Made by a program: the position numbers and the translations under genes. A stretch of DNA of 64,000 bases from Streptomyces sp. WMMB303 (lineage in GTDB: Bacteria > Actinomycetota > Actinomycetes > Streptomycetales > Streptomycetaceae). The stretch covers positions 3,212,501-3,276,500 of the forward strand of contig NZ_JARKIN010000001.1 of NCBI RefSeq assembly GCF_029351045.1, read 5' to 3'. This document shows, piece by piece, positions 1 to 64,000 of this stretch (positions are counted from its first letter, which is position 1; each line of letters opens with the position of its first letter). Under the pieces are notes generated by a model, which did no database searches, was not told the DNA's origin, and saw nothing but the letters and a program-made list of their open reading frames with translations.

Positions 1-373
1 TCTCCCGGCCGGTGTCGGTGAGGCCGATGATGACGCGGACCCGGTTGTCCGGGTCACGCTCTCGGGTGACGAGGTCCTGGGTGAGCATCCGGTCGATGCG
101 GTGCGTCATCGCCGCCGGGGTGAGGCCGAGACGTCTGGCGATGGTGCCGGGCCAGAGCTGATACGGGCTGCCGGCCATGACGAGCTCCTTGAGGACCTCC
201 CACTCCGGGCTGCTGAGACCGAGCGTCGCGAGCTGGCGGCCGTAGGCGACGCTCATCCTGCGGTCCAGCCTGCTCAGCGCGTTGACCACCTTCTCCACCT
301 GGGGATCGAGCTCGCGGTACTCCCGCTGGTAGATGGCGATCTGCTCGTCGAGCGTCGGTTGTCGGTCCGGCAT
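1..373 (-). CDS. MarR-family transcriptional regulator (3' end outside window)
   Basis: The reverse strand reads from ATG at 373 (MPDRQPTLDEQIA) to the window edge without a stop, giving about 124 residues. A dimerisation helix is followed by a winged helix-turn-helix (SSPEWEVLKELV, then the recognition stretch GLTPAAMTHRIDRM) and a wing with the usual basic tail (RERDPDNRVRVIIGLTDTGRE). This is the MarR/SlyA fold, a dimeric repressor that normally responds to small phenolic or drug-like ligands. It is divergent from the MFS exporter gene starting at 498, the classic arrangement for a MarR regulator of an efflux pump. A GATACT -10 box lies six bases before the ATG, so the mRNA may be leaderless. 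The C-terminus is missing because the window starts inside the gene. Confidence 0.9.
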   Translation of the reverse strand, partial: MPDRQPTLDEQIAIYQREYRELDPQVEKVVNALSRLDRRMSVAYGRQLATLGLSSPEWEVLKELVMAGSPYQLWPGTIARRLGLTPAAMTHRIDRMLTQDLVTRERDPDNRVRVIIGLTDTGRE

Positions 374-497
374 GTGCGCAGTATCGCACGGCAACTCATT
401 CGCTCTAAACGCTTGCGCTGTGTATTCTTTAGGATCGAACTTTAGCTTCGAAGTCTTCGTAGCTGTACTCCTTGTCCCCCTCGACTCAGGTAGGTGA
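374..497. promoter_or_regulatory. Divergent MarR/MFS promoter and operator region
   Basis: This intergenic region is AT-rich compared with the rest of the window. For the MarR gene (minus strand) TTTAGA (404-409) and GATACT (380-385) are spaced 18 bp. CTTTAG occurs twice as a direct repeat (427-432 and 440-445) and once inverted as CTAAA (405-409). ACTT-N8-AAGT (439-454) surrounds the perfect palindrome CTTCGAAG (446-453). These are plausible MarR operator half-sites, but none was tested. Confidence 0.5.
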
Positions 498-1832
498 GTG
501 TTGACCACGGCTGCGTCCTCGGCGTCCTCGGCGAAGGCCGCCGCGCTGCGGCGGATCCAGCTCGGAAACGCGCTGGCAGCTTTCGGAAACGGCTTCACGG
601 TGCCGTTCCTCTTCGTCTATGTCGCGCGAGTGCGCGAGCTCGGCGACGGCACGGCGGGCGCGGTGCTCGCCGCGTTCGCCGCCGCCGCGCTGCTCGTGCT
701 GCCGTTCACCGGGCGCGTCATCGACCGGAGCGGCCCCATGGTGATGGTCGTCGTCGGTGCCGTTTCGGCCGCGCTGGGCGCGCTGGGCTTCGGCCTGTCG
801 ACCGGTGCTGCTTCCGTGCTGGTGGCATCCGCCGTGATGGGCGCCGGGATCGCCGTGCTGCAGCCCGCGCTCGCGACGATGATCGTGCGGTGCTCGACGC
901 CGGGGTCCCGTTCGCGAGCCTTCGCCACCCAGTTCTTCCTCAACAATCTCGGGCTCGGAGTCGGCGGCCTGCTGGGCGGGATGCTCGTCGACGAGCACGA
1001 CCCGGCGAGCTTCACCCTGCTGTTCGTCATCGAGGCCTCGATGTTCCTGGTGCTGCTCGCGGTGCTGGTGACGGTGCGGATGAGCCGTCCGGCGGCCGCG
1101 ACGGCCGAGGAAGTCGCCCAGGCAGCCGATGGAGCGCGGAGCTCCGGCTGGGGCGTACTGCTGCGGGACCGGTCGATGGTGCTGCTGTGTGTCCTGGGGT
1201 TCGTGATCTTCTTCGGGTGCTACGGGCAGTTCGAGTCGGGGCTGTCGGCGTACGCGGTGGAGGTCACCCGGATCTCGACGTCCACGCTGGGGATCGCGCT
1301 GGCTGCCAACACGGCGATGATCGTGCTGGCGCAGTTCGTCGTGCTGCGGCTGGTGGAGCGGCGGCGGCGCAGCCGGGTCGTGGCTCTGGTGGGACTGATC
1401 TGGACGGTCGCATGGTTGGCCGCGGGGGCTTCCGGGCTTGTGCACGGGGCGCAGGCCGTGGCCACCGCGCTGCTGATCGGCACCTATGCGCTGTTCGGGG
1501 TCGGCGAGACCATGCTGGCACCCACGGTGGCGCCGCTGGTCGCGGATCTGGCTCCGGCGCGCCTGGTGGGCCAGTACAACTCCGCTTTCGCGCTGGTGAA
1601 GCAGTTGGCGCTGGCCGTGGGCCCGGCCGTGGGCGGGGCGCTCGCCGCGGCGGGTGCCTGGTCGGCGTACATCGTGGTGCTGGTGCTGTGCTGCCTGGGC
1701 GTCGCCGGGCTGGCCCTGGTGCTGGGACGGCGGCTCACCGACCGCGAGGACCGGCCCGGTTCGGTCATCGTGGCGCGTGGAGAGTCCACCCGGCCGGTCG
1801 TCGAGGAGCAGCCTGTCGGGGCTGTCCACTGA
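498..1832 (+). CDS. MFS transporter (drug-efflux-like)
   Basis: The 444-residue protein has about twelve hydrophobic segments with a cytoplasmic loop after helix 2 (RVIDRSGPMVMV) and a longer central loop near residues 195-220, as expected of a 12-helix major facilitator antiporter. It would export a small molecule across the cytoplasmic membrane using the proton gradient. The GTG at 498 is preceded by AGGTAGG. Its divergent partner is the MarR gene, which probably represses it. The substrate cannot be read from the sequence. A strong bidirectional hairpin follows at 1877-1910. Confidence 0.88.
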   Translation: MLTTAASSASSAKAAALRRIQLGNALAAFGNGFTVPFLFVYVARVRELGDGTAGAVLAAFAAAALLVLPFTGRVIDRSGPMVMVVVGAVSAALGALGFGLSTGAASVLVASAVMGAGIAVLQPALATMIVRCSTPGSRSRAFATQFFLNNLGLGVGGLLGGMLVDEHDPASFTLLFVIEASMFLVLLAVLVTVRMSRPAAATAEEVAQAADGARSSGWGVLLRDRSMVLLCVLGFVIFFGCYGQFESGLSAYAVEVTRISTSTLGIALAANTAMIVLAQFVVLRLVERRRRSRVVALVGLIWTVAWLAAGASGLVHGAQAVATALLIGTYALFGVGETMLAPTVAPLVADLAPARLVGQYNSAFALVKQLALAVGPAVGGALAAAGAWSAYIVVLVLCCLGVAGLALVLGRRLTDREDRPGSVIVARGESTRPVVEEQPVGAVH

Positions 1833-1876
1833 GGTTCCGCGGGGCGAGCAGCTACCGGGTCCGGATCCGTCGGGAC

Positions 1877-1910
1877 GGGGGCCCGGCGCGGCGAGAGCCG
1901 CCGGGCCCCC
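1877..1910. terminator. Bidirectional hairpin between convergent genes
   Basis: Arms GGGGGCCCGGCG (1877-1888) and CGCCGGGCCCCC (1899-1910) pair perfectly over 12 bp, with extra GGC/GCC pairing inside the loop. The hairpin lies between the stop of the MFS gene (1832) and the stop of the convergent phosphatase gene (1971). There is no T-run, as is usual for Streptomyces terminators. Confidence 0.75.
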
Positions 1911-1970
1911 GGGTCAGACCTCCGGGCTCCGCCCGTCCGTCCGGGCGCAGGCCCCTGCCGCCGTATGCGC

Positions 1971-4079
1971 CTACGTGCCGGGCAGGGCGAACTCGCACCA
2001 CACGGACTTGCCGCCGCCCGGGGTACGGCGGCTCCCCCACGCCGAGGCGATCGCCGCGATGATCGAGATGCCGCGCCCGGTCTCGTCGGCCGGTTCGGCG
2101 CGGCAGCGGCGCGGGAGGTGGTCGTCGCCGTCGGTGACCTCGATGATCAGGCGGCGGTCGGTACGGCGAAGCAGCAGCCGCATGGGCGGGGTGCCGTGCT
2201 GGAGTGAGTTGGCGACCAGTTCGCTGGCGGCCAGCACGCCCAGGTCGCGGAGTTCGGTGGGGAAGCGCCAGGATGCCAGGACGCCGGAGGCGAAGGCGCG
2301 GGCGCGAGGGGCCGCTTCGGTGCCGCCGAGCAGGTCGAGCGCCGCGTTGTGGAACAGTTCGGCGTCGGGGCCGGTCCGTGCGGGGTGCTGGAAGACGAGG
2401 AGAGCCACGTCGTCGTCGTGGTCCTCGGTGATGCCCAGGGCGCGCAGCAGCCGGTCGCAGACGATGTCGGGCGAGCCGGTGGCGCCTGCGAAGGCGTGTT
2501 CGAGCGCCGCCACGCCCTCGTCGATGTCGGCGTCCCGGCGTTCGATCAGGCCGTCGGTGTAGAGGACGGCGGTGGCGCCCTCCGGCAGCGGCAGACTGCC
2601 CGAGGTGTGCAACCAGCCGCCGGTGCCCAGCGGCGGGCCGGTGTGCTCGGTGGCCCGCAGGACGGTGCCGTCCGCGTCCCGCACCAGGATGGGCACGTGT
2701 CCGGCGGAGGCGTAGCTGAGGCAGCCCTCGTTGGGGTCGTGGACGGCGTAGACGCAGGTGGCGATCTGGGAGGCGTCGATCTCGGCGGCGAGCCCGTCGA
2801 GGAGTTGCAGAATCTCGTGCGGCGGCAGGTCGAGCCGCGCGTAGGCGCGGACCGCCGTGCGGAGCTGTCCCATGACGGCGGCGGCGCGTACTCCCCGGCC
2901 CATGACGTCGCCGATGACGAGCGCGGTGCGGCCGGCGCCGAGGGTGATGACGTCGTACCAGTCGCCCCCGACGGCGGCGTCGGTTCCGCCTGGCTGGTAG
3001 GTGGCGGCGACCCGCAGGTCGTCGGGCTGCTCCAACTCCTGGGGCAGCAGGCTGCGCTGGAGGGTGACGGCGGCCTCGCGCTGGCGGCGTTCGCTGGCGC
3101 GCAGCCGCTCCGCGGCCTCCACCTGGTCGGTGACGTCCGCGGCGAAGATGAGCACTCCGCTGTCGACCGAGGTGCTGATCGGGGTGCAGGTGAAGGTGTA
3201 GTAGCCGGGGCGCCGTCTGCCGCCGGGCACGCCTTGCTGCGGTGGGACGCGGCGGGATTTGACCGTACGTGGTCGACCGCTGCGCCGGACCTGGTCCATC
3301 AGCGGGAGCAGGCCGAGTTCCACCAGTTCGGGCAGGGCCTCGCGGGCCGCCGCACCGGTGGGGCGGGGTCCGAAGACACGGCTGTAGGCGTCGTTGACGA
3401 ACGCGATGCGATGTTCGGGGCCGTGCACGACGGCGGCCAGCGCCGGGACCTCTCCGAGCAGGGCGCGGACCGGGAGCGCGTCGATGGCCCGTCTGCGCTG
3501 CCACCCTGCCTCGTCGGACTCCGTCCCGGGGCCTGCTTCGAGGTCCGCCACGGCTGGGCCGATGCCTGCTCCGGCGCCGGTTGGGGAAGCGGCTCCCCGC
3601 GTCGGGCGGGCTTCCCGCGTCGACGCGGCGTCCGGTCCCGGACCGGACGCGGGGCTCGACGCGGAGTCCGGTGCGGAGTCCGGTGCGGTCTCCCCGCCGG
3701 GGGCGGCGGGAGAGCCCCCGTCGGCCTCGGCGGGCGGGCGGCTGCGGGCCGCGGGGACGGTGGGGTTGTCGGAGTCGTCGTCGTGCGGGTGGGGTGCCCG
3801 GCCGGGCACCGGCCGGGCGGGCGTCGCCCGGCGGTCGGAGGTGGCGGGCGGGGCGGCGGGAGCGGCGGGCGGACCGGCGGGCGGTTCCCCGCCGGCCGCT
3901 TCCGTCTCCCCGCCCGCGGCGCCGCTGCCGTCGCTGCCGCGGCGGGTTGTCCCGTCGCCCTCGTCCGTGCCGCTTCCGGAGATCCCGGCCGACCGCGCTC
4001 GCGCCTTTATCGCGGCCTGTGCGGCTGCGGTGCGCCGCTGTGTGCCGGGCAGTCGGGCGCTCCAGCGCGTGAAGTTCAC
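1971..4079 (-). CDS. PAS - SpoIIE (PP2C) phosphatase - HATPase regulator
   Basis: The protein has 702 residues from GTG at 4079. Residues about 20-170 are a low-complexity Gly/Ala/Pro/Asp-rich stretch. A PAS-like sensor follows (VHGPEHRIAFVNDAYSRVFG, about 185-300), then a SpoIIE/PP2C phosphatase domain (GGDWYDVITLG, GDVMGRG, VLYTDGLIERR), and last an RsbW-like HATPase_c_2 domain (ELRDLGVLAASELVANSLQHG ... GRGISIIAAIASAWG). Such proteins dephosphorylate an anti-anti-sigma factor and can phosphorylate or bind partners in partner-switching control of alternative sigma factors. The two metal-binding Asp residues of the phosphatase (GGD, GDV) are present. The gene stands alone, so its partner and signal are unknown. 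Confidence 0.85.
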   Translation of the reverse strand: MNFTRWSARLPGTQRRTAAAQAAIKARARSAGISGSGTDEGDGTTRRGSDGSGAAGGETEAAGGEPPAGPPAAPAAPPATSDRRATPARPVPGRAPHPHDDDSDNPTVPAARSRPPAEADGGSPAAPGGETAPDSAPDSASSPASGPGPDAASTREARPTRGAASPTGAGAGIGPAVADLEAGPGTESDEAGWQRRRAIDALPVRALLGEVPALAAVVHGPEHRIAFVNDAYSRVFGPRPTGAAAREALPELVELGLLPLMDQVRRSGRPRTVKSRRVPPQQGVPGGRRRPGYYTFTCTPISTSVDSGVLIFAADVTDQVEAAERLRASERRQREAAVTLQRSLLPQELEQPDDLRVAATYQPGGTDAAVGGDWYDVITLGAGRTALVIGDVMGRGVRAAAVMGQLRTAVRAYARLDLPPHEILQLLDGLAAEIDASQIATCVYAVHDPNEGCLSYASAGHVPILVRDADGTVLRATEHTGPPLGTGGWLHTSGSLPLPEGATAVLYTDGLIERRDADIDEGVAALEHAFAGATGSPDIVCDRLLRALGITEDHDDDVALLVFQHPARTGPDAELFHNAALDLLGGTEAAPRARAFASGVLASWRFPTELRDLGVLAASELVANSLQHGTPPMRLLLRRTDRRLIIEVTDGDDHLPRRCRAEPADETGRGISIIAAIASAWGSRRTPGGGKSVWCEFALPGT

Positions 4080-4208
4080 GTCGTCCGATTCCTTGTGTGG
4101 TTCGCGGTGTTCGCTCGGTCGCTCCGGACCGCTTCGGGGTCACGCTTCGCAGGCACGGGCCCACCCATGGTCACATGTCCAGTGTGGCCCACCGTGCCGG
4201 TGGAACCC

Positions 4209-5744
4209 TCAGTTCTCGTCGGGGCGCCGTACGGTGCCCGCCGCGGATTCGAACTCGGCACGGGGGTGCTCCAGCGAGCCGAGGGAGACGATCTCCCTCT
4301 TGAACAGGCCGGAGAGTACCCATTCCGCCAGCACCCGTGCCTTCCGGTTGAAGGTCGGCACCCGGCTGAGGTGGTAGGCGCGGTGCATGAACCAGGCAGG
4401 GTAGCCCTTGAGTTTCCGTCCGTACACGTGGGCGACGCCCTTGTGCAGCCCGAGGGAGGCGACGGATCCGGCGTAGGAGTGCCGGTAGGGGGTGGGTTCC
4501 CGTCCCTCGCTCACCGCGGCGAGGTTGTCGGCGAGGCAGCGCGCCTGCCGTACGGCGTGCTGCGCGTTGGGGGCGCACAGCGGAGGTTCCGCGCCGTCCG
4601 TCGGCTCCGTGTCGGCGGTGAGGTCGGGGACGGCCGCCGCGTCGCCGGCCGACCAGGCGTGCTCGGTTCCCTCGACGCGCAGGGTGGCCGCGCACTTGAG
4701 CTTGCCGCGCGCGGTGACCGGCAGTCCGGTGCGGGCCAGCAGAGGGTGGGGTTTGACACCGGCCGTCCACACCAGGGTGCGGGCGGGGTGGCGGGACCCG
4801 TCGCTGAGGACGGCGACCCTGTCCTCGCACGAGTCCAGACGAGTCTCCAGGCGCACGTCGATGTTGCGGGCACGCAGCTCGCGCAGCGCGTACCCGCCCA
4901 TCTCGGCTCCGACCTCGGGCAGGATCCGGTCGCTGGCCTCCACCAGCAGGAAGCGCAGGTCGTCGGCGGAGATGTTGTGGTAGTAGCGGCAGGCGTAGCG
5001 GGCCATGTCCTCCAGTTCGGCCAGTGCTTCGACGCCCGCGTAGCCGCCGCCGACGAAGACGAAGGTGAGGGCGGCGTCCCGGAGGGCGGGGTCCCGGGTG
5101 GAGGAGGCGATGTCGAGCTGTTCGAGCACGTGGTTGCGGAGCCCGATGGCCTCCTCGACGGTCTTGAACCCGATGCCGTGCTCGGCCAGCCCCGGCACCG
5201 GGAGCGTCCGTGAGACGGATCCGGGTGCCAGCACGAGCTCGGTGTAGGGCAGTTCGAGGGTCCGCCGCTCGGGGTGTTCTCCCGGGGCCGCCGCTCGGGC
5301 GGCGTCCGCCTCCGCCGTGGCGAGTGTGCTGATGTGCGCGACGCGGCGTGCGGGGTCGATGGTGCGCGCCTCGCCGACGATGACCTGGCAGTCCGGCAGT
5401 ACGCGGCGCAGGGGGACGACGACGTGCCGGGGGGAGATCGAACCGGCCGCTGCCTCGGGCAGGAACGGCTGGTACGTCATGTACGGGTCCGGGTCCAGGA
5501 TCGTGATGACGACCCCGGCGGCGGACTCCAGTGACGAGGCGACCGGCGCGCCCGGGCTGCCCAGGGCGTCCGGCGCGTCCGGCGCGGCAGCCTCGTCCAC
5601 GCCGGCGGCGCGCTTGAGGCGCTGCTTGAGTCTGCGCTGGAGGCGCAGAGCTGTGTACATGCCGACGTAGCCGCCGCCGACGACGAGGATGCGCGCGGGT
5701 TCCGCAGGTTCCTTCGTGGCCTTCGTCACCTGACCATGACGCAC
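4209..5744 (-). CDS. Type II NADH dehydrogenase (NDH-2), FAD-dependent
   Basis: The 511-residue protein has an N-terminal FAD Rossmann motif (ILVVGGGYVGMYTALRL) and a second NADH-binding one near residue 190 (FVFVGGGYAGVEALAEL). The NDH-2 signatures MTYQPFLPEAAAGSISPRH and WTAGVKPHPLL are present. It should pass electrons from NADH to menaquinone at the inner face of the membrane without pumping protons. The C-terminal part (FMHRAYHLSRVPTFNRKARVL) matches the membrane-anchoring end of the family. ATG at 5744 is used here; an in-frame GTG six codons later is equally possible. The gene is divergent from the TetR gene at 6071. Confidence 0.88.
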   Translation of the reverse strand: MRHGQVTKATKEPAEPARILVVGGGYVGMYTALRLQRRLKQRLKRAAGVDEAAAPDAPDALGSPGAPVASSLESAAGVVITILDPDPYMTYQPFLPEAAAGSISPRHVVVPLRRVLPDCQVIVGEARTIDPARRVAHISTLATAEADAARAAAPGEHPERRTLELPYTELVLAPGSVSRTLPVPGLAEHGIGFKTVEEAIGLRNHVLEQLDIASSTRDPALRDAALTFVFVGGGYAGVEALAELEDMARYACRYYHNISADDLRFLLVEASDRILPEVGAEMGGYALRELRARNIDVRLETRLDSCEDRVAVLSDGSRHPARTLVWTAGVKPHPLLARTGLPVTARGKLKCAATLRVEGTEHAWSAGDAAAVPDLTADTEPTDGAEPPLCAPNAQHAVRQARCLADNLAAVSEGREPTPYRHSYAGSVASLGLHKGVAHVYGRKLKGYPAWFMHRAYHLSRVPTFNRKARVLAEWVLSGLFKREIVSLGSLEHPRAEFESAAGTVRRPDEN

Positions 5745-6070
5745 CCTCGGCCCCTCGTTTGTCCACAGGACACGTCAATCATGTGACCAGGGTGCGCCGG
5801 GCGTCCGTGGTACCGCTGATGTCGTAGTGAGGGCGGTCCGCGCAGGTCACGGCAGATATGAGGAGGGCGAGCAGGGGGTCGGGCCGCGGTACGACCGATA
5901 CCGGGGTTCGGCTGTCGGAGGGCCGTGCCCGGACGCCCTCTTCTCTCTCGGGGTGGGCTCAACTATGTTCGTACCTCAATGGGTGCGGCCTCTGGACCAG
6001 TGCGCCGTATCCCGGCCCCGCGGACGCGGGGGTCTCCGGGGGGAGACATGGATTTACCGGGGGAACAACG
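5745..6070. promoter_or_regulatory. Divergent NDH-2/TetR intergenic region
   Basis: This 326-bp gap holds no convincing gene. On the minus strand a TTGACG box (5773-5778) lies upstream of NDH-2. On the plus strand TATGTT (5964-5969) is a possible -10 for the TetR gene, giving a leader of about 100 nt. The leader contains the palindrome CCCCGCG-GA-CGCGGGG (6016-6031), a hairpin or a possible autoregulatory operator. Confidence 0.4.
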
Positions 6071-6910
6071 ATGCGCATTCAGGGTATTCACGGCTCTCGC
6101 GCGGGGGCGGCGCCGACCGCTGTCCCGACCGTCGCGGAGAGCCAGGCCACCGCACACGCCACCGCGACCGCGACCGCCAGGCGGACCGCTCCGCTGCGGG
6201 TGGACGCACAGCGGAATCTGGAGCATGTACTGCGCGCGGCGCGCGAGGTCTTCGGCGAGCTGGGCTACGGCGCGCCGATGGAGGACGTCGCACGCCGGGC
6301 ACGGGTGGGGGTCGGGACGGTCTACCGCCGCTTCCCGAGCAAGGACGTGCTGGTCAGGCGGATTGCCGAGGAAGAGACAGCACGGTTGACCGAACAGGCG
6401 CGGGCCGCGCTGGGCCAGGAGGAGGAACCCTGGTCGGCGCTCTCCCGCTTCCTGCGCACTTCGGTCGCCTCCGGTGCCGGACGGCTGCTGCCGCCCCGGA
6501 TACTCCGGGCCGAGGGCCGGCTCGAGAGCGCGCTGCGGGTGCCTCCGCAGCGCACGTCGGCGCCGGGCGAGTCCGCCGAGGCACCGGCCCGGGCCGAGGG
6601 CGGTCAGCCGGAGCTGCGGCTGGTGGAGCATGCTCCGGCCGCCGCGGCGTCCGCCGAGGGCGGACCTGGCGCGGCGTACGACGGGCTGGAGGACGATCCC
6701 GGGGCGATCGAGTTGTTGCAGGTCGTCGGGCAGTTGGTCGAGCGGGCGCGGGCGGCGGGCGAGCTGCGGCCGGACGTGACCGTCGGCGATGTGCTGCTGG
6801 TGATAGCGACCGCCGCGCCGTCGCTGCCCGACGCGGCGCAGCAGGCCGCTGCCTCGACCCGGCTGCTGGACATCCTGCTGGAGGGGCTGCGCTCCCGCGG
6901 CGGGCGCTGA
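6071..6910 (+). CDS. TetR-family transcriptional regulator
   Basis: ATG at 6071 follows GGGGGAA at a good distance and gives 279 residues. After a Thr/Ala-rich tail of about 40 residues comes a TetR N-terminal HTH (NLEHVLRAAREVFGELGYGAPMEDVARRARVG, then VGTVYRRFPSKDVLVRRI), with the typical recognition helix ending in TVYRRF. The C-terminal ligand-binding half carries a poorly conserved acidic/Ala-rich insert around residues 150-200. It is divergent from the NADH dehydrogenase gene, which is its most obvious possible target. The ligand is unknown. Confidence 0.85.
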   Translation: MRIQGIHGSRAGAAPTAVPTVAESQATAHATATATARRTAPLRVDAQRNLEHVLRAAREVFGELGYGAPMEDVARRARVGVGTVYRRFPSKDVLVRRIAEEETARLTEQARAALGQEEEPWSALSRFLRTSVASGAGRLLPPRILRAEGRLESALRVPPQRTSAPGESAEAPARAEGGQPELRLVEHAPAAAASAEGGPGAAYDGLEDDPGAIELLQVVGQLVERARAAGELRPDVTVGDVLLVIATAAPSLPDAAQQAAASTRLLDILLEGLRSRGGR

Positions 6911-7263
6911 TCGGGCGCTGAGCAACCTGTCGTCCGGCGGCACCGCTCCCGTCGGTCGTCCCCTCGGGTCGCTCCCGCCGGATCGCTCCCGCCGGTCGCC
7001 GTCTGCCGCCCGGCGCTCCGCCCGGCTTCGTGGCCTGCCGCGGACGCCGGGCAGCGGGCGCCCGGCGCGCTGCCCGGGACTGCCACGCGAGCCGTGGACG
7101 CCTGACGCCCCGCCTCGGCGCTTGACGCCCCGCCTCGGCATGCGCAGAACCGTACGGAACAACCCGAACGAGTGGTTGGTCTGCTTGTCGGGTTCCGTCC
7201 CGCCGGGGCTGTGCCACTCTGACGCGATGGTCAGCACGCAGGGCGAGTACGGAAGTCGCGGCT
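6911..7263. other. 353-bp gap with repeats and a hairpin upstream of the sigma gene
   Basis: No gene is supported here. Short imperfect repeats of CGCTCCCGCCGG occur at about 6970-7000, and a 20-bp tandem repeat lies at 7101-7140. CGGAAC-AA-CCCGA (7155-7167) pairs with TCGGGTTCCG (7188-7197), a 10-bp stem with a two-base bulge. An ATG at 7227 opens a 15-codon frame (MVSTQGEYGSRGYGW) that runs out of frame into the start of the sigma gene. Confidence 0.5.
7101..7140. repeat. 20-bp tandem repeat, two copies
   Basis: The units at 7101-7120 and 7121-7140 share the core TGACGCCCCGCCTCGGC and are 18/20 identical. They are noncoding and lie upstream of the sigma gene. Confidence 0.8.
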
Positions 7264-9036
7264 ATGGGTGGTGACAGGGAGCAGAAGCGCGGAGAGTCCG
7301 GCCCGGACTCCGCGCGGGGGCGGCCCGGCAAGGCCGCCGGACGCCAGGTGCCCGAGCAGCGGCGGCGGCCCGGCCGCTCGGAGGACCACGGGAGCCGCTG
7401 TGAGGCCGGCCGCCCTCCCCGCGGTACCGAGCGCGGGGTCCGCAGCGGGCGCGGCGGCCGCGGCGTCTCCGACGTGGAGTTGCTCGCCCGGATGCGGGAG
7501 GGCGACGACAGGGCGTACGAGGAGCTGTACCGGCGGCACGCCGAGTCGGTGCGCCGCTACGCCCGGACCTGCTGCCGGGACGCGGACACCGCGGAGGACC
7601 TCACGGGCGAGGTCTTCGCACGCACACTGCAGGCCGTGCGCGGCGGCAAGGGGCCCGAGGTGTCGGTCCGCGCCTATCTCCTCGCCTCCGTGCGGCGGGT
7701 GGCGGCGGACTGGGCACGGACCCGGCGCCGCGAGCGGCTGGTGGACGACTTCGCGGCATTCGCGCAGGCGGCAGCCGGCTCAGCGGGCGGCGAGGGTGAG
7801 ACGCTGGCGCCCGGTGCCGAGGTGCGCGCGATGCGGGAGGCGGAGCAGAAGCTGATCGTCCGGGCGTTCCGGAGCCTGTCCGAGTACGACCGGATGCTGC
7901 TGTGGCACACCGCCGTCGAGGGCGTGCCGCCGCAGGAGGTGGCACCGCTGCTGGGCAAGTCCCGTGGGGCCACGGCGACGGCGGCCCACCGGGCGCGGGA
8001 GCACCTCAAGCAGGCGTATCTGCAGGCCCATGTGAGTCAGGCGCTGACGAGCGAGGGCGGTGAGTGCGCCCGGTACGCGGACCGGCTGGGCGCCTATGCG
8101 CGCGGTGGGCTGCGGATGCGGGCCGAGCGCGGACTGGCCCGGCACTTGGAGGAGTGCCCGGCGTGCCGTCAGGCGGCGTCGGAGGTCCGGGACCTGAACG
8201 AGCACATCAGGCTGCTGGTGCCGGTGGCCCTGGTGGGCTGGTTCGGAACGACCGGCGGCGCCCAGGCGTTCGGCGCGCTGCTCGGCACCGGTACCACGGC
8301 GGGCGGCGCAGCGGTCGGCGGAGCGGCGGCGGGCAGCGGCGCGGCAGCGACCAGCGGCGCGGCGGCAGGCAGCGGCGGTGCGAGCGGCACCGGCGGCGCG
8401 GCTTCCGAAGGGCTCGGCGCCCCGGCGAAGGCCGGTATCGGACTGGGAGTGGTGGCGGCGGCCGGTGCGGTGCTCGCGTACGCGCTGAGCGGCGGCGCCG
8501 ACGAACCCGCGGGGAAGCCGGAGGCTCGGCGCCCCGCACCGACCGCCGCACCCGGCACGCCCGACGAGCCGCCGCGGCAGCCGGATCCGGCTCCGCAGCC
8601 CGGCCAGCCGGGACCCGCACCTGCCGCGCCCGATCCGGCGCCGCCCCCGAAGGAGGCGAAGGAGCCGCCCGCCGCGACGAGCCCGGCGCCGGCTGCGGCG
8701 GCCGAGCCCGGCGGGCAGCCGGAGCCGCCGCGCCGGACACCGCCCCCGGATCCCGGCCCGGCGCCGCCGCGCCCCGCCCCGCCCCGCCCGGCGCCACCGT
8801 CGGCGCCGCCCGGGCGCCACGTCGTCGAGATCACCCCGGACACCGTGACGCTCAGCTCCGGAACCGGGGACCGTACGGTGCGGCTGGTGGTGAAACGTCA
8901 CCCCGCGACGGTGGGTGGCGCGGCTTCCGTCGAGCTGTCGGCGCCGAACTGGCCGCACAGCTCCTCCAACCGCTCGACGGCCCGGACACCGGTCAGCGGC
9001 GGGCGGCGGGCGGCTGTACCGCCGACCGGGGAGTAG
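7264..9036 (+). CDS. ECF-type sigma factor with anti-sigma-like zinc motif and membrane tail
   Basis: The 590-residue protein starts with a basic low-complexity stretch. It then has sigma region 2 (VELLARMREGDDRAYEELYRRHAESVRRYAR, about 70-125) and region 4 (LSEYDRMLLWHTAVEGVPPQEVAPLLGKS, about 204-255). Next is a ZAS/zf-HC2 motif H294-x3-C298-x2-C301 (HLEECPAC), normally found in the anti-sigma partner. A Gly/Ala-rich stretch, one membrane-spanning segment near residue 395-412 and a Pro-rich outer tail follow. So one chain carries both a sigma factor and an anti-sigma-like, membrane-anchored module. The start is uncertain: ATG 7264 lacks a good ribosome site, and ATG 7227 in the -1 frame would join smoothly if one G near 7266 were absent. 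Its last 139 bp overlap the convergent SARP gene. Confidence 0.8.
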   Translation: MGGDREQKRGESGPDSARGRPGKAAGRQVPEQRRRPGRSEDHGSRCEAGRPPRGTERGVRSGRGGRGVSDVELLARMREGDDRAYEELYRRHAESVRRYARTCCRDADTAEDLTGEVFARTLQAVRGGKGPEVSVRAYLLASVRRVAADWARTRRRERLVDDFAAFAQAAAGSAGGEGETLAPGAEVRAMREAEQKLIVRAFRSLSEYDRMLLWHTAVEGVPPQEVAPLLGKSRGATATAAHRAREHLKQAYLQAHVSQALTSEGGECARYADRLGAYARGGLRMRAERGLARHLEECPACRQAASEVRDLNEHIRLLVPVALVGWFGTTGGAQAFGALLGTGTTAGGAAVGGAAAGSGAAATSGAAAGSGGASGTGGAASEGLGAPAKAGIGLGVVAAAGAVLAYALSGGADEPAGKPEARRPAPTAAPGTPDEPPRQPDPAPQPGQPGPAPAAPDPAPPPKEAKEPPAATSPAPAAAAEPGGQPEPPRRTPPPDPGPAPPRPAPPRPAPPSAPPGRHVVEITPDTVTLSSGTGDRTVRLVVKRHPATVGGAASVELSAPNWPHSSSNRSTARTPVSGGRRAAVPPTGE

Positions 9037-12000
9037 CCGCGGACCGCGCGGTCGAGACGGAGTTCGGGAACACTCGCGGGCAGTTCCCCGCGCCGTCGGC
9101 GGGCCGCGTCGGCGAACTCGACCGCCGCCGCGTGCCGGCCCGCGAGGTGCAGGATGTAGCCGGCCGTCAGCAGGGCTTGGCCCACCAGATGTTCCGGGAT
9201 GCCGACCTCCAGGCCGAGCCGCAGCGCAGTGGTGATCTTGCGAACGGCCATCCCCGGCGGTTCGACGCCCTCCGAGGCGGTGATCCGGGCATCCAGGATC
9301 CGCAGCATGACGTCGAACATCTCGGGCGGCGAACCGACCGTGGCGTGCTCCTCGGCCTGCCCGTGGAGCGCCCGGGCCGAGACGAGATCCCCGCCCTCGG
9401 CGGCGGCGACCGCGCGGAGGAAGACACCGAGCGTCAGCGCATCCCGGATGCCCAGGCGTTCGGCCTCCGCGACGGCGCGCTGTGCGAGCCGGTCGGCCTG
9501 CCCCGTGTCACCGCGCCGGAACCACACGTCGGCGATGCGGGCGAGCAGCAGCGGCACCTCGGTGAGGGCGCCGAGCTGCTCCGCGTATCGCAGGGCGTTC
9601 TCGAAGTCCGTCCTGGCGTCGTCGTAGCGCCCCTCCTGGAGGGCGGTCTCCGCGCGCAGTCCGCACAACTGACTCAGCAGCCAGCGGTCGCCGGTGCTCT
9701 CGGCGAGGGCTCCGATCTCGGGCAGGTCGTCGTGGGTGAGGGACAGCCCGCCGGGGCGGTCGATCCGCACGTGGGCGCGGAAGAGCAGTGCCACGGCCAG
9801 CCCCCACGGCTCGCTGTGGCGGCGGCAGTTGGCGACCGCGAGGTCCATCAGCGGGGCCACGGCCTTGTTGCCGTCGACGAGGTAGCCGGTGAAGGGCCAG
9901 AACATGCCGGGGAAGCGGGCGGCCGCAGGGCCCGGCTTTCTGAAGGTGGCGAGCAGTTCCTCGGCGACGGCGCGGTGGTGGGGGTCGGAGAGCAGCGTCT
10001 GGGTGTGGTGCTCGGACAGCAGGAAGTAGTCCAGCAGTTGCAGCTCCCGGCGGAGCATCTCCTCCTCCGGGCCGCGCTCCTCCGCGGCGGCGGGGAGCAG
10101 CGCCAGCACGGATTCGACCCAATGCGCGCCCTCGTCGCGGTAGTTGCGCAGCCACCAGAACCAGCCTGCGGCGCGGGCGAACGCAACGGCGGTCTCCCGG
10201 TCCCCGCGGCTGAGCGAGCGGCGCAGTGCGGCACGGATGTTGTCCAGGTCGGCCTCCACCCTGGGCAGCCAGGAGAGCTGTTCGGCGGAGCGGAGGCGGG
10301 GTTCGGCCGCCTCGGCGAAGCGGAGGAGCTGGGCCGTGTGCCGCGCCTCGGCCGCGCGGCGTTCGGCGGGATGCTCGGCGGCGCGCTCGCGGGCGTAGTC
10401 GTGGATCGTCTCCAGCATGCGGTAGCGCATACCGGTGCCGCACTGTTCGGGTGGCTGGTCGGCGACGAGGAGGGACTTGTCCACCAGGGCGGAGAGCAGG
10501 TCGAGTACCTCCTCCGGACAGATCCGCGGAGCAGCGGACCATCCGGTGTCCTCTTCCGGTACACGCGGGGCGGACGCCGGTACGCGCGGGGCGTCCTCGG
10601 CCGGCTCGACGCTGCACGCCGGCGGCTCGGCATCGCGCACCGGAGGTCCGGCCCCGTGCGAGGCGGGAGGAGCGCCTCCCGCCCCCGCCGGAGTCCGGCA
10701 GTCCGCAGCGGCCCCGGGGCGCCCCTCGGTGGCCCCGGGCGGCCCGTCGCCGGTCGCCGCTGCCGCTTGGGCGGGCCCGGATGCGCCGCCGTCGGCCGGC
10801 GGCGCCTCTGCCGCCGCCGCTGGTACGCCGTCCGCGGCCGGCGGCATACGCCCCGCGCAGACGTGTTCTGCGGCAGAGAGGGTGCAGCCGCCCGCGAAGA
10901 CGGACAGCCGGCGTACGACGGCGCGCTCGCGCTCGTCCAGCAGGTCCCAGGACCAGTCGACCACCGCGCGAAGGGTCTGCTGCCGCGGCAGTACGGTGCG
11001 GCTTCCGTTGGTCAGCAGCCGGAAGCGGTCGTCGAGCCGGCCGGCGATCTGACGCGGGGTGAGCGACCGCAGCCGGGCCGCGGCGAGTTCGATCGCCAGC
11101 GGCAGCCCGTCGAGGCGTCGGCAGATCTCGGCAACCGCGTCCGGGTCCGCGCTCGGCCGGAAGCCCGGGCGGGCCGCGGCGGCGCGGTCGGCGAACAGCC
11201 GGTGGGCGGACGCCGGCGGCAGCGGCTCGACCGGACGTACCGTCTCGCCCTGCACGTCCAGGCGTTCGCGGCTGGTGCTCAGCACCGTCAGACCAGGGCA
11301 GTGGGCCAGCAGCGTCTCGGCGAGACCGGCGGCGGCGTGGACGACGTGCTCGCAGTTGTCGAGTACGACCAGCAGACGGCGCTGCTCCAGATGCTCGACC
11401 AGCAGGGCTGTCGGATCCTTCTCACCGGCCGGCGGTCGGGCGCTCTCGGTCGCTGCGCTGGACAGCGAGGTCACCCGGCGGCCGAGGGCGCTGAGTACGG
11501 CGCCGGGGACCGACGCGGGGTGGTCGAGCGAGGCGAGCTCCACCAGCCAGGCACCGTCGGGATATGTCGCCGGATCAGCGGCGGCCGCGGTCGCGGCGAC
11601 CTGTTCGGCCAGCCGCGTCTTGCCCGCACCGCCCGGTCCGATCAGGGTGACGAGCCGGGCCGCGTCGAGGTCGGAGCGGATCGCGGCGATGTCGGCCCCG
11701 CGTCCCACGAAACTGGTCAGCCGGGACCGGAGATTGCCGGGCGGAGCCGTACCGGGAGCCGGAACCGAGCCGGGGGCCGGGGCCCGGCCGCGGGCCGCGG
11801 CCGGGCCGGTCCGTGGGCCGGTCCGTGGGCCGGTCCGCGGGCCGGCGGCCGGCTGCCGGGCGGAGTCCGGCCCCCTGCCGTCCCGCGCTGCCGCGACACC
11901 GTACGGAGCGTTCGGAGCCTCCGGAGGGGCAGCCCCCGAAGCCGGCCCCGGGCCCGTCCCCCGGGCACCCGGGGGACGCCGGATGCCCGGCCCGGGCGGC

Positions 12001-12755
12001 TCCTCGTCGGTACCGGCGGAGAGCAGTTCGAGGTGCAGCGCGCGCAGTTCGTGGCCCGGGTCGGCACCGAGGCGGGCGGCCATGTCCCGGCGTACGGACT
12101 CGTAGGCGGCCAGCGCCTCCGCCGGGCGGCCGCTCTCGTGCAGCGCCCGCAGGTAGAGCGTCTGCAACGGCTCGTCGAGCGGGCGTTCGGGGGCGAGTTC
12201 GCGCAGCTCGGGAAGGACCCGCTCGGCGCGGCCCAGGGCGAGGTCGGCCGTGAGGCGGCGCAGCAGCGCGGTGTGCCGCAGCGCCTCGGCGCGGGCTGCG
12301 GCGGAGGCCCCGTCCGGCAGGTCGGCCACGGCGGGGCCCCGCCACAGCGCGAGCCCCTCGCGGAGCACGGCGGCGGCCCGCTCGGGCTCGCCCGCCGCCA
12401 GGGCGCGCTCTCCTTCGGCGGCCAGCGCTTCGAAGCGCACCAGGTCGACGTCGTCCCGCTCCGGGTCGATCCGGAGCCGGTAGCCGCCCGGCAGCGACTC
12501 GACGGCGTCCTTGCCGAGGGACCGGCGCAGCCTGCTGACCAGTGCCTGCAGCGCGGCCGGAGCGTTCTCCGGCCGCGCTTCGGGCGACACGTCCGCCCAC
12601 ACCTCGTCGATCAGCGTGTCCTGGGAGGCGGGGGCGCGGTTGCCGGCGCGCAGTGCGAGAGCGGCGAGCAGCGCACGCAGTCGCTGCCCGCCCAGCGGAA
12701 GAGGCCGTCCGGCCTCGTCTCGCGCTTCGCTCGCCCCCAGGATCAGATACCGCAC
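8898..12755 (-). CDS. AfsR-like SARP regulator: BTAD, NTPase and TPR-like region
   Basis: The protein has 1285 residues. The N-terminus has an OmpR-type winged HTH and a BTAD (LRALLAALALRAGNRAPAS, VSRLRRSLGKDAVESLPGGYRL, LRALHESGRPAEALAAYESVRR), together residues 1 to about 250. A Pro/Gly linker with GPRT repeats follows. The NTPase has Walker A GPGGAGKT at 373-380 and LLVVLDNCEHVV as Walker B. Residues about 640-750 are an Ala/Pro/Gly insert unusual for the family. The C-terminal third is helical and repeat-like. AfsR-type SARPs activate secondary-metabolism promoters. It neighbours the asparagine-synthase-like gene (13033-15321), transcribed in the same direction. No biosynthetic cluster is visible, so the target is open. 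Confidence 0.87.
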   Translation of the reverse strand: MRYLILGASEARDEAGRPLPLGGQRLRALLAALALRAGNRAPASQDTLIDEVWADVSPEARPENAPAALQALVSRLRRSLGKDAVESLPGGYRLRIDPERDDVDLVRFEALAAEGERALAAGEPERAAAVLREGLALWRGPAVADLPDGASAAARAEALRHTALLRRLTADLALGRAERVLPELRELAPERPLDEPLQTLYLRALHESGRPAEALAAYESVRRDMAARLGADPGHELRALHLELLSAGTDEEPPGPGIRRPPGARGTGPGPASGAAPPEAPNAPYGVAAARDGRGPDSARQPAAGPRTGPRTGPRTGPAAARGRAPAPGSVPAPGTAPPGNLRSRLTSFVGRGADIAAIRSDLDAARLVTLIGPGGAGKTRLAEQVAATAAAADPATYPDGAWLVELASLDHPASVPGAVLSALGRRVTSLSSAATESARPPAGEKDPTALLVEHLEQRRLLVVLDNCEHVVHAAAGLAETLLAHCPGLTVLSTSRERLDVQGETVRPVEPLPPASAHRLFADRAAAARPGFRPSADPDAVAEICRRLDGLPLAIELAAARLRSLTPRQIAGRLDDRFRLLTNGSRTVLPRQQTLRAVVDWSWDLLDERERAVVRRLSVFAGGCTLSAAEHVCAGRMPPAADGVPAAAAEAPPADGGASGPAQAAAATGDGPPGATEGRPGAAADCRTPAGAGGAPPASHGAGPPVRDAEPPACSVEPAEDAPRVPASAPRVPEEDTGWSAAPRICPEEVLDLLSALVDKSLLVADQPPEQCGTGMRYRMLETIHDYARERAAEHPAERRAAEARHTAQLLRFAEAAEPRLRSAEQLSWLPRVEADLDNIRAALRRSLSRGDRETAVAFARAAGWFWWLRNYRDEGAHWVESVLALLPAAAEERGPEEEMLRRELQLLDYFLLSEHHTQTLLSDPHHRAVAEELLATFRKPGPAAARFPGMFWPFTGYLVDGNKAVAPLMDLAVANCRRHSEPWGLAVALLFRAHVRIDRPGGLSLTHDDLPEIGALAESTGDRWLLSQLCGLRAETALQEGRYDDARTDFENALRYAEQLGALTEVPLLLARIADVWFRRGDTGQADRLAQRAVAEAERLGIRDALTLGVFLRAVAAAEGGDLVSARALHGQAEEHATVGSPPEMFDVMLRILDARITASEGVEPPGMAVRKITTALRLGLEVGIPEHLVGQALLTAGYILHLAGRHAAAVEFADAARRRRGELPASVPELRLDRAVRGYSPVGGTAARRPPLTGVRAVERLEELCGQFGADSSTEAAPPTVAG

Positions 12756-12878
12756 GGGCCCATTGTCCCTGTCGGGGCCGAACCGCCGGATGCATTTTCC
12801 GTGCGGAGCCCTGTTCCTTCGGCAGGACCGTCCGGGGCGGGTGTGCGGAGCGCCGAAGCGGACCGTGCGCCGATCGGA

Positions 12879-12908
12879 GCCGCTGCGGTCGGGGCCGCTG
12901 CGGTCGGG
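12879..12908. repeat. 15-bp tandem repeat, two copies
   Basis: GCCGCTGCGGTCGGG is repeated exactly at 12879-12893 and 12894-12908, followed by a partial third copy. It lies in the 277-bp gap upstream of the SARP gene. Confidence 0.7.
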
Positions 12909-13032
12909 GCCGGTCGCTCACGGCAGTTGCCGGGCGGCCCCGCGGTCGCCGGGCGGCGCGTGGTCCCGCGGTGGGCGGGAGGCGGCACCCACCGGGTGGA
13001 CGGGGGGCGAGCGCCGGTGGCCGGGAGGGGCG

Positions 13033-15321
13033 TCATGCTCCGGTGGGCGGGAGGATCCGTTCGTAGCGGCCGTCCGGGTGGACGCCCGCGGCGGCGGCGC
13101 GGTGGCGGGGCGCGGCCGAGCCCGTCCAGCAGGTGCCGCGCCGGGCCAGCAGCCGGCCCAGCCACAGCTCCATGGAGACCAGGTCGGCGACGCCTTCCAC
13201 GGGCAACTGCTCGCCCCGCGCCACCCGCTGCACGGCCTGGCGTACGACCCGGGCCTCCACCAGTCCGGCCTCGGCCAGCAGCGGTGCCCGGAAGAGCTCC
13301 AGCAGGTGCTCGGCGGCCAGGCGTACCCCCGCGCGCAGGGCGGCGTGGTGCGTGCCGTGGGTGGGGGCGCCCCAGCCGGGCGGGAGTTCGTGCACGCCCG
13401 CGCCCGCGAGTGCGGCCCGCAGTATCGAACCGCGTGCCTCCGGGCGCACCCGGAGCGCTTCGGGAAGTTCCCGGGCCGCACGGACGACTTGGTTGTCGAA
13501 GAAGGGGGCGTGCAGTCGCTGGCCACGGATCTCCACCGCCTGTTCGAGGACCCGGTGGTCGGCGGCGGCGCGGGTGAGCGCGGCCCGGGCCCGCCGTTCG
13601 CCGGGGCGTTCGACGGAGGGGCGGGCCTGCGCCGCGCCCTCCAGCCGCAGTGACACCTCCGCCAGGGCCTCGCCGGTGAGCCAGCGCGCGGCCGGCCCGG
13701 GGCGGCACCAGGTGAGTGCGGCGACGGAGGCGTCCACGGCGCTCTCGCCGCCCTCGGGGTACGGCGCGAAGGCGGCGGCGGTGAAGGCGCTGTCGCGCAG
13801 CAGCGCCGCCGCCTCCGTCACCCCGTCGCGGTAGGAGGTGCGGGCCAGCCTGCGCGCCGCGCGGTAGATGGTGACGGGTACCAGCAGGGAGCGGCCCGCG
13901 GCCTGCCCGCCGCTCTGTCCCTCGGCGCGGGCCAGCGCGGCGACGGGCCGCACCAGATGGCGGCGGCGCCGGTCCAGCAGCAGGTCCGCCAGCCGCGCCG
14001 GGTGCGCGTCGACGACCTGGCGGGCGCCGGAGCCGAGGAAGTGGTCCGAGCTGCCGGCGGAGAGCCGGCCGCGGTGGCGTTCCGCGGTCACCAGCGAGGG
14101 GCCCGGCTCGTCGGTGAGGGGGCCGCCGGTCAAGTCCGCGTAGGGCAGCGCATCCTGGCCGCCGGTCACCACGACGTGCCGCAGCCGGGGGTTCTCCGCG
14201 ATGCTGTGCGCCCGCTCCAGCTCGGCGAGGTGGCTGTCGGCGCCTGCGGAGTCGGTCGGGCCGGCGGTGCGGTCCGCCAGGGTGAGGTCGTTGAAGGTGA
14301 CGGCCAGCAGCCGCTCTCCCGCTTCGGCCGCACCCGAGCCGAGGACGGTCCCGGGTGTGCCGGGCAGTCCGGCGGCGAGCAGGGCCAGGGTTCCGGAGGC
14401 GGGTCCTCCGGAGAGGTCGGCGCCGACTCCGGGGGCCGGGCCGCCGCGTGCCCGCTGCCGGTCGGCGGGGCCCATGCCGGGCACCGGGCCCGGATCGCGT
14501 GCGTCGGGGTCGTGTCCGGCGGCGTGGCGGGGTGCGGTGAGCCGGGCGCGTACGGCCTCCACGAGCGCGTCCCGCACGCCCGCGACCGCGGTCTCCGGGT
14601 CGACGGGCGGGGCGCCGACGACCAGCGAGCCGGAGGTCTCGTAGCCGGCGATCTCGCGACTGCCGCCGTCCCGGACGATCAGCGCGTGCCCCGGCGGGAC
14701 TCTGCGTACGCCGCGGAAGGGCGTGCCGTCGCCGAGCGCCTCGGGCGCTTCCGGGCAGGCCAGTTGGACGGCCAGGTGGCCGAAGTCCAGTTCGGCTTCG
14801 ATCAGGTCGGCGAGCGGGAGGGCGGCTGTCGCGTAGGCGGTCCCGCCGGCCCAGGGCGCGTGGAAGACGGGCCGGGCGCCTGCGAGGTCGGCGGCCACCG
14901 TGACGCGGCGGCCCACGGAGGCGACGGCGGTGTAGCTGCCGGGCCACGCGGTCAGGTGGCGGAAGGCTCCGCCGCGTGCGGCGATCAGTCCGGCCCGCAG
15001 TTCGTCGTCGTCGGCGCCGCAGCAGCCCAGTACCGCGAGCCGGTTGCCCGGCTCGGACTCGACGACGCGGATCTCGTCGGGCCGCCAGTCGCCGACGGCC
15101 CACAGCGGATCGGGGCCACCCCAGAGCACGTGGGCGCCGATGGGCCGGAGGGTGCCGTCCTGGCCGTCGGGTACGTGCGCGGTGTGCGGGGCCGGCCCGG
15201 CGGGACCGTACCCGTCGGGACCGGCGAAACCGTACCCGCCGCGGCCGTTGGCGGTGCGGACGGGGCCGCGGCGGCCGTCGGGGGTTGCCGTGGCGCTGCT
15301 CCACCCCACCAACCAACGCAT
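13033..15321 (-). CDS. Asparagine-synthase-like protein (lasso-cyclase type, no glutaminase Cys)
   Basis: The start at ATG 15321 (MRWLVGWSS) is chosen because the longer frame upstream has random composition; it gives 762 residues. The N-terminal half looks like a degenerate Ntn glutaminase domain, but position 2 is Arg, not the nucleophilic Cys of true AsnB. The synthetase half keeps the pyrophosphate loop SGGPASG (family SGGxDS), DHFLGSGARQ and a helical C-terminus. Relatives without the glutaminase Cys include beta-lactam synthetases and lasso-peptide cyclases, which adenylate a carboxylate and form an amide intramolecularly. No PqqD-like, transglutaminase-like or precursor gene was found nearby, so this is an orphan. 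It lies upstream of the SARP gene on the same strand. Confidence 0.75.
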   Translation of the reverse strand: MRWLVGWSSATATPDGRRGPVRTANGRGGYGFAGPDGYGPAGPAPHTAHVPDGQDGTLRPIGAHVLWGGPDPLWAVGDWRPDEIRVVESEPGNRLAVLGCCGADDDELRAGLIAARGGAFRHLTAWPGSYTAVASVGRRVTVAADLAGARPVFHAPWAGGTAYATAALPLADLIEAELDFGHLAVQLACPEAPEALGDGTPFRGVRRVPPGHALIVRDGGSREIAGYETSGSLVVGAPPVDPETAVAGVRDALVEAVRARLTAPRHAAGHDPDARDPGPVPGMGPADRQRARGGPAPGVGADLSGGPASGTLALLAAGLPGTPGTVLGSGAAEAGERLLAVTFNDLTLADRTAGPTDSAGADSHLAELERAHSIAENPRLRHVVVTGGQDALPYADLTGGPLTDEPGPSLVTAERHRGRLSAGSSDHFLGSGARQVVDAHPARLADLLLDRRRRHLVRPVAALARAEGQSGGQAAGRSLLVPVTIYRAARRLARTSYRDGVTEAAALLRDSAFTAAAFAPYPEGGESAVDASVAALTWCRPGPAARWLTGEALAEVSLRLEGAAQARPSVERPGERRARAALTRAAADHRVLEQAVEIRGQRLHAPFFDNQVVRAARELPEALRVRPEARGSILRAALAGAGVHELPPGWGAPTHGTHHAALRAGVRLAAEHLLELFRAPLLAEAGLVEARVVRQAVQRVARGEQLPVEGVADLVSMELWLGRLLARRGTCWTGSAAPRHRAAAAGVHPDGRYERILPPTGA

Positions 15322-16650
15322 CGCCGCCCTGCTTTCGCGTCGCTCCGCTGTGTGCCCCGGCGCGCGGGCGGCCTCGCCCCGCCGCGCGGGGCGCCCGGTG
15401 CGGATGCCCTGCGCCGGAGAAGCCGCTGTCGATGCGGCCGGGGCAGCCGCTGCTGTTGCGGCCATGGTGCCATGAGAGTGGCGCGCGGGCGGCGTGCGAG
15501 GGGCGCAGACCTCGGCGCATCCGGTCGCGGCTTCGCGCCGTGCGGCGTCCTCGGGTGCGCTCGGAACCTCCGGGCACCGGGCGGCATATACCTCCGGCGT
15601 GCCCGCCCGGCACCGCACACGCGACCGATGTCATTCGGCCAAATATGAACGGCTGCGGCAGTCCGGCGGAACCTTTCCTGACGCTCCGCCGCGCAACCCC
15701 GAACGGACGGCGTACCGGGGACACCAGGGGCGAGCCCGGGAGCCCCACGCGATCCGCACAGGACGTGCGCGCAGGGCGCACGGACCCGTCGCACACGCGG
15801 GGCACAGAATCGCTGGAGGGGGCACACGATCACCGGTGACTCCGGCCGGCCGCGTACCCGAACGGCGACCGCGGCGCGACCGGCACCCCGCACAGCGGCC
15901 GGCTCCGGCCGCCGCCGCCACCCGGCATCCGGCAGGTGCGTCGGGCCGCCGCGCGGCGCCACCGGGCGGCGGCCCGGCGCAGCCCGCGAGAGAGTCCGGC
16001 AGGGCGCGGCGCACCGCGCGGCACACCGCAGCGGGCCTCGGACAGCAGGGGCGCTTCGGTGGAAAGCCCATGTCCGGGCAGGTATGCCGGGACTGCCGCA
16101 CAGGCTCACCGGGGACGTCGTGCGGGGCGACCGCTTCGCTGCTCCGCGCCACCGGTCCGGCCGGCTCCCGGTACCGGGACGCCGCCCGGGCGCCGTCCCG
16201 TTGCCGGGCCGGGAAGCGCGTCGCGCGCCTCCCGGCCCGGACCGCCGCCCGCGGGGAATGAGACGGCGGTGTCCCCCAGCCCACTGATCCCTTGTGCAGC
16301 GGGCCGACCCACGCGACTCCTATCGAACCCCTCCCCTTCCGTGCCGGGCAGGCGCATGCATGGGCGCACGGCCACACGCCAGGAGCACAGCATCGGGCGT
16401 CCCGCAAGACGGCCGTTCCCCGCACGGCGCGCATGATTCCAGCCGCTCCGCGCGGGGCAGTATCGGGATGGCACGTGACCCCTGCACGTACACGCGTACG
16501 GACACATATCTCGCCATCCGGCAGGACGCCTCTTAACGGTCGGGATCCGTCGAACTACGCTGTGTTCCCAATGCTTTCCGCGCCGCGCAGTCGCGGGAGG
16601 GGCCCCGCGTCTCAGCCGCGGGGCGGTCGTCGGTGTGGTCAGGGGTGCGC
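15322..16650. other. 1.3-kb gap without a convincing gene
   Basis: Open frames here (for example 15494-16261 and 15631-16434) have Arg/Pro/Ala-rich random composition and no recognisable domain. On the minus strand GGAGGT followed by ATATG near 15590-15605 looks like a start, but the frame behind it is not protein-like. The right end holds an inverted repeat CGTAC-ACGC-GTACG (16487-16500) and a good promoter for the next gene. Confidence 0.5.
16533..16561 (+). promoter_or_regulatory. Sigma-70-like promoter of the ORF1590-like gene
   Basis: TTAACG (16533-16538) and TACGCT (16556-16561) are separated by 17 bp. Transcription would begin near 16568 and leave a leader of about 83 nt before ATG 16651. 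Confidence 0.5.
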
Positions 16651-18195
16651 ATGTCCAGGGAGTCACGCGGGCCGAATGAGAAGCTCGGCACCGTCCTCGC
16701 CCTCGCAGGGATCAGCAACGCCGGACTCGCCCGACGGGTCAACGACCTGGGGGCCCAGCGCGGCCTCACTCTTCGGTACGACAAGACGTCGGTGGCCCGC
16801 TGGGTGTCGAAGGGGATGGTGCCGCAAGGAGCGGCGCCCCACCTGATCGCCGCTGCCATCGGCAGCAAGCTCGGCCGTCCGGTGCCGCTGCACGAGATCG
16901 GCCTCGCGGACGCCGATCCGACGCCCGAGGTCGGGCTGGCCTTCCCCCGCGACGTCGGGGCCGCCGTCAAGTCGGCCACCGACCTCTACCGCCTCGACCT
17001 GGCGGGGCGGCGCGGCGGTGGCAGCATCTGGCAGTCCCTGGCGGGCTCGTTCGCCGTGAGCGCCTACGCGACTCCCGCGTCGCGCTGGCTCATAACCCCG
17101 GCGGACAGCTCGGTGGCACGCCACCTCGAACTCCTGGAGGGGGCGCCTCCGTCGGCCGACGGCACCGAAGCCGGCCCCGACGCGCCCGCCGAGAGCGGGG
17201 TACGGGAGGGGCAGGACGCACTCGAGGGGCAGGAGGGCCGCGAGGGTGGCGCCGAGGCGGACGAGGTCGGCACCCCGCTGCGGGTCGGCCACACCGACGT
17301 CGCCAAGCTGCGCGAGGCCGCGGACGAGGCGCGTCGCTGGGACTCGAAGTACGGAGGCGGGGACTGGCGTTCGTCGATGGTCCCGGAGTGTCTGCGGGTG
17401 GACGCCGCTCCGCTGCTGCTGGGCGCCTACACGGACGAGGTGGGCCGCTCGCTCTTCGGCGCGACGGCCGAACTGACCCGGCTCGCCGGATGGATGGCGT
17501 TCGACACCGGCCAGCAGGAGGCCGCGCAGCGCTACTACATCCAGGCCCTGCGACTGGCCCGCGCCGCCGCCGACGTTCCGCTGGGCGGCTACGTACTGGC
17601 CTCCATGTCGCTCCAGGCGACCTACCGGGGCTTCGCCGACGAGGGCGTCGACCTCGCGCAGGCCGCGCTGGAGCGCAACCGGGGGCTGGCGACGGCCCGG
17701 ACGATGAGCTTCTTCCAGCTCGTCGAGGCGCGCGCGCACGCGAAGGCGAACGAGGCGCAGGCGTGCGCCGGAGCACTGGCCGCGGCCGAGAGCTGGCTGG
17801 AACGCTCCCGGGAGGGCGACCCCGACCCCTGCTGGCTCGACTTCTACTCCTACGACCGGCTCGCGGCCGACGCCGCCGAGTGCTACCGCGATCTGAAGGC
17901 GCCGCGCCAGGTGCGCCGCTTCACGGAGAAGGCGCTCTCCCAGCCGAAGGAGGAGTTCGTCCGCTCGCACGGACTGCGGCTGGTGGTCTCCGCCGTCGCC
18001 GAGCTGGAATCGGGCAATCTCGACGCGGCCTGCGCCGCCGGGGTCCGCGCCGTGGAGGTCGCGGGACGCATCTCCTCCGCGCGCACCACGGAGTACGTAC
18101 GCGATCTGCTGCACCGGCTGGAGCCCTACGGGGACGAGCCCCGGGTCGCCGAGCTGCGCGAGCGGGCCCGGCCCCTGCTGGTGGCCCCGGCGTGA
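16651..18195 (+). CDS. ORF1590/NsdA-like sporulation-associated regulator
   Basis: The 514-residue protein begins [13 protein letters not shown] and has an N-terminal helix-turn-helix ([21 protein letters not shown] ... SVARWVSKG, residues 15-55). The long helical TPR-like body contains [14 protein letters not shown] and [22 protein letters not shown]. From memory this is the family of S. griseus ORF1590 and the S. coelicolor negative regulator NsdA; the 514-residue size fits the reported 56-kDa form. ORF1590 is also reported to make a shorter form without the HTH. Here an internal ATG at codon 56 (16816), preceded by GAAGGGG, would remove about 6 kDa. A non-conserved Glu/Gly-rich loop lies near residues 165-205. 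LhgO, TrmB and PrsW-like genes follow in the same direction. Confidence 0.75.
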
Positions 18196-18263
18196 GCGGG
18201 CTCCGTACGATGCACGGCATGTGAGGCGGGGAGGCACCTGAGGCGGGGAAGCGGAGGCAGTTC

Positions 18264-19511
18264 ATGATGGGGGGCGTGTCCTCGACGTCCGGAAGACTCG
18301 ACTGCGACGTGCTGGTGATCGGCGCGGGCATCGTCGGCCTGTCCACCGCCTACGCGCTCACCCGCCGCTCGCCCGGCACCCGGGTCGTCGTCCTGGAGAA
18401 GGAGCCCGGTCCGGCCCGGCACCAGACCGGGCGGAACAGCGGTGTGATCCACAGCGGGATCTACTACCCGCCCGGCTCCCTCAAGGCGCGGTTCGCGCTC
18501 CAGGGCGCGGCGGAGATGGTGAAATTCTGCACGGAACACGACATTCCGCACCAGGTGACCGGCAAACTGATCGTCGCCACCGAGCAGCAGGAACTGCCCC
18601 GGCTGCACGCCCTCATCCAGCGCGGCAGACAGCACGGCATCCCGGTCCGGGAACTGGGCCCGGCCCAGATCGCGGAGCACGAGCCGCACGTCAGGGGCCT
18701 GGCGGCGATCCACGTCGGGACGACCGGCGTGGCCGACTTCGTCGCCGTCGCGGACCGGCTCGCCCGCTCGGCGCGGGACGCCGGCGCCGAGATCCGGTAC
18801 GGCGCCGCCGGCGAGGTCGAGGTGATCGACCGCCGGCCGGGCCGCGGGGTCGCCGTCCGCACGGCGGACGGTGCCGTGGTGCGGGCGCGCGCCCTGGTCA
18901 ACTGCGCCGGGTTGCACTGCGACGCCGTCGCCCGCCGCGCCGGGGACCACCCGCGGGCCCGCATTCTCCCCTTCCGCGGCGAATACGCGGAGCTCGCCCC
19001 CGAGCGGGAACACCTGGTCCGCGGGCTCGTCTACCCGGTACCCGACCCGGCCTTCCCCTTCCTGGGGGTGCACCTGACCCGCGGCGTGCACGGCGGCGTG
19101 CACCTGGGCCCGAACGCCGTGCCGGCCCTGGCCCGCGAGGGATACGCGTGGCGCGCCGTACGCCCCACCGAACTGGCCGGGCTCCTGACGCACCCCGGCA
19201 CCTGGCAGATGGCACGCCGCCACTGGCGCTACGGAGCGGGGGAAGTGCACCGCTCGCTCTCCCGCCCGGCCTTCACCGCCGCCGTACGGCGCCTGCTGCC
19301 CGAGGTCGAGGCCGCCGACCTGCGACCGGCGCCGGCCGGGGTACGCGCCCAGGCCGTGCTGCGGGACGGCACGCTCGTCGACGACTTCCTCTTCGCGGAA
19401 GGCCCGCACACCGTCCACGTCCTCAACGCGCCCTCCCCGGCGGCGACCGCCTCGCTGCCCATCGGACGGGAGATCGCCCGGCGCGTGGCCGGGGCGCTGG
19501 CCGAGCGCTGA
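18264..19511 (+). CDS. lhgO: L-2-hydroxyglutarate oxidase
   Basis: The 415-residue flavoprotein has the N-terminal FAD motif (VLVIGAGIVGLSTAYAL) and the family signature GRNSGVIHSGIYYPPGSLKA. Also present are LVNCAGLHCDAVARRAG and LPFRGEY. It oxidises L-2-hydroxyglutarate to 2-oxoglutarate, a metabolite-repair reaction that removes the side product of malate or lactate dehydrogenases and feeds electrons to the quinone pool. Two ATG codons stand at 18264 and 18267; GGAGG at 18253-18257 supports either. It ends 48 bp before trmB. Confidence 0.9.
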   Translation: MMGGVSSTSGRLDCDVLVIGAGIVGLSTAYALTRRSPGTRVVVLEKEPGPARHQTGRNSGVIHSGIYYPPGSLKARFALQGAAEMVKFCTEHDIPHQVTGKLIVATEQQELPRLHALIQRGRQHGIPVRELGPAQIAEHEPHVRGLAAIHVGTTGVADFVAVADRLARSARDAGAEIRYGAAGEVEVIDRRPGRGVAVRTADGAVVRARALVNCAGLHCDAVARRAGDHPRARILPFRGEYAELAPEREHLVRGLVYPVPDPAFPFLGVHLTRGVHGGVHLGPNAVPALAREGYAWRAVRPTELAGLLTHPGTWQMARRHWRYGAGEVHRSLSRPAFTAAVRRLLPEVEAADLRPAPAGVRAQAVLRDGTLVDDFLFAEGPHTVHVLNAPSPAATASLPIGREIARRVAGALAER

Positions 19512-19559
19512 GGGACGCTTCGCCGCCGGCCTCCCCCGCCCCGTAAAATCGAGACCATC

Positions 19560-20645
19560 GTGTCCGAACGCAACAACTTCCCCCAGCGCGACGAACCCGC
19601 CCACGACGCCCCCGCGCCCGCGCCGCCGCCCGTGCCGAGGCCGCTGACCGGTGGCTCCGTACCCGATGGCTGCGTGCCCGAGGATTCCGTCTCCGGCGAC
19701 TTCGGGTCCGGCGGCTCGGTGCCGGACGCCGGGTCCGCACGCGGCTCCGACGGCGCGCCCGGTCCCGACGGCGCGCGGCAGGGCCCCGACGGCCGGCCCG
19801 GCCCCGACCACGAGCAGAGGCAGGACGGCGAGCCCGGCCCCGGCACCGAGCAGGGCCCCCACCACGGCCACGGCGGAACCGGCCGTGGCGGCGAGCAGAC
19901 TCCGCGGCCGATGGCCCGGATGTTCCCGCCCGGAGCGGGACCCTCGCCCGACCCCGCCGGGTCGCACCACGAGCGCCGCATCCGCAGCTTCCAGCCCCGC
20001 CGCAGCCGGGTGACCAAGGGCCAGCGCCTGGCGCTGGAGCGGCTGTGGCCACGCTGGGGCTTCGACGTGGACGGGCTGCGCGAACTCGACCTCGGCACGC
20101 TCTTCGGCGACCCCGACCTGCCCGTCGTACTGGAGATCGGCTTCGGGATGGGCGAGGCCACGGCCCGGATGGCGGCCGCCGACCCGGCCACCGGCGTCCT
20201 CGCCGTGGACGTCCACACCCCCGGCCAGGGCAACCTGCTGCGCCTCGCCGACGAGCAGGGCCTCACGAACGTACGGGTGGGCAACGGGGACGCCATCATC
20301 CTGCTCCGGGAAATGCTGCCGCCCGACTCGCTCTCCGGGCTGCGGCTCTACTTCCCGGACCCGTGGCCCAAGGCCCGCCACCACAAGCGGCGCCTGCTCC
20401 AGCCCGAGTTCCTCGACCTGGCAGCCCGCCCGCTGCGGCCGGGTGCGCTCGTGCACTGCGCGACCGACTGGGAGAACTACGCCGAACAGATGCTCGACGT
20501 GCTCAGCGCCCACCCCGCGTACGAGAACACCCAGCCCGACGGAGGGTTCGCGCCCCGCCCCGGGAACCGGCCGCTGACCCGCTTCGAAGGGCAGGGCCTG
20601 AACAAGGGCCACAAGGTGCGGGACCTGCTCTTCCGACGCCGCTGA
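19560..20645 (+). CDS. trmB: tRNA (guanine-N7-)-methyltransferase TrmB with long disordered N-terminus
   Basis: The 361-residue protein from GTG 19560 has about 130 disordered Pro/Gly/Asp-rich residues and then a full TrmB domain. This includes the SAM-binding motif VVLEIGFGMGEAT, the VDVHTPG acidic loop and the family signature RLYFPDPWPKARHHKRRL. It methylates G46 in the tRNA variable loop. The usual enzyme is 210-240 residues, so the extra N-terminus is actinomycete-specific; an internal start near ARMFPPGAG would give the standard size. A hairpin at 20666-20692 follows the stop codon. Confidence 0.93.
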   Translation: MSERNNFPQRDEPAHDAPAPAPPPVPRPLTGGSVPDGCVPEDSVSGDFGSGGSVPDAGSARGSDGAPGPDGARQGPDGRPGPDHEQRQDGEPGPGTEQGPHHGHGGTGRGGEQTPRPMARMFPPGAGPSPDPAGSHHERRIRSFQPRRSRVTKGQRLALERLWPRWGFDVDGLRELDLGTLFGDPDLPVVLEIGFGMGEATARMAAADPATGVLAVDVHTPGQGNLLRLADEQGLTNVRVGNGDAIILLREMLPPDSLSGLRLYFPDPWPKARHHKRRLLQPEFLDLAARPLRPGALVHCATDWENYAEQMLDVLSAHPAYENTQPDGGFAPRPGNRPLTRFEGQGLNKGHKVRDLLFRRR

Positions 20646-20665
20646 GCCCCCTCCGGAACCGCTCG

Positions 20666-20692
20666 GTCCGTCGGCGGCGGTGGCCGACCGAC
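20666..20692 (+). terminator. Hairpin after trmB
   Basis: GTCCGTCGGC (20666-20675) pairs with GCCGACCGAC (20683-20692) over 9 of 10 bp across a 7-nt loop. It lies 20 bp after the trmB stop. Its position argues that the next gene starts after it. Confidence 0.5.
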
Positions 20693-20760
20693 GACTGTCG
20701 CCCGGCAGCGGTTGCGGCGGTGCCGCAGCGCGTGTCACCCACACTGGTTACTGTCGATGG

Positions 20761-22764
20761 GTGCATGACGAGGCAACCGGCGCTCCCAGCGCCCCGTCGA
20801 ACCCGATGACGCCCCGGCCGCCCGGCGGCCCGCCGGCACCCGTTCCGCCCGCCCGCCCGGCTGCGCCGCAGAGCTCCCCGAGCCCCAACGGGCCCGAGGG
20901 CGGCTCCGGATCCGGGGGCTCGGCCGAGGAGCGCACACCGGAGCCGGAAGGCGGCGCTTCGGGGCCGCAGGACGTCGCGGATTCGCCGACCCGGGCCCTG
21001 CGCCCATCCCTGCCTCCGGCACCCCCTCCGGCCGCGCACCCCACGGGCCCGGCCGCCGAGCCGCCGCCCACCGGGCCCGTGCCCTTCGCCGAAGCACCCG
21101 TCGCCGGAGCCCCGGCAGCTCCGGCGCCCCCCGGCGAGGCTCCGGCGACGCCGTACAGACCGGAGCCGCAGGACGCGCCCGGAGAAGCGGCCCTCCCTCC
21201 CGCCTATGCCTCCGTCCAACCGCCGCACGGCCCGACGCCTCCGACCACGCCCGCCGCCGCCCCGCAGCCACCCGGTCCCGGGCCCGTGGTCGGCGGCCCG
21301 AACCCGGTCGGAGGCGTCCCGCAGGCCGGGCCGCACTATCCGGAGGTGGCCGCGCCGCAGAACCGGCCCCCGCACGGCACCCGCCCTCCCGGGCCGGCCG
21401 CCTCAGCCGGACCCGCCGCACCGTCCCCGACCGCCACGTCCGGCTGGGGAGCCCCGCCGTACGAGACCGGATACGGTGGGACGCCGAACAACGGGACGCC
21501 GCACAGCGGAACACCGCACAGCGGAACGCACCACGCCATGCCGACCCATCCGGTGCCGTCCTGGTGGCAGCGGAACCAGCGCACGCTGCGCGCCACCGCG
21601 GTGATCGTGCTCCTCGCCCTGTGCGGACTGATGATCCTGGCACTGGTACGCGAGCAGACCGGCACCCGAGGGCTGCTGGTCGGATTCGGGCTCGCGCTCT
21701 TCCCGGTACCACTGCTGCTGGCCGCGTTCCGCTGGCTGACCGCGCCACAGCCCGTCCCCTGGCGCACCCACCTGTTCGCCTTCGCCTGGGGCGCCTGCGC
21801 GGCGACGCTCGTGGCGATCCTCGCCAACGGCTTCGCCACCGACTGGCTCGCCTCGTCCGTGGTCGTCGACTCACCCGACCAGGCGGACACCCTCGGCGCC
21901 ACCGTCATCGCACCCGTGGTCGAGGAGACGACCAAAGCGGGAGCCCTCCTGCTGATCTTCCTCTTCCGCCGCCGCCACCTCGACAGCGTCATCTCGGGCA
22001 TCGCCGCCGCCGGCATCACCGCCGCCGGATTCGCCTTCACGGAGAACATCCTCTACCTCGGCACCGCCTACGGTAAGGACACGGTGCTGGACCCGGACGG
22101 CTTCGCGGGGTCGGTGACTGCCGGCACGTTCGTCATCCGCATCGTCTTCGCGCCCTTCGCCCATCCGCTCTTCACCTCGATGACGGGCATAGCCCTCGGC
22201 ATGGTCGCCGCGCTCCCCCAGCGCCGACGCGTACTGCGCTGGACGCTGCCCCTGCTGGGCTGGTTCACCGGGGTGCTGCTGCACGCCATCTGGAACGGCT
22301 CGGCATCCTTCGCCAACTACACGTTCCTCGCCGTGTACGGCCTCTTCATGATCCCCGTCTTCGGAGCGCTGACCTGGCTGGCGATCTGGTCCCGCCTGCA
22401 CGACCTGCGCCTGGTACGGGACACCCTGCCCGCCTACGCGGCCGCCGGATGGTTCAGCGAGCCGGAGCCCTGGTCGCTCTCCTCGATGCGCGCCCGCTCG
22501 ATGGCCCGCGCCATGGCACGCCGCAGCCACGGTCCCGAGGCGGCCCGCACCGTCGCCGCCTACCAACAGGACGCCGGCGCCCTCGCGATCCTCCGCGCCC
22601 GCGCCGACAACGGCGCCACCGCCCCGGACTTCGCATCCCGCGAGCACGCCCTCCTCCAACGCCTCTGGACCAACCGCCCCCTGGCCGGCCCACCCACCAC
22701 CAGCGCGGCCCTCGCCCTCAGCCGCCCCCCGACCCCCCGCTGGGCGGGGTACCCGATGCGCTGA
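20761..22764 (+). CDS. PrsW-like intramembrane metalloprotease
   Basis: A Pro/Ala/Gly-rich cytoplasmic N-terminus of about 250 residues precedes eight or so membrane segments. The PrsW motifs are present: VVEETTKAGALL (first glutamates), GFAFTENILYL (second Glu pair) and the histidines in FAHPLFTSMTG and GVLLHAIWNGSA. PrsW proteases cleave membrane substrates such as anti-sigma factors within the membrane, but the substrate here is not evident. GTG at 20761 was chosen because the longer frame back to 20680 overlaps the trmB hairpin; ATG at 20806 is also possible. The C-terminal 110 residues are a cytoplasmic helical tail. This gene is the last one before the defence island. Confidence 0.85.
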   Translation: MHDEATGAPSAPSNPMTPRPPGGPPAPVPPARPAAPQSSPSPNGPEGGSGSGGSAEERTPEPEGGASGPQDVADSPTRALRPSLPPAPPPAAHPTGPAAEPPPTGPVPFAEAPVAGAPAAPAPPGEAPATPYRPEPQDAPGEAALPPAYASVQPPHGPTPPTTPAAAPQPPGPGPVVGGPNPVGGVPQAGPHYPEVAAPQNRPPHGTRPPGPAASAGPAAPSPTATSGWGAPPYETGYGGTPNNGTPHSGTPHSGTHHAMPTHPVPSWWQRNQRTLRATAVIVLLALCGLMILALVREQTGTRGLLVGFGLALFPVPLLLAAFRWLTAPQPVPWRTHLFAFAWGACAATLVAILANGFATDWLASSVVVDSPDQADTLGATVIAPVVEETTKAGALLLIFLFRRRHLDSVISGIAAAGITAAGFAFTENILYLGTAYGKDTVLDPDGFAGSVTAGTFVIRIVFAPFAHPLFTSMTGIALGMVAALPQRRRVLRWTLPLLGWFTGVLLHAIWNGSASFANYTFLAVYGLFMIPVFGALTWLAIWSRLHDLRLVRDTLPAYAAAGWFSEPEPWSLSSMRARSMARAMARRSHGPEAARTVAAYQQDAGALAILRARADNGATAPDFASREHALLQRLWTNRPLAGPPTTSAALALSRPPTPRWAGYPMR

Positions 22765-22918
22765 ACGGCAGGACACGATCGACTGTTCGGCCGATATAGC
22801 GTCCCGTTGGACCTGCAGGACCACGCGCCCTCGCCGATCCGGGACGAGTCGGAGCGGCGAGTCGGCATCGTCCTCCGTTCAAGACCAGCGACGGTTCGAG
22901 AAGGAGGACAATGGAGGA
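22765..22918 (+). promoter_or_regulatory. Left edge of defence island; leader of the vsr operon
   Basis: Base composition becomes more AT-rich here. TAGCGT (22797-22802) is a possible -10 box. AAGGAGG (22901-22907) precedes the vsr start. No direct repeat, tRNA end or integrase marks the boundary. Confidence 0.35.
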
Positions 22919-23356
22919 ATGGATGCCGCATCTCCCTCCAGCGACGGCGTCTCGGCCAGGATGAGCCGGCAGGCAAGCCAGGACACAGGCGCCGAACGGG
23001 CGGTGCGCCGGCTCCTCCATGCAGCCGGCTACCGCTATCGGACCCATTTCCCGGTACCGGGCATGCGCAGGCGCAAGATCGACATCGCGTTCACCCGGGC
23101 GAAACTGGCAGTCCTCATCGACGGCTGCTTCTGGCACGGATGCCCGGAGCACGCCACCCGCCCCAAGGCCAACGCTGAATGGTGGCGCCGAAAACTGGCC
23201 CGCAATGTCGAGCGGGACCAGGAGACGAACGCACAGCTGAGGGCCGAGGGCTGGACGGTCATGCGCTTCTGGGAACACGAGTCGCCGGAAGCCGTCATGC
23301 GTCTGGTGGCCGGAGCGGTCGAACGGGAAAGGGAGTCCAGAAGGAATCCACGGTGA
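22919..23356 (+). CDS. vsr: Very short patch repair (Vsr) endonuclease
   Basis: The 145-residue protein has the Vsr core. GYRYRTHFPVPGMRRRKIDIAF carries the catalytic Asp, VLIDGCFWHGCPEH is the zinc/active-site loop, and RNVERDQETNAQLRAEGWTVMRFWEHE is the C-terminal block. Vsr nicks next to the T of T:G mismatches formed when 5-methylcytosine deaminates, starting repair. It is nearly always encoded beside a cytosine-5 methyltransferase, as here, where it overlaps the next gene by GTGA. ATG 22919 follows AAGGAGG; an ATG at 22961 is possible. It is the first gene of the three-gene plus-strand operon of the island. Confidence 0.92.
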   Translation: MDAASPSSDGVSARMSRQASQDTGAERAVRRLLHAAGYRYRTHFPVPGMRRRKIDIAFTRAKLAVLIDGCFWHGCPEHATRPKANAEWWRRKLARNVERDQETNAQLRAEGWTVMRFWEHESPEAVMRLVAGAVERERESRRNPR

Positions 23357-24375
23357 CAGGGCGGGGGCCGATGAGCGAGCCGCGATTCATCGACGTGTGC
23401 GCGGGGGCGGGCGGGTTGTCTCTCGGGCTGGAAGCCGCCGGCTTCGAACCCGTACTGCTCCTGGACAACAAACCCGCGGCCTGCGGGACGCTGCGCACGA
23501 ACCGCCCGGCATGGCACGTGCTGGAAACGGATCTGCTGGACTTCTCCCCTTCCCGGCATCCACAGATCTACGACGTCGATCTGCTCGCGGCGGGCCTGCC
23601 GCGCGTGAAGTCCAGCGCGACCGTGGCGCGGACCGACACCGGGGCCGAACTGCGCCTGCTGGAGGCGACCCTCTACCTGGCACATGCCGTGCGGCCCCGC
23701 GCTCTACTCATCGAGAACGTGCCGGAACTGGTCGACGCGGCGGACTTCGAGCGCATCCGCGACTTCATCCGTCGGGAGCTGGAGCATCTCGGCTACTGCT
23801 TCGAATGGTTCGTCCTGAACGCCGCCGACTTCGGAGTGCCGCAGATCCGCAGACAAGGGCTGCTGGTCGCGCTCCTGGAGGAGTACTTCGGGCGATTCCG
23901 TCCGCCGGAGCCGACAGTGCGCGAACATCTGTCGGTGGGCAGTGCGCTGCACCGCTCGATGGCCGCGGGCGGGTGGCGGGACGCCGATCGATGGGCCGCA
24001 CAGGCGGCCGGCGTGGCCCCGACACTCGTGGGTGGCTCCGACCGTCGCGGGGGCGCGGACCTCGGGCCGACCGGAACGAAGAAGGCATGGGCCCGGATGG
24101 GCGTCGACGGGGGCACCGTGGCAGACAGCGTGCCCGGGCCCGACTTCCGCTGGGCCCCGGAGGCGGGACGACACGGAATGGTCAGGATCACCACGGAGCA
24201 GGCCGCTCTGCTGCAGGGCTTCCCGCCCGACTGGACGTTCAGCGGGAGGAAGACGGCCCGCTATCGCCAGATCGGGCACGCTTCCCCACCACCGGTGGGC
24301 GAGGCGCTGGGGGTGGCGATCGGAGCCGCACTGAACGCTTCCGGTTCCGTCGGCGGATACACTTCAACCCCATGA
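23353..24375 (+). CDS. Cytosine-5 methyltransferase homologue lacking the catalytic Cys
   Basis: The 340-residue protein starts at GTG 23353, overlapping the vsr stop (GTGA) with AAGGA upstream. Motif I is intact (FIDVCAGAGGLSLGLEAAGF), as are motif VI (LLIENVPELV), motif VIII-like QIRRQGLLVAL and the C-terminal motif X-like ASPPPVGEALGVAIG. Motif IV, normally GGPPCQxFS with the nucleophilic Cys, reads AAGLPRVKSS, so neither PC nor any nearby Cys is available. The protein cannot act as a normal C5 methyltransferase. All other blocks are well kept, which suggests a selected role such as a DNA-recognition or regulatory subunit of the intact enzyme encoded next, rather than decay. The next gene overlaps by ATGA. 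Confidence 0.85.
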   Translation: MTGRGPMSEPRFIDVCAGAGGLSLGLEAAGFEPVLLLDNKPAACGTLRTNRPAWHVLETDLLDFSPSRHPQIYDVDLLAAGLPRVKSSATVARTDTGAELRLLEATLYLAHAVRPRALLIENVPELVDAADFERIRDFIRRELEHLGYCFEWFVLNAADFGVPQIRRQGLLVALLEEYFGRFRPPEPTVREHLSVGSALHRSMAAGGWRDADRWAAQAAGVAPTLVGGSDRRGGADLGPTGTKKAWARMGVDGGTVADSVPGPDFRWAPEAGRHGMVRITTEQAALLQGFPPDWTFSGRKTARYRQIGHASPPPVGEALGVAIGAALNASGSVGGYTSTP

Positions 24376-25688
24376 CCAGCCCAGGCGCACAGGACCAGCA
24401 TCTCGACGGAGTCCGTATCCTGGACCTCTTCGCGGGTCCCGGCGGGCTCGACGTGGCGGCACACTTCCTGGGCTTCAAGAGCGTGGGGATCGAGTGGGAT
24501 CGGAACGCCTGCGAGACACGTTACGCGGCCGGCCTGCCGACGATCCACGCCGATGTGAGCGTCATGCGCGAGTCCCGGTTTCAGGAGATCCCCGCCTCGG
24601 TGGACGTTCTCGCCGGTGGGCCGCCCTGTCAGTCCTTCTCCGTGGCGGGCAACGGCGCCGGGCGGCGGGCGCTGGACACGGTGAAGGAGTTCATCCACCG
24701 CCTCGTGGAGGGGGAGGACGAATCCGAGATCGACAGGGACCTGCACTCCCTGGGCGATCCGCGTACCGCTTTGGTGCTGGAGCCGCTGCGCTGGCTCCTC
24801 AAGGCCATCGAGACGGACGGCCGTGATCCGTACAAGGTGATCGTTCTTGAGCAGGTCCCCGAGGTCCTGCCTCTCTGGGAGGTCTACGCGAAACTCCTGC
24901 GCGGCGGCGAGGGGAGGCTCAGGGGCGTCAAGTACGAGGCGGAGTGCTGGAAGCTGAAGACCGAACAGTTCGGTGTGCCGCAGACCCGGAAACGTGCCGT
25001 ACTCGTCGCCCGGTTGCCCGGTGACGGAGCCATCCGACCGCCGAAGGCGACCCACCGACCTTTCGATGTGCTGCGCGGCAGACGCAACGCCGCGCAGCCG
25101 GACATGCTCCCCACCGATGCGGCTGTCTCGGGTGCCGAGAAGCGCTGGGTCTCCATGGGCGAAGCACTCGACAACGCGAGCCGGGTCGAGGGCTCGCCGG
25201 TGGACGTGTCGCGGCTCCGCACGGACGGCAGCATGAAGTTCTTCGTCGTCTCCAACTACGGCTCCGGAGGCGATCCCAAGAATCGCGGCCGCCGCTCCTC
25301 CGCCGAGCCCGCCTTCACGGTCACGGGGAAGATCTCCCGGAACAAGGTGTACAGGAGCCTCGCGGAGTACGAGGCCCAGAGGTCGGACCGTTTCACCATC
25401 CCCGAATCGGGGGTGCTCCAGACCTTCCCGCACAACTTCCCCTGGTCCGGGAACGACCGGGCTCAGCAGGTCGGCAATGCCGTGCCGCCGCGTCTGGGCA
25501 TGCACGTGCTGGGTCGCGCATTGCGCGGAGCGGCGCCCTCGGACGAGGAGTTGGCAGCCGCCGGCACCTGGCCGAATGTGCCCCGGGCGACCACGGAAGA
25601 GCTGCGCAGGCTCGGGTGCGGCGATCGAAGCCAATGCCCGCCCGACTCACACAAGGTCATTCCTCCTCGTGGGGAGCCCTCCCCCTGA
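24372..25688 (+). CDS. DNA cytosine-5 methyltransferase
   Basis: The 438-residue enzyme starts at ATG 24372 inside the previous stop codon. Motif I (ILDLFAGPGGLDVAAHFLGF), motif IV with the catalytic Cys (AGGPPCQSFSVAG), motif VI as VLEQVPEV (Gln in place of the usual Asn, catalytic Glu kept), motif VIII (QTRKRAVLVARL) and motifs IX-X (QQVGNAVPPRLGMHVL) are all visible. It transfers a methyl group from SAM to cytosine in a recognition site that cannot be read from sequence. In the island it most likely marks host DNA as self, the role of DrmMII in class 2 DISARM. Its last 32 bp overlap the 3' end of the convergent DUF6339-like gene. Confidence 0.93.
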   Translation: MTSPGAQDQHLDGVRILDLFAGPGGLDVAAHFLGFKSVGIEWDRNACETRYAAGLPTIHADVSVMRESRFQEIPASVDVLAGGPPCQSFSVAGNGAGRRALDTVKEFIHRLVEGEDESEIDRDLHSLGDPRTALVLEPLRWLLKAIETDGRDPYKVIVLEQVPEVLPLWEVYAKLLRGGEGRLRGVKYEAECWKLKTEQFGVPQTRKRAVLVARLPGDGAIRPPKATHRPFDVLRGRRNAAQPDMLPTDAAVSGAEKRWVSMGEALDNASRVEGSPVDVSRLRTDGSMKFFVVSNYGSGGDPKNRGRRSSAEPAFTVTGKISRNKVYRSLAEYEAQRSDRFTIPESGVLQTFPHNFPWSGNDRAQQVGNAVPPRLGMHVLGRALRGAAPSDEELAAAGTWPNVPRATTEELRRLGCGDRSQCPPDSHKVIPPRGEPSP

Positions 25689-26544
25689 CAGGCGCCTCCG
25701 CGAAGAGTTCCGCGAAGTGACCCACGAGGATCTCGACCGCCTCCGGCGGCGCGGACTGTTCCTCCGGCCCCTCCGGCAGACGATCCCTGGGCGACGGCAG
25801 GGCTGATTCGGCCCCACCGATCCAGTCGCGCAGCGGCTCTCCGTCGCGCTCCACGTCAGGAGCGAGGACGTCGTACATCAAGGTCGCGGCGGCGGCGTTG
25901 ACCGCGGACGTCAACGCGTTCACCTCCCGCCCGGTGCGCACCGCCCCCCGTTCCATCAGTCCGACGAGGGCCAGTGCCGTGGGGCGGTGATCGATGACGT
26001 CGAGTCGGAGCGCCGAGTTGAGCATGTCCTGACTGCCGCATGCCGCGACCACGGGTCGATAGTCCGAGCCGTCCCGGAAGAGTTCGGCCACCCACCAGAG
26101 GCGGGCGAACGCCTGCTTGTAGTGCGGGCCGACGAACCTGTCGCGCGCCACACGCGCCCGGGAATCACTCCTGCTCGGATCCGACAGGTGTCGCCAGACG
26201 ACATAGTCCGGGGCCACGCCGACGGCCAGGTACGTCCAGAACTCCTTGTCGGCGGCTTCCTTCCGGGTCATGCGCAGCGTCTCGTGGAGCCGCGGAGCCA
26301 ACCATGCGTCCGCCGCCGTGGAACGCTCGTGCCGGAATCGGCTCAGCGCGTCGTCGATCAGATCCCGGACCCGGTGCAGCCGCCATCGCGCGTCGTCGCT
26401 CGGCATCGGCTCGGCGACCTTGTTCAACGCGATGGACGGGATGTCGTCCCGTCCTTCGAGCACTCCTGCGGTCAGGTGTTCTGCAGCCTGCACGTCGGGG
26501 AGCAGAGCGAGCTGCTCCGGCAGGTGCTCGGGTCGGGAAGTCAC
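25657..26544 (-). CDS. DUF6339-like protein of the defence island
   Basis: GTG at 26544 overlaps the upstream stop as GTGA, giving 295 residues (VTSRPEHLPEQ). The body is helical with blocks DKEFWTYLAVGVAPDYVVWRH, KQAFARLWWVAELFRDGSDY and LMERGAVRTGREVNALTSAV. From memory this resembles DUF6339, a family seen in restriction-modification neighbourhoods; no catalytic motif is obvious. It is the last gene of the minus-strand operon headed by the sigma-ATPase frame, so its dose should follow that of the ATPase. An accessory or scaffold role is inferred only from context. Confidence 0.6.
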   Translation of the reverse strand: MTSRPEHLPEQLALLPDVQAAEHLTAGVLEGRDDIPSIALNKVAEPMPSDDARWRLHRVRDLIDDALSRFRHERSTAADAWLAPRLHETLRMTRKEAADKEFWTYLAVGVAPDYVVWRHLSDPSRSDSRARVARDRFVGPHYKQAFARLWWVAELFRDGSDYRPVVAACGSQDMLNSALRLDVIDHRPTALALVGLMERGAVRTGREVNALTSAVNAAAATLMYDVLAPDVERDGEPLRDWIGGAESALPSPRDRLPEGPEEQSAPPEAVEILVGHFAELFAEAPVRGRAPHEEE

Positions 26545-27533
26545 GCGGGAGCCTCCTGGTCGAGTCGTGCGATGTCGCGGACGCTGTCGGCCAACTCTTT
26601 CGGGACGTCGGCACGGCGGGCTGCCGCGTACTGAATACGCGGCTGCAGGTCCGTCCAACTCCCCTCGCCGATGCGGCGGCGATGCACTTCACGCAGCGCG
26701 TCCTCCTCGGACCGCCCGGGTAGGACGTCCGGGAGCATCTCTCTGAGTACCGCACCGCGCCAGTCGGCCGGGAAGAGCGGCGTCCCGTCGTCCTCGAGTT
26801 CCAGATCCCCGATCGCCGTGTGGAAGACCGCGACCCAGGCATCGGCACACACCTGGGCCATCAACAACTTTCCGAAGAGCTTCTCCGTCTTCGTGCCCTC
26901 GGCTTCCACGAGCCGTACAAGCCCCTCGAAGTCCGAGTTCAGACGGACGGCCGGAATCCGACCCGAGGTGTCGACGACCCATGGCGCGTCCCGGAAGTCG
27001 CGCAACCACTCGGCGCCCCGGGCGAAGCTCACCGTGGTGACGTCCAGTTCGCGGTCCCTGCGGGGGGCCTCGGCCGCCATGTCGATCAGCCACTCACGCT
27101 CGGTGGAGGCGATGATCCGGCCGGGCACCCCTCCGACCGTGGCGATCACATACACGACGAGCGACGCACGATCCATGTGGTCGTCCCGGTCGAGTTCGAG
27201 CTCCCCGGCCCAGTCCGCGCCGGCCGCCACGACCGGCTGCAGTCGGGCCACCGTACGCGCGTTCGTCGCCCCCTCGGTCAACACGGCGACGACCGAGATG
27301 TCGGACCAGAGGCCCCTTCTCTCGATCTCACGGGCAGGGACGGTCGCCCCCAGGGACAATCGTGCGGTCTGCCAGTCGGCACGTTCGGCCATGCCGAGCG
27401 CCACGACCTGATCGACAACCGAGTGTGCCTTGGAGTCCAGCTGCTCGCGGAAGTCCCCGGGGCCACGGAGCCGGACCGCCGTGACCCGTGCGGTCACCTC
27501 ACCGGTCGGTCGAGGGTAGGGGTACGCTCTCAC
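26541..27533 (-). CDS. Unrecognised protein coupled to the sigma-ATPase gene
   Basis: This 330-residue protein starts at GTG 27533, overlapping the ATPase stop by four bases, and overlaps the next gene by four bases. It was not recognised. The first half looks beta-rich with an acidic patch (ELELDRDDHMDRASLVVYVIATVGG). The second half is helical (SDFEGLVRLVEAEGTKTEKLFGK, MAQVCADAWVAVFHTAIG). No nuclease, helicase or transferase motif is seen and there is no signal peptide. Strict four-base overlaps on both sides argue that it works in a fixed ratio with the GHKL ATPase and the DUF6339-like protein. Confidence 0.6.
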   Translation of the reverse strand: MRAYPYPRPTGEVTARVTAVRLRGPGDFREQLDSKAHSVVDQVVALGMAERADWQTARLSLGATVPAREIERRGLWSDISVVAVLTEGATNARTVARLQPVVAAGADWAGELELDRDDHMDRASLVVYVIATVGGVPGRIIASTEREWLIDMAAEAPRRDRELDVTTVSFARGAEWLRDFRDAPWVVDTSGRIPAVRLNSDFEGLVRLVEAEGTKTEKLFGKLLMAQVCADAWVAVFHTAIGDLELEDDGTPLFPADWRGAVLREMLPDVLPGRSEEDALREVHRRRIGEGSWTDLQPRIQYAAARRADVPKELADSVRDIARLDQEAPA

Positions 27534-29677
27534 GCGATGATCTCCTTGTTCTCCTGGAGTTCGACAACGAGGCTGGTCAGCGCGGCCCGCGTGGATTGCG
27601 TGGACACATCGGTGACCCCCTTGAAGACGGCACGACGGGCGCCCGGCGAGAAGCGCAACACTCCGTCGACCACCTCACAGTTGCTGACGGCGACCACTTC
27701 GGCCCATTTGACGACCGGTCGGGGGCCGGATCGGACCTCCAGCTTGGCCACAGGGTTCATGTGCCAGGGTCCACCGATCGAGGGAACCCTCACCTCACCG
27801 GTGACCTGCCAGGCGCCGGAGGAGGAACACTCCGCCTGCAGCTCGTCCAGTTCCGGTGGCGCCGTCGCCCCCTTGACCTTGCCCGTTCGTCGGCCCTTGC
27901 CCGAGAGCTTCAGCCGGTTGCCGACCTTCTTCGTGCCGCGCGGCTTCTTCTCCTCCGGGATCGCCACCAGAGCGTGCACGGCCCGGTTCGTCTCGGTCGT
28001 CAGAGTGGCGACGCGCCGATGGGCCGAGGGCATGTAGCGCATCCTCAGCTCTTCCGTCTGGCCCCATTTGTTGTGCTCGGGAGGCTCCGAGGACCGCAGG
28101 AACTCCTCGGCCTCGTCCGCGAACGGCGCGTCGTCCCCCGCCGCGCGTCCGGCGAGCAGGACCGCCTGGAACGGGTTGGTGCCCATCGGGAGCCCGGGGA
28201 CCGAACTCGTCCTCACCGTCATCCGGTTGCCGCGCATCGCCGTGACCTGATTGATCCTGCCGTCCGCGTCCGAAGCCTCCGTCACGAGGAGAACCGCCCG
28301 GTGCTCGCCCGCCGTGTCCGGGAGACCGTCCCGCGCGGGCAGCTTCAAGGGCACGGTCACGCAGGCCACCTGCCCCGCCTCCGTGAGGCGCTCCACCGTG
28401 CTGCCGCGCAAGAAGGCCTCGAGAGCACGCGAACGGGCGGGTTGATGGCGATGCGGATCGACCCGCTCCTCCGCGATGTGCTCCACGCCGTTGCGCAGCG
28501 TCCGCACCGAAGCCTCCAGCATGGGCTGCTGCTCGCCGCCCCCGGTCATCGCGGCCCAGAAGTTGCGCCCCAGCGCCCGAACCAGTCGCTGATGCATGCG
28601 CTCCAGGCTGTCCTCGTCGTCGCCGGCTTCGCCCTCCTGAAATCGACCGGCCTCCAGACTGGCCACATCGTGCGCTCCGACGATCAGGAAGGACGTGCCG
28701 GGAGCAGCATCCTCTCGCGTGAGGTGCAGGTCCGCGACCGTCTTCTCGTCGGCCCACCAGGAGCGGACGACCTCCGGGTTCTCCGCCTCGGAGTCCGGCA
28801 TTCCCAGCCAGGCGGGTCCGGCGTACCGCCGGCCCGCGACCTCCCGCCACGGCAGATCGAGACGCCCGATCACCCGGCGTTCCGTCCGCCCCTCGTGCGG
28901 GTGGGAGAGCGTGGAGTTCATGAGGACGAGGCCCAGCCGGCTGGTGGCCCACAGCGTGGCCTTCCCGAGGCCGTAGGACCCGCCGGCCGACGTGTCCGAC
29001 TTGCGGCTGTCCAGTTGCCGACGCACTACTGCGGAGAAGCGTCCGTCCTCGTAGTCGTCGCCGGTCAGTCCGTTGGCGTTGTAGTCGTCGACGCGCAGCA
29101 GTACCAGCCGATCCCGCTCGGCCATCTCGCGCAGACCGGCGCCGATGACGCGACCGACCTTCTGATCCTGCGCGGCGGCTGCTTCGAAGTGGGGGTGAAG
29201 ATCCCCCCAGCGGATCGCCGAACGGAACCGGGCCAGCACTTCACCGGTGAGTTCATGCAGGGTGTAACGAACGCCCACCGGGTTGTCGTTCGACCTGACC
29301 CGCTCGTCGAGGCTGTTCTGCGTCGCCTCACGAGCCAACACCTCCAGATCGGCCTCGAAGGCGAAGGCGGCGGCGTTGCCGAACTCACGTCCTCCATCGT
29401 CGTGTTCTGGGCGGTGATACCAGAGAGCGGGAGTCTCCGTGTTCCCGCACTCCTGTTGTGCGCCCGCCGGGCTCTCTGCCTCCGCTTCGCTCATGCCCCC
29501 GAAGATCTGTCGCAGCGCCACCGCATGCTCTTCGCGGGGCTCGGAGCGATGCGCGAGCCATGCCTCGATCAGAGCACGCGTCACCCCCAGACGGCCCGCG
29601 AGTTCGACTTCGTCCATCCCATACAGCTGCATGCGCTCGGCCAACCACGTGCCGAAATCCGTCTCGTTCGAGGCCAC
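27530..29677 (-). other. Possible separate HTH-GHKL ATPase from an internal start
   Basis: GTG at codon 484 (29675-29677, VASNETDFGTWL) is preceded by AGGAG with a 10-nt spacer. Translation from here gives a 715-residue HTH-ATPase with both domains intact. The 60 codons just upstream use AGG, AGA, AAT and GCA, codons rare in Streptomyces, and encode a basic stretch without domain character, as if an intergenic region were being read through. Confidence 0.5.
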
Positions 29678-31126
29678 CCGCTCTTCTCTCCTGTCGGACC
29701 CGTTCATTGCATTCGGCGTGTCGACATTCCTGTCGGAGCCGAGCCTGCCGACACGCCTTTCACTCCGTCGCCGCGGACGGCTGTGAGGTGCGGACCTCAC
29801 GACGATCATTTCCCTGCCGCTACGGACGATCCTCACGTCGTGTCGCGGGGCACCGCCCTCCTGCGGCTGCTCGTACACGCAGGTGCGGAGCTGCTCCAGG
29901 GCACGCTTCTCCAACTGGCGGATCCGTTCACGCGTGAGTCCCAGTTTCCTGCCGATCTCGTCCAGCGTCCAGCTTTCCCCGTCGACGAATCCGTAGCGCA
30001 GCCGCATGATTTCGCGAGTTCTCTCCGGGAAGGCACATGCATCGAAGAGCTGGAACAGTTCTTCGCGAACGAATTCGTGCCGCAGAACCTGCTCCGGCCC
30101 CGGCACCCGACCGTGCTCGTCGACGACGAGATCCCCGAGCGCGACGTTTTCGCCCACCGGCTGATCCAACGACAGGACCGGCCGATGGAGCAGGGGAAGG
30201 TACCGCTTCACCTTCCCCGGATCCAGCTCGCACGCCAGGGCCAGATCGTCCACGTTGGGAATTTCGCCGCGCTCCAGGCGGGCCCGCTCCGCCTTGCGCA
30301 ACCTGTTCAGATCTTCCCGGACGTGGACGGGGAATCGGATGAGGGATCCTTCGTTCGCGATCGCCCGGGATATCGCCTGCCGAATCCACCAGGTTGCATA
30401 GGTGGAGAATTTGTACCCTCTGGAGAGATCGAATCTCTCAAGGGCTCGGATCAGCCCGAGCGTTCCCCACTGTGCGAGGTCCTCGTGCATGGCGGCTCTC
30501 GCCGGATGTCCCGTGTCCCTCAGAGTCTTGTGCACGAGCCGCTGATTGTGGGCGACCATCGCGCTCATGGCCCGATACGCCTCGCTTTCCCGGGAGAGGG
30601 TTGCCATATATCTCTCGGGCAGCGGTTCCGAGATTCCTCTCTCCCCTCGGAACAGGAGACAGAGCCCGACCTCCTCCTCGGCCTTCAGCACCCGGTTCGG
30701 GCGGGCCACCCTCCGGTCGGCCTCGAGCAGAGCGCGAGCGGCGCGCCGAGCGCTGTCCGTGTCGTCACGGTGCGACGTCGCCCGCGAGGAGACGGGACCC
30801 GGGGGTTCCGGTTCCCTCCGGGGGGAGTGCGTCTCCGACCGCTCGGGCAGCTCACCGGGGCCCGCCCGCAGATCGACAGTCCTCGCACCGCCCGGCTCGA
30901 ACTCCACCGGCTCCCGGTCGTCTTCATCGGCGACGGACGCCGCGGCCACGGCTTCGTACAGCGCCTGCGTCTGCCGGTCGCCGAGGCGGGCGCCCCTCAT
31001 CACCTGGCTGACAGCGGTGTGCCGGTCGACTCCTTCGTCGGTGAATCGCCGTATGAGTCGTACCAGCAGGTCACGCCCAGCCTCGGTCATCGGCCCCGCG
31101 GCCGTGTCACCCGGATCCGTGACCAT
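27530..31126 (-). CDS. Sigma-70 factor joined in frame to HTH and GHKL (MORC-like) ATPase
   Basis: One uninterrupted frame of 1198 codons. Residues 1-150 are poorly conserved. Residues 185-255 are sigma region 2 (MVAHNQRLVHKTLRD, EDLAQWGTLGLIRALERFD, KFSTYATWWIRQAISRAI). Region 3 is about 256-320 and region 4 about 360-415 (LDEIGRKLGLTRERIRQLEKRAL), a complete group-2-like sigma-70. A basic linker (420-485) precedes an XRE-like HTH (LAGRLGVTRALIEAWLAH, about 492-545). The GHKL ATPase then shows its N-box (E600-ATQNSLDE), G1 (VDDYNANG) and G2 (GGSYGLGKATLW). Iyer, Abhiman and Aravind described MORC/MutL-like ATPases in bacterial restriction-modification loci. The sigma fusion is not known to me. 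An internal GTG at 29677 may give the HTH-ATPase alone. Confidence 0.85.
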   Translation of the reverse strand: MVTDPGDTAAGPMTEAGRDLLVRLIRRFTDEGVDRHTAVSQVMRGARLGDRQTQALYEAVAAASVADEDDREPVEFEPGGARTVDLRAGPGELPERSETHSPRREPEPPGPVSSRATSHRDDTDSARRAARALLEADRRVARPNRVLKAEEEVGLCLLFRGERGISEPLPERYMATLSRESEAYRAMSAMVAHNQRLVHKTLRDTGHPARAAMHEDLAQWGTLGLIRALERFDLSRGYKFSTYATWWIRQAISRAIANEGSLIRFPVHVREDLNRLRKAERARLERGEIPNVDDLALACELDPGKVKRYLPLLHRPVLSLDQPVGENVALGDLVVDEHGRVPGPEQVLRHEFVREELFQLFDACAFPERTREIMRLRYGFVDGESWTLDEIGRKLGLTRERIRQLEKRALEQLRTCVYEQPQEGGAPRHDVRIVRSGREMIVVRSAPHSRPRRRSERRVGRLGSDRNVDTPNAMNGSDRREERVASNETDFGTWLAERMQLYGMDEVELAGRLGVTRALIEAWLAHRSEPREEHAVALRQIFGGMSEAEAESPAGAQQECGNTETPALWYHRPEHDDGGREFGNAAAFAFEADLEVLAREATQNSLDERVRSNDNPVGVRYTLHELTGEVLARFRSAIRWGDLHPHFEAAAAQDQKVGRVIGAGLREMAERDRLVLLRVDDYNANGLTGDDYEDGRFSAVVRRQLDSRKSDTSAGGSYGLGKATLWATSRLGLVLMNSTLSHPHEGRTERRVIGRLDLPWREVAGRRYAGPAWLGMPDSEAENPEVVRSWWADEKTVADLHLTREDAAPGTSFLIVGAHDVASLEAGRFQEGEAGDDEDSLERMHQRLVRALGRNFWAAMTGGGEQQPMLEASVRTLRNGVEHIAEERVDPHRHQPARSRALEAFLRGSTVERLTEAGQVACVTVPLKLPARDGLPDTAGEHRAVLLVTEASDADGRINQVTAMRGNRMTVRTSSVPGLPMGTNPFQAVLLAGRAAGDDAPFADEAEEFLRSSEPPEHNKWGQTEELRMRYMPSAHRRVATLTTETNRAVHALVAIPEEKKPRGTKKVGNRLKLSGKGRRTGKVKGATAPPELDELQAECSSSGAWQVTGEVRVPSIGGPWHMNPVAKLEVRSGPRPVVKWAEVVAVSNCEVVDGVLRFSPGARRAVFKGVTDVSTQSTRAALTSLVVELQENKEIIA
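29689..29741 (-). promoter_or_regulatory. Direct repeat overlapping the internal ribosome site
   Basis: On the minus strand CGGxTCCGACAGGA occurs twice, at 29702-29689 and 29741-29728, matching at 13 of 14 positions and 39 bp apart. The copy nearer the internal GTG contains its AGGA ribosome-binding bases, so a bound repressor would block translation or transcription of the ATPase part. Confidence 0.45.
29715..29757. promoter_or_regulatory. 9-bp inverted repeat inside the sigma-ATPase frame
   Basis: GGCGTGTCG (29715-29723) and CGACACGCC (29749-29757) are perfect arms around 25 bp. The left arm runs into the palindrome TGTCGACA (29719-29726). Together with the nearby CCTGTCGGA copies this gives a cluster of TGTCG/CGACA half-sites typical of an operator. 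Confidence 0.5.
29783..29800. promoter_or_regulatory. 7-bp inverted repeat inside the sigma-ATPase frame
   Basis: GTGAGGT (29783-29789), a 4-nt loop and ACCTCAC (29794-29800) form a perfect hairpin or compact operator. It lies about 105 bp upstream of the internal GTG start. Confidence 0.45.
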
Positions 31127-31275
31127 CGTTCTCCCGCCCCCGCGCTGCTACTCGGTCCCCCGGCAAGTCCATCATCGGTGAGCCGTGCCTGCCAGCACTT
31201 CCGGCCAGGAGCAGCCCACGCGAACGCCGGGTGTTTGTATTTTTGAGGGGCACATCGTGACCGTGGGGAGAGTGG
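31127..31275. promoter_or_regulatory. Divergent promoter region of the two large island operons
   Basis: This 149-bp region separates ATG 31126 (sigma-ATPase) from ATG 31276 (NERD helicase). It contains the most AT-rich stretch of the area, TTTGTATTTTTGAGG, at about 31234-31248. GGGAG precedes the minus-strand start and GGGGAGAG the plus-strand start. No clear -35/-10 pair could be fixed. It is the natural place for autoregulation by the encoded sigma factor or HTH. Confidence 0.5.
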
Positions 31276-32892
31276 ATGCGCATCATTCCGAGCGAGATCT
31301 CGAGCCGGACCAGGAGCAAGGCCGAGCGCGATGTGTTCGCAGCGTTGCAGGCGATCCCTGACGATCAGAGCGTGGCACTGCACACGGTCCACCTCCCCAA
31401 GCACCACAGGAAGCGAGTGGGCGAGATCGACTTCGTGGTCATCACGCCCGACATCCTGCTCTTCATCGAGGTCAAGGGCGGACGAATCGTCCAGCATGAC
31501 GGCAAGTGGTACTACGGACCGCCCGGTCGGGAGGACCGGAAGGAGGAGAGCCCCTGGGAACAGGCCAATGCAGGGATGCACGAGTTCGAGCGCGAGATGA
31601 GCGTGCTGGTCGGCAACCTGAGACGTCAAGGCGTACTCGGCGGCTATCTGGTCATCACGCCTGATGTGGACATTCCCCGTATGACGCACTTCGAGCCCGA
31701 GCAGTACCTGGGGAGTACCGCCTGGAACGGCGGGCGCGGCCTGGCCGGCGGAATCGAGCGTGCCACCGCCCACTGGCGTTCGGAGAACAAGTGGGCCGGC
31801 CCCATCTCCCCGGCGCTCCGGCGGAAGATGCTGGACGCCATTCGGCCCGACTTCGACCGGGTGCCGAACCTTCGGTCCCGGTTGACCGACCTCGACGCCA
31901 CCTTCGAGCGTCTCACCGCCGAGCAGATGGAAAAGCTGGACGAGGTCGAGTCCAACAAGCGACTGATTCTCACCGGTGGCGCGGGGACGGGCAAGACGTT
32001 CCTCGCCGCGGAGGCGGCACGCCGCCGCGCCACGCACGGCAGCGTCCTGTTCACCTGTGTCGGCACCACCTTGGCGACCCATATGACGCGCGTACTCGCC
32101 GACGACGCGACAACCGTCCTGCCCTACCACCGGCTGGACGAGGTGAAGGGTCGTGTCTTCGACCAGTTGATCGTGGACGAGGCACAGGACCTGATGAACG
32201 TCGACTCCCTTCTCGGCACCCTGGATCCTCTGCTCTCGGGAGGCCTCTCCGAGGGACGCTGGCTCTTCATGCTGGACCAGAACAACCAGGTGCTGAACCT
32301 GGACGCCTACGATCCCGACACCTGGAAATGGCTGTCCGACCTCGGCTGCGTCGTGGGTCCTCTGCGGCGCAACTGCCGCAACACCCATCAGATCGTCGAT
32401 CAGGTCCGCTCCTACACCGGTGCCGACCTGGGCGTCGCGTCGGCGGGCGAGGGCGAGAAGGTGCGCTTCCCCGCCGTGCAGGACGTCCGGGACGAGGCGG
32501 CCGCTCTCGACGCCTACATCGACGGCCTCGTGGCCGAAGGCGTCTCCCCGGAGGAGATCACGCTGCTGTCCGTCTCCGGCGACTGGGAGACCAGCTCCGC
32601 ACGGCTCTCCGGACGTGCCTCCAGGATCCAGCGATTCACCGATGTCGTCGGGACAGACAACCGGAAGCGACGGCCCCTCTGGTCCTCGGTGTCGGACTTC
32701 AAGGGCCACGAGAACCACATCGTCTGTCTGATCGACCTCGAACCCGCCCACCTCGAAGGCCGACTCGACGCGATCTATGTCGCCTGGACCAGAGCGCGCT
32801 CACAACTGTGGATCGCCTGCCGGCCCGGTACCCGGGAGCTGCTGAAACAGCTGGGCATCGCGGTGCTGAGGCGGGAGGCACAGACCGCATGA
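31276..32892 (+). CDS. NERD nuclease-domain SF1 helicase
   Basis: The 538-residue protein begins with a NERD domain of the PD-(D/E)XK nuclease fold: E17, D52 in GEIDFVV and E65-V-K67 in FIEVKGG form the expected catalytic set. A UvrD/Rep-type superfamily 1 motor follows, with Walker A GGAGTGKT (234-241), Walker B VDEAQD (300-305), motif IV-like RRNCRNTHQIV and motif VI YVAWTRARSQLWIA. It would unwind or track DNA and cut it. It is the first gene of the DrmAB operon and overlaps drmA by ATGA. Such a nuclease-helicase could supply the nuclease function that DrmC gives in standard DISARM; that is inference. Confidence 0.85.
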   Translation: MRIIPSEISSRTRSKAERDVFAALQAIPDDQSVALHTVHLPKHHRKRVGEIDFVVITPDILLFIEVKGGRIVQHDGKWYYGPPGREDRKEESPWEQANAGMHEFEREMSVLVGNLRRQGVLGGYLVITPDVDIPRMTHFEPEQYLGSTAWNGGRGLAGGIERATAHWRSENKWAGPISPALRRKMLDAIRPDFDRVPNLRSRLTDLDATFERLTAEQMEKLDEVESNKRLILTGGAGTGKTFLAAEAARRRATHGSVLFTCVGTTLATHMTRVLADDATTVLPYHRLDEVKGRVFDQLIVDEAQDLMNVDSLLGTLDPLLSGGLSEGRWLFMLDQNNQVLNLDAYDPDTWKWLSDLGCVVGPLRRNCRNTHQIVDQVRSYTGADLGVASAGEGEKVRFPAVQDVRDEAAALDAYIDGLVAEGVSPEEITLLSVSGDWETSSARLSGRASRIQRFTDVVGTDNRKRRPLWSSVSDFKGHENHIVCLIDLEPAHLEGRLDAIYVAWTRARSQLWIACRPGTRELLKQLGIAVLRREAQTA

Positions 32893-35800
32893 GCGACCTG
32901 GGCGAGAAGGCCGAGCTCCTCTCCGATCACCGCGACGCGTTCGTGAGTTATCTGCGTGAGCAATTGGTGGGGCCCGCCGGCCGCGAGGACGAGATCCTGG
33001 TCGATCCCCCTGACCGCCGCTATCTGATGGGCACCCTCTATCCCCGCGGCGCCTCGCTGCAGGCGCACTCGCAGGCGGAGGGCGAGGAGGACTTTCACGA
33101 GGCCGCCGCCGGAAGCGAGGAGGAGGACACCTTCGCGGACGACCCGGTGGCCGAGGCGAACGCATGGTTGCCGTCGTCTCTCGGCTTCTCCTTCTTCACC
33201 GATGCCCATGAGATCGAAGTGAGGTGCGAGGCCTCGCGTTATCTCACTCACCGCGAGGGCGGGCGACGCAGTTGGCACAGGCAGCCGCGGCTCTTCTCGC
33301 ACACGACCGTCGAGAAGGACGACCCGAGCCCGATGCACGTGCTGGAGGGGCACGGTCGGCTGCACGTCCGGTGGCGTCCCTATGCTGCGGGACATCTCGT
33401 GACGTGTGTACTGGCGAACGCCCACAACGAGGAGGAGAGCACCTACAAGGACCGCGATCTGATGCTCTTCCAGGCCGGGTTGACGGTCACGACGGTCGGC
33501 GGGGAGGTACTCGAGTATCCGAGTACCCGTCTCACCAGTCGTGACGAGGAGGAGCAGGAGCTCCGCGTCCAGTACCGGCACGTCGTGACCCGGGCCGTGG
33601 GGCACGGATGCGCCGTCGAGTGGGACGACGGGGACGACGATGTGCCCTCACCGGTCACCTCGGTCCGGGCCCAGGTCATGCCCCGGCAGGTGGTCGCGCA
33701 CATCAAGCCGGACGGCCCCCGCGACCTCCCCGTGCTACGGCTCGCCCACCTCTCGCGAACGGATCGCTCGCCGGACGCTCTCCGAGCGGAGCTGCACTCG
33801 TTCGTCGAGGACTACCGCGGCTGGCTCGACGCCCAGCGCAGAGAGGCCGAATCCCTCAAACCGTGGGCCGCCGCCCCCGCCGCACGGATCCTCGACCGCA
33901 TCGCGCGCGCGGTCGAACGCGTCTCGTCCGGGGTCGACGCCCTCACCGCGTCGACCCCGGCGGGAGCCCAGGCCCGTGAAGCCTTTCGCCTGGCAAACCG
34001 CGCGATGGCGCTCCAGATGCTGCACAGTCGTCCGGAACTGGCGGGCAGCCGACGGACCAGGAAGAGCGACCTCGTCGAGCTGACGGAACCGCCCGAGGAC
34101 TACGCGTGGCATCCCTTCCAGCTCGCGTACTTCCTGCTCGTGGTCGAGGGCCTGATGAACCCGAACCACGAGGACCGGGAGACGGTCGATCTCATCTGGT
34201 TTCCGACCGGTGGCGGCAAGACGGAGGCGTATCTCCTCACCGCGTGCTTCGAGATCCTCTGGCGTCGGCTGCGGTTCGGTGCGGCAGGCGGCGGCACCGC
34301 CGTACTGAGTCGCTACACGCTGAGTCTGCTCACCACGCAGCAGTTCCAGCGGACGGCCACCGCCGTCTGCGCGCTGGAGTACATCAGGCTGGGATTCGAC
34401 GGAGCGCTCCCGCACGACCTGGGAGAGGAGCCCATCTCCGTGGGGCTCTGGGTCGGTCAGCAGACGACGCCGAACCGGATCGCCGACGCACAGGACGAGC
34501 TCTCCGCACTGAAGCAGTTGAACTCTCCCGACGACCGCTTCCTGTTGGAGCGTTGCCCCTGGTGCGGAACGGAGATCGTGCCGGAACGCCGGGCAGTCGA
34601 GAAGGATTTCGGCATCGTGGCCGATGGCGTCACCACAGGCTTCTTCTGCACTCGCTCCACCTGTGTGTTCCACGAACGGCTGCCTGTGTCCGTCGTGGAC
34701 GAGGAGATCTACCGCGAGCCGCCCACATTCGTGCTGGGCACGGTGGACAAGTTCGCCCGGCTGGCCTGGGAACCGGAGGCCGGATCCCTCTTCGGACGCA
34801 GAGACGGCAAGCGGCCGCCCTCACTCGTGATCCAGGACGAGCTGCACCTGCTGGCCGGCCCACTGGGGACGACCGTCGGACTGTACGAATCGGCGATTCT
34901 CGAACTGTGCACCCGCGACGGCTCCGCTCCCAAGGTCATCGCGTCGACGGCGACCATCCGCCGTTCGCATGACCAGGTCCGCGGCCTCTACGGACGTCCG
35001 ACCCAGCTCTTCCCCCCGGCCGGCATCAAGGCCGGCGAGTCCTTCTTCGCCACACCCGACACGCACAGGCCGGGCAGACTGTACGTCGGTGTCATGGCGC
35101 AAGGCCACACTGCCTCGACATCGACGGTCCATGTGGGGGCAGCGGCCCTGCAGGCCCCGAAGGAGGTCGGCGACAGCGACACCACGCGCGACGCCTACTG
35201 GACCACGGTGGCCTACCACAACAGCCTCCGGGAGCTGGGGCGGACGGTCACGATCGCCCGCGACGACATCCCGGCCCGTCTCGATCACCTGACGAAGGAC
35301 GACTCCCGACGACGCAAGCTGGACGACGACTCGGTGGTCGAGCTGACCAGCAACATCGCACGGGCCGAACAGCCTCGGCTCCTCGAGCGTCTCGGCAAGA
35401 GCTTCAAGGAACGCGGCAGCATCTCGTTCCTCGCCACGACCAACATGCTCTCCGTCGGCGTCGACGTCCCCCGACTCGGCCTCATGCTCATGAACGGCCA
35501 GCCCAAGACGACCTCGGAGTACATCCAGGCGACCAGTCGCGTCGGTCGTCGGCACGTCCCCGGACTGATCGTCACGCTCTTCCGCTCCACCAAACCGCGG
35601 GACAGATCTCACTACGAATCGTTCGGTGTGTACCACAGCTCCCTCTACCGGCACGTCGAACCGACCAGCATCACTCCGTGGTCCATGCCCTCGCGCAACC
35701 GGGCCCTGCACGCGGTGCTCACCATCCTCGTCCGGCACGGGATCAAGGGCCTCAATTCCGAGAACCGAGCCGGCGAGATCCTCGACCACCTGGACGAGGT

Positions 35801-36074
35801 CCACGCGATACGCGATCTGGTGGTGGACCATGTGCGCCGCGCCGATCCAGACGAGGTCGGTGCCGCGACCGAACAGCTGGACAGACTGATCGAGGAATGG
35901 CAGCAGCAGGCCGAGATCGCGCGCGGAGACGGAACACGTCTCTACTACCGGCCCCAGGGGCGGTCGTACGAAGCACTGCTCACCGACTTCGGCAAGCAGG
36001 ACGGTCTGTGGGAGACGCCCCAGTCGATGCGCAACGTCGACCGTGAATGCCTTCTCGTCGTGAGAGGAATGTGA
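32889..36074 (+). CDS. drmA: DISARM helicase DrmA
   Basis: The 1061-residue protein starts at ATG 32889 within the previous stop codon. The N-terminal 430 residues are specific to the family (EQLVGPAGREDEIL, DRRYLMGTLYPRG). The superfamily 2 motor has Walker A WFPTGGGKTEAY (440-445 the P-loop), a Cys-rich block CPWCGTE ... CTRSTCVFH near 557-595, Walker B as IQDELHLLAGPLGT (about 650) and the C-terminal helicase block ATNMLSVGVDVPRL, YIQATSRVGR. DrmA with DrmB is the conserved DISARM core and is reported to bind DNA with 5' overhangs, its loading being controlled by a trigger loop. The order nuclease-helicase, drmA, drmB, UvrD-like ATPase is unlike the described class 1 and 2 loci. Confidence 0.88.
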   Translation: MSDLGEKAELLSDHRDAFVSYLREQLVGPAGREDEILVDPPDRRYLMGTLYPRGASLQAHSQAEGEEDFHEAAAGSEEEDTFADDPVAEANAWLPSSLGFSFFTDAHEIEVRCEASRYLTHREGGRRSWHRQPRLFSHTTVEKDDPSPMHVLEGHGRLHVRWRPYAAGHLVTCVLANAHNEEESTYKDRDLMLFQAGLTVTTVGGEVLEYPSTRLTSRDEEEQELRVQYRHVVTRAVGHGCAVEWDDGDDDVPSPVTSVRAQVMPRQVVAHIKPDGPRDLPVLRLAHLSRTDRSPDALRAELHSFVEDYRGWLDAQRREAESLKPWAAAPAARILDRIARAVERVSSGVDALTASTPAGAQAREAFRLANRAMALQMLHSRPELAGSRRTRKSDLVELTEPPEDYAWHPFQLAYFLLVVEGLMNPNHEDRETVDLIWFPTGGGKTEAYLLTACFEILWRRLRFGAAGGGTAVLSRYTLSLLTTQQFQRTATAVCALEYIRLGFDGALPHDLGEEPISVGLWVGQQTTPNRIADAQDELSALKQLNSPDDRFLLERCPWCGTEIVPERRAVEKDFGIVADGVTTGFFCTRSTCVFHERLPVSVVDEEIYREPPTFVLGTVDKFARLAWEPEAGSLFGRRDGKRPPSLVIQDELHLLAGPLGTTVGLYESAILELCTRDGSAPKVIASTATIRRSHDQVRGLYGRPTQLFPPAGIKAGESFFATPDTHRPGRLYVGVMAQGHTASTSTVHVGAAALQAPKEVGDSDTTRDAYWTTVAYHNSLRELGRTVTIARDDIPARLDHLTKDDSRRRKLDDDSVVELTSNIARAEQPRLLERLGKSFKERGSISFLATTNMLSVGVDVPRLGLMLMNGQPKTTSEYIQATSRVGRRHVPGLIVTLFRSTKPRDRSHYESFGVYHSSLYRHVEPTSITPWSMPSRNRALHAVLTILVRHGIKGLNSENRAGEILDHLDEVHAIRDLVVDHVRRADPDEVGAATEQLDRLIEEWQQQAEIARGDGTRLYYRPQGRSYEALLTDFGKQDGLWETPQSMRNVDRECLLVVRGM

Positions 36075-36077
36075 CCG

Positions 36078-37970
36078 ATGAAGGACGTCCGGCACAAAGT
36101 CCGCAGGTCACAGACCATCGTTCCGTTCGGTGTCGGCGGGATCATCGACCTGCGTGGTGAATCGTTCGTCGCCGAGGACACACTGGGGTGGGCAGCCTCG
36201 GCCGAAGCGGTGGAAGCACCCCGTCTCGTCGCCAAGCTGGGCGTTCACGGTCTCCGCGCGGCCCCGGCCGTACCGTCCGGCAAGGCTGCGCATACGACGC
36301 GCTCGGGGCCGTTGTACGTACGCTTTCCCAAGTGGTTGTTCTGCCCTCAGTGCAGGAACATGCTGCGGTGGCGTCCGGATTATGAGGTCCGGAACAGACA
36401 ACCGACATGCCGGCAGTGCGCCGGAAAAGTGCAGTTGGCACCGATGCGTTTCATCCAGGTGTGCCGGGCCGGCCACATGGCCGACATCGACTGGCGCCGA
36501 TGGGCCCATTCCCGGAGCGACGACCACGCTCAGCGCCAGTGCCAGGTCAGCCGCCTCCGATTCGTCGCGACTCCGGACTCGTCCGGTCTGGAGGCCCTGC
36601 GGGTGCGCTGCGCCGTCTGCCGGGCCAGTCGCAGTCTGGCGGGGCTCAGCCGGCAGAACATCCTCGGCAAGTCCGGGTTCAGGTGCCCCGGCACCCATCC
36701 GTGGGAGTCGGAGTCCGACGAGGCGGAAGCCTGTGAGGAAACACCGCAGGCCGTGCAACGCGGAGCCTCGAACGTCTACTTTCCGATCACGCACTCGGCG
36801 ATCGACATTCCCGCGCCCTCGGGATTCTCCGTGGACGACGAGGCGGCCCAGGCCGTCATCAATGACAAGCACTGGACGATGCTCATGAGCGCCGACAACG
36901 GTCCCATGGCCCCCGCCTACCGCACCCTGATCGCCATCTCCTGCGGCGTCGACGAAGACTTCGTCGAATCGCTGGAGCGTCGCCATGCCGCCGAGACCGC
37001 CTCGGTGCCGTTCATGGGGGATGCCGACGACGACCTCAGCATCGCCGAGTGGGCCGCGTTCTCCGAACCCGAGTCCGCCGTCGACTCGGAGACGTTCTCG
37101 GTACGTCGGACCAGCCTCGAGGTGCATGACGGGGATCCGGTCTCGATGAGAGAGCTGGCTGCGCGGCTCTCGACAGTCGTCGTCGCCCATCGGATTCGCG
37201 AGGTCCGGGCGCTCGAAGGATTTTCCCGGTACGAACCGAGTTCCGTCGAGGGTGAGGCGGGCGAGGGCGGGCGAGTCGTATCCGTCAACACCCGTGCGCG
37301 GGCCCAGTGGCTGCCGGCTGTCGAGACCTACGGCGAAGGGATCTTCATCGCCGTCGACGAGGAACGGCTCAGGTCGTGGGAGCGCATTCCCTCGGTCCAT
37401 GACCGAACACTGTCGATCGCGAGGAATCTCGAAGCGTCCTTCAAGGTTGACTGGCTCAGAGGGAAGACCGGGCCGGCTCTGCTGCCTCGCTTCGTCATGC
37501 TGCACACGCTGGCGCACCAGTTCATTCGTCAACTCTCCTATGACAGCGGCTACAACGCAGCTTCGCTCCGCGAGCGCGTCTACGCGAGAAGCCACACCCC
37601 GGGGAGCGGCCATCCTCCCCAGGCAGGGGTGTTCATCTACACGGCCGCCGGAGACACCGAAGGAACGCTGGGCGGACTCGTCCGTCAGGGACAGCCCCCG
37701 AACCTGGTCGAGACATTGATCCGGCTGCTCGAGTCTGCGCAATGGTGCTCCCAGGACCCGCTCTGCGCCGACTCCACCGGCAGGTCCCTGGCAAACCTCA
37801 ACCGAGCCGCCTGCCATGCCTGCACGCTTCTCCCCGAGACGAGTTGTGAGATCGACAACTCTCTGTTGGACAGAACTCTCCTGATCGGTGACGGCACCGT
37901 CCCGGGCTTCTTCGGCGACGTCGTCCGTGCGGCGTTGGAGGAATCCGCTGAAGCCGTCGATCAGTCATGA
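36078..37970 (+). CDS. drmB: DISARM protein DrmB (DUF1998)
   Basis: The 630-residue protein starts 3 bp after drmA. The N-terminus has the family opening (VRRSQTIVPFGVGGIIDLRGESF). A four-Cys zinc site lies near residues 91-114 (CPQCRNM ... CRQCAGK) and is followed by MRFIQVCRAGHMADIDW. The DUF1998 domain follows at about 470-590 (FVMLHTLAHQFIRQLSYDSGY), with its Cys-rich end (CSQDPLC ... CHACTLLPETSCE). DrmB forms a complex with DrmA and stimulates it in DISARM. It overlaps the next gene by ATGA. Composition is less GC-biased than in the flanking chromosome genes, in line with horizontal transfer. Confidence 0.9.
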   Translation: MKDVRHKVRRSQTIVPFGVGGIIDLRGESFVAEDTLGWAASAEAVEAPRLVAKLGVHGLRAAPAVPSGKAAHTTRSGPLYVRFPKWLFCPQCRNMLRWRPDYEVRNRQPTCRQCAGKVQLAPMRFIQVCRAGHMADIDWRRWAHSRSDDHAQRQCQVSRLRFVATPDSSGLEALRVRCAVCRASRSLAGLSRQNILGKSGFRCPGTHPWESESDEAEACEETPQAVQRGASNVYFPITHSAIDIPAPSGFSVDDEAAQAVINDKHWTMLMSADNGPMAPAYRTLIAISCGVDEDFVESLERRHAAETASVPFMGDADDDLSIAEWAAFSEPESAVDSETFSVRRTSLEVHDGDPVSMRELAARLSTVVVAHRIREVRALEGFSRYEPSSVEGEAGEGGRVVSVNTRARAQWLPAVETYGEGIFIAVDEERLRSWERIPSVHDRTLSIARNLEASFKVDWLRGKTGPALLPRFVMLHTLAHQFIRQLSYDSGYNAASLRERVYARSHTPGSGHPPQAGVFIYTAAGDTEGTLGGLVRQGQPPNLVETLIRLLESAQWCSQDPLCADSTGRSLANLNRAACHACTLLPETSCEIDNSLLDRTLLIGDGTVPGFFGDVVRAALEESAEAVDQS

Positions 37971-39070
37971 GGGCGCCCTCTCTGCTCGACCTGGAAGCCG
38001 AACAGCGTCCGGTCATCGATCTGCCCTTCCGCGGCAGCCATGTCGTCACCGGGAATCCCGGCTCGGGCAAGACCGTTCTGGCCGTCCACCGGGCCTGGGC
38101 GCTGGCCACGATCGGGCGCGAGGTCACACTCCTCACCCGCTCCAATGTGTTGCATCAATATCTGGCCCAGCTGGCGCCCGACCTCACGGAGTCCGTCCGG
38201 GTCACCACCTCCTACCGGTGGATCCGGGACTTCTGGAACGAACGCTTCGGCTCGGACCCGCCGAAGACCGACGAAGAGGGATGGAACCACGCCTGGGTCG
38301 AGATGCAGCAGGCCTGCATCGTCCGAGGTGTCACATCAGCGGCGCACCTCGTCATCGACGAGGGCCAGGGGCTTCCTGTCGATTTCTACCGGTGGTGCCG
38401 CCTCCTCGGCGTCGAGTTCACTGTTTTCGCGGACGAGAACCAGCAGATCGGGGACGACCAGAGCACCGTCTCCGAGATCCACCGGGAAGTCGTGGCAAAG
38501 ACTCCTCCTCTGGTCCTGCGTGAGAACCGCCGGAACAGTCGGGAGATCGCCATGCTGGCCTCCGAGTTCCAGGAGGGAGGAGGGGAGCGAATCCCGCTTC
38601 CGTCCAGGAGCGCGGGTCGCACACCGACGGTCCTCAGTGTCCCTTCTCTGGACTATCTCATCACGGGTATCTCTCAGTACTTCTCCGCACACCCTGAGCG
38701 CAGCATCGGGATCATCTGTCGGTCGAATCACCTGCAACGCGACATCCAGAGTCGGCTCACGAACGTCGGACTGGCCGCGCACACCCAGGCCTATGTACAC
38801 GACGATCGGTATCGGAACACCATCGACTTCTCCAGCCGGCCCATCCGCATCCTGAACACGAACAGCATGAAAGGACTGGAGTTCGACAGCGTCTTCGTTC
38901 CCGATCTGGATGCGTACACGGAGGACCCGACTGGCGTGGCCGCGCGTCTTCGCTTCTTCGTGCTCTGCACCCGTGCCCGGGAGGACCTCCACCTCGCCCA
39001 TCGCGGCTCCCGGGAGCCCGCGATCCTCTCCGACATCCCCGAATCCCTGTTGGTCCGACATGCCGGCTGA
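37967..39070 (+). CDS. UvrD-like SF1 ATPase/helicase, last gene of the DrmAB operon
   Basis: The 367-residue protein has Walker A GNPGSGKT (29-36), Walker B VIDEGQ (129-134), the motif III-IV region FADENQQIGDD and LRENRRNSREIAML, and C-terminal motifs NTNSMKGLEFDSVFVPD and VLCTRAREDLHLAHRG. It is a minimal UvrD/Rep-type motor without recognisable 1B/2B insertions or a nuclease domain. It sits where many DISARM loci carry the phospholipase-D protein DrmC, which is absent here. With the NERD helicase it gives the operon two SF1 motors and one SF2 motor. No further island gene follows. Confidence 0.82.
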   Translation: MRAPSLLDLEAEQRPVIDLPFRGSHVVTGNPGSGKTVLAVHRAWALATIGREVTLLTRSNVLHQYLAQLAPDLTESVRVTTSYRWIRDFWNERFGSDPPKTDEEGWNHAWVEMQQACIVRGVTSAAHLVIDEGQGLPVDFYRWCRLLGVEFTVFADENQQIGDDQSTVSEIHREVVAKTPPLVLRENRRNSREIAMLASEFQEGGGERIPLPSRSAGRTPTVLSVPSLDYLITGISQYFSAHPERSIGIICRSNHLQRDIQSRLTNVGLAAHTQAYVHDDRYRNTIDFSSRPIRILNTNSMKGLEFDSVFVPDLDAYTEDPTGVAARLRFFVLCTRAREDLHLAHRGSREPAILSDIPESLLVRHAG

Positions 39071-39246
39071 CAGATAGCCTTCACCACCCGTACCGGACGC
39101 CCCCGCAGAATCAGCGACGCAGCCGGGCGGGACCTCCCGAACCGTCGCACGCGTCGCCGTGTACCGCACATCCCCGCGTACTCGAGCCGGGCCCGGAACG
39201 ATATGACCACTGCCCGCTTCCACGCCGAGACTCCCGGAGAGAACCC

Positions 39247-39690
39247 GTGACCGACATCCTCGACACAGACGTCCGCCTTCTCCGACTCCTCTCCGAACAC
39301 GACCGAGGCGTGCTCGTCACGTTGCGGCGGGACGGGCGCCCTCAGCTGTCCAACGTCAATCACACGTATGACCCCGACAAGCGGTTGCTGCGGGTCTCCA
39401 TCACGGCGAACCGGGTCAAGGCCCGGAACCTGGCGCGGGATTCGCGGGCCAGTTATCACGTGACGAGCAGCGACGGGTGGGCGTGGACGGTGGTGGACGG
39501 GACGGCGGAGCTGACGCCCGTCGCACAGGATCCGCACGATGCGACCGTCGAGGAGTTGATCGAGGTGTACCGGGCGATCCGGGGCGAGCACCCGGACTGG
39601 GCGGAGTACCGGGACACCATGGTGGCCGACCGGCGACAGGTGGTGCGGCTTCCCGTGGAGCGGGTGTACGGCCAGCCGCAGCGGGGCTGA
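39247..39690 (+). CDS. PPOX-class F420-dependent oxidoreductase
   Basis: The 147-residue protein has a split-barrel flavin/F420-binding fold: LLSEHDRGVLVTLRRDGRPQLSNVNHTYDPDKRLLRVSITANRVKARNL is the typical opening, followed by ASYHVTSSDGWAWTVVDGTAEL. Members of this class reduce various substrates with F420H2 or act in cofactor handling; the substrate is unknown. GGAG precedes GTG 39247. It is the first chromosomal gene right of the defence island and is convergent with the aldo/keto reductase, with a strong hairpin between them. Confidence 0.85.
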   Translation: MTDILDTDVRLLRLLSEHDRGVLVTLRRDGRPQLSNVNHTYDPDKRLLRVSITANRVKARNLARDSRASYHVTSSDGWAWTVVDGTAELTPVAQDPHDATVEELIEVYRAIRGEHPDWAEYRDTMVADRRQVVRLPVERVYGQPQRG

Positions 39691-39753
39691 GCGGCTGCCG
39701 GTGCCGCGTTCCCGGTGCTCGGGCAGCTCTCGTACCACCGGTACACGAGGTGT

Positions 39754-39793
39754 CTCGGGTTCCCGTCGCCCGGGTGGACGGCGGGAACCCGAG
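39754..39793. terminator. Bidirectional hairpin between convergent genes
   Basis: CTCGGGTTCCCG (39754-39765) and CGGGAACCCGAG (39782-39793) form a perfect 12-bp stem with a 16-nt loop. It lies between the PPOX gene stop (39690) and the aldo/keto reductase stop (39939). Confidence 0.75.
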
Positions 39794-39938
39794 CCCGGCT
39801 CGGCCGCGGCGCCGGCGCCGGGCAGCCGCACCACCGTGTCGCACCACCGGGCATCCGCAACGCACCGCCTGCCCGCCCGCTCGCCGTGTCACCGTTGCGG
39901 CCTGCCGCCGTGTCATCGTGCGGCCTGCCGACGAGGCG

Positions 39939-40892
39939 CTACGCGGACGCGTCCGTCAGCAGGCGGAGTTCGTCGTTGGTGAGCCGCAGGTCGGCGACGG
40001 CCAGCAGGGCGGGGAGCTGGTCGACCGCTCGGGCGCTGGCAATGGGGGCCGTGACGGTCGGCTGCGCGGCGAGCCAGGCGAGCGCGACAGTGGCCTCGGA
40101 CGCCTGGTGCGCGGCGGCGACGGTGGTCAGTGCGGCGAGGACGCGCTGGCCCCGCTCGGTGGCGAGCAGCTGCGCTGCCTTGCCCGCGCGTGCTCCCTCG
40201 GGGACGGCCTCGCCGGGACGGTACTTGCCGGTGAGGAATCCGGAGGCCAACGCGTAGTACGGCAGGACGGCCAGCGACTCGCGTCGGGCGAGCTCTTCCA
40301 GTTCGCCCTCGTAGGTGTCGCGGGAGACGAGGTTGTAGTGCGGCTGGAGCGCCACATACCGGGCGGCGCCCTCCCGGTCGCTGAACGCGAGCGATGCGGC
40401 TAGACGGGCCGGCGAGATGTTGGAGGCGGCGATCTCGCGGACCTTGCCCTCCCTGACCAGGTCGTCGAGGGCCGAGACGATGTCGGAGACCTCGACGGAT
40501 TCGTCGTCGAAGTGCGTGTAGTAGAGGTCGATGCGATCCGTCTGCAGGCGGCGCAGCGAATCCTCGCAGGCGGCTTTGATGGTGGCGGGGGCGAGTCCCA
40601 TGTGGTCCGGGTGGCGGGCCACCTTGGTGGCGACGACGACGTTGTCGCGTACGGAGGGGCCACGTGCGGCGAGCCACTCACCGATGACGGTTTCCGACTC
40701 GCCGCCCCTGTTGCCCTCCACCCAGGCCGAGTAGCCGTCGGCCGTGTCGATGACGTTGCCGCCCGCGTCGGTGTAGGCGTCGAGCACCGCGAACGAGGTG
40801 GGGGTGTCCGCCGTCCACCCGAAGACGTTGCCGCCGAGCACCAGCGGTGAGACGGACAGTTGACCGATCTTCCTGTCGGCATTCATCTGCAT
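39939..40892 (-). CDS. Aldo/keto reductase
   Basis: The 317-residue protein has the TIM-barrel aldo/keto reductase signatures: LVLGGNVFGW, NVIDTADGYSAW with catalytic Asp and Tyr, VVATKV with the catalytic Lys, and IDLYYTHFDD with the His. NADPH-binding residues near the C-terminus (TAPIASARAVDQLPALLA) are present. It resembles the YajO/AKR11-type subgroup. The physiological carbonyl substrate cannot be inferred. It is convergent with the PPOX gene and lies downstream of the M23 peptidase on the same strand, with 185 bp between them. Confidence 0.88.
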   Translation of the reverse strand: MQMNADRKIGQLSVSPLVLGGNVFGWTADTPTSFAVLDAYTDAGGNVIDTADGYSAWVEGNRGGESETVIGEWLAARGPSVRDNVVVATKVARHPDHMGLAPATIKAACEDSLRRLQTDRIDLYYTHFDDESVEVSDIVSALDDLVREGKVREIAASNISPARLAASLAFSDREGAARYVALQPHYNLVSRDTYEGELEELARRESLAVLPYYALASGFLTGKYRPGEAVPEGARAGKAAQLLATERGQRVLAALTTVAAAHQASEATVALAWLAAQPTVTAPIASARAVDQLPALLAVADLRLTNDELRLLTDASA

Positions 40893-41077
40893 GCCGCGAC
40901 CGTAGCGCGGGGGCGGGCGGTCCCGCAGGCGCGCACACCGGGCGGCCCGGACGTCGCGCCCCGATGCCGGTCCGTGTCGGGGGCACGCGTGCGGTGCGGT
41001 CAGCTGTGACTCCCGTGTCCGTGCTCAGACCCCTGAGTCCCTTGTCCGTGCTCGGACCTTGACGTGCTTGTCGGCGC

Positions 41078-42328
41078 TCAGACCTTGACGCCCTTGTCGC
41101 GGAGCCACGGCAGCGGGTCCACCGGGTCGCCGCCGTGCGGGCGGACCTCGACGTGCAGGTGGGGGCCCGTGGAGTTGCCGGTGGAGCCGACCCGCCCGAT
41201 CACATCGCCGGTGCCGACCTTGTCGCCGGCCGATCTGGTCATGGACGAGAGGTGGCAGAACCAGAGTTCGGTACCGTCCTCCAGCCGCAGCACGACGCGG
41301 TAGCCGTACGAACCGGCCCAGCCGGCCTCCTTGACCGTTCCGCTGTGGACGGCCTTGACGGGCGTGCCGTTGGGGGCGGCGAAGTCCTGTCCGGTGTGGT
41401 CGCTCTGCCACATGCCGCCCGCCTGGCCGAATCCGGCGCTGAGCTGGAAGGAGGCCAGCGGTGCCGTGTAGCTGCGGGCGAGTTCGGCGCGGCGGGCCGC
41501 TTCGGCCTTGCGCTTCCGCTCGGCTTCCGCCTTGCGCTCCTGCTCGGCGGCGGCCTCGCGCGCCCGCTCCTGCTTCGCCTCTTCGGCAGCGGCGGCCCGT
41601 TCCGCGGCCTCCGCCGCGGCCGCGCTCGCGGCCTGCCGGGCCGCCTTCTCGCGGGCTTCCTCGTCCGCCGCGGAGCGGTGGCGTTCGGCCTGTTCGAGGA
41701 TGCGGGCCCGCAGGGCCTCGCCCGCGTCGGTGCGGCCCGCCGCCCTGTCTTCGTCGGAGAGCCCGGCCTGGGTGAGGGGAGCGGCTTGCGCGTCCCCGGC
41801 GCTGCCGGAGCCCGTCGCACCGTCGGCGTCCTCGGAGAGCAGGCCGCCGATGCCGGGCAGGTCCTCGGCGTCGGGCAGCCGGTCGGGGATGCTCCGGAGC
41901 GCGTCGGCGGCGGTGTCCACGTCGGGTACGGATATCGTGCCGGGGTCCCGGTCCTGGGCGGTCGCCATACCGCCGGCGCCGACGGCTGCGATCATGCCGA
42001 CCCCCAGGACGGTGCCGCCCCGCGCCACGCCTCCGGCGCGCTGCTTGGCGACCCGGTGCCGGCCCCGTACCGGAATCGCGGAGTCCTCGGAAGGGTTCCA
42101 GTCCTCCCACGGCTCGTCACCGGCTTCACTCGCGTCCTTGTGCGGCGGCATGGGGCCGGGGCCCGGGCCGGCGGAGTCGCCGTATGTGGACGGTCCCGGG
42201 ACGGGGCCGCGGGGCGCGGCCTGGCCGTAGGGCGCTGCCGGGCCTGCGTGGCCGGCCGGGTCGGTGGGTGGGGCGTACGCGTCCGTCTGGGACGCATGGC
42301 CGACGAAGCCCTGGGATCTGGAGGCCAC
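41078..42328 (-). CDS. M23-family (LytM) cell-wall peptidase
   Basis: The 416-residue protein starts at GTG 42328. A Pro/Gly-rich cytoplasmic start is followed by one membrane segment (GGTVLGVGMIAAVGAGG, about 105-125), then an Ala/Glu/Arg-rich coiled coil (about 200-285), and then a LytM/M23 domain. The zinc ligands are visible in SDHTGQDFAAP, the HLSSM loop and the final GPHLHVEVR. It should cut peptide cross-links in peptidoglycan at the outer face of the membrane. The leader carries a ydaO-type c-di-AMP riboswitch, a control known for several Streptomyces wall hydrolases, which ties the gene to growth resumption and osmotic state. Confidence 0.9.
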   Translation of the reverse strand: MASRSQGFVGHASQTDAYAPPTDPAGHAGPAAPYGQAAPRGPVPGPSTYGDSAGPGPGPMPPHKDASEAGDEPWEDWNPSEDSAIPVRGRHRVAKQRAGGVARGGTVLGVGMIAAVGAGGMATAQDRDPGTISVPDVDTAADALRSIPDRLPDAEDLPGIGGLLSEDADGATGSGSAGDAQAAPLTQAGLSDEDRAAGRTDAGEALRARILEQAERHRSAADEEAREKAARQAASAAAAEAAERAAAAEEAKQERAREAAAEQERKAEAERKRKAEAARRAELARSYTAPLASFQLSAGFGQAGGMWQSDHTGQDFAAPNGTPVKAVHSGTVKEAGWAGSYGYRVVLRLEDGTELWFCHLSSMTRSAGDKVGTGDVIGRVGSTGNSTGPHLHVEVRPHGGDPVDPLPWLRDKGVKV

Positions 42329-42352
42329 GGGGGCGCTCTCCTTTCCTTCCTT

Positions 42353-42540
42353 CTCGCCTACCGGGTTAGCTGACGGGTTCGGAGCAGGAAGGTCTCCTAC
42401 GGGCGTCCTCTCGCAAGGGCGTCCGATTCACCCCGTCCCCCTCGTCCGGCTGACGAGGAGGGGTGGTTCCCCGGTTCCCACGGTGCTGTGCGGCCGATCG
42501 GGTGCTGCTGTTGCACCGCGTGCGGGATTCGGCGACGGCG
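42353..42540 (-). promoter_or_regulatory. ydaO/yuaA c-di-AMP riboswitch
   Basis: Read on the minus strand, the leader of the M23 gene contains the conserved ydaO blocks in order: CGCCGAATCC near the 5' end, CCGGGGAACCAC, GGGGTGAATC, GTAGGAGACCTTCCTG and GAACCCGTCAGCTAACC followed by GGTAGGCG. The element ends about 25 nt before the GTG start, with AAGGAGAG as the ribosome site. c-di-AMP binding usually switches such genes off. A TATTAA box (42598-42593) upstream may belong to the promoter. Confidence 0.9.
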
Positions 42541-42731
42541 CACGGTGCCGTCTTCCGTGACGGCAGTGACGACCGTGCTGCGTTATCGGACGTTAATAGA
42601 ACTGCGCCCGGGATTCCAAGCCGTTCCCCGTAATTGACGTGAGTCCCGCCTCGGTCTCCACCGGCCCCCTCCGTGCCTGCCCGGCCCGCGCGGCGTCCTG
42701 CGGTGGGGGCGCGCCGGCCGGCGCACCGGGC

Positions 42732-44006
42732 TCAGGCGTCGCGCGATGTGTCGCCCGGGGTGTCGCGGGCGACGGCGAGCAGGGCCATGTCGTCCGCTGA
42801 CCGGCCACCGGTGTGGGCCGCGACATCGACGAGGACCGCCGCCAGCAGCTTCTCCGGATCGGCGAAGGAGGCGCGGGAGAGGCGCTCGGCCGGCTGGTAG
42901 AAGTCGCCCTCCGGGTTGCGGGCCTCGGACAGGCCGTCGGTGTAGAGGAGGAGCTGGGCGCCGGGCGGGAAGACGAACTCGTCCACCTGCTGAGGCGATA
43001 CGGCCAGGTCCGTCATGCCGAGCGGGAGTGCGGGGATGGTGGGCTCCAGCAGGGCGGCCCGGCCGCGGTGCAGCAGCACCGGAGCGGGGTGGCCACGGTT
43101 GAGGACGCGCAGGACGACCTGCTCCTCTGCGGCTCTCTCCTCCGCGGCCGCGCTGCCTTGGCCACCACCCGCTGCACCCGGTGCGCGCGGCCCACCCGGT
43201 GCTTCCGGAGTGGTCGGGGACGCTCCGGGCGCGGGAGGATTCGGGGGCTGCGTGCTCGGGTCGACGACCTCGACCAGTACCGCCGTGCTGAAGTCCTCCA
43301 GCCGCGCCGCACCCTGGAGGCGATGGGCGTCCCGCTGGAGAGCCCGGTCGAGACGGGCCGCCACACCGGGGAGGGTCGCCTCCCGCTCCGCCGCTTCCCG
43401 GAACGCCCCGACCAGGAGGACGACGGCGGCCACCGCGTCGAGCCCTTTGCCCCGTACGTCGCCCAGCAGCAGTCTTACGCCGTACGGAGTCTCCTCCGCC
43501 GCGTAGAAGTCCCCGCCGATCCGGGCCTCGGCCTGCGCCGCGCGATACCGCGTCGCCACGCTCAAGGCACCCACGTGGGAGGGCGGTGTGGGCAGTACGG
43601 CGTACTGCACGGCCTCGGCGATGCTGCGCGCGGAGGCCAGTCTGCTGCCGCTGCGGAGCAGGACGTAGTTCACGCCGACGGCGAGGACGGAGACGGTCAC
43701 GATGGTGATGGACCGGGCCTCGGCCTCCAGCACATTGCCGGAGTCGTGGAAGGCGGAGAACAGGATGGTCGCCCCGGAGGAGAAGATCCCGGTGAGTACG
43801 GTGCCGCGGAGGCCCAGGAAGGCCGCGGCGGCCAGCGGAGCGGCGGCGAACGGCGCCGAGACCGACACTTCCCGGGGCGTCGCGAAGTCCAGGACGACGC
43901 CCAACGCGCACAGCGCGGCGGGCAGCCATCGCGCCAAGCGCCACAGCCGACCCACATTGCCGCCGTACCCGTTCACCGGCTCTGTCCCGGCCGCCCTTTC
44001 CCGCAC
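42732..44006 (-). CDS. Membrane-anchored SpoIIE-type PP2C phosphatase
   Basis: The 424-residue protein has three to four N-terminal membrane segments (about 20-115). A PP2C_SpoIIE domain follows, with metal-binding motifs RIGGDFYAAEE, LLLGDVRGKGLDA and LLLYTDGLSEARN. A Pro/Ala/Gly linker loop interrupts the domain near residues 255-300. The role is dephosphorylation of an anti-anti-sigma factor or similar regulator at the membrane. No kinase or STAS gene is adjacent, so the partner is unknown. It lies upstream of the M23 gene in the same direction, but the riboswitch and its promoter separate the two. Confidence 0.85.
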   Translation of the reverse strand: MRERAAGTEPVNGYGGNVGRLWRLARWLPAALCALGVVLDFATPREVSVSAPFAAAPLAAAAFLGLRGTVLTGIFSSGATILFSAFHDSGNVLEAEARSITIVTVSVLAVGVNYVLLRSGSRLASARSIAEAVQYAVLPTPPSHVGALSVATRYRAAQAEARIGGDFYAAEETPYGVRLLLGDVRGKGLDAVAAVVLLVGAFREAAEREATLPGVAARLDRALQRDAHRLQGAARLEDFSTAVLVEVVDPSTQPPNPPAPGASPTTPEAPGGPRAPGAAGGGQGSAAAEERAAEEQVVLRVLNRGHPAPVLLHRGRAALLEPTIPALPLGMTDLAVSPQQVDEFVFPPGAQLLLYTDGLSEARNPEGDFYQPAERLSRASFADPEKLLAAVLVDVAAHTGGRSADDMALLAVARDTPGDTSRDA

Positions 44007-44397
44007 GCTTCCAATCTGACCCGGACGAGGGCTTCGGGCCAGTCAGGAGCGGGCGAAGGAGGCAGGAGCCGAGTGGCACACCGGAGCCGTTCGGCCCCGC
44101 GGCAGCCACGAGTGTCTCCGGTCCGCCTCCCGTACCACGGAAGGGACAGCACCGCCCGTCGAACGTCCGGCGAACAGCGGAGTCCGGACGCCGTCCCTCC
44201 ACCCGCGTCGACGTTCCCGCGGGTCCCCGCGGGCCGGCACACCCGGATCAGGTCCCGTCCGATCCGGGCCAGGTCTCTGTCCGCTCGGGACCGGCCCCTG
44301 TCCGACGGGGTACGGCACACCCCGTCCCGGCCTGCGCACGTCGCGCCCCTTACATACGGAAGCGGTACCTCCGCGGGCTCCGGGGCCACCGTCCACG
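44007..44397. other. 391-bp divergent gap with a hairpin
   Basis: No gene is supported. GACGGGGT (44304-44311) and ACCCCGTC (44319-44326) form an 8-bp perfect inverted repeat about 70 bp before the next start; it may be an operator or an attenuator. Confidence 0.4.
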
Positions 44398-44851
44398 ATG
44401 GGTATCGCAGCGGTGGAGATCAGCGCGGGCCGGTTCGTCGAATGCACGCACGTGCTGTGGCAGGACATCGTCCTGAACGCCGGGATGATCCTCAACATGG
44501 TGGGGATCATGCTCTGGACCGTCTGGGGGTTCAGGGAACGCAGACACGGGATACGCGGCGCGTTGCGCAAGGCCTACAAGAAATCGTCGGACGCCGGTGG
44601 CTGGAAGCCGCGTACTCGCTGGATCCTGGCCGGGGTGTCGGTGGCCGTGGCCGTCGGTCTGCTGATCCTCGGCGCGGCGCTCTCGTCCGCCGGCCGCGAG
44701 GAGGGGCATGCCGCCCTGACGATGGGCGGTGTCCTGGCGGGCCTGTTGGCTGCCGGTGGGACCCCTGCTCCGCCCGGTCCCCGGCGAACGGCCCGAGCGC
44801 TCGAAGGAGTGGGCCGACCCGGAGGACCTGGACGACCGCCTCTCGTCCTGA
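44398..44851 (+). pseudogene. Small two-helix membrane protein, broken by a one-base frameshift
   Basis: From ATG 44398 the frame encodes a membrane segment (GMILNMVGIMLWTVWGF), a basic loop (RKAYKKSSD) and a second membrane hairpin (WILAGVSVAVAVGLLILGAAL, GGVLAGLLAAGG). At the run CCCC (44762-44765) the protein-like frame shifts. If one C is removed it continues TLLRPVPGERPERSKEW and ends ADPEDLDDRLSS at the stop 44849-44851, about 150 residues in total. In the uncorrected frame an implausible Arg/Pro/Gly-rich sequence runs on for 1.5 kb. Either a sequencing error in a C-run or a recent mutation explains this. The family was not recognised. The start might instead be ATG 44485. Confidence 0.65.
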
Positions 44852-44882
44852 CCTCGTGGCCGCTTCCGCCGCCCCGGGATGC

Positions 44883-44915
44883 GTATCCGGCCGGAAGCCC
44901 CGGCCGGCCGGATAC
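44883..44915. terminator. Bidirectional hairpin between convergent genes
   Basis: GTATCCGGCCGG (44883-44894) and CCGGCCGGATAC (44904-44915) are perfect 12-bp arms around a 9-nt loop. It lies between the frameshifted gene and the convergent lipoprotein gene. Confidence 0.8.
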
Positions 44916-44985
44916 CCGGCGTTCCGGCCAACAGGCAGGGCGAGGTGGCGCCCGGAGCGCGGCGGCACGGCCTGCGGGCGGGGCC

Positions 44986-45804
44986 TCAGCCGCCGGTGCC
45001 CGGGGCCAGCGGACCGATCTTGGGCACGGACGCCTTGCCGGTGTTGGTGACCGGGCCTCCGGACCAGTCCACCCGCAGGGAGCCCCGCTCGTCGGGCGGG
45101 GTGACCTTGGCCGCGCTCGGGGTGACCGTGGTGACGTTCGTCATCTTCGGATTGGTGTAGGAGAGCGGGGCCCAGGCGCTCTTGCCGGGCTTCAACTCGA
45201 CGGTCCGGACCTTCCCGTCGGTGCGGTGCGGATCGAAGGAGACCTGCTCACCGGCGTCGTTGACGAAGGCGAGCCCGGGGTAGCCGCGCACGGTGCAGGT
45301 GTCGTCGGAGTGGTTGGTCAGCACCAGCGCGAAGTTCTCCTGCCCGGCTCCCGGGTGATTGTCGCCGAACGACGCCTTCAAGTCGCCCGTGCCGCACCGG
45401 GAACCGGAGGACGAGCCCGATCCGCTCCTGCTGTCGGACGAGTTCGCGGAGGACGAGCCCGACGCCTCGGAGTCCGACGCGGAGGAGCCCGAGCCGCTCT
45501 CGTCGCCGTGCTTGCCGCCGGTGTCCTCGCTGCCGTTCTTGCCGTCCCCGTTCCCGGAGTCGCCGGACTTGTCGCTTCCGGCCGGGGCGGCGTCGCCGCC
45601 GACCTTCTCCGGAGCCGGTTCGGGGTCCTTGCCGCAGCCGACCACCAGCGCGCCCGCCGCCAGCACCGCGGTCGCGGCGGCGGCGACGCGCGTCACCCGG
45701 CGCCGCCTGCGGTGGTTGGCGCGCGGTGCGCCGGGGGCCGGGACTTCGGCCTCGGACGGGGTCGTAGCGAGCTGCGCGGTTGTCGGGTCCTGGCGCTTCG
45801 TCAT
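44986..45804 (-). CDS. DUF4232 lipoprotein
   Basis: The 272-residue protein starts at ATG 45804 (MTKRQDPTTAQ). A basic N-terminus (NHRRRRRVTRVAA) and hydrophobic segment end in the lipobox LVVGC, so it is probably lipidated and exported. A Ser/Gly/Asp-rich linker (about 75-135) leads to a DUF4232 domain starting at CGTGDLKASFG with ENFALVLTNHSDDTCTVRGYPG, containing two Cys that may form a disulfide. DUF4232 proteins are common secreted Streptomyces proteins of unknown function. Confidence 0.85.
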   Translation of the reverse strand: MTKRQDPTTAQLATTPSEAEVPAPGAPRANHRRRRRVTRVAAAATAVLAAGALVVGCGKDPEPAPEKVGGDAAPAGSDKSGDSGNGDGKNGSEDTGGKHGDESGSGSSASDSEASGSSSANSSDSRSGSGSSSGSRCGTGDLKASFGDNHPGAGQENFALVLTNHSDDTCTVRGYPGLAFVNDAGEQVSFDPHRTDGKVRTVELKPGKSAWAPLSYTNPKMTNVTTVTPSAAKVTPPDERGSLRVDWSGGPVTNTGKASVPKIGPLAPGTGG

Positions 45805-46127
45805 GGCTGCCGTCACTCCCTGGTCATGCTGTCGCGCGGTCGTTCGGCCTCCCCGCGGCCTCGTGTGCGTGCCGGTTCTCGTCTCCAGCGTGCCTCGGGG
45901 CTTTCGCGCCGTACACAGCATTCGATGGCCGATCACGCGGGAAAGTTCACGGCCGCCCGGGATTTTTTTCGCGTTCGGTCGCGAGGCAGGGTCTGGACCG
46001 GAACGCGCGCGCCGCATGGGGCCGAGAGGACGTACGGGATGAAACCGACGCCGGGCGGCCGACCGTCGCGCAGCAGCCGTCCGCCCCCTGCCCCTGCCCC
46101 TGCCCCTGCCTCTGCGGCACACCGGCC
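45805..46127 (-). other. 323-bp gap with hexamer repeat upstream of the lipoprotein gene
   Basis: No gene is supported. CCCCTG is repeated in tandem about four times near 46085-46108. A run of seven T (45964-45970) is unusual for this genome. The lipoprotein promoter should lie here but no clear boxes were found. Confidence 0.4.
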
Positions 46128-48158
46128 CTACGAGGCGTCGGCGCCGACCCGCAGACTGCCCAACACCTTGTCCGTCTTGTCCGAACAGCCCTCTTCGCAA
46201 CGGATCTGCACATACACGGGGGATCCACCCTGCTTCGTCGACTTCAGGCCGATCTCCTCCAGCGAGTACCCGGAGGCGCAGGACGACCACGTACGGATGC
46301 GCCCGCTCCACCCTCCACCGCTGAAGGTCCGGCTCCCCGCGTAGTCGCACTCCGAGTGCTTGATTCCGGCCACCTTGTCGGGCAGTACCTCCGCGGCGCC
46401 GGCCGCGCTGCTCTCCCCGTCCCCGCCGTCCCCACCGTCAGCGCCGTCCGCGCTCTCGCCGCCCTTGCCCTCCGCGGCCCCGAGACCGACGAAGACTCCG
46501 CTGGTCTTCGAGGTGAGGTCCTGCCAGCCGTGCACGTCCTGCGCGACGAGCAGTCCGGGCGCGTGGTCGGCCGACAGCCCCAGCGAGGTCGGATTCCAGC
46601 CCGAGTCGGTGAACTCCCGCGCCCAGTCGCCCGGCACCCGCACGCTGATCCGCCCGCTGGTGTCGCGCACCTTCACGGTCGAGGGCGTCCGCTGGGGGTC
46701 CGGGGCCAGCGCCGTGGCGGCCACTCCCAGCCCGGCCAGCACGACGACGGCCGCCCCGAAGGCCAGCGCCCGCGTCCGGCGGCGCCGCGTGGGACGCGCG
46801 GACGCCGTGCCCTCCGGCGAGGGGCGGACCGCGGCGGGATCGGGCGCCGGGGAGTCTGGTGCGCCGGCCGCGGACGTCTCCGGCGCCGCTGCCTCGGAAG
46901 AGGAACCCGCCGGAGCGGAACCCCCGGCGGGCGGCCCTTCGGGCAGGGCGCCCTCCGGAGCGCGCCCTCGGGATGCGTGGGAGCGCCCGGCGGAAACGGA
47001 CCCCCCGGCGTCCGACGCGGACGAACCGGACCCCGACGACGCGGGCCCGGCGCGGTCCGGCTCCGCAGGGGCGGGTTCCGCAGGGGCGGGTTCCGCACGG
47101 TCCGGCTCCGCCGTGGCGGGCCCGGCTCCGGCGGAGGGCGCCTCGGACGCGAGTGGACGGCCGACAGCCGCTCCCGACGTCCGGGAGGGCGGCTCAGCGG
47201 CCACAGTCGCCGGCTGAGCGGCCTCCGGGGACGCCGGACGCACCGTGGACGGCATACCGCTCGGGGACGCCCAGGACGGCGCGCCGGAGCCGTCCTGGCC
47301 TGCTGCCGCGTCCGGGGCGGCCTCCCCCGCGCCGGGCGAGGCCGGCTCGTCCTCGGCGTGCTCCAGCGTCTCCGCGATCCGGTCCAACTCCCGCGCCAGT
47401 GCCGCCGCGGTCGGCCAGCGCTGTTCCCGGTCGGGTTCCATCGCGCGGCCGACCGCGGCCCCCACAGCGGACGGCAGCCCGGGGCGCAGCTCGTCGAGCG
47501 GCATCACCCGGTCCGGCGTTCCGGGCGTGGCGCCCGAGACCAGGTGGTAGAGCACGGCCCCGAGGCTGTAGACGTCCGCGCGGGCGTCGATGCCCTCGAA
47601 GGGTTCGGCCTGTTCCGGCGCCATGTAGCCGACCGATCCGGCGACCACCGTCAGTCCCGACGCGTGGGCGAGGTTCTTGGCCAGGCCCAGATCGGCGACC
47701 AGCACCCGCTCCCGGCCCTGTACTCCTCCGCTGGTCAACAGGACATTGGATGGCTTGATATCGCGGTGCACCACCCCGGCCTCGTGGAGGGCCTCCGCGC
47801 CGCGTGCCGCCTCGGCGGTGAGCCGCACCGCCTCGGCCACCGGCAGCGGACCCAGCGTCATCCGGTCGGCGACGGTGCCCTGGTCCGCGTACTCCATGAC
47901 GAAATAGGGGCGTTCGTCATCCAGCTCTCCCACGTCGAAGACCTGGACCACGCCACCCGAGGACGCCTTGCGCAGCAGTCGGGCCTCGGCCAGGAAACGG
48001 TCCCGGATATCCATTCTGTGCGCCCAGTTGTCGGCCATCACCTTGACGGCGACAGGTGCCTCCAGACGGTCGTCGTGTGCGAGCCACACGACCGCGAAGG
48101 CGCCGGAGCCGAGACGACGGTCGACCCGGTAGCGGCCGATCTGATCAGGTGAAGGCAT
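46128..48158 (-). CDS. Membrane Ser/Thr protein kinase (PknB-like) with exported sensor domain
   Basis: The 676-residue protein starts at ATG 48158. The kinase domain spans about 8-265: GSGAFAVVWLA, AVKV with the catalytic Lys, HRDIKPSNV with the catalytic Asp, and ADLG in place of the usual DFG. A Pro/Ala/Glu-rich juxtamembrane linker of nearly 200 residues follows. One membrane helix lies near residue 460-482 (LAFGAAVVVLAGLGVAATA), and a C-terminal outer domain of about 190 residues contains four Cys (SECDYAG, SSCASGY, RCEEGCS). It should phosphorylate cytoplasmic proteins in answer to an external signal. The divergent ECF sigma gene starts only 18 bp away and is a likely functional partner. 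Confidence 0.88.
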   Translation of the reverse strand: MPSPDQIGRYRVDRRLGSGAFAVVWLAHDDRLEAPVAVKVMADNWAHRMDIRDRFLAEARLLRKASSGGVVQVFDVGELDDERPYFVMEYADQGTVADRMTLGPLPVAEAVRLTAEAARGAEALHEAGVVHRDIKPSNVLLTSGGVQGRERVLVADLGLAKNLAHASGLTVVAGSVGYMAPEQAEPFEGIDARADVYSLGAVLYHLVSGATPGTPDRVMPLDELRPGLPSAVGAAVGRAMEPDREQRWPTAAALARELDRIAETLEHAEDEPASPGAGEAAPDAAAGQDGSGAPSWASPSGMPSTVRPASPEAAQPATVAAEPPSRTSGAAVGRPLASEAPSAGAGPATAEPDRAEPAPAEPAPAEPDRAGPASSGSGSSASDAGGSVSAGRSHASRGRAPEGALPEGPPAGGSAPAGSSSEAAAPETSAAGAPDSPAPDPAAVRPSPEGTASARPTRRRRTRALAFGAAVVVLAGLGVAATALAPDPQRTPSTVKVRDTSGRISVRVPGDWAREFTDSGWNPTSLGLSADHAPGLLVAQDVHGWQDLTSKTSGVFVGLGAAEGKGGESADGADGGDGGDGESSAAGAAEVLPDKVAGIKHSECDYAGSRTFSGGGWSGRIRTWSSCASGYSLEEIGLKSTKQGGSPVYVQIRCEEGCSDKTDKVLGSLRVGADAS

Positions 48159-48164
48159 GCCCCT

Positions 48165-48170
48165 TATGAT
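48165..48170 (+). promoter_or_regulatory. -10 box of a leaderless ECF sigma gene
   Basis: TATGAT lies exactly six bases before ATG 48177, which places transcription start at or next to the start codon. It also lies immediately upstream of the divergent kinase start (48158), so the two promoters overlap. Confidence 0.5.
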
Positions 48171-48176
48171 GCCTGG

Positions 48177-48851
48177 ATGTGCCCACCGTCCTCCCCCCAC
48201 GCCGTGAACCAGCCATCCGGGCAGCCTGAGCCGACCGGCGCCGGAGCGACACCGGAGCCCCTCGACCCGTCGGAGCCCCTCGACCCGTCGGCGCCCGCCG
48301 ACACCGAAGCCCTCGCGGCGCGCGCGGCGACCGGGGACGGCGCGGCCCTCGACGCACTGCTGCGCACCATCCGGCCCGACGTGGTCCGGCACTGCGGCCG
48401 GTTCCTCCTCTTCCGCGAGGACGCCGAGGAAGCCGCGCAGGACGTGCTGCTGCAGGTGTCCCGGCACATCGAGCGCTTCCAGGGCCGCAGCCGCTTCAGC
48501 ACCTGGCTGCACACGATCGTGGCCAACTGTTCCCGCCAGAAGTACCGCGAACTCAAGCGCCGCGCCGTCGAGCAGCCGACGCTCCCGCACCAGACGAGCG
48601 CCCCGGAGCAGCGCCCGGACCCGCGGACGACGAGTGTGATCGCCGGCTCCCGGGTGGACCTCCTCGAGGCACTGGAGCGGCTGGAGCAGGAGAGCCCGCA
48701 CCTGGTGGCTCCCCTGGTCTACCGCGACGTGTGCCAGATGGACTACGCCGAGATCGTCGACCGACTCGGCATCCCGCTGGGCACCGTCAAGTCCCGGCTG
48801 CACCACGCCCGCCGGCAGATCCGGCCGTGGCTCACCTCACAGGAGCTGTGA
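48177..48851 (+). CDS. ECF sigma factor divergent from the Ser/Thr kinase
   Basis: The 224-residue protein has a Pro-rich N-terminus of about 40 residues. Region 2 follows (LDALLRTIRPDVVRHCGRFLLFREDAEEAAQDVLLQVSRHIERFQGRSRFSTWLHTIVAN) and region 4 at the end (LVAPLVYRDVCQMDYAEIVDRLGIPLGTVKSRLHHARRQIRPWL). No anti-sigma gene is adjacent; the divergent membrane kinase may control it by phosphorylation, as reported for kinase-linked ECF groups, but this is inference. The start lacks a ribosome site and the mRNA looks leaderless. A decayed second sigma gene follows 68 bp downstream. Confidence 0.85.
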   Translation: MCPPSSPHAVNQPSGQPEPTGAGATPEPLDPSEPLDPSAPADTEALAARAATGDGAALDALLRTIRPDVVRHCGRFLLFREDAEEAAQDVLLQVSRHIERFQGRSRFSTWLHTIVANCSRQKYRELKRRAVEQPTLPHQTSAPEQRPDPRTTSVIAGSRVDLLEALERLEQESPHLVAPLVYRDVCQMDYAEIVDRLGIPLGTVKSRLHHARRQIRPWLTSQEL

Positions 48852-48919
48852 CCTCCGCGCCGCGGTCGGAGGCCGCGGCGCGGAGCGGCCGCGACCGGCC
48901 GCGTGCTGCACTGGGCCGC

Positions 48920-49539
48920 GTGGTGGACACGACGCTGCAGTTCGAGGCGCACCGGGCGCGGCTCTTCGGGATCGCCTACCGGATGCTGGGCTCGGCGTCC
49001 GAGGCGGAGGACCTCGTGCAGGAGACGCATCTGCGCTGGGAACGCGCCGACCGGGACGCGGTGGCGACGCCGGGTGCCTGGCCGGCCGAGGTCGTCACCG
49101 ATCTCAGCCTCAACGAACTGGCCTCCGCCCGGGTACGCCGCGAGCAGTACGTGGGCCAATGGCTGCCCGAGCCGGTGCTGACGACGGCCGACGGCACCGT
49201 CCACGGGGCGGCGGGACCGGCGGCGGCGCACCCGCGCGGCAGCGGTGGACAGGGCTGGTGGAGACGTTCGTGGCGGCCGCCCGTGAGGGGGATCTCCGGC
49301 GGCTGGAGCGGCTGCTGACCCGAGGGCGTGGTCTCGCGCGGACGGCGGCGGCCGCGACCGTTCTGGTGCCGTGCGAGGTGAACGGCGGGCCCGCGCTGCT
49401 CGCACTCGCGGACGGCGGACTGCCGGGTGTGGTCACGCTGGAGGTGGCCGAGGGCCGGATAGCCGCGCTGCGGATCTGTGTGGGCCCGGACAAGATCGCT
49501 TACGCGGCACGGCAGTTCGCGGCGTCCGCGCCGAGCTGA
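48920..49539 (+). pseudogene. Decayed SigJ/ECF41-type sigma factor
   Basis: From GTG 48920 the frame gives a good sigma region 2 (FEAHRARLFGIAYRMLGSASEAEDLVQETHLRWERAD, then GAWPAEVVTDLSLNELASARVRRE). After EPVLTT the sequence should continue into region 4, but this is missing. The reading frame shifts near 49200-49250, and the SnoaL-like C-terminal domain of ECF41 appears in another frame (LVETFVAAAREGDLRRLERLL ... GPDKIAYAARQFAA). So an internal deletion removed region 4 and broke the frame. The product could not bind -35 DNA. The family normally has about 290-330 residues. Confidence 0.8.
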
Positions 49540-49761
49540 CCGCCGCGCCGGTGCGGCTCGGGGCCCTTCGGTGGGGAGCGGCAGGCATGCGGGGCGGGGT
49601 TGTCACGTTCGGGGCCGCTGTCCGGTCTCCAGGGGGACGGCACATTCCCGAACCCGGAGGAACGAGTCCCATGACCCCTTCGCCGCACCCGACCGGGCCC
49701 GCGCCCGGCACCCCGCACACCGCGCGCGGCGAGACGGGGCTCCGGCTCGGCCGGGCCCCAG

Positions 49762-49767
49762 TAAGGT
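49762..49767 (+). promoter_or_regulatory. -10 box of the second TetR gene
   Basis: TAAGGT fits the Streptomyces TAnnnT pattern and would give a 30-nt leader with GGAG (49793-49796) before GTG 49804. Confidence 0.4.
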
Positions 49768-49803
49768 GGCCCGAGCGAGCTGTAAGGGAACTGGAGACCC
49801 GTT

Positions 49804-50484
49804 GTGACACCTGAACCGGGGGCCCGGCGGAGGACGGCCGGCCCGGGAGCCACCGCCTCACCCGGCACCGTACGGCCCGGGGGACGTACGGCGCGGGTGC
49901 GCGAGGCGGTGCTGCGCGCCGCCGGGGACGCCCTCGCGGAGCACGGTTTCGCCCATCTCGACCTCGCCGAGGTGGCCCGCCGCGCGGAGGTGGGCAAGAC
50001 GACGGTCTACCGGCGCTGGGGGACGGTCACCGCGCTGCTGGCGGATCTGCTCGACGACATGGCCGAGCAGTCCGAACCCCGCATCGAGTCGGGCGCCCTC
50101 CTCGAGGATCTGACGGCCAACGCCGCACTGGTGCGCCGCACTCTGACGGACCGCCGGCAGGGCGCCCTGTTCAAGGCGGTCATCGCCGCGGCCACGTGCG
50201 ACGCGCCCGCGGCCGAGGCTCTGCACCGGTTCTACGCGGCCCGGATCGGGGAGTGGGCGCCCTGCGTGCGGCAGGCGGCCGAGCGGGGAGAGGTACCGTC
50301 CGACACGGATGCCGAGCAGGTCATCCGCGCCGTCTCCGCACCGCTGTACTACCAACTGCTGACCACCGGCGCCCCCCTGGACCGGGCAGCCGCCGAACGG
50401 GCGGCGCTGGCGGCGTACGAGGCGGCCCGCGCGGGGGCGTTCCGCACCGTCCGCCGAGCCGAGGGCGCCCACCCCGCACGGTAG
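49804..50484 (+). CDS. TetR-family transcriptional regulator
   Basis: The 226-residue protein from GTG 49804 has a disordered start of 30 residues. A TetR HTH follows (VREAVLRAAGDALAEHGFAHLDLAEVARRAEVGKTTVYRRWGTVTALLADLL) and a TetR_C-type ligand domain (RRQGALFKAVIAAATCDAPAAEALHRFYAARIGEWAP). A 47-codon open frame ends at its start codon and may be the remnant of an upstream gene lost with the sigma deletion. It could control that lost gene, itself, or the epimerase 118 bp downstream. Confidence 0.85.
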   Translation: MTPEPGARRRTAGPGATASPGTVRPGGRTARVREAVLRAAGDALAEHGFAHLDLAEVARRAEVGKTTVYRRWGTVTALLADLLDDMAEQSEPRIESGALLEDLTANAALVRRTLTDRRQGALFKAVIAAATCDAPAAEALHRFYAARIGEWAPCVRQAAERGEVPSDTDAEQVIRAVSAPLYYQLLTTGAPLDRAAAERAALAAYEAARAGAFRTVRRAEGAHPAR

Positions 50485-50533
50485 GACAATCCGCACGGAT
50501 CGGGTGCTCATGAGGGGTGTCGGCGGAGATCGG

Positions 50534-50542
50534 GTTCTTACG
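50534..50542 (+). promoter_or_regulatory. Shared 9-bp motif upstream of the epimerase
   Basis: GTTCTTACG here reappears, inverted, at 53750-53758 in the response-regulator/GT2 intergenic region. It would lie about 60-70 bp before the epimerase transcription start, a usual place for an activator. Confidence 0.4.
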
Positions 50543-50590
50543 GAGCGGTGACACGGTGCCGCGCACCGTTGCGCGGCGCCCGCACACCTC

Positions 50591-50596
50591 TAGCGT
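50591..50596 (+). promoter_or_regulatory. -10 box of a leaderless epimerase gene
   Basis: TAGCGT stands six bases before ATG 50603, with TTGCGC 16 bp upstream as the -35 box. The mRNA should be leaderless. Confidence 0.55.
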
Positions 50597-50602
50597 GGCT
50601 GT

Positions 50603-51688
50603 ATGCGCGTTCTTGTCACCGGCGGTGCCGGATTCATCGGTTCCCACGTCGTGGAGGCCCTGACCGACGCGGGCCACGAGGCGGTCGTCCTGGACGCCCT
50701 GCTGCCGTCGGCGCACGGTGAGGGCGCCGCATCCCCCGCCACCGTGCCGGGGGCGCGGCAGCTGCGCGGCGACGTGCGCGACCGGGACGCCGTCGCCGAG
50801 GCGCTGCGCGGTGTGGACGCGGTGTGCCACCAGGCGGCGATGGTCGGGCTGGGCAAGGACTTCTCCGACGCCCCGGAGTACGTCAGTTGCAACGACTTCG
50901 GCACGGCGGTGCTGCTGACCGCGATGGAGCGGGCCGGGGTGCGGGCCCTGGTGCTGGCCGGTTCGATGGTCGTCTACGGGGAAGGGCGCTACACCTGCCC
51001 CCAGCACGGAGTCGTCCGGCCGGGGCCGCGTGCCGTGCCGGACCTGCGTGCCGGGCGGTTCGAGCCGCCGTGCCCCGACTGCGGCGCCGCGCTGCGCCCC
51101 GGGCTGGTCGGCGAGGACGCGCCGCTGGACCCGCGGAACACCTATGCGACCACCAAGCTCGCCCAGGAGCACCTGGCGGCGGCGTGGGCCCGCGCGGTCG
51201 ACGGGGCCGCGGTCTCGCTGCGCTACCACAACGTCTACGGGCCCGGGATGCCCTGTGACACGCCGTACGCGGGAGTGGCCTCGTTCTTCCGCTCGGCGCT
51301 CGCCCGCGGGGTGGCCCCCACCGTCTACGAGGACGGGGCGCAGCGCCGGGACTTCGTCCACGTGCGGGACATCGCAGCCGCCAACGTCACCGCGCTGGAG
51401 GCGCTGCACACGCCGGGCGCGGGCCGGGCGCCGGGCTCCTTCGCCGCGTACAACACCGGCAGCGGGGACCCGCACACCATCGGCGAGACGGCCAGCGCGC
51501 TGGCCGAGTTCTACGGCGGGCCCGACCCGGTGGTGACGGGCGAGTTCCGGCTGGGCGACGTCCGGCACATCACGGCGTCCTCCGAACGGGCCGCGCGGGA
51601 ACTGGGTTGGCGCGCGCAGATCGGTTTCGGGGAGGGCATGAAGGAGTTCGCGGTGTCCGACATGAGGGCGCCGTCGGGGCGGGCGTAG
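50603..51688 (+). CDS. NAD-dependent nucleotide-sugar epimerase (dTDP-rhamnose 4-epimerase-like)
   Basis: The 361-residue extended SDR has an NAD motif (VLVTGGAGFIGSHVVEAL), a catalytic Ser in LAGSMVVYGEG and YATTK as the catalytic YxxxK. Between them lies an insertion of about 45 residues with CPQH and CPDC, four possible zinc ligands. From memory this insertion is found in dTDP-L-rhamnose 4-epimerases (WbiB type); simpler UDP-glucose epimerases lack it. It would make a nucleotide sugar for an envelope glycan. The nearby two-component system and the GT2 and DUF2064 genes fit an envelope-sugar function. Confidence 0.8.
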   Translation: MRVLVTGGAGFIGSHVVEALTDAGHEAVVLDALLPSAHGEGAASPATVPGARQLRGDVRDRDAVAEALRGVDAVCHQAAMVGLGKDFSDAPEYVSCNDFGTAVLLTAMERAGVRALVLAGSMVVYGEGRYTCPQHGVVRPGPRAVPDLRAGRFEPPCPDCGAALRPGLVGEDAPLDPRNTYATTKLAQEHLAAAWARAVDGAAVSLRYHNVYGPGMPCDTPYAGVASFFRSALARGVAPTVYEDGAQRRDFVHVRDIAAANVTALEALHTPGAGRAPGSFAAYNTGSGDPHTIGETASALAEFYGGPDPVVTGEFRLGDVRHITASSERAARELGWRAQIGFGEGMKEFAVSDMRAPSGRA

Positions 51689-51723
51689 CGGACCGTTGCG
51701 CCACCGTCCCCGTTCCCGCGCCA

Positions 51724-51759
51724 CCGGATGCAGCCGATTCGCCGGATGCAGCCGACTCG
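51724..51759. repeat. 18-bp tandem repeat, two copies
   Basis: CCGGATGCAGCCGAYTCG occurs at 51724-51741 and 51742-51759 with one mismatch. It lies in the gap between the epimerase and the convergent histidine kinase gene. Confidence 0.7.
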
Positions 51760-51830
51760 CCGGGTGCCGCCTGCTCCTCGGCGGCCCCTTCGCGGGCTGC
51801 CGATCCGCCGGAGGACCGCTCGGCGCGGGC

Positions 51831-52952
51831 TCAGCCCGGTCCGGCGGTCGGCAGGGTGAGTTCGAAGCAGCAGCCGCCGGTCACGTTGTGGACGGCCGCC
51901 GTGCCCCGGTGGGCCTCGACGATGCCGCGGACGATGGCCAGCCCCAGGCCGGCGCCCGGGGGCGTGCGGGCGTGGGTGCCGCGCCAGCCGGTGTCGAAGA
52001 CGCGGGGCAGGTCCTCCTCGGGGATGCCGCCGCAGCCGTCCGTGACGGAGAGGACGACCTGCTCCTGGACGCTGCGGACATGCACCGCGACGGTGCCGTC
52101 GGCCGGAGTGCGCCGGATGGCGTTGACGAGCAGGTTCCCCAGCACTCTGGTCATCTCGCGCGGGTCCACCTCCACCGGCACGTCGGTCAGCGCGTCGCCC
52201 ACCAGCCGGACCCCGCTCTGCCGGGCCAGCGGGTCGGCGCCCGCCAGCGCTTCCGCGACGAGTTCGGCGGAGGCCACCCGGTGGGTGGTCAGGGCGAGCG
52301 CGCCGGCGTGGATCCGGGAGAGTTCGAACAGGTCGCCGACCATGGAGTTGAGCCGTTCGACCTCGGTGCGGATCTGCCGCAGGCAGCGTCCGGTGTCCTC
52401 CACCATGCCGTCCTCCAGCGCCTCGGACATGGCACGCAGTCCGGCCAGCGGGGTGCGCAGATCGTGCGAGATCCAGGCGACCAGTTCCCGCCGGGAGCTC
52501 TCCAGTGCCCGCTCGCGGTCCCGGGAGGCGGCCAGTTTCTCGCTGGTGGCGGCCAGCTCCCGGGTCAGGGCCGCGAACTCGGCCGGGTCGTCCGCCTCGG
52601 CCGCGCCGGGTGCCGGGAAGCTGCCGCCGTCGCCGAAGGACCGCGCCGCGCGGGTGAGGGCGTGGCTGCGGGCCGCCACCCAGCGGCCCAGCAGCAGCGC
52701 GGTCGCCAGCGAGACGACGGCCGCCATGGCGACGACGGTGGTGATGACGAACAGGTCGTGCCGGGAGAGGAACATGGCCCAGGCGACGGCCAGCGTCCCG
52801 GAGAGCATGGCGGTCACGGCAACGGTGGAGACGACCGTCAGGGACACGGCGAGCGAGCGGTGCCGCAGGGCGCGCAGCGCCAGGGCGCCCAGCAGTCCGG
52901 CGGCTGCGGCTCCCAGGAAGGCGAACAGGGCGATGAGCAGCATGTCGTGCAC
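51831..52952 (-). CDS. Sensor histidine kinase
   Basis: The 373-residue protein has two or three membrane segments (about 4-28, 38-62, 70-92), almost no extracellular loop, then a HAMP-like stretch. The dimerisation/phosphoacceptor box is WISHDLRTPLAG. The HATPase has N-box NLLVNAIRRTPADG, G1 DGCGGIPEEDL and G2 PPGAGLGLAIV. It autophosphorylates on the H-box His and donates to the response regulator encoded 6 bp upstream. The absence of a large sensor loop suggests membrane or intramembrane sensing. It is convergent with the epimerase gene. Confidence 0.92.
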   Translation of the reverse strand: MHDMLLIALFAFLGAAAAGLLGALALRALRHRSLAVSLTVVSTVAVTAMLSGTLAVAWAMFLSRHDLFVITTVVAMAAVVSLATALLLGRWVAARSHALTRAARSFGDGGSFPAPGAAEADDPAEFAALTRELAATSEKLAASRDRERALESSRRELVAWISHDLRTPLAGLRAMSEALEDGMVEDTGRCLRQIRTEVERLNSMVGDLFELSRIHAGALALTTHRVASAELVAEALAGADPLARQSGVRLVGDALTDVPVEVDPREMTRVLGNLLVNAIRRTPADGTVAVHVRSVQEQVVLSVTDGCGGIPEEDLPRVFDTGWRGTHARTPPGAGLGLAIVRGIVEAHRGTAAVHNVTGGCCFELTLPTAGPG

Positions 52953-52958
52953 GGTGGT

Positions 52959-53678
52959 TCAGTCCTCCTGCGCGTCGGCGCCCGGGTCGAACCGGTAGCC
53001 GACCCCCCACACGGTCCGGATCAGCCGGGGCTGCGCGGGATCGTCCTCGATCTTGGCGCGCAGTCGGCGTACGTGGACGGTGACCGTCGAGAGGTCGCCG
53101 AAGGCCCAGCCCCACACCTCGCGCATCAGCTCCTCGCGGGAGAACGCGCGGGCAGGGTGCCGCAGCAGGTGGGCCAGCAGGTCGAACTCGCGCACGGTGA
53201 GCGAGAGGTCGGTGCCGTCCCGGGCGGCGCGCCGGGCGAGGGGGTCGACGGCCAGTCCCGCGGCGCGCAGCACCGGGGCGGGCCGCGGCGCCTCTTCGGC
53301 GTGGCGGCTGCGGCGCAGCACGGACTCGACGCGCAGCACCAGCTCGCGGGGGCTGAACGGCTTGGTGACGTAGTCGTCGGCGCCGACCTCGAGGCCCAGC
53401 ACCCGGTCGCCCTCGTCGCCGAGTGCCGTGAGCATGATGACGGGTACGGGTCCTCTGCCGCGCAGTTGGCGGCAGACCTCCAGCCCGTCCATGCCGGGCA
53501 GCATCAGGTCGAGCACGACCAGGTCCGGCCACCGGGCCGCGGCGCGTGCCAGCGCGTCGGGGCCGGTCTCCGCGCGGTCGACGGCGTATCCGGCGCGCTG
53601 GAGGTACCCGGTGACGACCTCGGCGACGGTGGGGTCGTCGTCGACGACCAGGACACGCCCGGCGGGTGGTGGCTGCAT
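52959..53678 (-). CDS. OmpR-family response regulator
   Basis: The 239-residue protein starts at ATG 53678 (MQPPPAGRVLVVDDDP). The receiver domain has the acidic pair VDDD, the phosphoacceptor Asp in LVVLDLMLPGMDG, Thr in MLTALG and Lys in TKPFSP. The winged-helix domain follows (LSLTVREFDLLAHLLRHPARAFSREELMREVWG, VTVHVRRLRAKIEDD). It is co-transcribed with the kinase gene. The divergent promoter region towards the GT2 gene contains an inverted repeat and a motif also found before the epimerase, so both are candidate targets. Confidence 0.93.
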   Translation of the reverse strand: MQPPPAGRVLVVDDDPTVAEVVTGYLQRAGYAVDRAETGPDALARAAARWPDLVVLDLMLPGMDGLEVCRQLRGRGPVPVIMLTALGDEGDRVLGLEVGADDYVTKPFSPRELVLRVESVLRRSRHAEEAPRPAPVLRAAGLAVDPLARRAARDGTDLSLTVREFDLLAHLLRHPARAFSREELMREVWGWAFGDLSTVTVHVRRLRAKIEDDPAQPRLIRTVWGVGYRFDPGADAQED

Positions 53679-53742
53679 GGCCTCAGGGTCGCACCGGATT
53701 CCGGAGCGCGGGAGGCGGGTCGGCGGCGGTCGGGGCGATGTC

Positions 53743-53761
53743 CGTGTTTCGTAAGAACACG
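53743..53761. promoter_or_regulatory. Inverted repeat in the RR/GT2 divergent region
   Basis: CGTGTT (53743-53748), seven bases and AACACG (53756-53761) form a perfect inverted repeat. Its right part contains CGTAAGAAC, the inverse of the motif at 50534-50542. A TAGGGT -10 box for the GT2 gene is at 53789-53794. The site is a candidate for binding by the encoded response regulator. Confidence 0.45.
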
Positions 53762-53836
53762 AAGTCTGGAATGTCGCGTTTGGCTCCGTAGGGTGTGCGG
53801 AGCGTGATCGAACCTCGTCCGAAGGAGGCCGTGCCC

Positions 53837-54520
53837 GTGCCCGGTGTCGATGTCGTACTCCCCTGCCTCGACGAGGAAGAGGCGCTGCCCTGGGTGCTGG
53901 AGCGGGTCCCCCCGGACTGGCGTGCGATCGTCGTCGACAACGGCTCCACGGACGACTCGGCGGCCACGGCACGCGGACTGGGCGCGACCGTCGTCTCCGA
54001 GTCCCGGCGCGGCTTCGGCGCCGCCTGCCACGCGGGGCTGACGGCCGCCGAGGCGGACATCGTCTGCTTCTGCGACTGCGACGCCTCGCTCGACCCCGCC
54101 CTCCTGGTGCCGTTCGTGGAGGCGGTGCGGGAGGGCCGCAGCGACCTCGTCCTGGGCCGCAGGCGCCCGCAGACGCGCGGTGCGTGGCCCGCGCACGCCC
54201 GCGCCGGCAACCTCGCGCTGTCCCGGATGCTGCACGCACGCACCGGCGTACGACTGCACGATCTGGGCCCGCTGCGCGCGGCCCGCCGCGAAGCGCTGCT
54301 GGCGCTCGGACTGACCGACCGGCGCAGCGGATACCCGCTCCAGATGGTCGTGCGGGCGGCGGACGCCGGGTGGCGCATCGAGGAGCGCGACGTGCCCTAC
54401 CGCCCGCGCACCGGCAAGTCCAAGGTGACCGGCACCTGGCGGGGCACCTGGCACGCGGTACGCGACATGCGGGCGGTGCTCCAGGAACCGCCCGTCACCG
54501 AACAGGAGGCTTCCCGATGA
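53837..54520 (+). CDS. Family 2 glycosyltransferase (dolichol-phosphate-mannose-synthase-like)
   Basis: GTG 53837 is chosen because AAGGAGG (53822-53828) is eight bases upstream; a longer frame exists but its extra residues are not protein-like. The 227-residue GT-A domain begins VPGVDVVLPCLDEEEALPWVL and has DNGSTD and the metal-binding DCDAS motif (CFCDCDASLDP). There are no C-terminal membrane helices. It would transfer a sugar from a nucleotide donor to a lipid or small acceptor. It overlaps the next gene by ATGA and heads a three-gene operon. Confidence 0.85.
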   Translation: MPGVDVVLPCLDEEEALPWVLERVPPDWRAIVVDNGSTDDSAATARGLGATVVSESRRGFGAACHAGLTAAEADIVCFCDCDASLDPALLVPFVEAVREGRSDLVLGRRRPQTRGAWPAHARAGNLALSRMLHARTGVRLHDLGPLRAARREALLALGLTDRRSGYPLQMVVRAADAGWRIEERDVPYRPRTGKSKVTGTWRGTWHAVRDMRAVLQEPPVTEQEASR

Positions 54521-55290
54521 CGACGTCGCCCCGCCCCGCCGGGGGGCCCACCCCGGAGGAATCCGCCCCGGAAGGAACCGCCCCGGCGGGAGACACCACC
54601 CTGCTCGTCATCGCCAAGGAGCCGCTGCCCGGGCGGGCCAAGACGCGGCTGTGCCCGCCGTGCACCCCGCAGCAGGCGGCCCGGCTGGCGGCGGCCGCGC
54701 TGCACGACACTCTGGAGGCCGTGCGGGTCATGCCCGCCGCGCGCCGGGTGCTGGTGCTGTCCGGCCGGCCCGGCGAGTGGCTGCCTCCCGGCTTCGACGT
54801 CGTGCCGCAGTGCTCCGGCGGTCTGGACGAGCGGCTGGCCGCGGCGTTCGCCGCGGCGGGCACCGGCCCGGCGCTGCTCGTGGGCATGGACACCCCGCAG
54901 GTGACGCCCGCGCTGCTGGAGCCCGCGCTCGGTCCGGACGGTTGGCGGGAGTGCGACGCCTGGTTCGGGCCCGCGCTGGACGGCGGCTTCTGGGCGCTGG
55001 GACTGGCCCGCCCGGATCCCGCACTGCTGCGCGGGGTCCCGATGTCCACCGCGACGACCGGACAGGCGCAACTCGACCGGCTCACCCGGGAGGGGCTGCG
55101 GGTGCGCCGACTGCCCGCGCTGCGCGACGTGGACACCGCCGAGGACGCGGTGCGGGTCGCCGCCGAGACACCAGGCAGCCGGTTCGCGGCCGCCGTGGCA
55201 GCGGTACCGGAACTGCCGCCCCACCGCCCCGGCATCCCCACGGGCCGCTCCCCGCAGGACACCGCGCAGCACCGGACGGCCGCCCCATGA
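54517..55290 (+). CDS. DUF2064 (TIGR04282-like) glycosyltransferase/nucleotidyltransferase
   Basis: The 257-residue protein has LLVIAKEPLPGRAKTRLCPPCTPQQAARLA, the N-terminal signature of DUF2064, and later LLVGMDTPQVTPALL and DAWFGPALDGGFWALGL. The fold is GT-A-like and related to nucleotidyltransferases. In databases it often carries an arsenosugar-biosynthesis label, which the context here does not support beyond its pairing with a GT2 gene. It overlaps its neighbours on both sides by ATGA, so the GT2, DUF2064 and methyltransferase genes form one translationally coupled operon. Confidence 0.85.
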   Translation: MTTSPRPAGGPTPEESAPEGTAPAGDTTLLVIAKEPLPGRAKTRLCPPCTPQQAARLAAAALHDTLEAVRVMPAARRVLVLSGRPGEWLPPGFDVVPQCSGGLDERLAAAFAAAGTGPALLVGMDTPQVTPALLEPALGPDGWRECDAWFGPALDGGFWALGLARPDPALLRGVPMSTATTGQAQLDRLTREGLRVRRLPALRDVDTAEDAVRVAAETPGSRFAAAVAAVPELPPHRPGIPTGRSPQDTAQHRTAAP

Positions 55291-56039
55291 CGGCCACCAC
55301 GCGCGCCACGCCCCCGCACCAGGCAGCGTCCGCGGATCCGGCCCCGACGGGCACCGCTGCGGCGCCCGAGCAGCAGGACGCTCCGGGCACCCCGTGGGGC
55401 GCCGACCCGTACGCGGACGCGCTCCGCAGCGGCCGCGGCCCGCTCTTCCTGCGGCGCAGCGACGGCTGGCTGCTGCCGCTGGAGGTGGAGCGCTGGTGTG
55501 CGAGCGCGGATTCCGCCGACATGTCGGTGCTGCGCCGCTGCGAGGGCGCGGTGCTGGACGTGGGCTGCGGGCCGGGCAGGCTGGTGGCGGCCCTGTCCTC
55601 GCTCGGCCACCGGGTGCTGGGCATCGACGTGAGCCCGGAGGCCGTCGCCCGCACCGTCGGCCTCGGCGGTACCGCGCTGCACCGTTCGGTCTTCGAACCG
55701 CTGCCCGGGGAGGGCCGCTGGGGCAGCGTGCTGCTGATGGACGGCAACCTCGGTATCGGCGGCGACCCCGAGGCGCTGCTGGAGCGCTGCGCCCGGCTCC
55801 TGGCACCGGACGGGCTGCTGCTGGCCGAGACCTCGCCCCTGGACGTGGACGAGCGGGCCCAGGTGCGGATCGACGACGGGCGCGGCGTGCACCACCCGCA
55901 CCCCGGCAGCGGCCGGCCGTTCCCCTGGGCCCGGCTGGGCACCGCGGCCCTGCTGCGGTACGCGGCGCCCGCCGGGTGGGCGACCGCGGGTCAGTGGGGT
56001 TCCGGCGGGCGCTCGTTCGTCGCGCTGCGGCGCCCCTGA
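55287..56039 (+). CDS. Class I SAM-dependent methyltransferase
   Basis: The 250-residue protein has the SAM motif AVLDVGCGPGRLVAAL, the acidic loop LGIDVSPEAV and a later LLMDGNLGIGGDPEALLERCARLL. A disordered N-terminus of about 40 residues comes first. It is the third gene of the GT2-DUF2064 operon, so its acceptor is probably the product of those enzymes or a lipid-linked sugar. Its 3' end overlaps the convergent membrane-protein gene by 49 bp. Confidence 0.85.
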   Translation: MTATTRATPPHQAASADPAPTGTAAAPEQQDAPGTPWGADPYADALRSGRGPLFLRRSDGWLLPLEVERWCASADSADMSVLRRCEGAVLDVGCGPGRLVAALSSLGHRVLGIDVSPEAVARTVGLGGTALHRSVFEPLPGEGRWGSVLLMDGNLGIGGDPEALLERCARLLAPDGLLLAETSPLDVDERAQVRIDDGRGVHHPHPGSGRPFPWARLGTAALLRYAAPAGWATAGQWGSGGRSFVALRRP

Positions 56040-56611
56040 GGGTCCGGCTGCCGGTCGCGGCGGCCGCGCAGGGTCCGCGCGGCCAGCCACACTCCGGAGA
56101 CGGTGAACAGGCCGACGGTCAGCCACAGCCAGTGCAGCGCGTAGCCGTTGTTGCCCTCCGGCCGTCCGGTGAGTCCCGCGTACCGGTCGGCCGGCCCGGT
56201 GATCAGCGGGAACCAGACCAGTAGCAGCAGGAGGGAGAGCAGGGCCGGGATCCGCAGGTGGTTGACGTACCGTCCGGCGAGCCGGGGCACCCGGTCGGCC
56301 AGCGAGTACAGCGGCACCAGCACCAGATCGTGCAGCAGCGCCGCACCCACGAACCAGACCGCGACCCCGAGCCAGTCGTCCGCCAGGAAGCGCACGCCCG
56401 CGTATCCGGCGAGCACGAACGAGGCCAGCAGCAAGGCGATCTGGAACGGACTGCCCAGCAGTCGGCGCAGCCCGGCGGCTCCCGGCCCCCGGTCCGCTCC
56501 CGGCTTCCGCCGTCCGGCTCCGGCTCCCGGCTCCCCGGCGGCCTCCGCCTCCGCGCCCGTCCGGCCGTCCGCGCCGCCGCCCGCGGCGGCTTCCTCCGGG
56601 CCGCCGCTCAT
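55991..56611 (-). CDS. Integral membrane protein coupled to the molybdenum oxidoreductase
   Basis: The 206-residue protein starts at ATG 56611, overlapping the oxidoreductase stop by ATGA. After a Gly/Ala/Glu-rich start of about 45 residues there are four membrane segments (IALLLASFVLAGYAGVRFL, WFVGAALLHDLVLVPLYSL, IPALLSLLLLLVWFPL, LHWLWLTVGLFTVSGVWLAA). Family not recognised. Coupling to the cytochrome-b561/molybdopterin protein suggests a role in its membrane complex or electron delivery. Confidence 0.75.
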   Translation of the reverse strand: MSGGPEEAAAGGGADGRTGAEAEAAGEPGAGAGRRKPGADRGPGAAGLRRLLGSPFQIALLLASFVLAGYAGVRFLADDWLGVAVWFVGAALLHDLVLVPLYSLADRVPRLAGRYVNHLRIPALLSLLLLLVWFPLITGPADRYAGLTGRPEGNNGYALHWLWLTVGLFTVSGVWLAARTLRGRRDRQPDPQGRRSATNERPPEPH

Positions 56612-58155
56612 CGGTCCGCTCCGAACGCCAGCCGCCGGACCCACTTGGTGTTGTGCACCCCGGGCGCTGCCGGAACGATGACCCGCGCCGGGTAGCCGTG
56701 GTCGAGGGAGAGGTCCTCACCGCCCACCCGCAGCGCCAGCAGGGACCGCGGGTCGCGCACCTGGTTGTCCCGCAGCGCGGCGTGCCGGAAGGCACCGGAG
56801 CGCTGCAGGGAGGCGACGAACACCCCGGGCAGTCCGTCCCTGGGGTCGAAGCCGACCAACTCCGCCAGGTCGCGCAGCCGCACACCGCTCCAGTGCTGGT
56901 CGGAGGTCGACCAGCCCTCCACGCAGGCGATCGGCAACGCGGCGGAGTGCTGCGGCATGGCCAGCAGATCGGCCCGGGAGAGGCGCTGCGTGGGCCCGCC
57001 GGGACGCTCCAGGGTCAGCCGCCAGCCCGCTCCGGTCTCCGCGCCGGTGATGCCGACGGCGGCGGCCGTCTTGTTGATCTGGAAGGCGTTCGCGCCGCTC
57101 CCCGGTTCCGGCCCGCCGTGCGGCGCCAGCAGGGCGGTGCGGCGGGGCAGTCCGTCGAAGTTCTGGCCCACGGTCACCGCCAGCAGCAGCACGGAGCCGC
57201 CGCCCACCGCACCGAGCGCGCCGCGCCGCGTCAAGGTCGGCGCCGCCGGACGCGGTGCGACCAGCCCGGTGTCCAGGTCCGGCTCGCGTGCTCCCTCGTG
57301 GGCGCGCTCGGGCGCGCCGCCCGCGGCCCGCCCGCCGGGCCGGTCGTACTCCTCGGGGCCGTCCTGCTCCCCGCCCTCGTCGTACTCTCCCGCGGCGGCC
57401 GGCTCCTCGGCGCCGCCAGGCTCCCCCGCGGCGACCCGCTCCTCGGCGCCGGCCGTCTCGGACTCCCCGGTGCCGGCCCGCCCGGCGGCCGCTTCGTACC
57501 GGCGGGCCGCGCGCTCCTCCCGACCGGCCCGTCCGGTGCCGCCCGAGGCGAAGTCGCGCGGCGCCCCGTTGCGCAGCGCGTGCAGGGCCTTCGGCAGCCG
57601 CAGGACGACGTGCACCACGAAGGCGGAGATGAACACCCAGGCACCGTAGAAGTGCAGCGGGTAGAACGAGCCGGGGAACAGGTAGTCGAGCTGGACGTTC
57701 AGCAGCCCCGTGACGAACTCGAACAGGACACCCCCCACGAGCAGCAGCAGCGAGATCCGCTCCAGCGCGTGCGCCGCCGAACGCGCCGGCGGCAAGGTGA
57801 ACAGCTTGGGGACGACCGACCAGAGCTTCGCCAGCAGCACCGGGACGAGCACCACACCGAGCGTGACGTGCAGTCCTTGGGTGAGCCGGTAGAGCCAGTA
57901 CGGATCGGTCGGCCAGGCGAACAGGTAGAACCCCAGCAGTCCGCGGTCCGGTGTCCGGTCGTTGGGAGCGGCCAGGTCCGGGTTGTACGCCGCGTACGAC
58001 AGCAGCCCGGTGACGAACAGCACGGTGATGCCGAGCAGCAGTACGACACCGAGCAGCGCCGTCAGCCAGGGGCCGCGCAGCGGACTGCGCCAGAAGCGGG
58101 GATCGGTGGGGAGCCGGGTGGACGGGGGTGACGGAAGGGTGCGGTGGTCGCCCAT
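56608..58155 (-). CDS. Cytochrome-b561-like/molybdopterin oxidoreductase fusion
   Basis: The 515-residue protein starts at ATG 58155. Residues 1-205 hold four to five membrane helices with several His, resembling a b-type cytochrome. A Glu/Ala/Gly-rich linker follows. TRRGALGAVGG and a hydrophobic stretch then resemble a Tat-type signal inside the chain, so the C-terminal domain should be outside. The C-terminal sulfite-oxidase-type domain carries the molybdenum-ligating Cys in ALPIACVEGWSTSDQHW, then WSGVRLRDLAEL, SLDHGYPARVIVPAAPG and KWVRRL. This unites the YedY/MsrP-like and haem-membrane functions in one chain. The substrate may be oxidised envelope protein or a sulfoxide, but that is a guess. 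Confidence 0.82.
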   Translation of the reverse strand: MGDHRTLPSPPSTRLPTDPRFWRSPLRGPWLTALLGVVLLLGITVLFVTGLLSYAAYNPDLAAPNDRTPDRGLLGFYLFAWPTDPYWLYRLTQGLHVTLGVVLVPVLLAKLWSVVPKLFTLPPARSAAHALERISLLLLVGGVLFEFVTGLLNVQLDYLFPGSFYPLHFYGAWVFISAFVVHVVLRLPKALHALRNGAPRDFASGGTGRAGREERAARRYEAAAGRAGTGESETAGAEERVAAGEPGGAEEPAAAGEYDEGGEQDGPEEYDRPGGRAAGGAPERAHEGAREPDLDTGLVAPRPAAPTLTRRGALGAVGGGSVLLLAVTVGQNFDGLPRRTALLAPHGGPEPGSGANAFQINKTAAAVGITGAETGAGWRLTLERPGGPTQRLSRADLLAMPQHSAALPIACVEGWSTSDQHWSGVRLRDLAELVGFDPRDGLPGVFVASLQRSGAFRHAALRDNQVRDPRSLLALRVGGEDLSLDHGYPARVIVPAAPGVHNTKWVRRLAFGADR

Positions 58156-58255
58156 GCGGCGACCGTATGCGCCAGGACGGCCCCGCGGGGGCCGGGAACC
58201 CATGACGAAACGCTGACATCCTCCCCTGGTGGCCCCCGCACGGCCCCGCGCGGCC

Positions 58256-58261
58256 TAACGT
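58256..58261 (+). promoter_or_regulatory. -10 box of a leaderless membrane-protein gene
   Basis: TAACGT ends six bases before GTG 58268, indicating a leaderless transcript. Confidence 0.5.
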
Positions 58262-58267
58262 GCCCGT

Positions 58268-59815
58268 GTGGCTGCCGAACCCTCCTCCACCCGCCCGGAC
58301 CGCGCCGAAGCCGGATCCGCTCCCGACGCCCGGGACACGCCCACCGAGGCCCGGGCCCCCCGCCAGCGCGGAGCCGGCGCCGCTCCGCGCACCGCCTCCC
58401 GGTGGCGCGGCCCCGGCTCCTGGCCGCGCGGGCTGCGCCCCGACCTGGCCGTCGTGGCGGCGGCCGGGGTACTGGTGACCGCGGCCGTCGTCATCGGCGG
58501 CGCCATCGAGCGGGAACACGGCACCCTGCGGGTCCACTGGCCGCCCTACTACGCCCACCTCGAACCGCACGTGGGCCCGGGCACACCGGCGGCGCTGCTG
58601 GTGGCCGGGGCCGTGCTGGGCTATGGACCCGCGCTGGCCGCGCGGCTGCGGTGGCGGCGGCTGCTGCCCGCGGTCTGGCTCGCCTCCATGGCCTGGATCT
58701 GGTCGCTGGCCATGGTCGACGGCTGGCACCGGGGCGTGGAGAACCAACTGACCTCCGCCTACGAGTACCTCCAGGAGATCGACCGGTTCGCGGACGCCGG
58801 TGCCGCGCTGCGCACCTTCACCGACCACATCCTGCTGCACTCCCCGGACAACTGGGTGCCCCATGTCGCGGGCCACCCGCCCGCCGCGGTGCTCACCTTC
58901 GTCGGACTCGACCGGGTGGGGCTCGGCGGCGGGCCGTGGGCCTCCGCGTGGGTCATCACCGTCGGCGCGTCGGCGGCGGCCGCCGTCCTGGTGGCCCTGC
59001 GCGCGCTCACCGACGAGGAGCACGCCCGCAGCGCGGCACCGTTCCTCGTCCTGGCGCCCACCGCCGTGTGGGTGGGGGTCTCCGCGGACGGCTACTTCAC
59101 CGCGGTGGCCGCCTGGGCACTGGCCCTCCTCGCCCTGGCCGCGCGGTCGGGTGCGGGCGCGGTCCGCGCGCCGCGCACCGTCGCGTTCGCCGCCGGGCTG
59201 CTGTTCGGGCTCACCTGCTACCTGTCGTACGGGCTGACCCTGTGCGCGCTGCTCGGCCTCACCGTGCTCGCGCTGGCCCGCACCCTGCGGCCGCTGCCGT
59301 GGGTACTGGCCGGGGTCGCCGTGGTGGCGGCCGCCTTCACCCTCGCGGGCTTCGACTGGTGGGAGGGCTACCGGCTGCTGACCGAGCGGTACTACCAAGG
59401 CGCCGCACGCATCCGGCCGTACAGCTATTGGGTGTGGGGCAACCTCGCCTGCGCCGTGACCGCCGCCGGACCCGCGGCCGTCGCCGGGGCGCGGCGTGCG
59501 CTGGTGTCCGCGGCACGGACCGGGCGGCAGGCCGCCGCACGGCTCCGGGCCCGTCGGCCGGGCGGCGAGCTCGCGGCGGCCGGCCCGGACAGCCGGGCAC
59601 GGCTCGCGGCGGTGGTGGCCACCGCGGTGCTGACGATCGCCGTCGCCGACCTGTCCGGCATGAGCAAGGCCGAGACCGAGCGGATCTGGCTGCCCTTCCT
59701 CACCTGGCTGCTGCCCGCGGCGGCGCTGCTGCCGCCGCGGGGCGCGCGGTACTGGCTGGCGGCCCAGGCGGCGACCGCGCTTGCGGTCAACCACCTGCTG
59801 CTGACCGGCTGGTGA
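58268..59815 (+). CDS. Polytopic membrane protein, possible GT-C glycosyltransferase
   Basis: The 515-residue protein from GTG 58268 has a disordered start and about eleven membrane segments. The first outer loop is long and has REHGTLRVHWPPYYAHLEPHVGP and later HPPAAVLTFV. The last part has MSKAETERIWLPFLTWLLPAAALL, a motif seen in actinobacterial GT39/GT87-like membrane proteins with an acidic residue near the outer face. A role in transferring a lipid-linked sugar outside the membrane fits the neighbouring GT2 and epimerase genes but is not proven. Transcription is divergent from the molybdenum oxidoreductase. Confidence 0.75.
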   Translation: MAAEPSSTRPDRAEAGSAPDARDTPTEARAPRQRGAGAAPRTASRWRGPGSWPRGLRPDLAVVAAAGVLVTAAVVIGGAIEREHGTLRVHWPPYYAHLEPHVGPGTPAALLVAGAVLGYGPALAARLRWRRLLPAVWLASMAWIWSLAMVDGWHRGVENQLTSAYEYLQEIDRFADAGAALRTFTDHILLHSPDNWVPHVAGHPPAAVLTFVGLDRVGLGGGPWASAWVITVGASAAAAVLVALRALTDEEHARSAAPFLVLAPTAVWVGVSADGYFTAVAAWALALLALAARSGAGAVRAPRTVAFAAGLLFGLTCYLSYGLTLCALLGLTVLALARTLRPLPWVLAGVAVVAAAFTLAGFDWWEGYRLLTERYYQGAARIRPYSYWVWGNLACAVTAAGPAAVAGARRALVSAARTGRQAAARLRARRPGGELAAAGPDSRARLAAVVATAVLTIAVADLSGMSKAETERIWLPFLTWLLPAAALLPPRGARYWLAAQAATALAVNHLLLTGW

Positions 59816-59915
59816 GCCGCCCCGGCTGTCACACCCGCCTTCTAGGCTGACCGGTCGAGCACTTCCGTTGCGCCGGCCGGCGCGAAACGCCGGCCGGGAA
59901 CCCAGGAGGACCAGG

Positions 59916-62288
59916 ATGCCGGCCCAGAACACGCCGCTGACACCCGCCGACGGCCACACCGTCATCGAAGTGCGCGGAGCACGCGAGAACAACCTCGCGA
60001 ACGTCTCCCTCGACCTGCCCAAGCGCAGGCTGACGGTCTTCACCGGAGTCTCGGGCTCGGGAAAGTCCTCGCTCGTCTTCGGAACGATCGCGGCGGAGTC
60101 GCAGCGGCTGATCAACGAGACGTACACGGCGTTCGTCCAGTCGTTCATGCCGAGCCTGGGCCGCCCCGACGTGGACAGCCTGCGCAACCTGAGTGCGGCG
60201 ATCGTCGTCGATCAGGAGCGGATGGGTGCCAACTCCCGCTCCACCGTGGGCACCGCGACCGACGCCTACACGATGCTGCGGATCCTCTTCAGCCGCCTGG
60301 GCACCCCGCACGTCGGCCCCGCGACCGCGTTCAGTTTCAACAGCACCGAGGGCATGTGCGCCGAGTGCGAGGGACTGGGCCGGACCACGACGATCGACAT
60401 CGAGCAGATCGTCGATGCCGGGCTGTCCGTACGCGAGGGAGCGCTCACCGCACCGGGGTTCGCGGTGGACAGCTGGTTCTGGCAGGTGGTCGTCAACTGC
60501 GGATTCTTCGACCCGGACAAGAAGGTGCGCGACTTCACCCCGAAGGAGCGGGAAGCGCTGCTGTACCAGCCGATGACGAAGGTCAAGGTCGGCACCACCA
60601 ACCTCACCTACGAGGGTGCGGTCACCCGCATCCGGCGCACCTACCTGTCCAAGGACCGGGAGGCGTTGCAGGGCCACATACGGGAGTTCGTCGACCGGGC
60701 CGTCGTCTACACCGACTGCCCGGCGTGCGGCGGCAGCCGGCTCAGCCGGGCGGCGCTCTCCTCCCGGATCGACGGGCTGAACATCGCCGACTGCGCCGCC
60801 ATGCAGATCAGCGACCTCGCCCCGTTCGTCCGCGGGCTGACCGACACCGGGGATTCCGCGGAGTCCCCGGGCTCCCCGGGCTCCGGCGGGGGGCAGCACG
60901 CGTCGAGCGGAGGGCAGGCCCATGTGGCGCCGCTGCGCGACGCGCTCTGCCAGACACTCGACTCCCTGGTCGACATCGGGCTGGGCTATCTGAGTCTGGA
61001 CCGCCCGGCGGGGACGCTCTCCGGCGGCGAGGCGCAGCGGGTCAAGATGGTGCGCCATCTCGGCTCCAGCCTCACCGACGTCACCTACGTCTTCGACGAG
61101 CCCACCATCGGCCTGCACCCGCACGACATCCAGCGCATGAACGAACTGCTGCTGCTCCTGCGCGACAAGGGCAACACCGTCCTGGTGGTCGAGCACAAGC
61201 CGGAGGTCGTCGCCATCGCCGACCACGTCGTCGACCTCGGGCCCGGCGCGGGCACCGAGGGCGGCCGGATCTGCTACGAGGGTGACGTATCCGGGCTGCG
61301 TGCCTCCGGTACGCTCACCGGCCGCCATCTCAACCACCGCGCCCGGCTGCGCGAGACGGTCCGGGAGCCCAAGGGCGCGGTCCGGATCACCGGAGCGGAC
61401 CTGCACAACCTCAAGAACGTCGACGTGGACGTCCCGCTGGGCGTCCTCACCGTCGTCACGGGCGTGGCGGGGTCCGGGAAGAGCTCGCTGATCCACGGCT
61501 ACCTGTCCGGGCGGGACGGTGTACGGGTGGCCGACCAGTCCCCCATCCGCGGCTCCCGCCGCAGCAATCCGGCCACCTACACCGGGCTGCTCGGCCCCAT
61601 CCGCACGGCCTTCGCCAAGGCCAACGGCGTCAAGCCGGCGCTCTTCTCGGCCAACTCGGCGGGTGCCTGCCCGAACTGCAACGGCATCGGGCTCGTCTGG
61701 ACCGACCTGGCGATGATGGCCGGCGTCTCCTCGGTGTGCGAGGCGTGCGAGGGCAAACGCTTCACCCCGGCGGTGCTGGAGTACACACTGCGCGGCAAGA
61801 ACATCAGCGACGTGCTGGGCATGTCGGTGGCCGAGGCGGCCGCGTTCCTCCCCACCGGGCAGGCCGCGGCGATCCTGGGCCGCCTCGCGGACGTCGGTCT
61901 GAGCTACCTGCGGCTGGGGCAGCCGCTGAACACCCTCTCCGGCGGCGAGCGCCAGCGGCTGAAACTGGCCATCCACATGGCCGAGAAGGCCGCGACCTAC
62001 GTCCTGGACGAGCCGACGACGGGGCTGCACATGGCCGATGTCGACCAACTGCTGGCGCTGCTGGACCGGCTGGTCGAGGACGGAAACTCGGTCGTCGTCA
62101 TCGAGCATCATCTGGCGGTGATGGCCCACGCGGACTGGATCATCGACCTCGGACCGGGTGGTGGACACGACGGCGGGAAGGTGCTGTTCACCGGTCCGCC
62201 CGCCGAACTCGTCACCGGTGCGGACACGCTGACGGCACAGCATCTGCGCGGCTATGCGGGTGCGGCCGCCGGGCAGCCCGCCGGCTGA
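59916..62288 (+). CDS. UvrA-like ABC ATPase (drug-resistance or repair paralogue)
   Basis: The 790-residue protein starts at ATG 59916, with AGGAGG just upstream. Two UvrA-type ABC modules are seen: Walker A TGVSGSGKSSL and TGVAGSGKSSL, signatures TLSGGEAQRVKM and TLSGGERQRLKL, and Walker B YVFDEPTIGLH and YVLDEPTTGLH. Zinc modules are CAECEGLG, CPACGG, CPNCNG and CEACEG. True UvrA has about 950 residues with a UvrB-binding domain; this shorter form resembles DrrC-type paralogues linked to resistance to DNA-binding drugs. No biosynthetic genes are nearby. A TAGGCT box (59843-59848) may be its -10. Confidence 0.9.
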   Translation: MPAQNTPLTPADGHTVIEVRGARENNLANVSLDLPKRRLTVFTGVSGSGKSSLVFGTIAAESQRLINETYTAFVQSFMPSLGRPDVDSLRNLSAAIVVDQERMGANSRSTVGTATDAYTMLRILFSRLGTPHVGPATAFSFNSTEGMCAECEGLGRTTTIDIEQIVDAGLSVREGALTAPGFAVDSWFWQVVVNCGFFDPDKKVRDFTPKEREALLYQPMTKVKVGTTNLTYEGAVTRIRRTYLSKDREALQGHIREFVDRAVVYTDCPACGGSRLSRAALSSRIDGLNIADCAAMQISDLAPFVRGLTDTGDSAESPGSPGSGGGQHASSGGQAHVAPLRDALCQTLDSLVDIGLGYLSLDRPAGTLSGGEAQRVKMVRHLGSSLTDVTYVFDEPTIGLHPHDIQRMNELLLLLRDKGNTVLVVEHKPEVVAIADHVVDLGPGAGTEGGRICYEGDVSGLRASGTLTGRHLNHRARLRETVREPKGAVRITGADLHNLKNVDVDVPLGVLTVVTGVAGSGKSSLIHGYLSGRDGVRVADQSPIRGSRRSNPATYTGLLGPIRTAFAKANGVKPALFSANSAGACPNCNGIGLVWTDLAMMAGVSSVCEACEGKRFTPAVLEYTLRGKNISDVLGMSVAEAAAFLPTGQAAAILGRLADVGLSYLRLGQPLNTLSGGERQRLKLAIHMAEKAATYVLDEPTTGLHMADVDQLLALLDRLVEDGNSVVVIEHHLAVMAHADWIIDLGPGGGHDGGKVLFTGPPAELVTGADTLTAQHLRGYAGAAAGQPAG

Positions 62289-62368
62289 GCCGGGGGCGTC
62301 ACCGGGCGCCGCGTCCTGGCGGGGTGGCGGCCAAAACCGCACGGGGACCCGGCCGCACGGGGGCGAGG

Positions 62369-63130
62369 TCACCACGAGGGCCGGGCCGACACCCCGCCGT
62401 CCAGCACGAGATCGTGCCCGTTGATCCAGCGGGCCCGCGGCGAGGCGAGGAAGACGCACGCATCCCCCACGTCCTCCGCGGTGCCCAGCCGCCCGTCCGG
62501 CGCCGCCGCGCGCCAGCGCCGCACGCCCTCGGGCCACTGCTCCTCGATCCCGTCCCGCGCCACCAGCCCGGGCGAGACGGTGTTCACCCGCACCCCGAGC
62601 GGCCCGTACTCCAGCGCCGCGGCCCGGGCGTGCGCGACGATCGCGGCCTTGGACGCGGCGTAGTGCGCATGCCCCGGCGCGGGCTGCGCCGCCTCGACGG
62701 AGGCGACGTGCGTGATACTGCCGCCGCCGCGCTCCGCCAGCAGCGGAGCCGCCGCCTGGGTGCAGCAGAAGACGCTGGAGAGGTTGGTGTCGACAACCGC
62801 GCGCCACTCCTGGACCGTCATCCCGGCCAGCTCCCGCACGGGTTGCACCCCCGCGTTGTTGACCAGCGCGCCGAGCCCCGCGGCGCGCCACCCGGCCGCC
62901 TCGGCGACCACGGCGCGGCAGCCCTCCTCCGTGGCCAGTTCACCGTGCACGGCCAGCGCTTCCCCGCCGTCCCGCTCGATCGCGGCGACGGTCGCGCGAG
63001 CGCCCGCCGGATCACCGCGGTAGTGCACCGCCACCGGCGCGCCCGCCGCCGCGAACCGCAGGGCGATGCCGCGCCCGATGCCGCCGGAGGCGCCCGTCAC
63101 CAGCACCGTGCGCGACGCCGCCGCGCTCAT
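62369..63130 (-). CDS. SDR-family oxidoreductase
   Basis: The 253-residue protein starts at ATG 63130 and overlaps the cupin gene stop by ATGA. The classical SDR motifs are TVLVTGASGGIGRGIAL (cofactor), LVNNAGVQ, the catalytic Ser in THVASVEAAQ and YAASK, and the C-terminal WINGHDLVLDGG. The cofactor site has a basic Arg after GIG, consistent with NADPH. It resembles 3-oxoacyl-ACP reductase and glucose-dehydrogenase-like SDRs; the substrate is unknown. It is translationally coupled to the cupin gene. Confidence 0.88.
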   Translation of the reverse strand: MSAAASRTVLVTGASGGIGRGIALRFAAAGAPVAVHYRGDPAGARATVAAIERDGGEALAVHGELATEEGCRAVVAEAAGWRAAGLGALVNNAGVQPVRELAGMTVQEWRAVVDTNLSSVFCCTQAAAPLLAERGGGSITHVASVEAAQPAPGHAHYAASKAAIVAHARAAALEYGPLGVRVNTVSPGLVARDGIEEQWPEGVRRWRAAAPDGRLGTAEDVGDACVFLASPRARWINGHDLVLDGGVSARPSW

Positions 63131-63708
63131 CGGGCCAGCTCCCGGATCAGCCCCGCGTGCTCGGGGTACGCGCGGGCGAGCGCCTCCGCGTCGCCGTGCT
63201 CGTAGTCCGCGTCGGTGTAGCCGGGGGCCATCGTGCAGCCGAACAGCGTCCACGTACCCGCCCGGCCTCGCGGCTCGCCGGGCCCCGGTTCGCTTGGATT
63301 CGGCCCGCCCGGTTCCGGCCCGCCCGTGCCGTGCCGGGCGACCCGGGCGCCCATCCAGGTACCGGCGGGCACCGTGAGCTGCACCTGGTGTCCCGCACCC
63401 AGCACATCGGGCCCGAGCACCGGCGTCCTCGACGTGCCCTCGGGCCCGAGCAGCAGCAGTTCCAGCGGGGAGCCCAGATAGTGGTGCCACACCTCGTCGG
63501 AGGGCAGCCGGTGCAGCGCGCAGTAGTCGTCCGGCACGTCGGTCAGCAGCATCACGATCGCGGAGCCCTCCGGCCGGCCGTCGCCGCGTTCGGGTCCCGC
63601 CCACAGCCGCCGGAACCGGCCGCCCTCGCGTGGCAGCGGCTCCAGTCCGTAGTGCGCTGCCAGTGCCTCCGCTGTCACGCGTGCCTCGTCTCCCGCCTCG
63701 CGTCGCAT
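63127..63708 (-). CDS. Cupin-type DUF985 protein
   Basis: The 193-residue protein has the DUF985 cupin pattern: YGLEPLPREGGRFRRLW, SAIVMLLTDVPDDYCALHRLPSDEVWHHYLGSPLELLLL, GHQVQLTVPAGTWMGARV and TLFGCTMAPGYTDADYEHGD. His residues of the barrel (LHRL, WHHY) may bind a metal. A Pro/Gly-rich loop interrupts it near residues 127-147. ATG 63708 is used; a GTG at codon 11 is possible. It heads a two-gene operon with the SDR. Function unknown; sugar or small-molecule isomerase activity is common for cupins. Confidence 0.85.
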   Translation of the reverse strand: MRREAGDEARVTAEALAAHYGLEPLPREGGRFRRLWAGPERGDGRPEGSAIVMLLTDVPDDYCALHRLPSDEVWHHYLGSPLELLLLGPEGTSRTPVLGPDVLGAGHQVQLTVPAGTWMGARVARHGTGGPEPGGPNPSEPGPGEPRGRAGTWTLFGCTMAPGYTDADYEHGDAEALARAYPEHAGLIRELAR

Positions 63709-64000
63709 TCCTCAGCCCTGCCCCGGCCGTGCGTGCGCCATGCGCCCTTCATGCGCCCCTCCCGGCTCCGCAGAACTCTGCTGTCACTCGGACGAGTGAG
63801 ATCGAGGCACTGAGGGGTTCGGTGTCCGCACTCCCGCCTCAGCAGCCCCAGGACATGCTTAGAGTGCACCTGTTCGGCCCCGGGCCCGGACTCCCGGACC
63901 CCGGGTTCCCGGACCCCGGCCGGACGGCCCGACCGCCGAACGGCCGAACGGTCCGACCGCCGGACGCACAGCACGCGCACATGCGACCGGCGCCAGGCGC
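63709..64000. other. Right-hand end, no gene seen
   Basis: No convincing frame is present. TAGAGT at about 63859-63864 could be a plus-strand -10 box for a gene beyond the window. The last 120 bases are rich in short CCCGGAC and CCGAACGG repeats. Confidence 0.35.

What the first reader, a model, noticed from the sequence alone, without database searches (positions are those of the whole stretch)
31276..39070. DrmAB flanked by two SF1 motors, one with a NERD nuclease, and no DrmC
The operon order NERD-helicase, drmA, drmB, UvrD-like ATPase differs from described class 1 and class 2 DISARM. The NERD active-site set E17, D52, E65, K67 is intact, so the nuclease could replace the phospholipase-type DrmC as the effector.
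Basis: partly seen in the sequence, partly recalled or inferred. Interest (0 to 1): 0.65.

Follow-up and report, generated by a model that had tools for sequence, protein, structure and literature searches.

The report
Ten-gene DISARM-like restriction locus in Streptomyces
The four genes flagged are part of a conserved ten-gene bacterial DNA-defence locus that couples the DISARM helicase pair to extra motors, a nuclease, a sigma-factor fusion and a pair of DNA methylases, one apparently dead, so it is probably an undescribed branch of the DISARM group.

Summary
In detail: NERD-SF1, DrmA, DrmB and a small SF1 motor lie in that order at 31276-39070, the named NERD residues are intact and no DrmC was found. 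But the unit is bigger. In 18 other loci the block continues upstream as Vsr, two C5-methylases and a divergent operon (sigma70-HTH-GHKL fusion, an unknown protein 'X27', DUF6339); of the 19 loci 5 lack methylase M1 and 4 lack Vsr there. M1 has lost its catalytic Cys in 37 of 39 relatives.

Among 96 DrmA loci, 71 have an SF1 motor next to DrmAB and no DrmC; 21 have DrmC (one clade) and no SF1; 4 have neither. NERD is not constant: of 20 other X27 loci fetched, 17 carry sacsin-GHKL + UvrD + DrmA + DrmB instead. A sigma70 domain accompanies 32 of 35 loci with a small SF1 after DrmB and 0 of 36 other SF1 loci.

Verdict: a new variant of a known kind, a DISARM-like/paraMORC methylation-restriction system. 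NERD as effector is plausible for this version only. Function is untested; the sigma-SF1 link is the strangest part.

The parts
22919..23356 (+). Vsr-type endonuclease, 145 aa
   Evidence: TIGR00632 112.1 bits, cut-off 97.85; in the same place and strand in 15 of 19 close-family loci, window counted, one of them short
23371..24375 (+). M1: C5-methyltransferase homologue without the catalytic Cys (motif IV GLPRVKS for GPPCQ; ENVP kept), 334 aa
   Evidence: PF00145 133 bits; Cys absent in 37 of 39 relatives; found in 14 of 19 close-family loci, one as a fragment
24372..25688 (+). M2: C5-methyltransferase with intact GGPPCQ motif, 438 aa
   Evidence: PF00145 95 bits; PPCQ kept in 43 of 43 relatives; in 19 of 19 close-family loci
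25657..26544 (-). DUF6339 protein, 295 aa (PDC-M33C-like)
   Evidence: PF19866 50.4 bits, cut-off 23.2, scanned as a 333-aa reading that begins upstream of this start; in 19 of 19 close-family loci
26541..27533 (-). X27: 330-aa protein of no known family
   Evidence: nothing over a cut-off: Pfam only DUF1360 at E 0.024, no match in PADLOC or NCBIfam, none to DUF4420; X27 in 83 of 392 genomes of the genus
27530..31126 (-). 1198-aa fusion: sigma70 regions 2-4 (about 180-415), HTH (495-543), GHKL/MORC-like ATPase (match 593-738)
   Evidence: PF04542, PF04539, PF04545, PF01381; PDC-M33A 69 bits; one frame in all 18 close orthologs
31276..32892 (+). NERD nuclease domain fused to SF1 helicase, 538 aa
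   Evidence: PF08378 43.8 bits; RTasNERD-Hel 139 bits; catalytic residues conserved
32889..36074 (+). DrmA (YprA-type SF2 helicase), 1061 aa; alignment to solved DrmA begins at its residue 144
36078..37970 (+). DrmB (DUF1998/MZB), 630 aa
   Evidence: NF038324 442 bits; PF09369 30.1 bits, cut-off 24.2
37967..39070 (+). small SF1 motor, 367 aa, weakly HelD-like
   Evidence: UvrD_C_2 26.4 bits, just under its cut-off of 27.4; HelD model 48.5 bits, cut-off 419; solved HelD matched over 43 residues only, E 3.8e-6

Best explanation
The ten genes 22919-39070 form one DISARM-like methylation-restriction system. Inferred mechanism: M2, helped by the dead partner M1, marks host DNA with 5-methylcytosine; Vsr repairs T:G mismatches left by deaminated 5mC; unmarked incoming DNA is engaged by an ATP-driven GHKL (MORC-type) clamp with X27 and DUF6339; DrmAB loads and translocates; the two SF1 motors help, and in this version the NERD domain cuts. 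Shown: gene content, intact motifs, conserved linkage, no DrmC found. Inferred: defence function, order of events, NERD as cutter, roles of M1, X27, DUF6339 and sigma.
For: The ten genes keep order and strand in 18 other loci apart from losses of Vsr or M1. X27 and DrmA lie within 16 kb in 67 of 83 X27 genomes by the coordinates on hand. 17 of 20 further X27 loci fetched (of 75 outside the close family) have Vsr and C5-methylases + DUF6339-X27-GHKL + SAC-UvrD-DrmA-DrmB (L200, one of the 17, has a second methylase beyond DrmB). DrmA matches solved DrmA. Island GC 0.65-0.70 against 0.70-0.79 around it. C5-methylase + Vsr + GHKL + SF2 helicase is the published signature of MORC/paraMORC RM operons (PMC2292703, parts 1-2 of 4 read).
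Against: No function was tested. M1 is missing from 5 and same-strand Vsr from 4 of the 19 close-family loci, so neither is essential. 12 of 83 X27 genomes have no DrmA hit, and 3 of the 20 X27 loci fetched show none nearby, one of them (L195/L225) on a short contig. NERD is absent from the commonest sister version. DrmA lies outside the DrmC clade. The two half-operons could be neighbours that travel together.
Confidence: 0.6

Rival explanations
1. One reading: the four genes alone are a DISARM variant in which the NERD nuclease replaces DrmC as the effector.
For: Same four-gene order in Deinococcus gobiensis plasmid P4 (L103) and in L139, without GHKL, X27 or DUF6339 profile matches; NERD residues intact; SF1 and DrmC mutually exclusive.
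Against: NERD absent in 32 of 71 SF1-type loci; all 19 close-family loci also carry the GHKL operon and M2; L103 and L139 too have a C5-methylase and Vsr near by, L139 also a sigma gene.
Confidence: 0.2
2. Two independent systems sit side by side: a paraMORC/PDC-M33 restriction system with methylases (22.9-31.1 kb) and a DrmAB-SF1 system (31.3-39.1 kb).
For: DrmAB-SF1 occurs without GHKL/X27 matches in many loci, and X27 without a DrmA hit in 12 of 83 genomes.
Against: 67 of 83 X27 loci lie within 16 kb of DrmA; the divergent operons are 149 bp apart; both halves switch version together: sigma-GHKL with NERD/SF1 in 19 of 19, GHKL without sigma with SAC-UvrD in 17 of 17.
Confidence: 0.2
3. Transcription-coupled restriction: the sigma domain and HelD-like SF1 tie the complex to RNA polymerase so that it samples transcribed or newly entered DNA.
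For: sigma in 32 of 35 loci with a small SF1 after DrmB, 0 of 36 other SF1 loci, 0 of 21 DrmC loci; single SF1-sigma ORFs in five loci; sigma regions 2-4 are 42-48% identical to the three best other sigma-type ORFs of this genome.
Against: Sigma could simply switch on the operons; HelD similarity is weak; three loci outside Actinomycetota with that SF1 have no sigma (L103-L105); 19 of the 32 are one close family; two rows dropped before the count for low DrmA score (L149, L150) have a sigma beside a DrmA-like gene without a small SF1 after it.
Confidence: 0.12

Closest known systems
DISARM class 1 and class 2 (DrmABC with DrmD/DrmMI or DrmE/DrmMII; class content partly recalled)
   Same: DrmA and DrmB as separate adjacent genes; a DNA methylase in the locus
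   Different: No DrmC, DrmD or DrmE match in the rows shown; DrmA outside the DrmC branch (SH-aLRT 99); SF1 motors, GHKL, sigma and methylase pair added
MORC/paraMORC restriction-modification operons (Iyer 2008, PMC2292703, parts 1-2 of 4 read)
   Same: GHKL ATPase with C5-methylase, Vsr, SF2 helicase and an RE-fold nuclease
   Different: The SF2 helicase here is DrmA with DrmB; the parts read do not mention DrmA/DrmB, a sigma fusion or a dead methylase
MZA (NCBIfam/PADLOC MzaA; partner list recalled)
   Same: sigma70-type protein; here joined to a GHKL ATPase
   Different: No Z1 or AIPR match in the rows shown; the MzaA match (191 bits, cut-off 800) is the generic sigma part
PDC-M33 (PADLOC candidate)
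   Same: GHKL part matches M33A, DUF6339 protein matches M33C
   Different: X27 matches nothing in PADLOC; DrmAB cassette added
TALON (Bell 2025 preprint, PMC12458937; abstract, passages and figure legends read)
   Same: YprA-type helicase with a NERD nuclease
   Different: TALON has TBP, TPR-CSD and an ARMADA-like helicase, largely in Chloroflexota; here DrmA/DrmB and SF1
NERD-helicase of DRT loci, Nhi and C3a187 (PADLOC models)
   Same: NERD and/or SF1 architecture
   Different: different partners; no reverse transcriptase among the ten proteins' matches

Membership tests
DISARM | DrmA helicase | tested here: met
   PADLOC 698 bits, 7s9v E 4.6e-145; but NF038325 908 bits is under its 950 cut-off
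DISARM | DrmB (DUF1998) as a separate adjacent gene | tested here: met
   NF038324 442 bits, cut-off 240
DISARM | DrmC PLD nuclease | tested here: not met
   none in the locus; the own-genome PLD ORFs fit a DrmC profile in part or not at all; reported dispensable
DISARM | DrmD (class 1) or DrmE (class 2) | tested here: not met
   none in the rows shown by PADLOC or NCBIfam for ten proteins (some lists cut at 25); DrmD profile gives none in the window. I did not check that a DrmE model exists in these libraries. Class definitions recalled
DISARM | DrmMI or DrmMII methylase | tested here: inconclusive
   C5-methylases present, but the best PADLOC families are DruM2 (M1) and MTase_II (M2); DrmMII is weaker
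DISARM | DrmA inside the DrmC-bearing branch | tested here: not met
   DrmC+ rows form one side of a branch, SH-aLRT 99; window outside (quick tree, deep forks weak)
MORC/paraMORC RM | GHKL ATPase motifs | tested here: inconclusive
   PDC-M33A 69 bits; EATQNSLDE, a DDYNA-GLTG stretch and GGSYGLGKA seen in the sequence and shared with L188, read as GHKL boxes from recall; no Pfam GHKL match
MORC/paraMORC RM | C5-methylase, Vsr and SF2 helicase in the neighbourhood | tested here: met
MORC/paraMORC RM | MORC-specific S5 motif | not tested
MZA | Z1 and AIPR proteins | tested here: not met
   no match in the rows shown
PDC-M33 | M33A and M33C | tested here: met
   69 and 25 bits, partial lengths
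PDC-M33 | M33B | tested here: not met
   X27 and its 12 orthologs match no PADLOC family up to E 1; no M33B row among those shown for the other proteins. That a B part exists is inferred from the names

The most novel reading that the evidence does not exclude
A transcription-coupled DISARM-like immune system: a primary-type sigma factor, fused to a GHKL clamp here and to an SF1 motor in relatives, docks DrmAB, SF1 motors and a NERD nuclease onto RNA polymerase, while a conserved dead cytosine methylase acts as a site reader that tells methylated self from unmethylated foreign DNA.
Probability: 0.12. Interest if true: 0.88.

Novelty: new variant of a known kind. Interest (0 to 1): 0.6.

Why it matters
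How DISARM destroys DNA without DrmC is open. A large DrmAB branch in which SF1 motors are found where DrmC is missing makes that testable. X27, found in 83 of 392 sampled genomes of the genus, marks a system that would be fairly common there and joins two groups described apart, DISARM and MORC-type restriction systems. A conserved catalytically dead methylase beside an active one, and a sigma factor linked to defence motors, would each be unusual parts.

Tried and rejected
X27 as a distant DUF4420/PD-(D/E)XK protein: not supported by profile comparison (hhalign probability 0.1 in %; only three DUF4420 sequences) nor by a conserved ExK pattern. AlphaFold models of X27 (mean pLDDT 57) and DUF6339 (42) are poor; the X27 PDB fold search gave no match at E <= 0.001 and is not used. 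MZA membership: rejected. Promoter footprinting of the 31127-31275 gap: only short blocks conserved, no site claimed. Empty-site search for the island: the PrsW half failed, the PPOX half did not settle it; dropped.

Rows dropped before counts and limits: L061 and L064 (the same contigs as L046 and L049); the short loci L072-L101 were left out of the profile census; four loci with DrmA under 700 bits (L148-L151) were left out of the tree and counts, among them L151 with a weak DrmC match (111 bits) and L149 and L150 with a sigma beside a DrmA-like gene. Canonical DISARM rows fetched were 17 of the 30 over 1290 bits or joined to such a score; the window's close family (19 of 96) is over-represented. 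The census counted an SF1 at 150 bits or more within 2.6 kb and DrmC at 60 bits or more within 9 kb; weaker SF1 matches (32-92 bits) lie elsewhere in several DrmC loci. The tree is a quick one with long branches flagged. One search used the DrmA coordinates that one search printed (its list was cut) plus eight close-family positions worked out from earlier calls (27, 30 and 43), so 67 of 83 is a lower bound; relatedness of genomes is not corrected for.

In print: the sigma fusion, the dead methylase and the SF1/DrmC split were looked for in searches (searches listed 10 of 44 and 12 of 36 papers); no paper describing them was seen in the listings and passages read. Seen: PMC12458937 abstract, passages and figure legends; PMC9142583, PMC8011034, PMC13118837 and PMC11090510 passages; PMC2292703 parts 1-2 of 4. 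The Bell 2025 preprint states that many uncharacterized DISARM-like classes exist; its supplements were not looked at. Ofir 2018 was not read (recalled).

Full report
WHAT IS THERE. The four genes exist as described. Their ends overlap or nearly touch, so they are probably one operon. E17, D52, E65, K67 and K240 are numbered correctly and are kept in 18 close orthologs. The motor, Zn-binding and Walker motifs of DrmA, DrmB and the small SF1 look complete by eye (motif names recalled). DrmA aligns with solved Serratia DrmA from its residue 144 on, so the N-terminal EVE-like domain reported for class 1 (PMC12458937, passage) seems to be missing; a shorter acidic stretch lies where the published trigger loop (176-232; PMC9142583, passage) would be.

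THE UNIT IS TEN GENES. The island has GC 0.65-0.70 against 0.70-0.79 on both sides and begins at a Vsr gene (22919). A scan of genome contigs with the NERD protein gave 13 loci, all named Streptomyces or Streptantibioticus; a search of 392 genomes of the window's genus gave 7 close and 7 distant genomes besides its own. That this genus is Streptomyces is inferred from shared contigs. After removal of two duplicates, 18 close loci remain. In all 18 the M2, DUF6339, X27, GHKL, sigma, NERD, DrmA, DrmB and SF1 matches keep order and strand. M1 is missing in 5 of 19 (window counted) and a fragment in one; Vsr on the same strand is missing in 4 of 19. The sigma and GHKL parts are one open frame in all 18.

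A DEAD METHYLASE. M1 has GLPR(V)(K/R) where C5-methylases have GPPCQ. Of 39 M1-like sequences of 120 bits or more, window counted, 37 lack the Cys; the two that have it are the least alike (36 and 42% identity). M2 keeps PPCQ in 43 of 43. Against the window, M1 of the sister type is about 63% identical or more (rows of 70% and over were not printed), while M2 of the sister type is 41-52%. The dead partner is therefore the better conserved one, although 5 of 19 close loci lack it; a reader or scaffold role is inferred, not shown.

WHERE DRMAB GOES WITHOUT DRMC. 96 DrmA loci of at least 700 bits were scored with profiles built here. They come from the close family and the NERD search, relatives, a class-wide search that rang in 63 of 394 genomes and plasmids. 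71 have an SF1 motor within 2.6 kb and none of these has DrmC; 21 have DrmC and none the SF1 at the threshold; 4 have neither, of which one (L141) lies on a 6.7-kb contig. DrmC+ rows form one side of a branch (SH-aLRT 99; quick tree, deep forks weak), so the split may reflect a single event. Orders: NERD>DrmA>DrmB>SF1 21; SF1>DrmA>DrmB 18; NERD>DrmA>DrmB 15; DrmA>DrmB>SF1 14; SF1>DrmA>DrmB>NERD 3. The first order occurs outside the close family in a Deinococcus gobiensis plasmid and in L139, a genome of another family of the class; the last is in alphaproteobacterial plasmids.

THE COMMON SISTER VERSION. X27 is found in 83 of 392 genomes of the genus, DrmA in 142, both in 71; by the coordinates on hand 67 of 83 X27 genes lie within 16 kb of DrmA. 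Of the 75 X27 loci outside the close family 20 were fetched on both sides; 17 have Vsr and C5-methylases, then DUF6339-X27-GHKL, then SAC>UvrD>DrmA>DrmB; in one of them (L200) the second methylase lies beyond DrmB; 3 (L195, L204, L205) show no DrmAB. The SAC protein of L188 is a sacsin-like GHKL with an SF2 helicase. No NERD and no sigma reached the thresholds in these 20. NERD is thus the option of some branches only.

SIGMA. Regions 2, 3 and 4 all match. They are 42-48% identical to the three best other sigma-type ORFs of this genome and match solved HrdB and SigA. A sigma gene or domain is near 32 of 35 loci with a small SF1 after DrmB, 0 of 36 other SF1 loci and 0 of 21 DrmC loci; 19 of the 32 are the close family. 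In five loci SF1 and sigma are one open frame. Two low-scoring DrmA loci left out of the count (L149, L150) have a sigma without that SF1. The small SF1 resembles the RNA polymerase motor HelD weakly. This pairing is the best lead to something really new, but plain self-regulation would also fit.

MECHANISM. See Best explanation. Steps shown are gene content, motifs and linkage; every biochemical step is inference from named families: C5-methylases and Vsr (general knowledge), MORC-type GHKL (PMC2292703), DrmAB as a sensor of unmodified 5'-overhang DNA (PMC9142583), NERD as PD-(D/E)xK nuclease (PMC12458937).

PUBLISHED STATE. DrmC is reported dispensable and often missing (PMC9142583). The YprA-family preprint says the DISARM-like clade holds many uncharacterized classes and mentions NERD only for TALON in the passages read. 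MORC-type operons with C5-methylase, Vsr and SF2 helicase date from 2008. None of these, nor the eLife CoCoNuT paper (passages), was seen to describe this gene set.

Noticed in passing
L129, L130, L132, L133, L137: Single ORFs of about 970-1060 codons (stop to stop) that carry an SF1 motor followed by a sigma70 domain, downstream of DrmA-DrmB and upstream of a C5-methylase.
   Followed up: partly
L186, L187, L189, L192, L193, L196, L204, L205: A 980-1009-aa ORF of unknown kind recurs upstream of the methylase genes; in L187 it follows a further ORF with a GHKL-like IDNSLDAGA motif (by eye).
   Followed up: no
window 39939-40892 and L205 4675-5871: A similar aldo/keto reductase (by eye) flanks both the window island and the island of a distant relative: possible shared insertion site.
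   Followed up: no
window 31127-31275: Short conserved blocks (AGTCCATCA; TCGGTA-TTTTG) in the divergent intergenic region of most of the close family.
   Followed up: partly
L188 13444-18213 and L114 1736-6478: About 1580-1640-codon proteins that join a sacsin-like GHKL domain to an SF2 helicase (Pfam for L188; by eye for L114); sacsin-type matches precede UvrD-DrmA-DrmB in L112-L115, L117-L119, L121-L128, L169 and L171.
   Followed up: partly
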